Virus record (IMG/VR): IMGVR_UViG_3300008452_000999
Location: 1 to 32,395 of that record
Length of the DNA: 32,395 nt
Source: a virus
Reading direction: 5' to 3' (one strand)
The notes under the pieces were generated by a model. The model did no database searches, was not told the origin of the DNA, and saw nothing but the letters and a program-made list of their open reading frames with translations. Positions 1 to 32,395 of the stretch are shown piece after piece (position 1 is the first letter of the stretch; every line of letters starts with the position of its first letter). Both the position numbers and the translations under genes were made by a program.

Positions 1-303
1 AATACGTCAGAGTTTTACAAAAAGTTTAGGAAGTACAATACTGAGATTTTCGACGAGTATGTAGAAGCTATTGAGGAAGTGTACTGTGAAGAGTGTCCGA
101 GTTTGGCTATTGACATACTGAACAAAAAGTTAACTGAGGATGCTAACTCGGCTCACGAATCAATAATCTTTCAGAAATATGTAGAGTTACAAAGTATGAG
201 CGAGGTAGCAAAGTATTTTAATATACCAAGACAGCACGTTTTTAACGTAATAAAGACAACACGTAAACAACTAAGAAATGACATATCAAGACAAACCCAG
301 TAA
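1..303 (+). CDS. Sigma factor/HTH-like phage regulator, C-terminal part (cut at left edge)
   Basis: The frame is open from base 1 to the stop at 301-303, giving 100 residues with no start inside the window. It begins NTSEFYKKFRKYN, a motif seen in the middle of small sigma-like proteins of Bacteroidota phages. It ends with a helix-turn-helix of sigma region 4 type (MSEVAKYFNIPRQHVFNVIK, about residues 66-85 of this fragment) followed by a basic helix. A GTG at 79 could be called as a start, but it would cut through the conserved FYKKFRK region. Its N-terminal half is very probably the open frame at 32183-32395: that piece is exactly 71 codons and joins in phase, giving 171 residues. It likely directs phage transcription by contacting host RNA polymerase or a promoter; that role is inferred from the HTH only. 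Confidence 0.8.
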   Translation, partial: NTSEFYKKFRKYNTEIFDEYVEAIEEVYCEECPSLAIDILNKKLTEDANSAHESIIFQKYVELQSMSEVAKYFNIPRQHVFNVIKTTRKQLRNDISRQTQ

Positions 304-478
304 GATTATTGGAGAAGCGTGGGATACGAAAGTAACAGTCGAAAAGCCAACCAGTCAAGTAACTATTAACGAGTACGTAGATATGTGCTTCTCTGTATTG
401 GTAGGATTGAGTTTCAGTCCTGACGCTGTAATAGAAGCAATGCAAGAATTTATTGACGAAAGAAACTGTAACCAATGA
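278..478 (+). CDS. Small hypothetical phage protein
   Basis: A 66-residue protein starting at ATG 278, overlapping the end of the sigma-like gene by 26 bases. Its own stop overlaps the next start as ATGA (475-478), so it sits in a tightly coupled operon. The C-terminal half looks helical (SPDAVIEAMQEFIDERN). There are no cysteine clusters, membrane segments or catalytic motifs. I do not recognise a family and offer no function. Confidence 0.7.
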   Translation: MTYQDKPSKIIGEAWDTKVTVEKPTSQVTINEYVDMCFSVLVGLSFSPDAVIEAMQEFIDERNCNQ

Positions 479-726
479 CAACCTTAATAGCTGCTTATTT
501 ATTTAGCTTTTACTTTGTAAACTTTGCCGGAATACCACAAGCCGTAAAGGGATGGCTAAAGCTAAGACCTCATCAAAGGATAAAACCGTTTGACTGTGTA
601 GGATGCTTGTCGGTATGGACTGCGGTAGTTTTATATTTTATGCCGGCTTGGATAAGTGAGTTACTGGCTATTTCCTTTGGTGCAGGGTGCATCGGTTTAT
701 TTATAGAAAAACTACTTAACAAATAA
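475..726 (+). CDS. Small membrane protein with CxxCLSxW motif (DUF1360-like)
   Basis: An 83-residue protein with three hydrophobic segments (about residues 3-20, 47-60 and 62-78), so probably an inner-membrane protein. Between the first two lies a basic stretch followed by FDCVGCLSVW (C41, C44, W48). A Cys-x-x-Cys-x-Ser-x-Trp signature is typical of the DUF1360-type small phage and bacterial membrane proteins. The start overlaps the preceding stop as ATGA. The function of this family is not known to me. It could affect the host envelope, or be a cryptic holin, but it lies far from the lysis genes. Family assignment is from the motif only. Confidence 0.75.
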   Translation: MTTLIAAYLFSFYFVNFAGIPQAVKGWLKLRPHQRIKPFDCVGCLSVWTAVVLYFMPAWISELLAISFGAGCIGLFIEKLLNK

Positions 727-737
727 AACAAAACACA

Positions 738-923
738 ATGAAACAATCAGCAGTAAGCTACTTAGTAGAAAAAATCTTACTTAATCGAGTAACAGATTAC
801 GAGCAACTCGTTAGGTTTTTTAACGTAGCGGCAGAGATGGAAACAGAGCAAATAATCGAAGCATACGAAAGCGGAGGGTGGGAAGATGGAAAGGAATACT
901 ACAACGAAAATTTTAAGCAGTGA
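738..923 (+). CDS. Small hypothetical phage protein (MExEQI-x-AY...YY type)
   Basis: A 61-residue, soluble, mostly helical protein beginning at ATG 738 behind the leader AAATAAAACAAAACACA, with no Shine-Dalgarno sequence. The core METEQIIEAYESGGWEDGKE and the following paired tyrosines resemble a small protein repeatedly found in Bacteroidota phages, usually in accessory or early regions. I know of no assigned function. Its stop overlaps the GTG start of the downstream glycosyltransferase (GTGA at 920-923), which suggests coupled translation. Confidence 0.75.
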   Translation: MKQSAVSYLVEKILLNRVTDYEQLVRFFNVAAEMETEQIIEAYESGGWEDGKEYYNENFKQ

Positions 924-1921
924 ATATACTCGGACTATCTCAAAGGCACTCAGGATGCGGATATCACCGTGTCGTGCTTCCGTTAGGGTTTATGGATGAC
1001 GTGAATGCTACGGTAACCAATATGCCTACCGACGAAATGATTGACAATAACAATATACTTTTTTACAATCGTATATCTGTACTTGATAAAAACATTGAAA
1101 CCTTAAAAGACAAAGGTTACAAGATTATCCTTGATATGGATGACGACTGGATACTTCCGGCAAACCATTTGAACGCTAACGACTACGAGAACTTACGACC
1201 TCAGATTGAGGAGAATATAAGTAGGGCAGACCTTGTTACTTGTACCAACGAACGGCTTTACAAAAAGCTGAAACAATTAAACCCTAAAGTTGAGATATTT
1301 CCTAACGCTTTGCCGTATGGATATGACCAATTTACTGACACTAAAAAAGAATCTGACAAGGTAAGGATTTTTTGGTGTGGCTCAATAACGCACGAACACG
1401 ACCTCGCTTTGCTTAAGTATCCGCTCAGGAGATTGAAGATGCACAAAGATATTGAGATGGTGCTTGGCGGCTTTAATTCTAACAACGACTACGCTAAGTG
1501 GATATGGTTTAAGATGTGGAATAACTTTACAAGTAATAACATTCTGCCAAACGTAATACTTCCCTCACTTGATCCTACCGAGTATATTTCAATGTACGAG
1601 AATGCTGATATCTGTGTAATACCTTTGGAGGATTCCGACTGGCATTCGTGCAAGTCAAACCTGAAAATCTTAGAAGCTGCGGTAAAAAAGATACCAGTAG
1701 TCGTGTCAGCGGTAGAGCCCTATATCAACGACAAAGACGCTCCAGTTTTTTGGGTACATAAGCAGAGTGATTGGTTTACTCATGTTAATGATTTAATTTT
1801 GAATAAAAATAAAAGGGTAGAATATGGAGAGAAAATCTACGAGTGGGCAAAAGCAAAGTACAACCTTGTCGACGTTAACCGAAGCCGAAAAGAATGCTTT
1901 GAAAGTATTAGAAACTCATAG
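920..1921 (+). CDS. GT-B-fold glycosyltransferase (GT4-like)
   Basis: A 333-residue protein starting at GTG 920, coupled to the preceding stop. The N-terminus (MNILGLSQRHSGCGYHR) resembles the first Rossmann domain of GT-B enzymes. Other landmarks are IILDMDDDW (residues 69-77), FPNALPYG (127-134) at the domain hinge, FWCGS (151-155) opening the donor-binding domain, and ADICVIPLEDSDW (229-241) followed by KSNLKILEAAVKKIPVVVS (245-263). That last region is the characteristic nucleotide-sugar-binding part of GT4-type enzymes. It would transfer a sugar from a nucleotide donor to an unknown acceptor: virion protein, phage DNA base or host surface glycan. A second glycosyltransferase (2466-3152) and an FkbM-like methyltransferase (3165-3677) follow, so a glycan-modifying cassette is likely. 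The 3' end overlaps the next gene by 98 bases. Confidence 0.85.
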   Translation: MNILGLSQRHSGCGYHRVVLPLGFMDDVNATVTNMPTDEMIDNNNILFYNRISVLDKNIETLKDKGYKIILDMDDDWILPANHLNANDYENLRPQIEENISRADLVTCTNERLYKKLKQLNPKVEIFPNALPYGYDQFTDTKKESDKVRIFWCGSITHEHDLALLKYPLRRLKMHKDIEMVLGGFNSNNDYAKWIWFKMWNNFTSNNILPNVILPSLDPTEYISMYENADICVIPLEDSDWHSCKSNLKILEAAVKKIPVVVSAVEPYINDKDAPVFWVHKQSDWFTHVNDLILNKNKRVEYGEKIYEWAKAKYNLVDVNRSRKECFESIRNS

Positions 1922-2105
1922 ACATATCTACGACCTTTACGAGCGGACAAACGAACTGGTTAACTTTGGGTATAACATTCAGGAAGAGGTTGTAAACGCT
2001 TACAAGGTTTTCCATCCTCACTACCATTACAATCACGGCTGCCACGTTTGTATCTGCGAGATGATACATACTATTTACAGTTGGTATAAAAAACAAAAAC
2101 AATAA
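1824..2105 (+). CDS. Small hypothetical protein, Cys/His-rich C-terminus
   Basis: A 93-residue protein in a different frame from the glycosyltransferase, which it overlaps by 98 bases if ATG 1824 is the start. The part beyond the overlap has the pattern of a conserved small phage protein: NIQEEVVNAYKVFHPHYHYN followed by CHVCICEMIHTIYSWYK. Three cysteines and several histidines lie close together and could bind a metal. There is no internal ATG, so the start is either ATG 1824 with the long overlap or a TTG further in. Function unknown. The gene is probably real because of its composition and its tight spacing to the next small gene. Confidence 0.65.
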   Translation: MERKSTSGQKQSTTLSTLTEAEKNALKVLETHRHIYDLYERTNELVNFGYNIQEEVVNAYKVFHPHYHYNHGCHVCICEMIHTIYSWYKKQKQ

Positions 2106-2110
2106 AACAA

Positions 2111-2215
2111 ATGATTTACTTTCTTATTGCACTTTATTTTATTTACGTTTGGGATGCAAGACAGCAGAGAAAAAACAAATACGTAAGGGGTAAAAAATAT
2201 ACATTCAAAAGATGA
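2111..2215 (+). CDS. 34-residue single-pass membrane miniprotein
   Basis: A short frame (ATG 2111, TGA 2213-2215) filling the gap between two genes. It encodes MIYFLIALYFIYVWDARQQR and then a strongly basic tail. That is one hydrophobic helix of about 14 residues followed by an Arg/Lys-rich cytoplasmic end, a plausible small integral membrane protein. The leader AATAAAACAA matches other starts in this genome, and the stop overlaps the next start as ATGA, a junction type used at many gene boundaries here. Function unknown. Confidence 0.55.
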   Translation: MIYFLIALYFIYVWDARQQRKNKYVRGKKYTFKR

Positions 2216-2469
2216 CAGACAAAATAGTTGACAAGGTTGTCAATAAATACAAAGAGCGGTCTGAGTTAGGTCAGGTCAAATACGGAACAACCTTACAGCA
2301 AAGAAACAACGATAACTACCTAAAGCACTTACAAGAAGAGTTAATGGATGCGACCTTATATATTCAAAAGTTGACAGACCTAAAAAAAGACGTAAGAGAA
2401 CTGGCTTTGATTTATCCAAACGACGCTGAACTCGGCAGGCAAGTAAGAAAATTAATTTTCCAAATATGA
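2212..2469 (+). CDS. Small phage protein with HLQEELMDA motif (MazG-like NTP pyrophosphatase-like)
   Basis: An 85-residue helical protein. The sequence KYGTTLQQRNNDNYLKHLQE continuing into ELMDATLYIQKL (about residues 23-54) matches a widespread small phage protein. Its EExxD-type helix recalls the metal-binding helix of all-alpha NTP pyrophosphatases (MazG/dUTPase-like). If active, it would hydrolyse a nucleotide triphosphate. At 85 residues it is shorter than classical MazG domains and may be only a structural relative. It has ATGA overlaps with both neighbours. Confidence 0.65.
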   Translation: MTDKIVDKVVNKYKERSELGQVKYGTTLQQRNNDNYLKHLQEELMDATLYIQKLTDLKKDVRELALIYPNDAELGRQVRKLIFQI

Positions 2470-3152
2470 AGACCTTTGTACATTCAGGTCATACCGGTGA
2501 TATTATCTTTTCGCTACCAACTATCAAAGCTATGGGTGGAGGCACTCTGCTTATTCACAACTTCCATAAGCAACGCTATAACTCAGTAAAGTCATTGCTT
2601 GAAGCACAAACCTACATTGATGGAGTAGCGTGGGTTGACACTAAACCAAGTGGAGTAGTAGACCTTGACAAATTTAGAGAACACGCAGGCAATTACAATA
2701 ACCTTGTAGAGTGCCACTTCAAAGGGCAGGGTTTGAATCCTGACGAACATCAATGGTGGAGGGATGGGTGGTTAACGCTTCCGCACGAAATGACTTTGAT
2801 AAACGGAATAAAATACTCGTTAATAAACAGAACTACGAACTACGCAGACCCTCACTGCGACTGGAATAAAGAAGTAGATTACTTAAAGTCAATATCTGAC
2901 GAGGTTTATTTTATCGGATATCCCGAAGAATACGCTATCTTTAACTGTATATTCAACAGAGAAACAAAGTATTTTACTTGTAACTTTTTAGAAGCTGCCT
3001 ATCTTATGAAAAAAGCTGTAATATTTACTGGTTGTTATTCGGCCTTGTCTACGGTAGCTATGGGGTTGGGGATACCTTACCGACTTGAGCAGGCACCAGG
3101 ACATACTTGCAGTTCTTTATTGATGCCAAGAGAAACAATAATAAACGCATAA
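2466..3152 (+). CDS. GT9/heptosyltransferase-like glycosyltransferase
   Basis: A 228-residue protein beginning MKTFVHSGHTGDIIFSLPTI, a glycine-rich first loop like that of GT-B enzymes of the ADP-heptose:LPS heptosyltransferase type. The C-terminal part has FLEAAYLMKKAVIFTGCYS (about residues 174-192), then STVAMGLGIPYRLEQAPGHT (194-213). This corresponds to the nucleotide-sugar site of GT9-like proteins. It is short compared with full GT9 enzymes (about 320-350 residues), so it may be a minimal phage version. It presumably acts with the GT4-like enzyme upstream and the methyltransferase downstream. Acceptor and donor are unknown. Confidence 0.7.
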   Translation: MKTFVHSGHTGDIIFSLPTIKAMGGGTLLIHNFHKQRYNSVKSLLEAQTYIDGVAWVDTKPSGVVDLDKFREHAGNYNNLVECHFKGQGLNPDEHQWWRDGWLTLPHEMTLINGIKYSLINRTTNYADPHCDWNKEVDYLKSISDEVYFIGYPEEYAIFNCIFNRETKYFTCNFLEAAYLMKKAVIFTGCYSALSTVAMGLGIPYRLEQAPGHTCSSLLMPRETIINA

Positions 3153-3164
3153 AAACGTATAAAA

Positions 3165-3677
3165 ATGTACAGTTTAAGTAAACAAGACGAATTTGTTTTA
3201 TCCTTAATCCCTAAAGGTTACTACTTAGAGATTGGTGCAAGCCATCCTATAAACTGGAATAACACCTACCTTCTTGAGCAGAACGGTTGGCAGGGATTGA
3301 GTATAGATATTGACCGTAGCTGCCTACGAACTTGGCAAGAGGTAAGAAAAAACACTATAATCATTGCCGACGCTTTAGATATACCTTACACAAAAGACAA
3401 GCGGATTGACTACCTATCGATTGACATAGAGCCGGCTATTCAAACTTTCAGATGCTTAAAGCATATATTCAATTTTAACCCTACTATCTCAATTATTACC
3501 TTTGAGCATGACTGGTACTATGACCAATCCACAAAGATGGACTCACGCAGGTATCTTACTGAGTTAGGGTTTGAACTCGTACACGCTGATGTAGAGTGTC
3601 ATCTTGGAGCATATGAGGACTGGTGGGTAAACCCAAGAACAGTATCAGTACAAATGGCAAAAGAATTTAAATGCTGA
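3165..3677 (+). CDS. FkbM-like SAM-dependent methyltransferase
   Basis: A 170-residue protein with a class I methyltransferase layout. The SAM-binding loop is YYLEIGASHP (residues 19-28), the strand-2 acidic end is LSIDIDRS (45-52), and IIADALDIP (66-74) and IDYLSIDIEP (81-90) follow. The sequence continues with LKHIFNFNPTISIITFEHD (98-116). The combination of ExGAxxP, GxxIDxD and a YLSID-x-E segment is typical of the FkbM (Methyltransf_21) family, which often O-methylates sugars. Placement right after two glycosyltransferases supports methylation of the same glycan as the last step. Substrate is not deducible from sequence. Confidence 0.8.
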   Translation: MYSLSKQDEFVLSLIPKGYYLEIGASHPINWNNTYLLEQNGWQGLSIDIDRSCLRTWQEVRKNTIIIADALDIPYTKDKRIDYLSIDIEPAIQTFRCLKHIFNFNPTISIITFEHDWYYDQSTKMDSRRYLTELGFELVHADVECHLGAYEDWWVNPRTVSVQMAKEFKC

Positions 3678-4021
3678 CAATACCCATACAAATAGAAGCC
3701 GTAAACACACGTAAGGACAGAACGCTTAAACTTACTATCGGAACGCAAGAGTTATCTCCGGCTCAAACTGCCGAGTTAATCTCAATGAATCAAAACCTTT
3801 GCTACTTAGCCATTAAACCTGAACACTTCGCTCAGTCAGAACTTGATAAAATAGAGCAACTAAAAACCGACTTTGATAATCAAAAAAGCTACTCACAAAG
3901 ATTAAGAGCAGTACTTTACTTAAACTGGCAACAGAATAACGAGGGGTTTACTGACTTCCTAAATTATTATATTAACTTTATGGAGAAAGTAATTAGTAAC
4001 CTAAAAAATAATCTTGAATGA
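3671..4021 (+). CDS. Conserved Bacteroidota-phage hypothetical protein (SQRLRAVLY type)
   Basis: A 116-residue protein with a beta-rich N-terminal half (KDRTLKLTIGTQELSPAQTA) and a helical C-terminal half containing SQRLRAVLYLNWQQNNEGFT and a closing helix. This pattern recurs in phages and Mu-like prophages of Bacteroidota next to small membrane proteins and terminase genes. I know of no established function. It overlaps the methyltransferase by 7 bases and the next gene by ATGA, so it is part of the same transcript. Confidence 0.75.
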   Translation: MLTIPIQIEAVNTRKDRTLKLTIGTQELSPAQTAELISMNQNLCYLAIKPEHFAQSELDKIEQLKTDFDNQKSYSQRLRAVLYLNWQQNNEGFTDFLNYYINFMEKVISNLKNNLE

Positions 4022-4263
4022 AACCTATCTTCCCACTTGACAAGGCAAACCATTTTATAGTAGGTTACCTTATTTATTTTATAGGATTTATTTTTATAGG
4101 CACTTGGTATGCTTTGCTTCCGGTAGTGGTCGCAGGTTTCGCAAAGGAGATTTACGACATACTAAAACGCAAGCAAAAAATAAACTATAATAACTTTGAC
4201 CTGCCCGACTTCCTTTACACGATAGCCGGAGCAGTACCCTCTTTAATAATTAAACTAATCTAA
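4018..4263 (+). CDS. Small two-helix membrane protein (DKANHFIVGY type)
   Basis: An 81-residue protein opening with DKANHFIVGYLIYFIGFIFI, then a second hydrophobic segment (ALLPVVVAGFAKEIYD) and a C-terminal hydrophobic part (DFLYTIAGAVPSLII). The NHFxxGY start, conserved AKEIYD turn and DxxDFxYTxxGA ending resemble a small putative membrane protein family (YfiM/DUF2279-like) often found in Bacteroidota phages. Inner-membrane location is expected; its role is unknown. It is adjacent to another small membrane protein (4265-4570) just before the terminase genes. Confidence 0.75.
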   Translation: MKPIFPLDKANHFIVGYLIYFIGFIFIGTWYALLPVVVAGFAKEIYDILKRKQKINYNNFDLPDFLYTIAGAVPSLIIKLI

Positions 4264-4264
4264 T

Positions 4265-4570
4265 ATGGAGCAACTTCAAAAAGCAGGCAGAGTAAGTAAA
4301 ATACTTTTTGCCCTTATTTGCGTAGTAGGAATAATGCCAGTGATTGTATCTGTAACGCTATTAGAGTCGGAACACGATCCTATCTTGGCTTTTGTGGCTT
4401 ATGTGTCAGCTTATCTCGGTACTGGCCTTTTATACGGCTTCAAATCGTTTAAGGATAGACCTAAGTGGATAGGCAACTTCACTGAGGACTTACCTTACAT
4501 TACCCAAACGTGGGCGGTGTTCTTTATTTCACTCATATTAAATCTAACTGCTTCAACTCTTTGCGGATAA
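4265..4570 (+). CDS. Three-helix membrane protein of unknown function
   Basis: A 101-residue protein with hydrophobic stretches at about residues 13-33 (LFALICVVGIMPVIVSVTLL), 40-58 and 82-99, and charged connecting loops. It begins two bases after the preceding stop, so it is probably co-translated with the DKANHF protein. I do not recognise a family. A holin-like role is possible for a small multi-span phage membrane protein, but better holin candidates lie beside the endolysin. A 25-base gap containing two TAGTGA repeats (4577-4591) separates it from the terminase small subunit. Confidence 0.65.
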   Translation: MEQLQKAGRVSKILFALICVVGIMPVIVSVTLLESEHDPILAFVAYVSAYLGTGLLYGFKSFKDRPKWIGNFTEDLPYITQTWAVFFISLILNLTASTLCG

Positions 4571-4595
4571 AAAATAGTGAGTAAATAGTGAAGAT

Positions 4596-4958
4596 ATGGC
4601 AAACGAACAAAACCTTAAACCATTTAAGAAAGGCGAGGTAGCAAACCCTAACGGCAGACCACGTAAATACATAACCCAATTAAAAGAGCAGGGTTACAAG
4701 ATTAGCGAGGTTAACGACTGTATTCAGGTATTAATGTCAATGAACGAAGCTGAGTTAAACGCAGTGCTGACTAACGACAAAGCGACCATACTTGAAAAGA
4801 CCGTAGCCAATGCGATGATTAAAAGTTATAAAAAAGGTAGCTTGTACTCAATGGATACCTTAATGACACGTGTTTACGGCAAGCCGAAAGAAACGACAGC
4901 CGTAGAGAATAGCGGTAAGATTGAATTTATTATTACTAAGGGCAAAACAATCCTTTAA
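4596..4958 (+). CDS. Terminase small subunit (DUF5681-type N-terminus)
   Basis: A 120-residue protein starting MANEQNLKPFKKGEVANPNG then RPRKY. The FKKGxxxNPNGRP signature is the DUF5681-type N-terminal motif found on many phage small terminases and related DNA-binding proteins. The middle is helical and includes LEKTVANAMIKSYKKGS. TRVYGKPKE (about 89-97) is a common small-terminase ending. It lies directly before the large subunit, as expected. It should recognise viral DNA and regulate packaging by the large subunit. No classical HTH is obvious by eye. Confidence 0.8.
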   Translation: MANEQNLKPFKKGEVANPNGRPRKYITQLKEQGYKISEVNDCIQVLMSMNEAELNAVLTNDKATILEKTVANAMIKSYKKGSLYSMDTLMTRVYGKPKETTAVENSGKIEFIITKGKTIL

Positions 4959-4959
4959 T

Positions 4960-6114
4960 GTGCAGATACACATACCGGAACTCCACAATAACCAACAAGC
5001 TATATTCGATGACAGTTCACGGTTTAGAGTGGTATGTTGTGGTAGACGCTTTGGCAAATCCGAACTGGCTCAACTGGAGATTATATTCTCAGCTATAAAA
5101 GGCGAGTCAGTCGCTTACATTACACCTACCTACCAACTGGCAAAGACATTCTTTAATAAGTTAATTAAGGTAGTGCCGTTTGAGAATAACAAGAGCGACT
5201 TAATTATTGACTTTCCCAACGATGGGAGTGTTATGTTCTTTTCAGGCGAGCGTTTAGATTCTTTACGAGGTCGGAAGTTTCACCTGGTTATAGTAGACGA
5301 GGCCAGTTTTATACCTAACTTAGAAGAGGGTTGGCTTAACTCCATCCGGCCTACATTGACAGATTACAAAGGCCGTGCGTTATTCCTATCAACTCCAAAG
5401 GGTAAGAATTTCTTTTACAATTTATTTCTGCGTAACGGTGAAGATGGGTGGAGGTCTTTTAAGTTCACCACATACGATAACCCTTATATTGATAGGTCAG
5501 AGATTGACGATGCACGCAGACAGCTACCTGAAGCGGTCTTTGAGCAAGAGTACCTTGCTAACCCAATGGAGAACGCTGCCAATCCTTTTGGCTCTAAGTT
5601 TATTGCTCAATGCGTTAAACCTATCAGTAGAAACCCAGTAGCTTTTTATGGAATTGATCTTGCCAAGTCGCACGACTGGACTGTTATCATTGGTCTTGAC
5701 CGGGCAGGCAACGTCGCACATTACGACCGATTTCAAAAAGATTGGAAGCAGACAAGGGAAACGATACTTAGCTTAGACAAGAGCAAGCCGGTGTTTATAG
5801 ATAGCACTGGTGTAGGGGATGCCATAACCGAAGACCTACAAAGGCAGTTCCAAAATATGACTGGCTTCAAGTATACGTCAACGAGCAAGCAGCAGTTAAT
5901 GGAGTTGCTTCAATCAGCAATACAGAAAGGCGAGGTCGGCTTTCCCGATAACGAGATAAAGACAGAGTTAGAATTATTTGAGTATCAATTTACTGCGTCA
6001 GGTGTGAGGTATAACGCTCCTGCAGGGTTTCACGATGACTGCGTGAACGCTTTGGCATTGGCTATTAAGTGTAAGGATAAATACAAGCTTAGCGGTCAGT
6101 ATTGGGTTATTTAG
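4960..6114 (+). CDS. terL: Terminase large subunit (packaging ATPase/nuclease)
   Basis: A 384-residue protein from GTG 4960, one base after the small-subunit stop. A frame extension to TTG 4921 would add 13 residues inside the small-subunit gene and looks unnecessary. ATPase motifs: GRRFGKS (28-34, Walker A), HLVIVDEAS (108-116, Walker B with D113/E114) and LFLSTPKG (141-148, coupling motif). The RNase H-like nuclease acidic residues are D233 in FYGIDLAKSHDWT, D281 in VFIDSTGVGD and D359/D360 in HDDCVNA. The motor and nuclease domains are both complete. It pumps DNA into proheads at the portal and cuts concatemers. The short length suits a compact Bacteroidota phage terminase. Confidence 0.95.
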   Translation: MQIHIPELHNNQQAIFDDSSRFRVVCCGRRFGKSELAQLEIIFSAIKGESVAYITPTYQLAKTFFNKLIKVVPFENNKSDLIIDFPNDGSVMFFSGERLDSLRGRKFHLVIVDEASFIPNLEEGWLNSIRPTLTDYKGRALFLSTPKGKNFFYNLFLRNGEDGWRSFKFTTYDNPYIDRSEIDDARRQLPEAVFEQEYLANPMENAANPFGSKFIAQCVKPISRNPVAFYGIDLAKSHDWTVIIGLDRAGNVAHYDRFQKDWKQTRETILSLDKSKPVFIDSTGVGDAITEDLQRQFQNMTGFKYTSTSKQQLMELLQSAIQKGEVGFPDNEIKTELELFEYQFTASGVRYNAPAGFHDDCVNALALAIKCKDKYKLSGQYWVI

Positions 6115-6145
6115 AAACGATTAACCAATTTTAATATAATATAGT

Positions 6146-6817
6146 ATGACAGTAGAAAAGTTCCAAGAGTTGTATGTTATCTCTCAGATGGAAACAGACG
6201 AGGTATCCAAGAGTATGTTACTTGCTCAATCCTTTACCGGACTTGACGAGGAAACTATTAATAAAATGTCTCCTAAAAGATTTAACAGATTGTGTAGTAA
6301 TATCTTAAAAGATTTTGATGTACTGAAAACAGATTGGGATAATACAAACCCAAAAGCAATCATATACGCTAATGGCAGATATTATCAGATGAATTATGAT
6401 ATAAGTAAAAAACCTAACAACGCAGGAAAGTATGTTGAACTGGCTACATTTAGTGAGGATATGATTAACAACTTACACAAAATACTTGCGACTATGGCTA
6501 CTCCGTTAAAGGTTACTTGGAAAGGATTAAAGCCAACGGAACGTGATCATCCGGACATTGCCGATGATATGTTAAAGGCAGAATTTAAGGTTGCGTATCA
6601 AGCAGCGGTTTTTTTTTACATAGTTTTCAAAGAATCAATGAAGAGTTTAAGCACTTATTTGATAGAGGAGTTACCGATGGAGAAGAGGGCGGAGTTTCTG
6701 AAAGCAATGGAACTTTTAACAAGTATTTCGGATGGATTTACTCTGCCAAAATGGTATCTGAATTGGAAAGCATCCCACTTGAAGCAGTATGGGGTTTACC
6801 TACCAGACAATTTTTAA
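6146..6817 (+). CDS. Tail assembly chaperone, unshifted product (gpG-like)
   Basis: A 223-residue zero-frame product. The N-terminus (MTVEKFQELYVISQMETDEV) and the AGKYVELATFSEDMINNLHK segment resemble tail assembly chaperones of Bacteroidota phages. After residue 157 the zero frame continues with a helical tail to TAA 6815-6817. The codons GTT TTT TTT TAC at 6608-6619 form a nine-T run (6609-6617). Just there the -1 frame becomes open after TAA 6586-6588 and carries a different, domain-like extension. By analogy with lambda gpG/gpGT this gene would yield two products that bind the tape measure and tail tube during assembly. It lies unusually far upstream of the tape measure gene, right after the terminase. 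Confidence 0.75.
   Translation: MTVEKFQELYVISQMETDEVSKSMLLAQSFTGLDEETINKMSPKRFNRLCSNILKDFDVLKTDWDNTNPKAIIYANGRYYQMNYDISKKPNNAGKYVELATFSEDMINNLHKILATMATPLKVTWKGLKPTERDHPDIADDMLKAEFKVAYQAAVFFYIVFKESMKSLSTYLIEELPMEKRAEFLKAMELLTSISDGFTLPKWYLNWKASHLKQYGVYLPDNF
6609..6617 (+). promoter_or_regulatory. T9 slippery run for -1 frameshift in tail chaperone
   Basis: Nine consecutive T residues read GTT TTT TTT TAC in the zero frame. A -1 slip with the heptamer T TTT TTT keeps both tRNAs fully paired and places the ribosome on codon TTA 6616-6618. The -1 frame has stops immediately upstream (TGA 6565, TAA 6586) and is then open to 6900, so the slip site sits exactly at the beginning of the overlap. Polymerase slippage on the homopolymer could give the same product. 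I did not identify a convincing downstream pseudoknot by eye. Confidence 0.65.
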
Positions 6818-6900
6818 ACGATTTACTTTACATAAAAGAAAAGAACAAAGAGGATGAGTTACAATATAGGAGAAGCACAAGCAAGATTGCTCGCCACTGA
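6616..6900 (+). CDS. -1 frame extension of tail assembly chaperone (gpT-like part of gpGT)
   Basis: From the T9 site, the -1 frame runs 94 codons to TGA 6898-6900. It contains a Gly/Ser/Glu-rich linker (DGEEGGVSESNG) and then a domain with FGWIYSAKMVSELESIP, LEAVWGLPTRQFLNDLLYIK and a charged end. This ending (FGWIY, then a LP-x-x-x-FLN-x-L-x-Y-x-K helix) matches what follows the chaperone domain in related Bacteroidota phages, while no separate start codon serves it. The fusion would be 157 + 94 = 251 residues. It overlaps the next gene by 47 bases. The frameshift itself is inferred, not observed. Confidence 0.65.
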   Translation, partial: LHSFQRINEEFKHLFDRGVTDGEEGGVSESNGTFNKYFGWIYSAKMVSELESIPLEAVWGLPTRQFLNDLLYIKEKNKEDELQYRRSTSKIARH

Positions 6901-7504
6901 TTTTTTGACTCAGAACGCAGAGGTACAAGTTCAGTATGATTTGATGAATAGCATACTTGATAAATATGCTTCTGATTTTCTTGTTGAATTAAAGAACAAC
7001 TATAATGAAATGGGTGTTGCTGCCGGAGGTAATTTAGTAGACAAGGCAGAGGTTGAGGTTTATGAAAATGCAAGAGTAATTAAACTGCCATATTATTACG
7101 ACTTTCCGAACAAGGGTGTTAAGGGTTGGGGTAGTGATCGAAATGCTCCTACTTCTGATTATCAGTTTAAGACAAAAGGTATGAGCGACGAGGGAAGACA
7201 ATCAATAAGAACATACCTACAAAGTGCAAAGGGTAAAAGTAAGATAACTAAAACAGAAAAATCCTATGGTGGTGTAGAGAGAAAATCTAAAAAAATAAGT
7301 CAAAACACAAACCCATTAGACAAAGCAGTTAATAGAGCAGTTTGGATGATTAAGAAATACGGTATAAAAACTAACCCATACTTTGATAAGTCGTATCAAA
7401 GTGTGTTCAAAGATTTAGATGTAACAGTCGTAGACGTAAGTGCAGAGGTTGTAGCTATTATGGTTAAAATTAATTTGGAAGATATAAACAACAGAACAGT
7501 ATGA
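6854..7504 (+). CDS. Putative neck or tail-completion structural protein
   Basis: A 216-residue protein with a helical N-terminal third, then VIKLPYYYDFPNKGVKGWGS (about residues 75-94), a basic, lysine-rich middle (about 120-155) and a beta-like C-terminus (DLDVTVVDVSAEVVAIMVKI). The position between chaperone and distal tail proteins, and an ATGA overlap with the next structural gene, place it in the virion assembly operon. The YYYDFPxKGxKGxGS motif occurs in Bacteroidota phage virion genes of uncertain role; a head-tail or tail-completion function is only a guess. Confidence 0.6.
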   Translation: MSYNIGEAQARLLATDFLTQNAEVQVQYDLMNSILDKYASDFLVELKNNYNEMGVAAGGNLVDKAEVEVYENARVIKLPYYYDFPNKGVKGWGSDRNAPTSDYQFKTKGMSDEGRQSIRTYLQSAKGKSKITKTEKSYGGVERKSKKISQNTNPLDKAVNRAVWMIKKYGIKTNPYFDKSYQSVFKDLDVTVVDVSAEVVAIMVKINLEDINNRTV

Positions 7505-8670
7505 GCATAACCAGTTTAATAAGTCCAAGCGGTGAGGTAGGAGTTCAGGACTCTTTGTGGCACGTTGCCTATTCAGACAACTCAGGACAGACCGACTTCA
7601 AGTATGTATTTGACGTTTACAATGGAAACACTCAGCTTGTAAGGGTAAAGTTATTCCCTGATCCTACAACCGGCAGAGGATACTTTGACGCTGCTCCCGT
7701 AGTGCGTAACGAGTTTTCAGTTAGTTGGTTTGAGCCGACCGGTACTGGTGTATTCATAAAGCAACCAAGTGCAAGCGGTGAGATTTCGTTGACCTATAAC
7801 ATTCGTGTAGGCGAGGACTATTCAGGACTTACTACATTGAACTTAGCAAGCGGTAACGTAACTGCGTATAACTGGCGGCCTCCATTATTTAACCGTAAGC
7901 AAAGCACTACGTCTGTTTATGCCAATAACTATATGACCAATAGAAAGAAAGTTGGTAAGATAGGAATAGGTGAACACTTGTATATCCCATACAAGGGCAG
8001 CGGTACGATACGACTGAACTACCAAACCTACGATGGGAATAACACGCTTGTCGCTTCCGGTAATTCAAGTACCTACTCGGCAAGTGGATACGTTCAGTTA
8101 GACATTGGTACGGCTGCGGTTAATACTTCGGCAGGGAGTAGTGTAGTTACTTCGGCTACCAATTACTACAAGGTAAGGATTGAAAATCAAACGACCTCGC
8201 AGTTCTCGGAGTGGTTTACGGTATACGTTGACTGCGACCATCGGTACACTCCATACTGTCTGCACTTTGTCAACCAGTACGGAATGTATGAGACGATGCG
8301 ATTCAGCAAGGCAAGCAAGCTGAGTATGAGTATAGAGCGTAAGACATACGAGAAACTTCCTGAACGGTTTACCAATACTGAGGTAACGTATTACGATACT
8401 AATAATGTCTATCACGAAACAAAGATTAACTATGCATCTAAATTCAACTGGATGTACAAGCTGACCTCTGACTTGTTGATTGACCAAGATTATGTTTGGC
8501 TGAGCGAGTTGGTTACTGCTCCAATTATTTACTTTGAGTATGAGAGCGACTTTTACCCGGTAACAATAGCAGCAACTACCTATGACTATGTAGTTCAAAA
8601 GATTGATAGCTTGAAGCCATTAGTAGTTGATATTGAGTTAAACCAAAAAAGAAACGGATTCCAACGATGA
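7501..8670 (+). CDS. Distal tail/baseplate structural protein
   Basis: A 389-residue, beta-rich protein of low cysteine content. In the C-terminal half, YCLHFVNQYGMYETMRFSKA and then SIERKTYEKLP resemble a tail-associated protein family of Bacteroidota phages in which a strand motif (F-x-N-x-Y-G-x-x-E/D) precedes a series of paired strands. The ATGA overlap with the 711-residue tail protein is the usual arrangement for this pair. It is expected to form part of the tail tip or the tail-to-fibre junction. It has no enzymatic motif. Confidence 0.7.
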   Translation: MSITSLISPSGEVGVQDSLWHVAYSDNSGQTDFKYVFDVYNGNTQLVRVKLFPDPTTGRGYFDAAPVVRNEFSVSWFEPTGTGVFIKQPSASGEISLTYNIRVGEDYSGLTTLNLASGNVTAYNWRPPLFNRKQSTTSVYANNYMTNRKKVGKIGIGEHLYIPYKGSGTIRLNYQTYDGNNTLVASGNSSTYSASGYVQLDIGTAAVNTSAGSSVVTSATNYYKVRIENQTTSQFSEWFTVYVDCDHRYTPYCLHFVNQYGMYETMRFSKASKLSMSIERKTYEKLPERFTNTEVTYYDTNNVYHETKINYASKFNWMYKLTSDLLIDQDYVWLSELVTAPIIYFEYESDFYPVTIAATTYDYVVQKIDSLKPLVVDIELNQKRNGFQR

Positions 8671-10802
8671 CAAGGATATTCATAGAAGACCAAGAGTTAG
8701 ACGTCAATCAAGGGTTTACTAACCAGTTAACCTATTCGGTCGATGACCTGAATAACTTAGATAGTAAAACTACCTCGTTCAGTAAGACGATAGTCCTGCC
8801 CGGTACGAATACCAATAACCGACTACTCGGTAATATCTTTGAGGTGGGTAACGCTAACTTTACAGTCGACTCTGACAGAAACCTTGCGTATAACTTTAAC
8901 GCTTCCAAGTCAGCAAAGGCACGGATTGAGATGGATGGCATTCAGGTAATGAAAGGCACTTTGCGTCTGTTAGAGATTATTGTCGATGGGGATTACATAG
9001 AGTACGAGGTAGCTTTGTTTGGTGAGTTAGGCGGCTTTGTTTCAAAATTAGGTGCAAAGAAATTAACAGACCTGAACTTCTCAGCTTACAACCATACCTA
9101 TAACATCACTAACATTGCGAATAGTTGGGATAGTGCCAATGCAGGACAAGGGTACTATTATCCTTTGATTGATTACGGAAATGTGAGCAGTCCGACAAAC
9201 CCATTATTCTCAAAGAGAAACTATTACTTTACTGCCTTTCGGCCTGCCTTATTTGTTAGAGAATATATTAGTAAGATAATAACCGATGCCGGTTATACGT
9301 TTGAGAGTGCTTTTTTTGATACTGACTTTTTTAAGCGGTTGATTATTCCTAACAATCAGACACGGCTACAAGTAAAAAGAAATAGGATATTTTCAGCCAG
9401 TCCGACAAGTACGGTAGACAGAGGTAACGCTATAACTTTGGGGAATCAGGTACTCGGTAGCTTTACCACTACGGACAGTAAGACGTTTACTTACACCGGA
9501 GCGACTACATTTAACGGTACTATTAACTGCAACTTTGTTGGTAGTTGGACTTTACCATTCGAGCCAATAAGCGGAAGCGGTATAGGAAGATTCAACCTTT
9601 ACAAAAACGGCTCTTTGTATGTAGAGGGTAACACAGCAGGCGGTATATTTTTTAACACAATACCTGCAACGGTAGGAGGCATCGGTAATAATTATACTTC
9701 CGAGAGTTTCACAATGCAGGTTTCTTTTGTTGCTACCTTAAATACTAACGATACATTTAAGATAAATTTTGACACTTACTCTGGTGCTTCAATAGTTAGG
9801 TTATCATTCACCGGTAACTCGGTAACGGTGGATTCAGATAAGCCAACTTTCACGGCTATTACATTGAACGAAACGGTAACCGTATCGGACACGATACCTG
9901 CTAACATACTGCAAAAAGATTTCTTTGCCTCTGTTATTAAGCTATTTAATTTAATGGTTACCGAGGACAAGTATAAAGAAAAGCACTTGGTCATTGAGCC
10001 GTATGTGGATTTCTACGACTTAGACCGAGCCAGTTATCAGGACTGGACTAACAAGTTAGATAGGTCGCAAGTGTTAAAGATTAAACCGATGTCTGAGGTT
10101 AACGCTCGGTACTATCAGTTCAAGTATAAACAAGATAACGACTTCTATAACGAGAAGTATCGGAAGCAATACGCTGAGGGTTATGGAGACAGAATCTTTG
10201 ACAATAACTTAGAGTTCGCAAAAGAAACGGATAGTGTAGAGGTTATCTTTTCAGCTACTCCATTGGTTGGTTATCAGAACGAGGATAAAATTGTTAGTAC
10301 AATTTTTAAGCAGAACAATAACGTAGAGGAAACAACCGAACACAACATACGTATACTGCAAGCCAAAAAGATTACAGACGTGGCTTCGTGGAAAGTATAC
10401 AATTCAACTACCAATGTTTTTAATATCCCTAACACGTTAGGCACTTATACTGTTTATCCTTATGCCGGACATTTAGACGATCCTGACGTTCCGGCTGCCG
10501 ATATAAACTTTGGAGCAACGAAAGAACTTTATTTTACTTTGTTATCCGGTGCTTTGTCTAACAATATCTTTAACGCTTACTACTCTCCGTATATGGCAGA
10601 GATAACAGACAAGGACTCACGGCTACTGACTTGTAAAATGAAACTGACGCAGCAAGATATTTTTAACCTTGACTTTGGCCGCTTTGTTTACATTGACGGA
10701 GTATTATATCGGTTGACTAAAATAAAGGACTGGAGCGAGAACGAGATATGTGAGGTTGAATTATTGAGAGTTATTTATACAACCTACAATTTGAATTTAT
10801 GA
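8667..10802 (+). CDS. Large tail-tip structural protein (Bacteroidota phage type)
   Basis: A 711-residue protein beginning MTRIFIEDQELDVNQGFTNQ. TSFSKTIVLPGTNTNNRLLG (about residues 36-55), YYYPLIDYG (about 162-170) and FRPALFVREYISKIITDAGY (about 191-210) form a signature seen in the principal distal-tail protein of Bacteroidota siphophages and prophages. The middle (about 240-400) is a threonine/serine-rich beta domain that may be variable. The C-terminal third (DKDSRLLTCKMKLTQQDIFN and onward) looks like an oligosaccharide-binding or baseplate hub fold. I infer a hub-like role at the tail tip. It is coupled by ATGA to both neighbours. Confidence 0.75.
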   Translation: MTRIFIEDQELDVNQGFTNQLTYSVDDLNNLDSKTTSFSKTIVLPGTNTNNRLLGNIFEVGNANFTVDSDRNLAYNFNASKSAKARIEMDGIQVMKGTLRLLEIIVDGDYIEYEVALFGELGGFVSKLGAKKLTDLNFSAYNHTYNITNIANSWDSANAGQGYYYPLIDYGNVSSPTNPLFSKRNYYFTAFRPALFVREYISKIITDAGYTFESAFFDTDFFKRLIIPNNQTRLQVKRNRIFSASPTSTVDRGNAITLGNQVLGSFTTTDSKTFTYTGATTFNGTINCNFVGSWTLPFEPISGSGIGRFNLYKNGSLYVEGNTAGGIFFNTIPATVGGIGNNYTSESFTMQVSFVATLNTNDTFKINFDTYSGASIVRLSFTGNSVTVDSDKPTFTAITLNETVTVSDTIPANILQKDFFASVIKLFNLMVTEDKYKEKHLVIEPYVDFYDLDRASYQDWTNKLDRSQVLKIKPMSEVNARYYQFKYKQDNDFYNEKYRKQYAEGYGDRIFDNNLEFAKETDSVEVIFSATPLVGYQNEDKIVSTIFKQNNNVEETTEHNIRILQAKKITDVASWKVYNSTTNVFNIPNTLGTYTVYPYAGHLDDPDVPAADINFGATKELYFTLLSGALSNNIFNAYYSPYMAEITDKDSRLLTCKMKLTQQDIFNLDFGRFVYIDGVLYRLTKIKDWSENEICEVELLRVIYTTYNLNL

Positions 10803-11197
10803 TAATAAAATACTTTGACGAGTTTGAGGGCAACTTCATAGACATTACCGGTAACACTGGTAGCACGTTGGCTTATGGTGCAGGCGGTTGGACTACTTCG
10901 CAGGGTTATCTTTCCTTAATAATGTTAATCAGCCAAAGCGGAGGGGATGATCCTGACCTTGTAGAATTAGAGAATACTACCGGAATGACTGTAACTCCGG
11001 TAAGAACTGCGGCAGGTGATTACAGATTGAATTTTAGTGATACCTTGTTAAGTCAGGGCAAGACGTTCATAATGATTCAGCAAACCGATACAAGTCCTAT
11101 CTACGCAAACAGACAAGACGAGGATACTATAAGCATAACAGCGAGCGGTGATGACATATTGAATTTTACTTCTTTTGAATTAAGAATATACAATTAA
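10799..11197 (+). CDS. Small beta-rich virion protein, putative tail appendage
   Basis: A 132-residue protein rich in Gly, Thr and Ser (for example ITGNTGSTLAYGAGG) that ends FTSFELRIYN. It overlaps the large tail-tip gene by ATGA and is followed at 13 bases by the tape measure gene, so it is translated with the tail module. The composition fits a small appendage or decoration protein. I do not recognise a family. Confidence 0.6.
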   Translation: MIIKYFDEFEGNFIDITGNTGSTLAYGAGGWTTSQGYLSLIMLISQSGGDDPDLVELENTTGMTVTPVRTAAGDYRLNFSDTLLSQGKTFIMIQQTDTSPIYANRQDEDTISITASGDDILNFTSFELRIYN

Positions 11198-11209
11198 AAA
11201 TAAATAGCA

Positions 11210-13357
11210 ATGGCAGAACAAGTAGCAGCGGTAACGGTACAAGTAGACAGTAGTCAGGCAATTCAATCAATGTCTGAATTAAGAGGTCAGATACAATCTG
11301 CTAACGACAGATTGCTTCAAATGATTAATCAGTTTGGCGAGGGATCAGCAGAGGCAGCACAAGCCGCTACGGAAGTGCAACGTCTAAGAGGACAAATTGA
11401 AGCAGCGAATAGATTAACTCAGGCAATGGATCCTGCCGCACCATTCAACGCAGTTATGGGTGTTTTGGGTGGTATTGCAGGTGGTATTGCAGCCGTGCAA
11501 GGTGCTATGGCTTTATTTGGTAGTGAGAGTAAAGAGGTAGAACAAGTTCTTTTGAAAGTCAATGCTGCTATGGCTTTGGCTTCCGGTATCAATGCCGTTA
11601 CTCAATCAATAGAGTCATTCTCTACATTAGCCGCAACACTTCAAAGAATACCAATTATTAATACGATTATCACTGCAACACAAAGAATGTGGAATCAGGC
11701 GGTTGCTGCTAACCCTATTATGACAATGGTTGCTGCCATTACGCTTGCGGTAGCCGCCATTGGTGCTTTGGCTTATTGGTTTATTAAATCTGCAAGTGAT
11801 GCTAAGAAACAACAAGAGCAGATTAAAAAGAATAAAGAGGAGTTGGATAGGTTTAAGCAAGCGATGAAAGATCAAGACATTGTTTTTGAAAGGGCTCAAA
11901 AACATCAGCTTGAAATGGCAAAAGCAAGTGGTGCAAATACAGAAGCTATCCGTAAACTGGAAAGGAAATTAATTGACGAGAAAATAGCTTATGCAGAGGC
12001 AGCAGCCGCAGCCGCTTTGAATACTGTGGAAATTAACAAAAATAGATTAGCAAACTTAAAAGCAGCCGATGCAGGTAAAGATGAAATTAAAGCACAACAA
12101 GAGGTTGTTGATGCTTCAAGAGAACTATTGAAACAAAAGAATGAGGATGTAAAAAAAGCAGGTAATGAAAGATTGGATTTAATAAATAGGCAAGCGGTAG
12201 AAGTAAAGCAAGAACAAGTTAACGCAGAAAAAGAAGATCGAGAGCGTAGAAAAGAAGCAGCAAAAAAAGCGAGTGAAGATGCAGCAAAAGAAGCAGAGGA
12301 TAGGAAAAAAAGAAGAGAAGAGGAAAGAAAACAAATACAAGAAGAAACAAAAGCATCAGCAGAAAGAACAAAAGCATTAAATAATGAAATAGAATTACAA
12401 AAAATACAAGATGAAACTGCACGTGCTTTAAGGAAATTAGAAATAGAAAAAAAGGCAGCAGAAGATTCTTTGAAATTAAGCAAGGCAACAGAGGAGCAGA
12501 AAGCAAAAGAACTTAAAGCTATAAATGATAAATACTTACTTGATAAAGCAGCTATTGAAGAGAAGGCACGTAAAGACAAAGAAGCAAAGGATAATGAGGC
12601 AAGACAAAAAGAACTACAAAACGAACAAGCTACTTTTGACCTTGCTTTTCAAGCGAGAATGCTAAGAGAAACTAACGAGTTTACAAAACGTCAAGAGCAG
12701 GAAGCCGTTAGAAATCAGCAAGAAGTTGACAAGTTATACGCTTTATTAAATAATAAAGAAATAAAGCAGGAGGTCTTTAATAGAAGAAGAGAATCACTGC
12801 AACAAATAAACGAGTTCAACGTACAAAAAATAGCCGAGGATTCTGCAAAGGCACAAAAAGAAATTGACGAGAAGGCGTTTCAGGCCAAGATGGATGCTTA
12901 TGGCAAAATAGGTGCAATGCTTGGCAGCTTCTCTGAGTTAGTAGGAAAAGAAACGGCAGCCGGTAAAGCGTTAGCAGTTGCTCAGGCAAGTATTGATACT
13001 TATACTGCGGCTTGGTCTGCTTTTAAGAACGCACAAAAAAACCCGATTTCTATTATCGGTCCGGCTTATCCATACATACAAGCAGGTCTTGCTGTTGCCG
13101 GTGGTATTGCTAACATTAAAAAAATACTTGCAGTGCCAGTACCCGGTAAAGGTGGTGGTGGTGGAACTGCTCCATCAGGAGGAGTCAATGCTTCGGTCAA
13201 CGCACCAATACCAGTACAAGCCAGTACGACAATGCTTGACCAAAACCAAGTTAATCAGATGGCATCGGCTACGGCAAGAGCGTTTGTAGTCGAGTCCGAC
13301 GTTAGCGGAAACCAAGAGAGAATAAGACGCTTAAACAGAGCAGCGAGAATAAATTAA
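11210..13357 (+). CDS. Tape measure protein
   Basis: A 715-residue protein. The N-terminus is VAAVTVQVDSSQAIQSMSEL followed by coiled helices. Hydrophobic glycine-rich helices follow (AVMGVLGGIAGGIAAVQGAM, about residues 79-98, and ANPIMTMVAAITLAVAAIGA, about 167-186). A very long charged coiled coil rich in Lys/Glu/Ala spans about 195-570. The C-terminal region has hydrophobic segments and a GKGGGGG hinge. This architecture is diagnostic. It sets tail length and forms part of the DNA ejection path; at about 1.5 angstrom per residue a tail near 100 nm is expected, which supports siphovirus morphology. Long minus-strand open frames across this region are by-products of the Lys/Glu/Ala codons. 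Confidence 0.92.
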   Translation: MAEQVAAVTVQVDSSQAIQSMSELRGQIQSANDRLLQMINQFGEGSAEAAQAATEVQRLRGQIEAANRLTQAMDPAAPFNAVMGVLGGIAGGIAAVQGAMALFGSESKEVEQVLLKVNAAMALASGINAVTQSIESFSTLAATLQRIPIINTIITATQRMWNQAVAANPIMTMVAAITLAVAAIGALAYWFIKSASDAKKQQEQIKKNKEELDRFKQAMKDQDIVFERAQKHQLEMAKASGANTEAIRKLERKLIDEKIAYAEAAAAAALNTVEINKNRLANLKAADAGKDEIKAQQEVVDASRELLKQKNEDVKKAGNERLDLINRQAVEVKQEQVNAEKEDRERRKEAAKKASEDAAKEAEDRKKRREEERKQIQEETKASAERTKALNNEIELQKIQDETARALRKLEIEKKAAEDSLKLSKATEEQKAKELKAINDKYLLDKAAIEEKARKDKEAKDNEARQKELQNEQATFDLAFQARMLRETNEFTKRQEQEAVRNQQEVDKLYALLNNKEIKQEVFNRRRESLQQINEFNVQKIAEDSAKAQKEIDEKAFQAKMDAYGKIGAMLGSFSELVGKETAAGKALAVAQASIDTYTAAWSAFKNAQKNPISIIGPAYPYIQAGLAVAGGIANIKKILAVPVPGKGGGGGTAPSGGVNASVNAPIPVQASTTMLDQNQVNQMASATARAFVVESDVSGNQERIRRLNRAARIN

Positions 13358-13385
13358 CTAAATTAATAACCATAAATAAAAACCA

Positions 13386-14762
13386 ATGTTACCAGTTTAC
13401 GAGTTAAAAATCAGCGAGAAAATAGACGATGAGAGCGAGGTTGAGTTTGTCAGCTTAGTCGACGCTCCTGCAATCCAACGTGATTACTTAGTATTTAACG
13501 AGCAGTTTGTAGAGCCAAAATCAGGCGAGAACAAAGACGAGTACATATCTCGATGTATCGAGTATCAGATAAACGAGGGCAAAGACCAAGACCAAGCTGC
13601 GGCCATTTGTTACTCTACTTGGGAGAATAAGTTTAACCAAGAGTTAGATATTTACGGATATAAGCCGAAGCATTTTGATATGTGTCCGGGAGCTGTTGAA
13701 ACCTTTACCCATTTGGTAAGTATGAATGTCGGTGTCGACGAGCAAGGTATGGTAAGGTCTGCGGCTCAGATAGCAGATACAATCTTTCGTATTGAGAAAG
13801 AAGTAATAAACAATAACGCTGCTACCGTTCAGCAAGTTGACGAGGTTGTTATACTTGTCGATGACTTCAAGGACTTAATGAATGAGATTGATAAGTTAGT
13901 AAATATGCAGCACGACGTTTCCTATATGGATGGGCACGTGTTAAAAGTTAAAAGCTATTTGCCTACTCAGTTAAAGTTTGAAACCTACAACGACTACCCA
14001 AAAGAAGCGAGCGAGAATGCAAAGATAGCTTTGCGATGGGCAGAGGAGAACGGATGGGGTGAGTGTGGTACTCCGGTTGGTAAAGAGAGAGCCAACCAAT
14101 TAGCGAGCGGTGAAAGTTTGAGCCGTGATACTATCGCTCGTATGGCAGCTTTTGAGCGTCATCGTCAGAACTCGCAGAAAGAGTTAGGTGATGGATGCGG
14201 AAGGTTGATGTGGTTAGCTTGGGGAGGTGATGCCGGTATTGAGTGGGCACAACGTAAACTCGAACAGATTGACAGAGAGAAAATGAGTCAAAAGTTTCAG
14301 ATAGTCAGCGAAGACCAGCGTATTATCTCCGGGCCGATAATGATAGCAGGCGAAAAAATATACCGTAATAACGACCAGTTCGGAGAGCATTACGTCGTAT
14401 TCAGTGCAGAGACAATTAAAAAGATAGCTATTAAATTCAGTAAAAAGAAATATCATAGCAAGGTTAATTTAATGCACGACAAGCCGGTTAACGGAGTTAC
14501 TATGTTTGAGAGTTTTATAGTAGATAAAAAAAGAGGTATCCAACCAATGGCAGGGTTTGAAGACGTTGCCGATGGCAGTTGGTTTGGTAGCTTTTACGTT
14601 GAGAATGAAGAGGTTTGGAAAGGTATCAAGAGCGGAGACTACAAAGGTTTTTCGGTCGAGGGTTTATTTGATTATGCAGAAGAAAAGCCGCCAATGACCA
14701 ACGAGGAAAAACTATTACAAAAAATATCCCAACTGTTAAATGTTACAATCACCGAAGATTAA
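13386..14762 (+). CDS. Mosaic prohead protease, XkdF-type, with inserted modules
   Basis: A 458-residue protein. Residues 1-40 (including EVEFVSLVDAPAI) are the usual N-terminus of XkdF-type prohead proteases. The XkdF core resumes only at 304 (FQIVSEDQRIISGPIMIAGE) and runs to about 430, ending KGIKSGDYKGFSVEGLF. H364 (NLMHD) and S376 (FESFIVD) are candidate catalytic residues. Between them lie three modules: residues 46-85 (DEYISRCIEYQINEGKDQDQ), 95-185 (FDMCPGAVETFTHLVSMN to DVSYMDGH), and 203-297 (YPKEASENAKIALRWAEENG, with GCGRLMWLAWGG near the end). It lies before the scaffold and capsid genes, as expected for a maturation protease. Protease function is inferred from family and context. 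Confidence 0.8.
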   Translation: MLPVYELKISEKIDDESEVEFVSLVDAPAIQRDYLVFNEQFVEPKSGENKDEYISRCIEYQINEGKDQDQAAAICYSTWENKFNQELDIYGYKPKHFDMCPGAVETFTHLVSMNVGVDEQGMVRSAAQIADTIFRIEKEVINNNAATVQQVDEVVILVDDFKDLMNEIDKLVNMQHDVSYMDGHVLKVKSYLPTQLKFETYNDYPKEASENAKIALRWAEENGWGECGTPVGKERANQLASGESLSRDTIARMAAFERHRQNSQKELGDGCGRLMWLAWGGDAGIEWAQRKLEQIDREKMSQKFQIVSEDQRIISGPIMIAGEKIYRNNDQFGEHYVVFSAETIKKIAIKFSKKKYHSKVNLMHDKPVNGVTMFESFIVDKKRGIQPMAGFEDVADGSWFGSFYVENEEVWKGIKSGDYKGFSVEGLFDYAEEKPPMTNEEKLLQKISQLLNVTITED

Positions 14763-14773
14763 TATAGTAGTTT

Positions 14774-15337
14774 ATGAAAGCAACAGAAATAATCGCAAAA
14801 TTGAAACTCGCATTTGACGAGATGGTTAACCCAAACATTGCTTCCGTTAAGATGGTAGAAGCTAAATTGAAAGACGGTACAGTGGTAGAAGTTACTGCCC
14901 TTGAAGTTGGCGGTATTGTTACTATTCAAGGTGTACCTGCTCCTGCCGGTGAGCATATCCTCGAAGATGGCACTAAGATTGTTCTTGATGACAAAGGTGT
15001 TATCCTTGAAATTATGCCTGCCGAAACTGAGGTTGAAGTAGAAATCGAAGCTGCTAAAAAGAAAGCCAAAATGGAAGAGGTTTTCTCAGCTTTTGAAACT
15101 GCTACTAATCAAAAGTTTGCATCTTACGAAGCTAAGTTTGCTGCTTATGAAAACAAGTTTTCTGAGTATGAAACCAAGCTGAACAAGGCCTACGGAGTGA
15201 TTGAGGGTCTGATTGAGTTGACGCAGAAACTCGCTGAAACTCCTACTGCTACTCCTGATCAAGCCGTAAAGGTTAGCAACAACTTTAACGAGGAAAAACC
15301 TAAATTTAACTACGACGTTCTTTTCGGTAAAAAATAA
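14774..15337 (+). CDS. Scaffold-like capsid assembly protein
   Basis: A 187-residue acidic protein between the protease and major capsid genes. An N-terminal helix is followed by a compact beta module (VEAKLKDGTVVEVTALEVGG, then GEHILEDGTKIVLDDKG). A long coiled coil follows (about residues 97-155, with repeated FASYEAKFAAYENKFSEYE heptads), then a flexible tail ending FNYDVLFGKK. Position, acidity, coiled coil and short C-terminal tail fit a scaffolding protein cleaved by the protease. The same arrangement is common in Bacteroidota phages. Confidence 0.75.
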   Translation: MKATEIIAKLKLAFDEMVNPNIASVKMVEAKLKDGTVVEVTALEVGGIVTIQGVPAPAGEHILEDGTKIVLDDKGVILEIMPAETEVEVEIEAAKKKAKMEEVFSAFETATNQKFASYEAKFAAYENKFSEYETKLNKAYGVIEGLIELTQKLAETPTATPDQAVKVSNNFNEEKPKFNYDVLFGKK

Positions 15338-15388
15338 ATAAGAATTAAACAACAACTTTTTTAATAAACCCAAAAACCCAAACGCAAA

Positions 15389-16336
15389 ATGGCACTCAAT
15401 TTCTCAGGTCTTTCAGCGTATACTAAGCAACTGGTGCAGCCATTGTTGACCAGTGCAGTATTTGAAGCTAAGACACAACAATTAGTAAAAGATGGCGGTA
15501 TTATTCTTCCCGGTGTAAAATCTGCCGCTGCTATTCCTTTGATGGACACTGACGCATTCTTTCAAACAGATGCTTGCGGCTTTGACCCTTCAGGTACAAC
15601 GACTATCAGTCAGCGTACTGTAACAGTAGGTAAAATCAAAATCGAAGAGCGTATCTGTCCGAAAGACCTCGAGGCGTACTTCACACAAGAGGCACTTAAA
15701 GCCGGAAGCACTTACGAAGATTTCGGTAACGCTGATTTCCAAGCCGTTTACCTCGCTAAAAAGAACGCTCGTATCGCTGCTCAGTTGGAAACAAAACTTT
15801 GGACTGGTAGCGTCAGTGGCGGTGATAAGTTCGACGGTCTGTCTACTTTGATTGATGGCGGTAGTCCGGTAGATGCTAACGTTTCAGGTTACACTGGTGT
15901 AGCAACTATCTCTACTATCACATCATCTAACGTAATCGCTGCAACAGAGGGTATCTACAAAGCTATCCCAGTAGCGGTACTTTCTAAAGGTGATGCAAAG
16001 ATTTTCGTAGGTGATGACTGGTATCGTCTGTTGATCTTGGCTTATCGTGCAGACAAAATGTTTGCCTTTAACGTACAAGACAGCAACGCAAAGAGTTTCA
16101 TTCTGCCTGCTACAAACATTGAAGTAGTAGCCGTTAACGGTCTGAACGGAACTGGTGATGCTTACGCTATGTCTCTGAGCAACATCGCTATGGCCGTTGA
16201 CCTCGAAGATGAGGAAATGAACTACAAGTTGTGGTACTCAGAAGACAATAACGATGTACGTTTCCGTGTAGCTTTCAAAATCGGTATTAACGTAGCTTAC
16301 ACTAACGAATGCGTTAAATTCAAAGCTGCTATCTAA
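15389..16336 (+). CDS. Major capsid protein
   Basis: A 315-residue protein, preceded by an A-rich leader (AAACCCAAACGCAAA) and followed at once by a strong terminator. It starts MALNFSGLSAYTKQLVQPLL and continues with LVKDGGIILPGVKSAAAIPL, a phage capsid pattern in this host group. Further landmarks are KIKIEERICPKDLEAYF (about residues 82-98) and GDAKIFVGDDWYRLL (about 201-215). The composition (Ala/Thr/Val rich, few Cys) and position after protease and scaffold fit an HK97-fold capsid. Codon choice looks more regular than in accessory genes, fitting high expression. Confidence 0.9.
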   Translation: MALNFSGLSAYTKQLVQPLLTSAVFEAKTQQLVKDGGIILPGVKSAAAIPLMDTDAFFQTDACGFDPSGTTTISQRTVTVGKIKIEERICPKDLEAYFTQEALKAGSTYEDFGNADFQAVYLAKKNARIAAQLETKLWTGSVSGGDKFDGLSTLIDGGSPVDANVSGYTGVATISTITSSNVIAATEGIYKAIPVAVLSKGDAKIFVGDDWYRLLILAYRADKMFAFNVQDSNAKSFILPATNIEVVAVNGLNGTGDAYAMSLSNIAMAVDLEDEEMNYKLWYSEDNNDVRFRVAFKIGINVAYTNECVKFKAAI

Positions 16337-16349
16337 CCCAATGAAATAA

Positions 16350-16376
16350 GGGAGGTGTAAAAACCTCCCATTTTTT
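16350..16376 (+). terminator. Intrinsic terminator after major capsid gene
   Basis: GGGAGGT (16350-16356) pairs perfectly with ACCTCCC (16363-16369) around a GTAAAA loop, followed by ATTTTTT. It lies 14 bases after the capsid stop. It would reduce readthrough from capsid into the tail tube gene, letting capsid mRNA be the most abundant species. Confidence 0.9.
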
Positions 16377-16405
16377 AGAGATATTTTAGAGATATTTTAG
16401 AACTA
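16373..16405 (+). repeat. Three tandem 11-bp repeats upstream of tail tube gene
   Basis: TTTTAGAGATA is present twice exactly (16373-16383 and 16384-16394) and a third time as TTTTAGAACTA (16395-16405, two mismatches). The array begins inside the T-tail of the capsid terminator and ends 15 bases before ATG 16421. It may serve as an A/T-rich leader or protein-binding site, or be only a slippage product; no standard promoter is recognisable in it. Confidence 0.6.
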
Positions 16406-16420
16406 TAAAAACTAATAAAA

Positions 16421-16963
16421 ATGCCTTGTGCAATTACAACTGGATACACTATTGACTGCCGTGAGTCGGTAGGCGGTGTGGAGACCATTTGGGTTATCGA
16501 GAACAGCAACCTTTACGACGCTTCCGGTAACTCAACCGTTACAAGTGCTTCCGGCACTGTATCTGCTTTGAATAAAGTAAGCGGTAAGAAGTTCTACAAG
16601 ATTCAAGTGCCACGTGGTACTGCTTCGACTTCTAACGCTATCACTTCAAGCGTAGAGAACGGCACTATCTTCTACACGCATCAAGTTATGTTTCCGGTCA
16701 ATAGCCGTTCAGCTACTGTAAGAAACTTGGTTAACACGTTGGCTAAAAATCGCTGCACGTTTGTAACTAAGGAAATGGATGGCACTTACCGGATGTTCGG
16801 TGTAGAGTTTGGTCTGACCTTAACTACAACAGAGAGCGGTAGTGGTACTGCCAGTGGAGACCGTAACGGCTATATGATGACCTTTACATCTGACGAGCGT
16901 GAGGACTTCTTAGTAGTTCCTGCTAACATTGCGGCTACTTTGGAGAACAACGGTACTGCCTAA
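16421..16963 (+). CDS. Major tail tube protein
   Basis: A 180-residue protein starting MPCAITTGYTIDCRESVGGV. GKKFYKIQVPRGTASTSNAI (about residues 52-71) and NGTIFYTHQVMFPVNSRSAT (about 79-98) follow, and the C-terminal part includes DRNGYMMTFTSDEREDF. This sequence type is the usual tail tube protein of Bacteroidota siphophages: beta-rich, with an internal threonine/serine-rich loop. It is isolated between two terminators (16350 and 16989), which suits an abundant structural protein with its own mRNA dosage. The neighbouring portal and head-tail genes fit a virion role. Confidence 0.8.
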   Translation: MPCAITTGYTIDCRESVGGVETIWVIENSNLYDASGNSTVTSASGTVSALNKVSGKKFYKIQVPRGTASTSNAITSSVENGTIFYTHQVMFPVNSRSATVRNLVNTLAKNRCTFVTKEMDGTYRMFGVEFGLTLTTTESGSGTASGDRNGYMMTFTSDEREDFLVVPANIAATLENNGTA

Positions 16964-16988
16964 CTTTTTCAATGGTTAATAAATAAAG

Positions 16989-17015
16989 CCCTGCCCGGTA
17001 AGGGTGGGGTTTTTT
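16989..17015 (+). terminator. Intrinsic terminator after tail tube gene
   Basis: CCCTGCCC (16989-16996) pairs with GGGTGGGG (17002-17009), with two G-T wobbles, around a GGTAA loop, followed by TTTTTT (17010-17015). It ends 3 bases before the ATG of the next gene, so downstream genes depend on readthrough or on an unrecognised start site. Confidence 0.8.
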
Positions 17016-17018
17016 ACT

Positions 17019-17378
17019 ATGATACATTTAAACAAAAATAGTGCGAGTCAATACGCTTACGTAAACTTGGGAGAGTTTGCTCAAGACCTTACTTGGTTGT
17101 ATTGGAAATGTATAAATAGATTGACTGGTATTGAGTTTACTTTTTACACTGCTTTACCTTTAACTACCAATCGTTATTCTAAGGTACTTGTTGACACTAT
17201 TGATTTAAGTGATTACGACGCAGGATTATACAGTTATGAATTTTGGGCACAAAATGACGATACCACAATTCCTACTGGTGAGTCAGATGCCAAGGGTTTT
17301 TTGTATCTTCACGGTACTGCTTTCAGTCCTGACAAATACGACGAGCAGGATAATACTTTCAAAACATATCAAGGATGA
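17019..17378 (+). CDS. Small structural protein before portal
   Basis: A 119-residue protein using ATG 17019. A GTG at 17004 is in frame but lies inside the terminator stem, so it is unlikely. It starts MIHLNKNSASQYAYVNLGEF and alternates strands with aromatic residues (LYWKCINRLTGIEFTFYTAL). The IDLSDYDAGLYSYEFWAQND segment resembles small beta-sandwich phage proteins found near portal genes in Bacteroidota phages. A structural or head-tail adaptor role is inferred. It overlaps the portal start by ATGA (17375-17378). Confidence 0.7.
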   Translation: MIHLNKNSASQYAYVNLGEFAQDLTWLYWKCINRLTGIEFTFYTALPLTTNRYSKVLVDTIDLSDYDAGLYSYEFWAQNDDTTIPTGESDAKGFLYLHGTAFSPDKYDEQDNTFKTYQG

Positions 17379-19372
17379 GCGAATATAAACTTATAGAAAT
17401 AAAGTTCGACCAAGCACAGATGCCTAAATTCGAGGAGAAGAAAGGCAAGGGTTGGATTGAGTTCGGCAAGGATAACGACTACCCTGAGTATTTGCTCGGC
17501 TTGTATAACGAAAGTCCTAAGCACGGCACGCTTGTTAAAAGTAAAGCGAACTATGTCTATGGTAAAGGGTTTGAGGATGCAGGCAAGGCGAATAGTAAAG
17601 GTGATACTTGGAATGACGTATTAAAGCGGTGCGTAAAAGATGACGAGTTATATCGTGGCTTTTACCTGCAAGTTATTTACAATCGTATCGGTCAGGTTAG
17701 CGAGATTTACCATATAGAATTTCATAAGGTAAGGGTTTCAAAAGATATGAAACTTTTTTACGTTAAGAATGACTGGAAAGATGCAAGAGAGAAACCGAGA
17801 GAATATAAGGCGTTCAATCCGGCAGAGCCATACGGAGCACAAATTTTCTACTACAAAGAATACAATCCGAGTTCTTATTACTATCCAGTACCAAGCTATA
17901 TTCAAGGTCTGAATATGATTGAGGCCGATATTCAGGTGTCAAGGCATATCTTAGGCAATGCGAAGCAAGGTTGGGTTGGTAGTAAGTTGGTGCAATTAAA
18001 TAACGGTAACCCTCCCGACGAGCAAAAAGAGGAGGTAGAGAGAGGTATCTTAAAGAAGTTTACCGGTAGCGAGGGCAGACGTACTGTTATTATGTTTAAC
18101 CCATCAAGGGATAACAACGCAGAGATAACGGACTTGGGTACGTCGATGCTGACAAAAGAGGACTTCACCAATGTCAATAACCTTATCCAACAAGAGATTT
18201 TTGTCGCACATCAAATTATCAGTCCAATTCTTTTCGGTGTAAAAACTGAGGGACAGTTAGGCGGTCGTAGTGAGATTAGGGATGCTTACGAGATTTTCAA
18301 CAATGTCTACGTATCAGAAAGACAAGGCGAGTTTAATGCAATCTTTACCAAGTTCAGGAATATGAAAGGTGAGCAAGGCGAGTTTAAGATTCAGCCGGTA
18401 GAGCCGTTGAAGTTTGAATTTACAGAGGGCATAATGGCTCAGAATTTGACAAAAGACGAGATTCGTGAGTTAATGGGTAGAGAGCCGTTAAACGGACAAG
18501 CTACGGCTGATGGCTCAGTAGACGTTAATGCAGTTATAGAAAATAAGGAGAAGCTGCAAAACGATGCTATTAAGAATCTGAGCGGTCGGCAGTATCAGAA
18601 CATAATGAGAATAGTCAGAAACTACGGCAACGGCAAGCTAACGAAAGAGCAGGCAGCTTTGATGCTTCGTAATGGCTTTGGTTTAAGTGATTCCGATGTT
18701 AACGCTTTCTTAGGTATTGATGACAATCCTTTAACCGACGATGAGATACAAAAGTTCAGTGAGGATAAAGACGAGCGGTTAATTCAAGAGTTTGCCAATA
18801 CTGGTGATAACAGAGATGACTATGTTATTTTAAGGACACGCAAGGCGAGAGATTTCTACGCAGAGCAGATTGAGTTAACAAGATTAGAGGGTGAGGTCGC
18901 TAAGTTGATTAGTGAACAAAAATTTATCACTCCCGATGTTATTGCCAAAACATTAGGCGAAAGCATTGACGTTATTAACGAGATAATCGAGGAGTTAAAA
19001 GATAAAGGTATTATCAAAGAGAAAGTAACCAAGATCGGGCCGGATAAGCAGATCGAGAGAAGTTTGTTAAAGCCGTTAAGTGAAACAAACATATACGGCA
19101 AAAAGTTAGCTACATTGATGATTCGTTACTCGTATGAGTGGAAGCCGGGGTTTAGCGACGCTGACCTTTCTACATCAAGACCTTTCTGCCGTAAGATGAT
19201 TGAACTTAGTAAGACGAGAGTATGGAGCAGGGCACAAATAGAAGCTATCTCTGAGCGGTTAGGATACTCGGTTTGGGATCGCAAAGGCGGTTGGTATACT
19301 GAGCCGGATGGTACACGCAGTCCTGAATGTCGGCATCAATGGGTTTCACAAATAGTTAAAAAGAAAGATTAA
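17375..19372 (+). CDS. Portal protein with winged-helix and gpF-like C-terminal extension
   Basis: A 665-residue protein. The N-terminal half is a portal of the type found in Bacteroidota phages: KKGKGWIEFGKDNDYPEYLL (about residues 22-41), LVKSKANYVYGKGF (about 52-65), then FVAHQIISPILFGVKTEGQL (about 276-295). It continues beyond a normal portal. Residues about 490-570 are helical with a winged-helix-like segment (FITPDVIAKTLGESIDVINE). Residues 584-665 have TSRPFCRKMIE (600-610), GGWYTEPDG (55-63 of that segment) and CRHQW (652-656), a pattern of the Mu gpF/SPP1 gp7-type head morphogenesis domain. It forms the dodecameric DNA gate; the C-terminal part may replace a separate minor head protein. 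Confidence 0.85.
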   Translation: MSEYKLIEIKFDQAQMPKFEEKKGKGWIEFGKDNDYPEYLLGLYNESPKHGTLVKSKANYVYGKGFEDAGKANSKGDTWNDVLKRCVKDDELYRGFYLQVIYNRIGQVSEIYHIEFHKVRVSKDMKLFYVKNDWKDAREKPREYKAFNPAEPYGAQIFYYKEYNPSSYYYPVPSYIQGLNMIEADIQVSRHILGNAKQGWVGSKLVQLNNGNPPDEQKEEVERGILKKFTGSEGRRTVIMFNPSRDNNAEITDLGTSMLTKEDFTNVNNLIQQEIFVAHQIISPILFGVKTEGQLGGRSEIRDAYEIFNNVYVSERQGEFNAIFTKFRNMKGEQGEFKIQPVEPLKFEFTEGIMAQNLTKDEIRELMGREPLNGQATADGSVDVNAVIENKEKLQNDAIKNLSGRQYQNIMRIVRNYGNGKLTKEQAALMLRNGFGLSDSDVNAFLGIDDNPLTDDEIQKFSEDKDERLIQEFANTGDNRDDYVILRTRKARDFYAEQIELTRLEGEVAKLISEQKFITPDVIAKTLGESIDVINEIIEELKDKGIIKEKVTKIGPDKQIERSLLKPLSETNIYGKKLATLMIRYSYEWKPGFSDADLSTSRPFCRKMIELSKTRVWSRAQIEAISERLGYSVWDRKGGWYTEPDGTRSPECRHQWVSQIVKKKD

Positions 19373-20163
19373 TGAGTAAGAATATACTTTTTATTACTGA
19401 GCAAACCTTTAAGGATAGGACTGGTGCGAGCAATGCCATTGATGGGAAACAGTTATTCCCGATGATTAAAGTGGCTCAGGATATGTACATAATGCCGGTG
19501 CTTGGCTCAACGCTTTACAACAGATTACAAACGGCTATTGATATTGACAATCTAACTGTTAACGAGAAAGAGTTAATAGACGATTATTTAACAGACGCTT
19601 TGATATGGTATACTATGTCTATGTTACCAATGGTTATGGGTTACCAGTTATTCAGTAAAGGGTTTCTACAAAAAACAGCAGAGGAGAGTAATACTCCGAG
19701 TCGGTCAGATTTAGAGCTTTTGGAGTCCAAGTACAAGTCAATGGCTGAGTATTACAATACTCGGATGATCAGATACCTCCAAGAGAACTACGCTAACTTT
19801 TACGAGTACATAAATACTGGTAGCGGTTGGGATGTCGTTTTACCGGAAGACAAAGCGTATACTTGTCCTATTTACTTGGGGGATGCCATTGCTCCTAAAA
19901 ACCCGAGATATGTTAACAGTGCGAGTGGGTATAAGAATCCAAAAATCGAATACTACACGGCCACTGCCGGACTTAGTACGTTTACTATTGCGGCTATTCA
20001 AAATAAGGTTGTACTGTCTGTAACAAGGTCAGGATTGACTAAGGTCGTAACTACAACGGCTACGGCTGACACTAACAAAATACAAATAGTAGGAACTACC
20101 GTAACCTTGCCCACTGGTGATGTTACCGAAGCAGGCGAATTATTTACATTTTTATATGTCTAA
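19372..20163 (+). CDS. Head-tail connector protein (DUF6712-like)
   Basis: A 263-residue protein beginning MSKNILFITEQTFKDRTGAS, then LFPMIKVAQDMYIMPVLGST (about residues 28-47) and helices that include SDLELLESKYKSMAEYYNTR (about 111-130). This resembles a DUF6712-type protein seen next to Bacteroidota phage portals and thought to sit at the head-tail interface. The C-terminal 75 residues are a separate, threonine-rich beta segment of unknown role. Its ATG overlaps the portal stop (TAATG). Confidence 0.7.
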   Translation: MSKNILFITEQTFKDRTGASNAIDGKQLFPMIKVAQDMYIMPVLGSTLYNRLQTAIDIDNLTVNEKELIDDYLTDALIWYTMSMLPMVMGYQLFSKGFLQKTAEESNTPSRSDLELLESKYKSMAEYYNTRMIRYLQENYANFYEYINTGSGWDVVLPEDKAYTCPIYLGDAIAPKNPRYVNSASGYKNPKIEYYTATAGLSTFTIAAIQNKVVLSVTRSGLTKVVTTTATADTNKIQIVGTTVTLPTGDVTEAGELFTFLYV

Positions 20164-20210
20164 AGGATACAAAAAAATCTACATCGACAAGGTAAAAGAA
20201 AAATTTAATA

Positions 20211-20645
20211 ATGACTTACAAAGAAGTAGTGGAGGACATAACGGCAAAGTTGGAAGCACACCCAATGATAAAGACCGTAATGTTCAACAGTCCGTTAGAG
20301 TGGTTAAATAAAGACACGCAACCTGAATATCCAGTAGCGTGCTTTACTATTAATACCGGCTTTTTTGCTACGAATAGATCATTGACTTACACTATTAACT
20401 TTTGGTTTTTAGATAAAAGCGGAGCAGAGGGTGAGTTTGAAACGGAGGTAGTTAACGATATGCACTTGATAGCAAACGACGTGGTTAGTTGGTTGCGTAG
20501 AGGTGATTCAAAGTATATCATTGAAAATCAGTTAACGTGGAATGCTTTAAGCGAGAAATTCGAGGACTATATTTCAGGGGTTACGTTTAATTGTAACGCT
20601 CAGTTGATTAGTAACTATGGTGCTTGTGATTATCCGGTAACATAA
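20211..20645 (+). CDS. Putative tail terminator/head-tail completion protein
   Basis: A 144-residue protein of alpha/beta type. An opening helix (VVEDITAKLEAHPMI) is followed by a strand pair PVACFTINTGFFATNRSLTY and TINFWFLDKSG, and a long helix containing VNDMHLIANDVVSWLRR (about residues 80-96). The order of a helix, FxFWFLDK strands and an IAxDV helix is typical of the small tail terminator and completion proteins of Bacteroidota phages. It would cap the tail tube or join it to the head. It starts 47 bases after the connector gene. That gap can be read in another frame as part of an overlapping short frame, which I do not accept as a gene. Confidence 0.65.
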   Translation: MTYKEVVEDITAKLEAHPMIKTVMFNSPLEWLNKDTQPEYPVACFTINTGFFATNRSLTYTINFWFLDKSGAEGEFETEVVNDMHLIANDVVSWLRRGDSKYIIENQLTWNALSEKFEDYISGVTFNCNAQLISNYGACDYPVT

Positions 20646-20654
20646 AATAATAAA

Positions 20655-22604
20655 ATGAAAAAACTGTTATTCTTTTTGTTGGTGTTTATTAGTGTGTCTG
20701 TTAAAGGTCAGGTGTATCAGCTTATGACGCAGTACGGCTATGAAGCTAAGCGTATGAACTTTGACTCTACATTACAGATTCCTACCGTGTGCGGAGTACC
20801 TACATTAAAGAGCGTAGTGCTTCCTACCAAGAAAGCTGCTATTGCTTTTGACAGCTGCAACAATAGATTTTACACGTACAATCCTAAGACGCAAACTTGG
20901 TCGCAAGTGAGCGGTGGTAGCAGTACAGATACAACGAGTTTAAGTAATAGAATAAATCAAAAGGTAGATAGTTTAACAAAGTCCAATGACACGGTTTACT
21001 ATTGGAAAAGCGGAACTAAATACTTTGCGTTTAAGGATTCTGACGTTACTCCTACTTTGCAACAAGTAACGGATGCCGGAGCGACTACAACCAACACGAT
21101 AGAGATAAATGCTTTATCAAGTTTGCTTAAATTGGGTTATTGGAATTTAACTGGTAGTGGTATTTATTATCCTATCAAAGAGGTAGACGTTAATGGTGGT
21201 GAGTTTTATGTTAAAACAATAGATGGAGATGGCGGTGTATATCCTGAGTTAAAGATAGCCACTGATGGAAGTACAAATACTTACGCTAAGTTAGATGCTG
21301 CTTCGCTTGAGTTAAAAGGTACAACCGGTGAAGCTGCGGTACAATTAAGAAAACAAAACCAAGCAACTACTGCGGTTACAGATACTTTATACTTTCCCGA
21401 TAATGATGGTGCTTTGGATACTATTGCTACAATGCGTTATGCAAGGGGTATGAAGATTGACACTACCGGAGCGTTTTTAATTTCCGTATCTCAACCAAAT
21501 GATAGCACGTTAACCTTTCAAAAAGGAGCAACGGCAACGAGTTACACAATACGTACAGCGGTTGCAGTTTCAGCAACGAGGTTAGTAACTGCGGTCTTTA
21601 ACAATTCAGGCAGCACAATACCAAAGGGAAGTGTTATTTATATCAACGGCAGACATTCAAGCAACTTGCCTACTATCGCACTGGCTCAAGCAAATAATGA
21701 AGAGAACAGTTACACTACCTACGCACTGGTAGAGAATGACATACTTGACCAGTCAAGCGGTGTAGTAATACAAGCCGGAACTATTACTAACTTAAACCTG
21801 CCTACTTCGAGTTATACCGATGGGCAAGTTTTATATCTTAGTCCTACGGTTGCCGGAGGTTATACAACGACTAAGCCGCTTGCACCAAGCCACATAGTTA
21901 AGATAGGAACGGTAACACGGGCACACCCCACCTTCGGAACGATACAACTAAAAATAGAAAACGCATGGCAGCTTGACGAGTTAAGCGACGTATCAATTCC
22001 GGTAGTCCCTGCTGATTCTGTTTTATTGCAATTCAGTCGGGTAGATTCTTTATGGCACGATGTCAGTGTAACTGCTGCAATAGGAAACAACTATATCAAA
22101 CCAGCAGATACTTCTGTTTTTCAGCGTAAAAATATAGCTGCATATTCTTTCAAGGCGAATGCTACAAACGCTGCTGCTAACGTAACAGACCAAGCGTATT
22201 ACAATCCCGGTGTTCAAACGTATTCAGGTACTATAACTTGGACTGGTACAACTGCTCCAAGTGGTACAACCAATCACTCGTACAACTGGCAGCGAATTGG
22301 TAATATGGTTACACTTAATATCATTTTGAACTACGGTACTGCCGGAAGTGCTTTAACTGCTGTATCAATGGCTTTGCCTGCCGACTGCCCTGCTCCAAAA
22401 GAAGCAAGTGGATTGGGTGCGGCAAGTGATATACTTTACTTTGCTACTGGTCAGATGACTACTGCTACAAATGCGAGTAACTCAAACTTAAACAGAGCCG
22501 GACTTAGAGTTAACGCTGCCGATACTGGAAACGAGATTTTCGTGTCTACGAGTTCAGGTGCTTACCGCTTTGTAAACATTACCGTTCAATACTTTGTAAA
22601 TTAA
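20655..22604 (+). CDS. Tail fibre protein with N-terminal signal peptide
   Basis: A 649-residue protein. Residues 1-18 form a classical signal peptide (MKKLLFFLLVFISVSVKG), with cleavage expected before Gln19. Next comes a module (YGYEAKRMNFDSTLQIPTVC and then KKAAIAFDSCNNRFYTYNPK) that recurs at the start of fibre-like proteins in Bacteroidota phages. Repeated beta segments rich in Thr/Ser/Asn fill about 100-520. The C-terminal ~110 residues (YNWQRIGNMVTLNIILNYGT onward) look like a receptor-binding head with a W-x-R-x-G-N-x-V strand, as in many host-recognition domains. It is followed by a small 60-residue protein and lysis genes. The secretion signal is unusual for a protein assembled in the cytoplasm. 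Confidence 0.8.
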   Translation: MKKLLFFLLVFISVSVKGQVYQLMTQYGYEAKRMNFDSTLQIPTVCGVPTLKSVVLPTKKAAIAFDSCNNRFYTYNPKTQTWSQVSGGSSTDTTSLSNRINQKVDSLTKSNDTVYYWKSGTKYFAFKDSDVTPTLQQVTDAGATTTNTIEINALSSLLKLGYWNLTGSGIYYPIKEVDVNGGEFYVKTIDGDGGVYPELKIATDGSTNTYAKLDAASLELKGTTGEAAVQLRKQNQATTAVTDTLYFPDNDGALDTIATMRYARGMKIDTTGAFLISVSQPNDSTLTFQKGATATSYTIRTAVAVSATRLVTAVFNNSGSTIPKGSVIYINGRHSSNLPTIALAQANNEENSYTTYALVENDILDQSSGVVIQAGTITNLNLPTSSYTDGQVLYLSPTVAGGYTTTKPLAPSHIVKIGTVTRAHPTFGTIQLKIENAWQLDELSDVSIPVVPADSVLLQFSRVDSLWHDVSVTAAIGNNYIKPADTSVFQRKNIAAYSFKANATNAAANVTDQAYYNPGVQTYSGTITWTGTTAPSGTTNHSYNWQRIGNMVTLNIILNYGTAGSALTAVSMALPADCPAPKEASGLGAASDILYFATGQMTTATNASNSNLNRAGLRVNAADTGNEIFVSTSSGAYRFVNITVQYFVN

Positions 22605-22609
22605 AAATT

Positions 22610-22792
22610 ATGGAACACATAAGACAAAAGCTAAGCATTGAAGGAAGAGCAACGGAGGTTTACACCGTAGTAATTACTGAGGGTTGGACACTTCCATTAA
22701 CCGAGCATCCTTCAATACAAGACCATCCTGAGATTTTTGAAATATCAACTGACGAAATACCCGAAAACCACCAATACTTAAATTACGTCTAA
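22610..22792 (+). CDS. Small protein downstream of tail fibre
   Basis: A 60-residue protein, 5 bases after the fibre stop, ending with ENHQYLNYV. The segment HPSIQDHPEIFEISTDEIPE is an almost fixed motif of short proteins that follow fibre genes in Bacteroidota phages; they could be a fibre assembly chaperone or a small attachment subunit, which is inference. It overlaps the next start (TAATG at 22790-22794). Confidence 0.65.
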   Translation: MEHIRQKLSIEGRATEVYTVVITEGWTLPLTEHPSIQDHPEIFEISTDEIPENHQYLNYV

Positions 22793-23004
22793 TGGAAACA
22801 GCCGTACTCACTAACTACTTAATAGGTATCTTAATTACCTTGTTGACCTACTTCGCAAAACGTATAGTTGACAAAATGGACTGCATTGAAAAAAAAATGC
22901 AGGACATACTTATTAAGGATATGGAAAAAAAGAAAGACATTGAAGCACTACGCTTGGAGGTTGACAACCACGAAGAGAGAATCCAAAAACTTGAAAGAAT
23001 ATGA
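22792..23004 (+). CDS. Membrane-anchored coiled-coil protein (holin or antiholin-like)
   Basis: A 70-residue protein: one hydrophobic helix (about residues 3-20, TAVLTNYLIGILITLLTYFA), then a basic turn and a coiled coil (KKMQDILIKDMEKKKDIEAL and a second heptad stretch) to the end. An N-terminal transmembrane helix with a charged coiled-coil tail resembles XhlA-type hemolysin/holin partners. It is translated together with the two-helix holin candidate (ATGA at 23001-23004) and lies before the spanin and endolysin. Its role in lysis is inferred. Confidence 0.6.
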   Translation: METAVLTNYLIGILITLLTYFAKRIVDKMDCIEKKMQDILIKDMEKKKDIEALRLEVDNHEERIQKLERI

Positions 23005-23231
23005 ATACTAAGATTGGTAGTTTATCGGCTTACGATTTTCTGAAGGGTTTGTTAGTTAGTATGCTCACTACGACTATTACAATGATCTACACTTGTCTTG
23101 AAGCAGGGAGTATAAAGTTTGACTGGCATACTATCGGGGTGGCTTCGCTATGTTCGGGTGTGGGGTATATTATCAAGCAGCTTTTGACAGACGAGAACGG
23201 TCAGATAATAGGACAAAAAAAGCCAGTATAG
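23001..23231 (+). CDS. Putative holin (two transmembrane helices)
   Basis: A 76-residue protein with two hydrophobic segments: FLKGLLVSMLTTTITMIYTC (about residues 13-32) and HTIGVASLCSGVGYIIKQLL (about 43-62), and a short hydrophilic end GQIIGQKKPV. The start motif GSLSAYDFLKG and the spacing of segments match a Bacteroidota phage holin-like family. It is adjacent to the spanin and GH24 endolysin. The stop codon (23229-23231) lies inside a hairpin that acts as a terminator on the opposite strand. Confidence 0.7.
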   Translation: MNTKIGSLSAYDFLKGLLVSMLTTTITMIYTCLEAGSIKFDWHTIGVASLCSGVGYIIKQLLTDENGQIIGQKKPV

Positions 23232-23243
23232 AAATACCGGCTT
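23215..23243 (-). terminator. Leftward-facing intrinsic terminator at 3' end of holin gene
   Basis: On the minus strand AAGCCGGTAT, loop TTCT, then ATACTGGCTT and a T run (bases 23243 to 23215) make a 10-bp stem with one G-T wobble and a poly-T tail. The same hairpin on the plus strand has an A-C mismatch and is followed by GTAAA, so it is a poor rightward terminator. No leftward gene is present, so its job is unclear. A TATATTTG (-7 like) element lies on the minus strand at 23278-23271 without a clear -33 element. Confidence 0.6.
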
Positions 23244-23285
23244 GTAAAACTTAACTCTCTTATCGCAGTACAAATATACTTTTTT

Positions 23286-23810
23286 ATGCGATATCTTTTA
23301 CTATTAATTTTATTGAGTGGCTGTTACACTCAAAAGAAAGCCGAGAAACAGCTTACTAAGGCACAACTGAATTATCCTCTCAGCGTGGCAAAGAAAACGT
23401 CTGAGTGGTATCCTTGCGTAGAGGAAACAAAGATTGACACGGTCAAGGTAACAGAGTGGAGGTTAAAAGTCGATTCCGTTACTAAGTTACTCAGGGTTAG
23501 GGATACGGTAGTTATGAAAACCGTTTACACGTGCGATGACTTGCCGACGTTACAGAGCCAACTGCAAGCACAAAAAAACATAATAATAAAACTGCAACAA
23601 TTAATCGATGAGAAGCCACCGGTCGTGGTAACTACCAAGCTGATTAAAGATAGTGCAGGCATAACGCTATTACGTGCCCAAATTAACGACTTAACGGACA
23701 AGTCAGGTGAATACCAAGACAAGTATCAAAGGTCGCTCAAATGGCTTATATTTCTTTTCATAGCGTTTTCTGTTTCTTTATTACTACACTTTTTAACTAA
23801 TAAAAAATGA
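23286..23810 (+). CDS. Probable unimolecular spanin (lipoprotein plus C-terminal membrane anchor)
   Basis: A 174-residue protein. Residues 1-13 form a lipoprotein signal ending LLSGC, so C13 would be acylated and the N-terminus held in the outer membrane. A periplasmic segment follows, with EWYPC and a DSVTKLLRVRDTV strand region, then a coiled coil (about residues 83-110, LPTLQSQLQAQKNIIIKLQQ) and a helical part. A C-terminal transmembrane helix (about 150-170, LKWLIFLFIAFSVSLLLHFL) would anchor it in the inner membrane, leaving a short positive tail. A single protein spanning both membranes is the u-spanin design; it would fuse the membranes in the last step of lysis. It lies between holin and endolysin. 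Confidence 0.75.
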   Translation: MRYLLLLILLSGCYTQKKAEKQLTKAQLNYPLSVAKKTSEWYPCVEETKIDTVKVTEWRLKVDSVTKLLRVRDTVVMKTVYTCDDLPTLQSQLQAQKNIIIKLQQLIDEKPPVVVTTKLIKDSAGITLLRAQINDLTDKSGEYQDKYQRSLKWLIFLFIAFSVSLLLHFLTNKK

Positions 23811-24259
23811 AGCCAGGTAAAAAATGTATCGAATTAATTAAACATTTTGAGGGTTTCTTTCCAAAGAGTTACCGGTGCCCGGCAAATGTATGGACAATCG
23901 GTTGGGGAACGATTCGTTACAAGAACGGCAAAAGAGTACTTGCAGGGGAAACAATAACAAGGGAGGAAGCAGAGGAAGAGTTAATGTTTGAGGTAGAGCA
24001 TAAGTCAAAATTCATAAAGGCCGTAGTTAATCAAAACCAGTTTGACGCTTTAGTTTCTTTTGCCTATAACGTAGGGCAGGGAGCGTTAGAGAAAAGTACC
24101 TTGTATCGTAAAGTAAGGGCAAACCCTAACGATCCGACTATTAGAGATGAGTTTATGAAGTGGAATAAGGCGAGGGTTAACGGTGTGCTTACTCCGTTGA
24201 AAGGTTTGACACGTAGGAGGAAAGCAGAAGCTGACTTGTACTTTAGCAAAGACGTATGA
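23807..24259 (+). CDS. Endolysin, GH24 lysozyme (muramidase)
   Basis: A 150-residue protein. The triad spacing is E15 (KHFEGF), eight residues, C24 (YRCP), five residues, T30 (ANVWTIGWGT). This is the Glu-8-Asp/Cys-5-Thr pattern of GH24 phage lysozymes, here with Cys in place of the usual Asp; the Cys variant occurs in other phage endolysins. The family continues with VVNQNQFDALVSFAYNVGQG (about residues 67-86), a helical motif typical of GH24, and GVLTPLKGLTRRRKAEADLY near the end. It cleaves the peptidoglycan glycan backbone. It has no signal peptide, so it depends on the holin for release. It is coupled to the spanin and the next gene by ATGA. Confidence 0.93.
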   Translation: MKPGKKCIELIKHFEGFFPKSYRCPANVWTIGWGTIRYKNGKRVLAGETITREEAEEELMFEVEHKSKFIKAVVNQNQFDALVSFAYNVGQGALEKSTLYRKVRANPNDPTIRDEFMKWNKARVNGVLTPLKGLTRRRKAEADLYFSKDV

Positions 24260-25248
24260 ATAAAACCGACATAGTAAGAGAGTATCTCAGGAAATATCCT
24301 GACTATCCTAACCTAAAACTGGCAAGGATAATCTTCAAAGAAAATCCGCTTGTATTTACTACCGTTGATATGGTTAGGACTACGCTCAGAAGATTACAAG
24401 GTAAACAAGGTAAAGACCATATCTACAAAATAAATAAAGAGTTCCACAAAACAGAGGACAAACCTAAGAATCCGTACAACCTGCCGGAGAGCCACCAAGA
24501 GGAAAGGCCACCATTTAAGCTACCTACCAGTTGCAATAATATACTTTTAATCTCCGACCTGCATATTCCCTATCACGACATTAACGCTGTAACTATTGCA
24601 CTGGACTACGGCAAGGCGAATAATGTCAATACTATTTTTATCAATGGTGATTTAATAGATAACCACCAAGTAAGCAAGTTTGAGAGTGATCCTCGCAAGC
24701 GGTCTGTAAAGCAAGAGTTCGACGCTACTATTCAGTTTCTGCAATCACTTAGAAAAGCATTCCCTGAAGCAAGTATTTACTGGCTAAAGGGTAACCATTG
24801 TATCCGGTGGGAGAAGTTCTTATTTATGAAGGTGCGTGAGATATGGGATGATGACTACTTTCACCTTGAGGAAAGGTTAAGATTGAACGAGGTCAAGGTA
24901 AAGCTGTTAGATGACAAGACGCTTGTCAAAGCAGGCAAGCTAAGTATAACACACGGCCACCATATTTTTAAGGGCATATTCAGTCCAGTAAACCCTGCGA
25001 GGGGTGCGTGGATGAAAGCAAAGCAAAGCGTTATTGTCGGTCATTTACATAGAGCGTCGCACCATCCTGAGGTCAATCTTGACGGTAAAGTGGTTAGTTG
25101 TTGGAGCACTGGTTGTCTTTGTGAACTGCGACCTAACTACTCACCTTTAGTAAGTAATAGTCAACACGGCTTCGCTCACATTGTTATCGAAAAAAATGGA
25201 GATTATACGGTTAAAAACTTTCAGATTATTAACGGCAAACTTTATTAA
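24256..25248 (+). CDS. Calcineurin-like metallophosphoesterase with N-terminal DNA-binding-like region
   Basis: A 330-residue protein. All metallophosphoesterase motifs are present: SDLH (D101, H103), NGDLID (G131-D132), KGNHCIRWE (N180-H181), ITHGHH (H233, H235) and VGHLHRA (H263, H265). Two metal ions would be held by these residues. Residues 1-50 are a small helical domain (REYLRKYPDYPNLKLARIIF) resembling a winged-helix or homeodomain-like DNA-binding unit, then a linker. Related phage enzymes act on DNA, RNA or phosphoproteins; the substrate here is unknown. It follows the endolysin (ATGA overlap) at the end of the late operon. Confidence 0.88.
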   Translation: MNKTDIVREYLRKYPDYPNLKLARIIFKENPLVFTTVDMVRTTLRRLQGKQGKDHIYKINKEFHKTEDKPKNPYNLPESHQEERPPFKLPTSCNNILLISDLHIPYHDINAVTIALDYGKANNVNTIFINGDLIDNHQVSKFESDPRKRSVKQEFDATIQFLQSLRKAFPEASIYWLKGNHCIRWEKFLFMKVREIWDDDYFHLEERLRLNEVKVKLLDDKTLVKAGKLSITHGHHIFKGIFSPVNPARGAWMKAKQSVIVGHLHRASHHPEVNLDGKVVSCWSTGCLCELRPNYSPLVSNSQHGFAHIVIEKNGDYTVKNFQIINGKLY

Positions 25249-25258
25249 TTTATGTAAA

Positions 25259-25534
25259 ATGGATTTGACAAAAAATGACAAGACAGAAAATGACAATCCA
25301 GTAGAGGCGATTGATTTAGAGGATATGGCAGTAGAGTTCACGTCTACCGTTGACTACATTAATGGAGCGTGTATGGCTTATTCTACTATGAGCGAAATAG
25401 ACACGGCAATAATGAGCAAGGCAGACGAGCAGAGGGTAAAGCGTATCCGTAGGAAATGCCTTAAAATAATTGATGTGTGTATAAGTGAATACTACGACGA
25501 ACTTTTTGAGGCAGACGAGGCAGAGAATGATTAA
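25259..25534 (+). CDS. Small acidic hypothetical protein
   Basis: A 91-residue protein from ATG 25259, placed 10 bases after the phosphoesterase stop. A longer reading from TTG 25181 would run deep into the phosphoesterase gene and is rejected. The sequence is helical and acidic (TENDNPVEAIDLEDMAVEF) with a basic stretch EQRVKRIRRKCLKIID (about 60-75). It is the last gene before the T/G tract and terminators, so it ends the late operon. I recognise no family. Confidence 0.6.
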   Translation: MDLTKNDKTENDNPVEAIDLEDMAVEFTSTVDYINGACMAYSTMSEIDTAIMSKADEQRVKRIRRKCLKIIDVCISEYYDELFEADEAEND

Positions 25535-25537
25535 CTT

Positions 25538-25597
25538 TGTTTTGTCTTGTTTTGTTTATGTTTGTTATTTGTTTGATTTGTTTGATTTGTTTTTGAG
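25538..25597 (+). repeat. T/G-rich tract without C on the late-operon boundary
   Basis: About 60 bases almost only T and G with scattered A, made of repeated TTTGTTT and TTTGTTTGA units (for example GTTTGATTTGTTTGATTTG at 25571-25589). The reverse complement looks like the A-rich AAACAAAAC leaders of this genome. It lies between the last late gene and a strong terminator. No protein-coding reading is convincing. It might be a weakly paired element, a protein-binding tract or a remnant of leader duplication. Confidence 0.5.
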
Positions 25598-25603
25598 CAT
25601 TGT

Positions 25604-25631
25604 AAGCCGGGGTTTTTACCTCGGCTTTTTT
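25604..25631 (+). terminator. Intrinsic terminator of the late operon
   Basis: GCCGGGGT (25606-25613) pairs with ACCTCGGC (25618-25625) with one G-T wobble around TTTT; flanking AA and TT extend the stem. A T tail (25626-25631) follows. It separates late genes from the early control region. Confidence 0.88.
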
Positions 25632-25660
25632 GTACATAACTATGTACAGATTTATGTACA
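25631..25660 (+). promoter_or_regulatory. Operator candidate: inverted repeat plus third half-site
   Basis: TGTACATA (25631-25638) and TATGTACA (25641-25648) form a perfect inverted repeat with a 2-base spacer. A third copy TATGTACA lies at 25653-25660 and touches a TACATTTG element. Three identical octamers within 30 bases upstream of the early genes is the layout of a repressor or activator site. The sigma/HTH-like protein of this phage and host regulators are possible ligands; none is proven. Confidence 0.55.
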
Positions 25661-25664
25661 TTTG
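25657..25664 (+). promoter_or_regulatory. Possible weak promoter -7 box overlapping operator half-site
   Basis: TACATTTG (25657-25664) matches the Bacteroidota -7 consensus TAnnTTTG. The nearest TTTG for a -33 element (25629-25632) is 24 bases upstream, longer than the usual 19-21, so the promoter may be weak or need an activator. Transcription would start about 25671 and meet the terminator at 25690 almost at once. Confidence 0.35.
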
Positions 25665-25689
25665 CCTTAGGGATATTAGGACTAACACG

Positions 25690-25716
25690 GCTGACGTTTC
25701 TACGTCGGCTTTTTTT
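25690..25716 (+). terminator. Second terminator in the control region
   Basis: GCTGACGT (25690-25697) pairs with ACGTCGGC (25702-25709), one wobble, around a TTCT loop, followed by TTTTTTT. It lies about 20 bases after the start point of the possible weak promoter at 25657, so it could make a short (about 45 nt) leader RNA or act as an attenuator. It is also a second barrier against late readthrough. Confidence 0.82.
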
Positions 25717-25763
25717 ATGCTATTTATTAGGATAAAAAATATATGTTAAATAGGTAAAAATTA

Positions 25764-25796
25764 TTTGTTTAATTAAATAAAGTAGTTGTATATTTG
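25764..25796 (+). promoter_or_regulatory. Early promoter (Bacteroidota type)
   Basis: TTTG (25764-25767), 21 bases, then TATATTTG (25789-25796). Both boxes and the spacing fit the -33/-7 promoter recognised by the primary sigma factor of Bacteroidota. Transcription would start near 25802 and the first ATG is at 25817 after AACAAAACAAAACAAA. It should drive the early genes rightward through the replication region. This is the best-matched promoter in the window. Confidence 0.75.
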
Positions 25797-25816
25797 TGGA
25801 AACAAAACAAAACAAA

Positions 25817-26005
25817 ATGAACATTCAAATCTCAATCAAAAATCACCGTATGGTCTGCGAACTGGTAGAAGGTAAACTCCGTTACTTAATAGCAGTAAGT
25901 AAAGATAACGAGACGGTATCTCAGTTTATGAAGCGTATCAGCCGTAAGGTAGAGGATACCATTCAAGGATTTATTACTTTCAACGGTGCGTCTTTTGCTT
26001 CTTAA
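25817..26005 (+). CDS. First early gene, small hypothetical protein
   Basis: A 62-residue protein from ATG 25817. An in-frame GTG at 25796 is rejected because it overlaps the -7 box of the promoter. The sequence has a beta-like first half (MNIQISIKNHRMVCELVEGK and LRYLIAV) and a helical basic part (QFMKRISRKVEDTI). It is soluble. As the leading product of the strongest promoter it could be an early host-takeover or regulatory protein; no family is recognised. Confidence 0.65.
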   Translation: MNIQISIKNHRMVCELVEGKLRYLIAVSKDNETVSQFMKRISRKVEDTIQGFITFNGASFAS

Positions 26006-26009
26006 TTTA

Positions 26010-26041
26010 TTTGTTTTATTACAAAATAATTACTACTTTTA
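26010..26041 (+). promoter_or_regulatory. Possible promoter before 26076 gene
   Basis: TTTG (26010-26013), 20 bases, TACTTTTA (26034-26041): the -7 box lacks the final G of TAnnTTTG. Just downstream ATTCACTA occurs twice (26041-26048 and 26055-26062) and CACTAAAAA twice (26059-26067 region and 26069-26076 region), so the leader is also repeated. A secondary start for the ERF region is possible but weakly supported. Confidence 0.35.
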
Positions 26042-26075
26042 TTCACTATTTTTTATTCACTAAAAACCACTAAAA

Positions 26076-26273
26076 ATGGAAACAACACAAAAGAAAAGAG
26101 GCCGCAAACCCTCACTGATTAAAAAAATGATCTTCCCAATCTTCATTAACCCTGCTTTGATTGAAGCAGCCGGAGGTAAAAAAGAACTGCGAAAAAAGAT
26201 TTACGCTTTCTTACAAGGCATTGCAGTACTGGCAATAGTTGCTGTATGTGCTTTGGGTGATAACATTATCTAA
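26076..26273 (+). CDS. Small basic membrane protein
   Basis: A 65-residue protein. The first ~20 residues are strongly basic and contain KKRGRKPSLIKK, an AT-hook-like RGRKP sequence that could bind A/T-rich DNA. A hydrophobic C-terminal helix follows (about residues 43-60, IYAFLQGIAVLAIVAVCALG). A DNA-binding tail on a membrane anchor could tether early phage DNA to the membrane, but this is speculation from composition. It starts behind an A-rich leader between the first early gene and ERF. Confidence 0.6.
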   Translation: METTQKKRGRKPSLIKKMIFPIFINPALIEAAGGKKELRKKIYAFLQGIAVLAIVAVCALGDNII

Positions 26274-26299
26274 TTTATTTAATCTTAAAAACTAAAACA

Positions 26300-26845
26300 A
26301 TGCTCAAAAGCGAATCAATTAAAAATCTAAGCAAAGCGTTAGCTACCTTTCACGTCAAAGTTGACAAGATAAAGAAAGACGCAAAAAATCCTTTCTTTAA
26401 GTCAAGCTATGCATCCCTGAGTAATATCCTTGATGCTATCAACGAGCCGTTAATAGAATGCGGTTTAACTATCTCCCAGTTTCCTACCGGCGAGAATGGC
26501 CTTACTACTATCCTTATGCACGAATCAGGCGAGTATATCTCAGCCGAGTATCAAATGCGACCAGTTAAAGATGATCCACAAGGTAGGGGTAGTGCTATAA
26601 CCTATCAGCGTAGGTATGCTATTGCTTCCGTGTTGGCTTTGAATATAGACGATGACGATGACGCTAATCTAGCTACTCACGGCAAGAAAGCGGAACTGCC
26701 AAAGCTGACAAATAAAGAGGACATTCAAAAAGTAAAGGACTATCTCAGCAAGGGCGGCTCACTGGCAAAGGTTAAGGATAAGTACACCGTGCCTGCCAAC
26801 TTAGAGCCGGAGTTAGTAGCTGCAATGATTAACTATAAAAACTAA
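26300..26845 (+). CDS. erf: ERF-family single-strand annealing protein
   Basis: A 181-residue protein with the ERF core: KNPFFKSSYASLSNILDAIN (residues 29-48), PLIECGLTISQFPTG (50-64), ILMHESGEYISAEYQMRP (71-88), DPQGRGSAITYQRRY (92-106) and LNIDDDDDAN (114-123). It anneals complementary ssDNA during phage recombination and circularisation of linear DNA. The short C-terminal part beyond 125 is basic. It is followed by a Gam-like-position protein and an SSB-tailed mini-protein, a typical recombination module. Confidence 0.88.
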   Translation: MLKSESIKNLSKALATFHVKVDKIKKDAKNPFFKSSYASLSNILDAINEPLIECGLTISQFPTGENGLTTILMHESGEYISAEYQMRPVKDDPQGRGSAITYQRRYAIASVLALNIDDDDDANLATHGKKAELPKLTNKEDIQKVKDYLSKGGSLAKVKDKYTVPANLEPELVAAMINYKN

Positions 26846-26855
26846 AACTAAAACA

Positions 26856-27326
26856 ATGTATCAATTACCAAGTATAAGCAACGACCTAACCAAAGGTCAA
26901 ATCAGAATAATAGCCGAGTCGGTTGTTAACGAGTTGTGCGATTCAGGTCGAGTACTGGAGGCAGCCGAAACACTCACCAAGATGGAAACGCTATGTAAGG
27001 AGATTAGAGGTAACAGAGAGTTTATCGACTTTGTAAGGGATGAGATAGAAAAGCACGGCAAAGAGTTAACTACTGCCAACGGTGTAAAGTTAGAACTTGC
27101 AGAGGTCGGTACTAAATACGACTACTCACAGTGCAACGATGACGTACTTTCTGAGTTAGAGTTTCAACTTACAATCATTGAAGCCAAGATAAAAGAACGT
27201 CAGAACTTCCTGAAAACTCTGCCAGTGCGAGGTATGGAAATTATAAAAGATGGTGGTGAAGTTGCGTTAATCTTTCCACCAAGTAAGTCAAGTACATCTT
27301 CATATAAAACAACAATTAAAAAGTAA
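26856..27326 (+). CDS. Recombination-module protein of unknown function
   Basis: A 156-residue protein, mostly helical, with an acidic middle (IRGNREFIDFVRDEIEKHGK) and the motif KYDYSQCNDDVLSELEFQLT (about residues 84-103) followed by KIKERQNFLKTL. The YDYSxxND signature is shared by a protein found next to ERF and SSB genes in Bacteroidota phages. A ssDNA- or exonuclease-modulating role would fit the position; I cannot name a family. Confidence 0.65.
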   Translation: MYQLPSISNDLTKGQIRIIAESVVNELCDSGRVLEAAETLTKMETLCKEIRGNREFIDFVRDEIEKHGKELTTANGVKLELAEVGTKYDYSQCNDDVLSELEFQLTIIEAKIKERQNFLKTLPVRGMEIIKDGGEVALIFPPSKSSTSSYKTTIKK

Positions 27327-27329
27327 AAA

Positions 27330-27518
27330 ATGGAAAATCAAAAAATCGGAGCGTGGAAAAAACAAACTGCCAAAGGTGAAACCTACATAAGTTTTACCAT
27401 AGATGGAAAAAAGTACTCAATGTGGGTAAACAAGTACAAGAAAGAAGATAGGCACCCTGACTATCAGATTACCGAGTATAAACCCAAAGAGAATACTAAC
27501 GACGATATCCCCTTTTAA
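27330..27518 (+). CDS. Mini-protein with SSB-like C-terminal tip
   Basis: A 62-residue protein with a small beta core (GETYISFTIDGKKYSMWVNK, about residues 16-35) and an acidic end NTNDDIPF. A terminal DDIPF/DDDIPF is the hallmark tip by which SSB recruits partners such as exonuclease I, RecO and PriA. The core resembles a truncated DUF736/OB-like module and is too short for a standard SSB (about 110-180 residues). It lies 3 bases behind the YDYS protein, in a recombination cluster, so an SSB-mimic or partner-recruiting role is plausible. Confidence 0.65.
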   Translation: MENQKIGAWKKQTAKGETYISFTIDGKKYSMWVNKYKKEDRHPDYQITEYKPKENTNDDIPF

Positions 27519-27539
27519 TAACACTAAAAACTAAAAAAA

Positions 27540-27959
27540 ATGTTACAGAACAAAATCAACTTTCAAGGATTTATTAAGTTAAAAAAAATCACTCCGCAGA
27601 GAATGTCGGGTAAAAAGTTTGTAGGGAAAGATCCTATAATAGTTTGCACCATAGGATTGATGGGTAAAAAAAGGAAGAGCAATTACTACAATACCTATCT
27701 GCACCACTTCCTCGCAAGTCAGAATATAAACTGGAAGTATGTAGAGTTCGGTTTTTTTGATAATAACTTGTACATCGGTGAGGGAACAGAAAACGACTTT
27801 GTAATTTCTAAGGACACAAAGAACGTATCGAGTAAACACCTTGCAGAAACTATCTTTCAATTTTTTAACGTACGAGTACCAAAAAATGCTGACGAGATTG
27901 AGTCAATTACATTCGATTGCCTTAAATTAAATAATCATTACAAATTAATTAAAAGGTAA
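27540..27959 (+). CDS. Hypothetical protein in replication module
   Basis: A 139-residue, basic N-terminal (KINFQGFIKLKKITPQRMSG) and alpha/beta protein with SNYYNTYLHHFLASQNINWK (about residues 47-66). The aromatic content is high and there are no obvious catalytic motifs. It is transcribed with ERF and the SSB-like gene and followed by a small SH3-like protein. Role unknown. Confidence 0.6.
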   Translation: MLQNKINFQGFIKLKKITPQRMSGKKFVGKDPIIVCTIGLMGKKRKSNYYNTYLHHFLASQNINWKYVEFGFFDNNLYIGEGTENDFVISKDTKNVSSKHLAETIFQFFNVRVPKNADEIESITFDCLKLNNHYKLIKR

Positions 27960-27961
27960 TT

Positions 27962-28183
27962 GTGTACCTAAAAGAAGATTTAATCTCAACTAATAGAAAA
28001 CTAACCTACGCAAGGCAAGGCGATTACTGCACGATAATAAACAGACGAGGCAACGTGCTAATCTGCGAACTTGAGAACGGTAGTCGCTTTACTTGCTTAG
28101 AGGATCATTTAACAGAAACAAAACCTAAAACAAAACCTAAAACCAATGTGGAATCAACTATTAAACACAAAAGAAAAGGTTAG
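27962..28183 (+). CDS. Small SH3-like basic protein
   Basis: A 73-residue protein from GTG 27962. The pattern DLISTNRKLTYARQGDYCTI followed by INRRGNVLICELENGSRF resembles small beta-barrel (SH3-like) phage proteins. The C-terminus is a Lys/Thr/Pro-rich tail (TETKPKTKPKTN) possibly for nucleic acid binding. It overlaps the next gene by 38 bases. Function unknown. Confidence 0.6.
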   Translation: MYLKEDLISTNRKLTYARQGDYCTIINRRGNVLICELENGSRFTCLEDHLTETKPKTKPKTNVESTIKHKRKG

Positions 28184-28463
28184 GCATATCCTCCAAATGT
28201 ACCCGGCTCTAAGGGATTCCGATAATAAGTTAATAGCAACTTTTTGGAGTATGGAAGCAGCCGAGATTTCTACATACAAGGCCGGACAAATGTCAGCAAA
28301 GGAGTTACTCAATATGCTTTACAAAAACCTTTTAACCAGTCCTGAATCAATCCGTAGGTGCAGACAAAAGCTGCAAGAGGAGTCGGAAGAGTTAAGGGGT
28401 ACAGTTTACTATCAAAAACAAAACGAAGGTAAAACAATCACAAAAAACATAAAACACCTATGA
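28146..28463 (+). CDS. Conserved phage hypothetical protein (LTSPESIRRCRRKLQEE type)
   Basis: A 105-residue helical protein. KEKVRHILQMYPALRDSDNK (residues 9-28) and LLTSPESIRRCRQKLQEESE (about 62-81) match a Bacteroidota phage/prophage family found beside replication and methyltransferase genes. The second motif has a basic recognition-helix appearance, so DNA binding is possible. It overlaps the methyltransferase start by ATGA (28460-28463). Confidence 0.7.
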   Translation: MWNQLLNTKEKVRHILQMYPALRDSDNKLIATFWSMEAAEISTYKAGQMSAKELLNMLYKNLLTSPESIRRCRQKLQEESEELRGTVYYQKQNEGKTITKNIKHL

Positions 28464-29485
28464 CACACGGATCTTTATTTTCAGGTATTGGAGGTTTCGA
28501 CCTTGCTGCCGAGTGGATGGGATGGGAGAATGTTTTCCATTGTGAATGGAATCCTTTCGGACAAAAAGTATTAAAACATTATTGGCCAAATGCAATTAGT
28601 TATGAAGATATCACAAAAACAGATTTCACTGTTCACAGAGGAAAAATTGACATCATCACCGGAGGCTTCCCTTGTCAGCCATACTCATCAGCCGGAAAAC
28701 GAAAAGGAAAAGACGATGAACGCCATTTGTGGCCCAGTATGCTTAGAGCAATTCGAGAAATTCAACCACGTTGGATTGTGGGCGAAAACGTTCTCGGCCT
28801 TGTTAATTGGTCAGGAGGGTTGGTATTCGAAGAGGTGCAAGCTGACTTGGAAGCTGAAGGGTACGAAGTACAACCGTTTGTTCTTCCTGCTGCAAGTGTC
28901 GGCGCACCTCACCTCAGACAAAGAGTTTGGTTTGTTGCCTACAATAACCGCATCATTTGGGGAACGAGGCGGGATGCTAAATCCACAAAGCAATCACGAT
29001 ACCGAGAAAGCATACTACCAATTACAACAGAAAGGACTACTCCCAACTCCAACAGCAATGGACTCAACGAATGCAACAGCGAATATGAAATCAACACAAG
29101 TGAAGAAACGATCAATGCACTTAGTAACTCTAAACAGATACATATTCAACAATCCATTACTGAACACTCCGACAGCATCAGACAAGAAAGGAGGATGTAC
29201 AAGGTCAAATCCAAAGTTACAATTAGGAAGCACTTTAGTAAACGAAATGCACGCAGTATTAAACCAACCAACTGGCAAAACTTCCCAACTCAATCCCCAA
29301 TTTGTAATGGAAATGATGGGTTTTCCTACCGACTGGACTCTATTACCTTTTCTAAATGGCGAAGCGAATCAATCAAAGCCGGAGGAAACGCAATAGTTCC
29401 GCAAGTAGTTTTTCAGATATTTAAAACAATACATCAATACGAAACAAAACAAAATGACAGTAGAGGTAACGTGCAAACATTGTAA
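28460..29485 (+). CDS. Cytosine-C5 DNA methyltransferase (Dcm-like)
   Basis: A 341-residue protein. Motif I is GSLFSGIGGFDLA (residues 4-16), motif IV GGFPCQPYS (68-76) with catalytic C72, motif VI GENV (108-111), motif VIII QRVWFVA (154-160), and the C-terminal motif X-like GNAIVPQV (309-316) after FSKWRSESIKAG. Motifs II (CEW, 28-30) and the middle also fit. The target-recognition region (about 161-300) is of low, Ser/Asn/Thr-rich character. The same DNA, in the +1 frame, encodes a second family-like protein (28590-29396). No cognate restriction enzyme gene is present, so it is an orphan enzyme, probably shielding phage DNA from host restriction. Confidence 0.9.
   Translation: MTHGSLFSGIGGFDLAAEWMGWENVFHCEWNPFGQKVLKHYWPNAISYEDITKTDFTVHRGKIDIITGGFPCQPYSSAGKRKGKDDERHLWPSMLRAIREIQPRWIVGENVLGLVNWSGGLVFEEVQADLEAEGYEVQPFVLPAASVGAPHLRQRVWFVAYNNRIIWGTRRDAKSTKQSRYRESILPITTERTTPNSNSNGLNECNSEYEINTSEETINALSNSKQIHIQQSITEHSDSIRQERRMYKVKSKVTIRKHFSKRNARSIKPTNWQNFPTQSPICNGNDGFSYRLDSITFSKWRSESIKAGGNAIVPQVVFQIFKTIHQYETKQNDSRGNVQTL
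28590..29396 (+). CDS. Overlapping protein nested in the C5 methyltransferase gene (+1 frame)
   Basis: A 268-residue frame wholly inside the methyltransferase gene; ATG 28602 is an alternative start. It is not a random shadow. It contains CLEQFEKFNHVGLWAKTFSA (51-70), LLIGQEGWYSKRCKLTWKLK (71-90), LLPTPTAMDSTNA (150-162), LNTPTASDKKGG (191-202) and SQLNPQFVMEMMGFPTDWT (232-250). These motifs resemble the C-terminal region (with LNP-x-F-V-x-x-M-M-G-F-P-x-x-W-T) of phage DNA methylase-related proteins, where LPTPTAxD stretches recur. The two frames carry different parts of what look like methylase-family sequences. I infer translation from its own start; frame use and function are unverified. 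Confidence 0.72.
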   Translation: MQLVMKISQKQISLFTEEKLTSSPEASLVSHTHQPENEKEKTMNAICGPVCLEQFEKFNHVGLWAKTFSALLIGQEGWYSKRCKLTWKLKGTKYNRLFFLLQVSAHLTSDKEFGLLPTITASFGERGGMLNPQSNHDTEKAYYQLQQKGLLPTPTAMDSTNATANMKSTQVKKRSMHLVTLNRYIFNNPLLNTPTASDKKGGCTRSNPKLQLGSTLVNEMHAVLNQPTGKTSQLNPQFVMEMMGFPTDWTLLPFLNGEANQSKPEETQ

Positions 29486-29813
29486 AAGCACTATAAAAAA
29501 AGTAACAATCGACAAAGATCAGATATTGGAGGCGGTATGCGAAGTGTACGGATTTAGCAAAGAACAGATGGTTAAGAAAAGCCGGAAGAGGTATCTCGTA
29601 GAGGCACGCTTTGTAGTAACATATTTTATCCATAAGTTTCACGGCAAGGTTTTAACTTACAATCAAATCAGTCAGGTAATAGGAAAGAACGACCATACAT
29701 ACGTATGTTATGCCTTAAACAAAATCAACGACTGGTCAAAGCACGATGAGGACTTGAGAAATAGGATAGAATTTATAGAAAATATCCTTGTTACTTACAA
29801 AGAAAGTGATTAA
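29454..29813 (+). CDS. Stand-alone DnaA domain IV-like protein with CxxC N-terminus
   Basis: A 119-residue protein. Residues 7-10 (CKHC) suggest a small metal-binding knuckle. From about residue 22 the pattern follows the C-terminal DnaA duplex-DNA-binding domain: ILEAVCEVYGFSKEQM, KKSRKRYLVEARFVVTYFIH (41-60), LTYNQISQVIGKNDHTYV (67-84) and ALNKI (87-91). The DHTxV signature and the basic helix before it are diagnostic. There is no AAA+ domain, so it can bind DNA but not act as a full initiator; it could compete with or guide host DnaA. It overlaps the methyltransferase by 32 bases and starts in an ACAAAACAAAATG context. Confidence 0.8.
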   Translation: MTVEVTCKHCKSTIKKVTIDKDQILEAVCEVYGFSKEQMVKKSRKRYLVEARFVVTYFIHKFHGKVLTYNQISQVIGKNDHTYVCYALNKINDWSKHDEDLRNRIEFIENILVTYKESD

Positions 29814-29827
29814 ATTCGCTCAATAAT

Positions 29828-29913
29828 TCGTAAAGGTAATAGCGGACTTTTACGAGTTTAGATAGGTTAACCCCTAATCTTACCCCGACTGCCGCTATCA
29901 GTTGGGGTTTTTT
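29828..29913 (+). ncRNA. Two-hairpin leader with complementary loops (candidate kissing-loop attenuator)
   Basis: Hairpin 1: TCGTAAA (29828-29834) with TTTACGA (29849-29855), loop of 14 bases containing ATAGCGG (29839-29845). Hairpin 2 is the terminator below, whose whole loop CCGCTAT (29892-29898) is the exact complement of ATAGCGG. Pairing between loops would compete with or stabilise the terminator. The RNA leads into the 29934 and 30131 replication genes. No promoter was recognised inside it, so it is a leader of readthrough RNA. Confidence 0.45.
29883..29913 (+). terminator. Intrinsic terminator before replication genes
   Basis: CCCCGACTG (29883-29891) pairs with CAGTTGGGG (29899-29907) with one G-T wobble, loop CCGCTAT, T run 29908-29913. 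It stands 20 bases before the ATG of the next gene. Since early transcripts must pass it to reach the replication gene, antitermination or attenuation is likely. Confidence 0.85.
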
Positions 29914-29933
29914 ATTATTAAAAACAAAACACA

Positions 29934-30134
29934 ATGCCAGTAACAAAAATCTTTAAGTCAACACAAGACGAGTTCAGTTCTTTTATCGTCAGCCATCTTG
30001 AACACTTGAACGTAGCACACGTTTATGTAAGTGGCTATAAAAAGGAAAGCATTACTATTACTTTGGATTCCGATGATCTTACAGAGTTGATTTCTGAACT
30101 TAAATACATCAAAGAAAAACTCGATAACGAATGA
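29934..30134 (+). CDS. Small hypothetical protein before replication gene
   Basis: A 66-residue acidic protein with a strand-helix pattern (KSTQDEFSSFIVSHLEHLNV, then DSDDLTELISELKYIKEKLD). It begins behind AAAACAAAACACA, one of the recurring A-rich leaders, and its stop overlaps the replication gene start as ATGA. I recognise no family; a small regulatory partner of the initiator is possible. Confidence 0.6.
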   Translation: MPVTKIFKSTQDEFSSFIVSHLEHLNVAHVYVSGYKKESITITLDSDDLTELISELKYIKEKLDNE

Positions 30135-30919
30135 AAGATACCTACTACTTTAGCCACGACTACAACGCTCACAACGACGTAAAAATACTTTTTATGCGTC
30201 AGCAATTAGGTATGGAGGGTTACGGTATTTATTGGTTTCTGATTGAATCTTTAGCCGATTCAGGAGGGTATTTACCTATGAAGATAATACCAGTGCTTGC
30301 TATGCAGATGCACACAACGGAGGTAAAAGTAAAAGCGGTTATTGAATCCTTTGAACTTTTCCAAGTAAATGAAAATCAATTCTTTAGTGCTCGTTTACTT
30401 GACCATTTAGAGGTTAGAAATAACATTAAAAAAATGAACTCCGAGAAAGGGAAACGTAGTGCAGAACTGAGAAAATCAACAGCGGTTCAACAGCGGTTGA
30501 ACTGCGGTTCAACAAAGGAAAGGAAAGGAAAGGAAAGGAAAGAAAAGGAAATAGTTATTAATAAAGAGGTGAGTAGTTTTAAGCAATTCGCAGTACATAC
30601 CGACCTGAAACCTTTACCTGATTTTATGGTTAACTCAATTAAACTGCAAATAATAAACTTAAAGCACGTTGAACTTTCAGACGAAAAAATTTTATCTTTA
30701 TGGCAAGCGTTTATTGTTGAGAATATAAATGGCACAAAGTTTTATCAAACAGAAACAGACGTACATAAACACTTTTCTAACTGGTTAAAAAAACAGAACA
30801 TCAATGCAACAAATAACGGATCTACTAAATCAAGGCAGCAAACTACCAACGAGTCAATCGAATACATTAAGCAAAAAGGAAACGAACTCTTCAACAGAAT
30901 TAATAGCAAGGAAATATGA
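30131..30919 (+). CDS. DUF4373 (Lin1244/Lin1753-like) replication protein
   Basis: A 262-residue protein. The N-terminal ~95 residues are a DUF4373 winged-helix domain: YYFSHDYNAHNDVKILFMRQ (residues 5-24), LGMEGYGIYWFLIESLADSG (26-45) and DHLEVRNNI near 91-99. A low-complexity basic linker follows (about 105-140, KERKGKERKEKE), encoded by 11-bp and 5-bp tandem repeats (30482-30548). The C-terminal ~115 residues are helical with KFYQTETDVHKHFSNWLKKQ. Such proteins are initiator- or helicase-loader-like in Bacteroidota and Firmicutes phages. Repeats within the gene recall the origin inside lambda O. ATGA overlap precedes it; the next gene overlaps its end by 116 bases. Confidence 0.8.
   Translation: MKDTYYFSHDYNAHNDVKILFMRQQLGMEGYGIYWFLIESLADSGGYLPMKIIPVLAMQMHTTEVKVKAVIESFELFQVNENQFFSARLLDHLEVRNNIKKMNSEKGKRSAELRKSTAVQQRLNCGSTKERKGKERKEKEIVINKEVSSFKQFAVHTDLKPLPDFMVNSIKLQIINLKHVELSDEKILSLWQAFIVENINGTKFYQTETDVHKHFSNWLKKQNINATNNGSTKSRQQTTNESIEYIKQKGNELFNRINSKEI
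30482..30514 (+). repeat. Three 11-bp direct repeats in replication gene (iteron-like)
   Basis: GCGGTTCAACA (30482-30492), GCGGTTGAACT (30493-30503) and GCGGTTCAACA (30504-30514) follow each other directly. TTCAAC and GTTGAA also form an inverted repeat. They lie in the linker coding part of the replication gene and are followed by a purine-only A/G tract, a layout like an iteron-plus-unwinding-region origin. Confidence 0.7.
30514..30548 (+). repeat. AAAGG pentanucleotide repeats in replication gene
   Basis: Units at 30514, 30519, 30524, 30529 and 30534 are AAAGG; 30539 is AAAGA and 30544 AAAGG. Five-base units are not multiples of three, so change of one unit shifts the frame of the replication protein. 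The tract is purine-only and may be a slippage-prone or origin-associated element. Confidence 0.85.
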
Positions 30920-31619
30920 AGCACCGGCTTTCGGTCAGCTTACAGACGAGCAGCTTAATTTAACTGCGTTAAAAATACTTTTAACTGTTCAAGCGATTTC
31001 AGGGTGGCAGTTACCGGACAAGGATATACTGGACATTCTTATTAATCAACTAACACTAAAATTAAAAGAGTCGTATCCGAGAGTAAACATCAAAGAGGTT
31101 GAATACGCTTTTCGGAATTACTCAGTCAAAGAGTACGGAAAAAACTTTAATCTTTTTATCTTTGACGAGGTTTTAGAGCCATATCTTAGACAGCGAGCCG
31201 ATGCCAGTAAACAAGAGGAAACAAAACAACCAAAACAACTACCAATGCAAGAAATAACAAAAGAGGAAAAGCTGCAAGACATAGCAGAATATAGAGAACG
31301 TGTAGACCTTAACGAAAATACTATTCATTTAATACCATACTACCTACACGACTGGATACTTGAACTCGGACTTATGGAAGTAACAGAAGCAGACAAGTTT
31401 GATTTATACGACAAAGCGACTAAATTAAAGCTAAATCAAATCTACAAAGCAGCTTTGGAAGATACGAGTAAAATGAAAGATTACAATAAGTTCAAGGATA
31501 GTTATGACAGAAATATGTTTTCCGATTGGGAGGTTGAACAAATACACTATCTTTATCTAAAATTAGTAGCATTAAAATACTTCCGAGAATGGAAGCAGAG
31601 CAAGGGAAATTTATCGTAA
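30804..31619 (+). CDS. Hypothetical replication-module protein
   Basis: A 271-residue protein from ATG 30804, in the +1 frame relative to the DUF4373 gene, overlapping it by 116 bases. The likely conserved part begins after the overlap: LTDEQLNLTALKILLTVQAI (about residues 46-65), VNIKEVEYAFRNYSVKEYGK (about 94-113), NLFIFDEVLEPYLRQR. The C-terminal half is helical and acidic. No Walker motifs are seen, so it is not a helicase or its AAA+ loader. The protein could partner with the initiator. No ATG exists between the start and the end of overlap, so the start is uncertain. Confidence 0.65.
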   Translation: MQQITDLLNQGSKLPTSQSNTLSKKETNSSTELIARKYEAPAFGQLTDEQLNLTALKILLTVQAISGWQLPDKDILDILINQLTLKLKESYPRVNIKEVEYAFRNYSVKEYGKNFNLFIFDEVLEPYLRQRADASKQEETKQPKQLPMQEITKEEKLQDIAEYRERVDLNENTIHLIPYYLHDWILELGLMEVTEADKFDLYDKATKLKLNQIYKAALEDTSKMKDYNKFKDSYDRNMFSDWEVEQIHYLYLKLVALKYFREWKQSKGNLS

Positions 31620-31885
31620 TACGTGCCAAAGACGAAACACTCGGAGAAGCTGCCGACTGGGTAGTTCACTACGTTAACGAAGATTTCCCGATTGAAGAGG
31701 TAAATAAATTTATACATTTAGGCGAGATCGAGATAAGAGAAGCAACACAAAGAGAGAAAAGAATATGCTATTTAGCGAGCGAGTTTATGAATCAAAATAA
31801 CGGTGTTTACATAAACCAATTAGATGCCATCGAAGAACTCCTTAACTATCCCGAAGCTGACTGCGAAAGCACAGAAAATCTTTAA
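31589..31885 (+). CDS. Small hypothetical protein
   Basis: A 98-residue acidic protein overlapping the preceding gene by 31 bases and the NinG-like gene by 62 bases, in a run of overlapping early genes. KFIVIRAKDETLGEAADWVV and LGEIEIREATQREKRICYLA segments have no family I recognise. It is likely a real gene because the frame continues past both overlaps with a normal amino-acid composition. Confidence 0.6.
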   Translation: MEAEQGKFIVIRAKDETLGEAADWVVHYVNEDFPIEEVNKFIHLGEIEIREATQREKRICYLASEFMNQNNGVYINQLDAIEELLNYPEADCESTENL

Positions 31886-32183
31886 CGCTTGGATTCGTAA
31901 CCGAGATAAAGAAATCGGTTGTATCTCTTGCGGTAATGAAGTGCAACACGCAGGGCACTATATGTCTGCCGGTCATCATTCGGCTTTAAGGTTTGACGAG
32001 TGCAATGTTAACGGCCAGTGCTTAAGGTGTAATAATTTTCTACACGGTAATTTAATTAGGTACAGACAAGGACTTGTAGCAAAGTACGGAGAGCAGAAAG
32101 TTATGTTATTGGAGAACTACGGAACGAGGGTAAAAAAGTGGTCAAGGTTAGAGCTTGAGTGGATATGCGAAAACTATAAGTAA
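31824..32183 (+). CDS. ninG: NinG/Rap-like recombination nuclease
   Basis: A 119-residue protein: KAQKIFNAWIRNRDKEIGCI (residues 15-34), GCISCG (32-37), HAGHYMSAGHHSALRFDECN (42-61), GQCLRCN (64-70) and FLHGNLIRYR (72-81). C33, C36, C66 and C69 can bind zinc and the clustered His/Asp residues recall HNH-like nucleases. This is the C-terminal core of lambda NinG (Rap), which cuts Holliday junctions and branched DNA; lambda NinG is longer (about 200 residues), so this one is minimal. It works with ERF in recombination. The ATG of the sigma-like gene overlaps its stop (TAATG, 32181-32185). Confidence 0.85.
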   Translation: MPSKNSLTIPKLTAKAQKIFNAWIRNRDKEIGCISCGNEVQHAGHYMSAGHHSALRFDECNVNGQCLRCNNFLHGNLIRYRQGLVAKYGEQKVMLLENYGTRVKKWSRLELEWICENYK

Positions 32184-32395
32184 TGGATTGCCGGGAATAC
32201 ATAGAACAGATTTACACGCATCCGGCTATTAATAACTTAATAAGTAAACTTGATCCGGCAGAATTAAGAGAGGAACTAAAACAAGAGATGGCTTACAATT
32301 TATTAAATATGCCCTGCGAGCGAGTGCTAAAGATACAAGCTGAAGGTGGGTTATTGGGTTACTCGTTAAAGATGCTTTGGAATATGGCTGCTTCT
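32183..32395 (+). CDS. Sigma factor/HTH-like phage regulator, N-terminal part (cut at right edge)
   Basis: An open frame from ATG 32183 to the right edge, exactly 71 codons: MDCREYIEQIYTHPAINNLI, then a helical part with AELREELKQEMAYNLLNMPC and GYSLKMLWNMAAS at the edge. It continues in phase at base 1 with NTSEFYKKFRKYN and the HTH at the C-terminus (see the left-edge entry), together 171 residues. This helix-then-FYKKFRK-then-HTH order matches small sigma-like proteins of Bacteroidota phages, so the two edges are probably one gene of a circular molecule. Confidence 0.8.
   Translation, partial: MDCREYIEQIYTHPAINNLISKLDPAELREELKQEMAYNLLNMPCERVLKIQAEGGLLGYSLKMLWNMAAS

Follow-up and report, generated by a model that had tools for sequence, protein, structure and literature searches.

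A near-invariant run of nine T in the gene after the terminase suggests two forms of a putative tail assembly chaperone in aquatic Bacteroidota-type siphophages

Does the gene that follows the terminase large subunit (TerL) gene in the viral contig IMGVR_UViG_3300008452_000999 encode one protein or two? Direct reading of the window (the whole stretch of DNA analyzed here, 32,395 nucleotides) showed that this gene contains nine consecutive T (T9) over the 0-frame codons GTT TTT TTT TAC, which place the heptamer T_TTT_TTT in the correct phase. The −1 frame is open from 6589, directly after TAA 6586–6588, to TGA 6898–6900. A slip at T|TTT|TTT would join residues 1–157, which are common to both products, to a 94-residue extension beginning with Leu TTA 6616–6618, for a fusion of 251 residues, while the 0-frame protein continues past the run into a private tail of 66 codons. 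The initial annotation had described the run, the open −1 frame and the length of the fusion, and all three were confirmed by our reading. It had also argued that no start codon explains the extension, which is true for the domain as a whole: the first in-frame starts of the −1 frame past T9, ATG 6751 and TTG 6763, both lie within the conserved domain, and 99 of 126 unique relatives have no ATG, GTG or TTG between the run and the GW motif.

We propose that this gene would yield two proteins from a single start. The 0-frame protein would be the majority product, and a minor fraction would be the fusion, in which residues 1–157 are followed by the −1-frame helical domain as a result of a one-base slip in decoding at T9. 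By analogy with lambda gpG and gpGT, coating of the tape measure protein would most likely fall to the short form, and recruitment of the tail tube protein to the less abundant long form. We regard a programmed two-product reading as very probable, whichever agent slips; the making of the fusion, the ratio of the products, their chaperone role and the identity of the slipping agent are what we infer below from comparison with relatives. The features are listed in Table 1.

Table 1. Features of the window that bear on the proposed two-product gene (positions in the window)
Feature	Position	Strand	Description
Terminase large subunit	4921..6114	+	phrog_2 7e-46, Terminase_6N/6C; directly upstream, syntenic marker
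0-frame ORF	6146..6817	+	223 aa; predicted gpG-like short product
T9 slippage run	6609..6617	+	0-frame GTT TTT TTT TAC; kept in families 1, 2 and 4
−1-frame extension	6616..6900	+	94 aa; predicted T-like domain of 251-aa fusion
Dual-frame stretch (0-frame tail and −1 extension)	6618..6817	+	synonymous-difference and resampling tests
Next gene	6854..7504	+	starts inside the −1 extension, 47-base overlap; same order in relatives
Tape measure protein	11210..13357	+	tail length tape measure PHROGs, best 7.6e-09; 4.3 kb downstream

The run of nine T is conserved at this site across relatives of the window phage. Relatives were first gathered through the neighbouring tail gene at 7501–8670, which led to 37 viral contigs; about 30 of these have a homologue between TerL and the homologue of the gene at 6854, and all of those homologues carry T9 except one (L013). 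A profile built from the fused protein retrieved 80 loci, and T9 with a −1 extension was present in 78 of the 79 that have the site, the exception being L013. In a second profile search, for which runs of eight or more were counted and leftover loci were inspected group by group, T9 was present in 46 of 47 loci, with L013 again the exception, and a truncated locus (L168) likewise has T9. L002 proved to be a chance match and was left out. Several of the profile loci repeat earlier contigs, and removal of identical proteins left 110 unique T9 sequences in the family of the window (family 1) and 15 in a second family; these sets, like the tree of 94 family 1 sequences described below, were preselected for T9 or T10, and the run-length counts come from the unselected locus sets. 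With the other T9-bearing families described next (2 and 4), the order TerL, chaperone-like gene, next gene is common to about 165 distinct IMG/VR phage sequences, all of which carry nine T (ten in two of them) at the same codons together with the −1-frame domain; these families have diverged to the point where profiles or folds alone connect them.

Family 2 (L181–L198) has a different terminase and an N-terminal part that aligns poorly, and T9 is present in 18 of 18 loci; its −1 domain is homologous to that of family 1 (hhalign prob 97.8, E 7e-13). Family 3 (L170–L180) lacks T9 and has the codons TCT or AGT followed by TTT TTC at the same position (nine loci read), that is, T_TTT_TTC; a −1 extension of the same kind lies beyond this site. 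The sites of the window and of family 3 both fit the pattern X_XXY_YYZ in the 0 frame.

Family 4 was reached by structure. No cultured phage was matched in sequence searches with proteins of families 1, 2 and 3, and two scans of genome contigs gave no prophage relatives; only a fold search with the AlphaFold2 model of the window 0-frame protein led to a cultured phage, matching I6R9M9 of Nonlabens phage P12024S (prob 1.0, E 2.4e-6). Its length of 175 aa and its position identify I6R9M9 as the product of P12024S gene 38, and when the product of this gene is aligned to the 0-frame profile, the FFY of one falls on the FFY of the other (prob 84.8, E 6.6e-6). Gene 38 lies directly after TerL, as in the window, and has T9 at 23578–23586 over the codons CTT TTT TTT TAT (0-frame LFFY), from which the −1 frame runs to 23830. 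Unlike in the window, the 0-frame tail is short (25 codons) and the locus was deposited as two hypothetical ORFs. Gene 39 (23663–23830 of JQ823122) was annotated as a small ORF in its own right, yet it corresponds to the last part of the gene 38 −1 extension, and its annotation likely needs correcting. P12024S and P12024L, whose corresponding protein is near-identical (99.4%), are both in culture and infect a marine flavobacterium, Persicivirga sp. IMCC12024 being the natural host of P12024S. Scanning with gene 38 found 63 relatives with 39 distinct extensions; T9 is present in 62 of them and T10 in one (L213), and two outlying loci beyond the 63 also have T9 with a −1 extension. The −1 domain of one family 4 member matches the family 1 profile (prob 93.5), while the P12024S extension alone gave no match to it.

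A separate observation concerns Flavobacterium phage 6H (KC959568), in which a gene of similar size (10044–10927, − strand) encodes a 191-aa hypothetical protein ending in CFFYSTR. It has T_TTT_TTC (TGT TTT TTC) at its end, followed by an unannotated open frame of 105 residues; its −1 frame meets a stop directly after the slip site.

In the relatives both frames past the run are conserved, and the two overlapping frames are joined at the conserved slip site, as in gpG/gpGT-type genes. Past the run, all 110 and 15 unique T9 sequences have tens of further codons in the 0 frame before a stop, whereas the +1 frame has a median of 7 open codons. The closest view is given by L003 (the same contig as L006 and L099), which has T9 in the same codons as the window and whose 0-frame protein and −1 extension are 60% and 69% identical to those of the window. 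At the DNA level the two are near-invariant from T9 to about 75 bases beyond, unlike in the flanks, a pattern expected from two constrained frames. Among group A sequences of family 1, the fraction of differences that are synonymous in the −1 frame is 0.24–0.29 over the first 36 overlap codons, 0.41 in the last part of the overlap and about 0.5 just beyond it, and substitutions favour the 0-frame third position in part of the overlap; in group B the dual-coding signature is weak (22 of 36 pairs). When the −1 protein was held fixed and synonymous codons were resampled, the chance of a 0 frame as open as observed ranged from 0.01 to 0.29 per sequence, these being non-independent tests. Such comparisons indicate that the −1 extension is genuine coding sequence and that, in the family of the window, the 0-frame tail is under dual-coding constraint as well. 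The initial annotation had named loss of the run, premature −1 stops in close relatives or a lack of homologues of the extension as outcomes that would speak against the fusion; we found the run kept, the −1 frame open and conserved, and many homologues, and its proposal of a −1 slip to a 251-residue fusion is well supported by this comparison.

Two explanations would remove the need for slippage in decoding. Homopolymer miscounts are possible in single metagenome contigs, and the run could in principle be such an error, or the gene a pseudogene whose 3′ end is broken; we consider this extremely improbable, as T9 recurs across contigs from many samples and in the deposited genome of a cultured phage, and both downstream frames are conserved. 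Alternatively, run length could switch at the DNA level (phase variation), with T9 genomes making the short protein and T10 genomes the fused one. L013 has the arrangement that such switching would produce: ten T at the slip site (1307–1316) and a single ORF of 246 aa, a natural in-frame fusion. However, it is the single fused T10 sequence against about 165 distinct others, and it has lost the old 0-frame tail, with a stop in that frame six codons past the run, which speaks for a stable variant, or an error, and against a switch. The other T10 sequence, L213, keeps the −1 relation: the run lies near residue 155 of the 0-frame protein and begins one base earlier, leaving the frame relation unchanged. 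Phase variation is therefore very unlikely. L013 nevertheless implies that a long-tailed short form can be dispensed with in some cases.

For the programmed slip that we favour, the run itself is more than a chance occurrence, since 6609–6617 is the sole T9 on the + strand of the window (there is one per strand) and runs of at least nine T in the coding sequence of related phages are found almost exclusively at the slip site; none is present in 460 kb of other family 1 genes. The T9 of the − strand is read on the + strand as a run of nine A at 22889–22897, within a small gene at 22792–23004 (GAA AAA AAA ATG), one of few long A runs in coding sequence.

The initial annotation had assigned the slip to the ribosome at T TTT TTT. 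The slip site stands, but the agent was its inference, and RNA polymerase fits at least equally well. If RNA polymerase added one U at T9, the resulting U10 mRNA would read straight into the extension, and we give this mechanism about an even chance. In vivo, nine A or T suffice for efficient slippage by RNA polymerase (PMC5009743), nine is the common length at which runs are avoided (PMC1088944), and the nine or ten T at the homologous site in families 1, 2 and 4 form the uninterrupted run, of about nine or more A or T, that programmed transcriptional slippage calls for. Classical programmed −1 frameshifting by tandem ribosomal slippage on U_UUU_UUU has, in our estimate, a probability slightly below one half, and both agents may contribute. 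In favour of the ribosome, T9 can be read as the heptamer plus one flanking T on each side set by the coded residues, since the flanking T's are partly constrained by coding (Val or Leu before the heptamer, Leu in the −1 frame after it), and every sequence has the heptamer in the phase required. Family 3 moreover retains T_TTT_TTC at the homologous codons, and SPP1 17.5/17.5* has the same layout with UUUUUUC, a putative ribosomal case (PMC6316719). Classic homopolymer slippage needs a longer site than T_TTT_TTC, so that, if the family 3 extension is made, the ribosome slips or once slipped in this gene lineage.

Four features mildly favour RNA polymerase: a run of exactly nine T, the absence of a silent C, the avoidance of A runs and the lack of stimulators. 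The absent C is at the eighth T. A T-to-C change there would be silent in both frames (VFFY in the 0 frame and FFL in the −1 frame are retained) and would yield U_UUU_UUC, as in family 3 and SPP1, yet it was never seen in the family 1, 2 and 4 sequences examined. TTC makes up a quarter of Phe codons, and over the tree of 94 family 1 sequences, changes number 2–16 at other conserved Phe codons and zero at the slip-site codon; this tree set was preselected for T9, but the unselected locus counts show no interrupted run either. A ribosomal preference for UUU could also keep the eighth T invariant.

Stimulatory elements, which usually accompany −1 frameshift sites but are not strictly required, were not found on either side of the run. 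A Shine-Dalgarno (SD)-like motif is absent upstream in 109 of 110 family 1 sequences, and no stable RNA structure was found downstream (mean folding z −0.2 to −0.5, pseudoknots unscored). Against ribosomal slippage it also counts that A_AAA_AAG is far more slippery than U_UUU_UUU in E. coli (PMC5009743) and that Bacteroidia ribosomes do not recognise SD sequences (PMC9976891).

Long A runs are avoided in 460 kb of other family 1 genes in every codon phase: 3 runs of at least nine A were observed against 37 expected and 33 of A8 against 67, while A7 is not avoided (192 against 185). Such strong avoidance of runs of at least nine A in all phases is a sign of a cost to the phages or their hosts. 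Its independence of codon phase favours slippage by RNA polymerase, since ribosomal heptamers would be avoided in a single phase only, although replication slippage could also underlie the avoidance of long runs. For T runs of nine this comparison has no power (0.7 expected).

Whether the gene encodes a tail assembly chaperone, as the initial annotation had it, is a question apart from the slip. We consider a gpG/gpGT-like chaperone the best reading and a likely one, given the position of the gene among virion genes, its size, the layout with two C-termini and weak profile matches. The matches are to phrog_166 'tail protein' (16 of 34 members, best 3.4e-4), phrog_18582 'tail assembly chaperone' (4 of 34 members, best 0.008) and Phage_TAC_7 (0.015–0.02, under its curated cut-off). 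In the AlphaFold2 model of the window 0-frame protein (pLDDT 83), the 0-frame tail forms confident helices (147–175 and 178–194). The extension, modelled in the T10 fusion of L013, forms a helical domain (pLDDT 93–97 over residues 201–246) preceded by a low-confidence linker, which is often acidic.

Alternatively, the frameshift could be real and the short and long products could serve tail or neck assembly in some other role, which we think improbable, at a likelihood of perhaps one in five. The identification as gpG/gpGT is not borne out by sequence similarity to lambda: comparison with lambda G and T detected no match for the products of the chaperone-like gene, no credible hit came from searches of the PDB by sequence and by fold, and the −1 domain matches nothing in PHROGs or Pfam at a trusted score. 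The gene also lies between the terminase and a neck-like gene rather than directly upstream of the tape measure gene, with four ORFs and 4.3 kb between 6817 and 11210, and this distance lowers the claim to chaperone membership, although we take adjacency to the tape measure as a usual position and not as part of the mechanism. The best profile matches are nevertheless to a tail protein, a tail assembly chaperone and Phage_TAC_7, and the succession of N-terminal domain, slip site, acidic linker, helical domain and two C-termini is the gpG/gpGT layout.

A frameshifted tail chaperone is an already known kind of gene. Like the gene of the window, lambda gpG/gpGT has one start and two C-termini produced by a low-level −1 shift (PMC5009743) and lies among virion genes. 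It differs in that the window gene has a T9 slip site and a 0-frame tail of tens of codons past it, and in that the lambda gene adjoins the tape measure gene whereas the window gene follows TerL, with no sequence similarity found. The nearest described layout, likened here by its published form, is SPP1 gp17.5/gp17.5*, in which a putative −1 shift occurs at a U-rich site well inside the ORF; the short and long forms (173 and 297 aa) have 112 residues in common, which leaves about 61 codons of private 0-frame tail (PMC6316719). Unlike in the window, the SPP1 site is UUUUUUC and not nine U, its genes have Shine-Dalgarno sites and the gene stands directly before the tape measure gene. Thermus thermophilus dnaX offers a parallel for the agent: it has nine identical A/T bases within the gene and two products, and homologues of another lineage use a ribosomal heptamer (PMC5009743, PMC1088944). 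There, slippage gives the shorter product at about 1:1, whereas in the window it is predicted to give the longer one. What appears new, in the literature found, is the near-invariant T9, its occurrence across divergent families, its replacement by T_TTT_TTC in a related family and the length of the dual-coded stretch.

The gene neighbourhood is conserved: TerL is the same upstream neighbour in the relatives and in P12024S. The gene at 6854 is possibly a gp10-like neck or tail completion protein, and its family 3 counterpart weakly matches HK97-gp10_like (E 0.021). The wider gene order of the window (4596–19372) is unusual, with terminase, chaperone-like gene, tail genes and tape measure before the protease, a probable capsid and the portal. 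A candidate tail tube protein is encoded at 16421–16963. Elsewhere, the ORFs at 28460–29485 and 28590–29396 (+) share about 800 bases in different frames and both have methyltransferase matches, one being a C-5 cytosine methylase (PF00145, 3e-49; phrog_363) and the other matching phrog_1008 'DNA methyltransferase' (1e-25), with 63 phage records by tblastn; these are possibly a widespread overlapping gene pair. The protein at 19372–20163 matches DUF6712, which is presumably common in Bacteroidota phages. An SD-like motif was absent in all 25 window genes checked, and because of this, and because P12024S infects a flavobacterium, a Bacteroidota host is likely for the window phage.

We tentatively suggest, at somewhat less than even confidence, that in a large group of aquatic Bacteroidota-type siphophages the long chaperone is made through RNA-polymerase slippage at the invariant T9, and in a sister family through the ribosome at T_TTT_TTC. 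The same protein pair would then be obtained by two decoding mechanisms, as in dnaX, with the lack of SD pairing in Bacteroidota ribosomes possibly the cause. Among the titles and abstracts found, which cover the literature incompletely, none reports a tail chaperone pair dependent on RNA-polymerase slippage; if the suggestion is true, this would be, in the literature found, the first such pair proposed. It would also be a clean comparative case of how a phage sets the ratio of two proteins where host ribosomes work without Shine-Dalgarno pairing. For annotation, gene callers miss or split the −1 domain across the whole phage group, and T9 in the gene right after TerL provides a simple signature by which it can be recognized. 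P12024S and P12024L, together with their host, make the question directly testable in the laboratory.

Follow-up and report, generated by a model that had tools for sequence, protein, structure and literature searches.

In the virus genome analysed here, 807 nt code on one strand for two proteins in two reading frames, and this nested arrangement recurs and is conserved across phages and prophages with hosts from several phyla. To our knowledge, it is uncommon for the two products of a long same-strand overlap both to be widely conserved, and such cases are difficult to demonstrate. The longer frame, alpha, encodes a predicted C5-cytosine DNA methyltransferase chain, and beta lies in the +1 frame inside it. 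Very probably, they represent one C5-cytosine DNA methyltransferase encoded as two proteins by the same DNA and assembling into a working enzyme. Under the proposed mechanism, alpha (frame 0) would provide motifs I-VIII, which form the domain for SAM binding and catalysis, as well as motif X, the closing helix. Beta, initiated at a start codon of its own within alpha and read in +1, would bring the motif-IX block and the target-recognition modules missing from alpha. The pair would form an active methyltransferase. Its likeliest role is that of an orphan methylase of the phage, marking the phage's DNA and perhaps shielding it from host restriction.

The window, that is, the whole stretch analysed, is the IMG/VR virus record IMGVR_UViG_3300008452_000999 (32,395 bases). 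PHROGs matches to a terminase large subunit, a portal protein and a tape-measure protein further upstream of the locus indicate that it is a tailed-phage genome or a fragment of one. The neighbours of alpha and beta include, again by PHROGs matches, an Erf-like annealing protein, a replication initiation protein and a NinG/Rap-like endonuclease; no restriction enzyme was named by PHROGs among the 20 window proteins scanned. The start of alpha shares an ATGA overlap with the preceding ORF, and its 3' end extends 32 nt into the next (29454-29813). The latter is small, matches only phrog_16091 (unknown function) in PHROGs, and has a sequence that we take to be reminiscent of the DnaA C-terminal DNA-binding domain.

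The initial annotation had delimited both ORFs and quoted the stretches LLPTPTAMD, LNTPTASDKKGG, LNPQFVMEMMGFPTDWT and GNAIVPQV. All were found as quoted, with beta in +1 relative to alpha. The features are listed below.

28460..29485, + strand: alpha, putative C5-cytosine methyltransferase subunit, 341 aa, motifs I-VIII and X (PF00145, phrog_363, phrog_116, AF2 model against M.HhaI)
28475..28495, + strand: alpha motif I, LFSGIGG, presumed SAM binding ((nearly) invariant in 37 aligned alphas)
28590..29396, + strand: beta, putative +1-frame subunit, 268 aa, nested in alpha (ORF, phrog_1008, conservation in relatives)
28661..28687, + strand: alpha motif IV, GGFPCQPYS, presumed catalytic Cys (invariant in 37 aligned alphas)
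28761..28916, + strand: beta residues 58-109, conserved N-terminal region over alpha motifs VI-VIII (beta alignment)
28784..28792, + strand: alpha motif VI, ENV (invariant in 37 aligned alphas)
28932..29273, + strand: beta residues 115-228, three modules of about 40 aa, proposed target-recognition region (mosaic in 133 betas; codon positions)
28958..29269, + strand: alpha residues 167-270, low-complexity, Asn/Ser/Thr-rich, putative linker (AF2 pLDDT <50; poor alignability)
29289..29339, + strand: beta motif-IX-like block, LNPQFVMEMMGFPTDWT (mostly invariant in 37 betas; position; weak profile match)
29384..29407, + strand: alpha motif X, GNAIVPQV (alpha alignment)

About the same DNA as alpha motif IV reads EASLVSHTH in the beta frame, the conserved pattern of beta 58-109 is FNHVGLWAKTF...LLIG..GWYS..CKLTWKLKGTK..R, and beta terminates at 29396, within alpha motif X.

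Selection on the two reading frames

Relatives were selected through either protein. The beta-selected set began as 80 loci and the window; merging of 14 that had an identical alpha reduced it to 67 distinct sequences; 61 of these were kept (both frames closed, alpha >700 nt, matched from residue 1), and 60 entered the shuffles after exclusion of L004, whose beta is interrupted. Dereplication at 8% gave 37 sequences, window included. The bias of selecting by beta was countered by repeating the analysis with alpha-found relatives, at least 14 contigs being common to both sets. These 80 alpha-selected viral loci are the best 80 of at least 600 candidates and are therefore close relatives; 76 of them had a complete alpha matched from residue 1 and yielded 38 sequences, including the window, for synonymous diversity.

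Synonymous codons were permuted within alpha, which preserves both the protein and its codon use. For the window alone, every one of 200 shuffles introduced stops into the beta frame, 6.8 on average. The full set of 60 loci, made up of the window and 59 beta-selected relatives, averaged 7.66 stops (lowest locus mean 4.54), and 2 of 12,000 shuffles left the beta frame open. The pairwise identity of the N-terminal part of beta was 0.613 in the 37 dereplicated sequences versus 0.392 ± 0.002 in shuffles. When single genes were shuffled 500 times each, P was 0.000 for L162 and L164, 0.006 for L163, 0.012 for L171 and 0.040 for L170, the signal being weaker in some distant phages; the one-chain control, L167, gave P 0.51. 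The alpha of L165 was not recognised by the motif rule in this part.

The initial annotation had also held that both frames are maintained, and the +1 frame is indeed kept in all 80 alpha-selected viral loci (best 80 of at least 600): every +1 stretch is open and matches the beta profile. The longest stop-to-stop stretch in these loci spans 210-359 codons in +1 versus 28-131 codons in +2, used as an internal control. Damaged copies were found in either gene: among the 67 distinct beta-selected sequences, beta is broken in L004 and alpha in L044, L045 and L078, and in one alpha-selected locus (L158) alpha has only 219 codons.

The synonymous diversity of alpha at conserved residues (38 alpha-selected sequences) is 0.515 before the overlap and 0.492 after it. 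It drops to 0.279 over alpha 101-160, which corresponds to the conserved beta 58-109 (P 7e-6), and to 0.141 over alpha 274-302, which covers the IX-like block (P 1e-5). Over alpha 52-100, corresponding to about beta 8-56, it is 0.482, with no significant drop (P 0.21). The codon-position comparison proposed earlier thus reveals lowered synonymous variation over 101-160 and 274-302 but no significant constraint over 52-100, and constraint by beta over its whole length is unsupported in the latter interval. Over alpha 274-302, the third position (0.132) is less variable than the first (0.271), the opposite of normal coding. Over beta 145-180, variability is 0.585 at the beta third position and 0.320 at the beta second, which is the alpha third. 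Given that the beta third position is the most variable in the middle, beta dictates the sequence there and alpha follows, in line with the earlier proposal that one product has an Asn/Ser/Thr-rich middle under constraint from the other.

Each frame is open and subject to purifying selection, which for beta is seen from about residue 58 onward. Ownership of the code changes along the overlap: alpha first, beta in the middle and both at the end. The earlier view that this is not a random shadow frame is borne out by the synonymous shuffles, the +2 control and the lost synonymous variation, and we reject a chance shadow ORF on these grounds.

Properties of the two chains

Alpha matches PF00145 over residues 2-325 (E 3.3e-49) and, in PHROGs, phrog_363 and phrog_116. 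Its AF2 model (mean pLDDT 62.6, pTM 0.63) aligns to M.HhaI over 207 residues (Z 19.2, rmsd 3.1). By these matches, alpha is assigned to the catalytic family of C5-cytosine DNA methyltransferases, with motifs I, IV, VI, VIII and X. One-chain C5 enzymes carry a target-recognition region and motif IX, of the LTPRExxRLQGFP type, at about the position of alpha 167-270. This part of alpha is predicted to be disordered (AF2, pLDDT <50 throughout) and is poorly alignable across relatives. By-eye inspection of the alpha alignment found no LTPRExxRLQGFP-type segment in alpha; one is present in L166, L172 and L167. With 167-270 predicted disordered and this segment lacking, alpha as a one-chain C5-methyltransferase was rejected. 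We read its Asn/Ser-rich middle as a putative linker, a shadow of beta coding.

Residues 17-250 of beta match phrog_1008, 'DNA methyltransferase' (1.1e-25, profile 35-279 of 329). Pfam gave no family at cut-off for any of the 8 betas scanned. Searches of the sequences of solved structures returned nothing credible with beta (best E 0.26), and with profile A4 the best match was an antibody chain (E 0.055). The AF2 model of beta, built from 37 sequences, is poor (mean pLDDT 51.4, pTM 0.22), so no fold search was made from it. Conservation in beta peaks at LNPQFVMEMMGFPTDWT, most of whose residues are invariant across 37 sequences. When betas were compared by profile with three one-chain enzymes, the single match fell exactly on motif IX of the latter and was weak (19 columns, E 0.12, probability 0.5%); the putative assignment of this block to motif IX is made mainly because of its position.

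Two gene pairs, 067a/067b of Arthrobacter phage ArV1 and gp6/gp5 of Mycobacterium phage Firecracker, have a shorter overlap in which alpha ends after motif VIII. In their betas (067b and gp5), the IX-like block directly precedes motif X (LKALGNGVVPQQ; IIGNGVCPQQ). These betas match positions 424-494 (ArV1, E 1.1e-6) and 441-482 (Firecracker, E 9e-6) of phrog_116, a methyltransferase family of which the window alpha spans positions 208-500; in Firecracker, the matched residues (136-176 of gp5) include the IX-like block as well as motif X. This evidence points to beta being a second subunit of the same methyltransferase.

Between its N-terminal region and the IX-like block, beta consists of consecutive modules, each some 40 residues long (median 40, interquartile 36-44), with approximate, pattern-based borders that we placed at (L/M)xTP-type turns. 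The window beta has three, starting LLPTITAS, LLPTPTAMD and LLNTPTASD, the third cut too early. In 133 betas, freed of some exact duplicates only, we delimited 397 modules, 2 to 5 per beta (one beta has 1), which fall into 85 clusters at 60% identity and occur in 94 different orders. The cluster LPTPTAMDSTNAT..., to which the second window module belongs, comprises 76 modules, which have 48 different neighbour contexts and stand first, second or third in their strings. Judging from this mosaic, the modules are probably the target-recognition region.

A broader reading, towards which we lean only slightly, is that in many phage methyltransferases, with hosts of several phyla, the +1 frame over the catalytic gene encodes a DNA-reading subunit built from mix-and-match modules of about 40 residues, and target specificity would shift by shuffling double-coded cassettes. 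The catalytic subunit would tolerate such shuffling because the alpha stretch beneath is merely a stop-free, disordered linker. This provides a testable model for target-sequence change in an orphan phage methylase. For annotation, the activity of the catalytic subunit alone should not be presumed.

Translation start, distribution and alternative explanations

Two candidate starts for beta occur in the window, ATG 28590 and ATG 28602 (beta Met5). The start given in the initial annotation, 28590, is possible, but the first beta-frame ATG of the commonest relatives lies 15 nt further in; it is at alpha offset 145 in 34 of 61 loci. The first beta-frame ATG follows the upstream beta-frame stop by 1-43 codons, mostly ≤10, in 61 of 61 loci. 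A Shine-Dalgarno site lies inside alpha before the beta start in most of 13 Firmicutes relatives (of 14 loci, L185 was left out because it is Bacteroidetes-like). The mean hybridisation energy with the 16S tail was -10.3 kcal/mol for the hand-picked beta start codons versus -4.5 kcal/mol for 585 other start triplets (P 8e-7); taken singly, 4 of the 13 loci are unremarkable, 12-70% of their own other start triplets scoring equally well or better. Bacteroidetes-type contexts had no obvious Shine-Dalgarno by eye. In the window itself, we infer that beta is initiated internally.

Using tblastn, the window beta was found in 63 phage records and the beta of Acinetobacter phage ABMM1 in 114, 38 of them at ≥80% query coverage. 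Among 11 distant phage loci, hand-picked from the alpha and beta match lists, 8 have beta in +1: Bacteroides BS-TP4, Lacticaseibacillus R23.9, Paenibacillus Tadhana, Acinetobacter ABMM1, a marine autographivirus, Escherichia Dru_SM5, Synechococcus S-H1 and a spring-water podovirus. Beta is absent in the other three, Lactococcus D7138, Streptococcus Javan336 and Nostoc N1, which have a motif-IX-type segment in the alpha chain itself. In bacterial genomes, alpha overlaps beta by >150 nt in +1 at 78 of 80 beta-selected loci (best 80 of 253), including several Bacteroides loci with alpha interrupted and beta open. Of the other two, L194 contains a run of N that confuses the frames, although both proteins are visible, and L213 has a broken alpha. 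Beta was in +1 in all 63 further loci, 51 of them reached via a Bacteroides alpha and 12 hand-picked from earlier loci. Plasmid records carried beta in 4 of 72,556 cases. In Tadhana, ArV1 and Firecracker, the annotation gives each of the two ORFs as a gene of its own. In Escherichia phage Dru_SM5 (L169), beta (739-1533) alone is annotated, and the overlapping alpha frame (615-1568, PPCQPF) is unannotated. A two-chain enzyme is a possible reason for such paired, overlapping 'DNA methyltransferase' genes and for the one-only annotation.

We find it scarcely credible that the +1 frame yields no protein and passively shadows a methyltransferase gene under strong conservation. Some similarity passes to any frame that overlaps the highly conserved alpha (shuffles keep 39% identity in the N-terminal part of beta), and the near-normal synonymous variation over alpha 52-100 would fit; however, the expected stops are absent, no +2 control stretch in the 80 loci exceeds 131 codons, alpha retains a synonymous diversity of 0.14 at the IX-like block, beta is conserved where alpha is of low complexity, and most of the 13 Firmicutes loci have an internal Shine-Dalgarno. 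Were beta instead reached by +1 ribosomal frameshifting, the products would be a fusion of the alpha N-terminus with beta and full-length alpha. The frames overlap over most of their length, which makes a frameshift workable at many places after the beta frame opens, and the Bacteroidetes-type contexts with no Shine-Dalgarno apparent by eye would agree with it. We nevertheless regard frameshifting as quite unlikely, considering the beta-frame ATG that follows the upstream stop in 61 of 61 loci, the Shine-Dalgarno sites at Firmicutes beta starts and the separate gene annotations in Tadhana, ArV1 and Firecracker.

Both proteins might also be made with beta as an accessory factor whose target is not alpha, serving in regulation or counter-defence rather than as a methyltransferase subunit. 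The lack of a Pfam match for beta, the PF00145 match of alpha over almost the whole domain and the different open +1 frame of some one-chain methylases are consistent with such a role. Against these stand the betas of ArV1 and Firecracker, which hold motif X and match the last part of the methyltransferase profile, the three fetched phages with motif IX in alpha, which are without beta, and the alpha model, which is without a folded recognition region; an accessory beta thus appears very unlikely. A methyltransferase assembled from alpha and beta is the reading that we prefer.

Some loci depart from the common layout. In seven from Bacteroides/Parabacteroides (L209, L211, L212, L214, L216, L217 and L225, with L209/L211 and L216/L217 as near-identical pairs), the alpha frame is broken by TGA alone, with 19 internal TGA and 0 internal TAA/TAG. 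Sixteen of the 19 are at Trp positions of relatives (LAAE*MGW, FRG*RG, DDP*N, FSR*RQ), beta is open, and the alpha catalytic segments are recognisable. It is possible that TGA is read as Trp or that alpha decays with beta kept. A tRNA scan found no tRNA genes in three 18-kb neighbourhoods of Bacteroides relatives, and a code-4 ORF scan was uninformative on TGA as Trp because shadow frames dominate. Six viral contigs (L302, L309, L313, L314, L333 and L340) have one or two in-frame TGA in alpha with motif X still downstream; beta is TGA-free in five, and L314 has one. In L248, a Candidatus Bacteroides pullicola MAG, the frames swap partners near locus position 2700-2830, the beta-start ORF ending with motif X and the IX-like block lying in the third frame; either the assembly contains an indel here or the frames have truly been exchanged.

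Long +1 ORFs of another kind occur over the C5-methyltransferases of L166 (Lactococcus phage D7138), L172 (Streptococcus phage Javan336), L274 and L276, with 165, 161, 135 and 184 codons, respectively, exceeding nearly all of 500 synonymous shuffles (P 0.000, 0.004, 0.000 and 0.000). Three of the four have a motif-IX-type segment in the same chain; none was found by pattern in L276. The D7138 and Javan336 ORFs have a common CSLSDILEEN-type sequence, and L274 and L276 are not independent because they were found through this type of +1 ORF. These frames may encode a second, different overlapping protein.

Comparison with known methyltransferases

Two-subunit C5-methyltransferases are a known kind of enzyme. 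M.EcoHK31I targets YGGCCR and M.AquI targets CYCGRG. The small-subunit gene of M.EcoHK31I was reportedly placed by Lee et al. in 1995 within the large-subunit gene, in another frame; as in that layout, the window beta is nested in alpha in another frame. The relevant passages of PMC3404938 assign motifs I-VIII and X, together with the predicted target-recognition domain, to the large subunit of M.EcoHK31I and motif IX to the small one. The passages on EcoHK31I that were examined do not mention reading frames. In the window pair, motif X is on alpha; the block on beta is IX-like by its place, with a weak profile match to motif IX. Unlike in those passages, the middle of the window alpha is a putative linker and the probable recognition modules are in beta. 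For M.AquI, the same source describes a split between motifs VIII and IX in the variable region, with IX-X on the small subunit (PMC3404938). The ArV1 067a/067b and Firecracker gp6/gp5 pairs are also split between motifs VIII and IX, whereas in the window motif X is in alpha and beta is entirely nested.

Paenibacillus phage Tadhana gp54/gp55 has the same nested +1 arrangement with both ORFs annotated, and PHROG 1008 and Tadhana represent the same beta family, under annotations that say 'DNA methyltransferase' and give no subunit role. Passages on methyltransferases in a review on overlapping virus genes deal with a plant-virus domain (PMC8227390). The literature searched contained no recognisable description of the alpha/beta dual coding, which is weak evidence of absence given that most subscription journals were outside the search; neither its breadth nor module shuffling was found described there. 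Multispecific phage C5-methyltransferases consist of one chain in one frame. Those of Bacillus phages have tandem recognition domains for several target sequences (PMC8936443). The window enzyme resembles them in having several tandem modules and differs in that its putative modules are on a separate chain encoded in the +1 frame.
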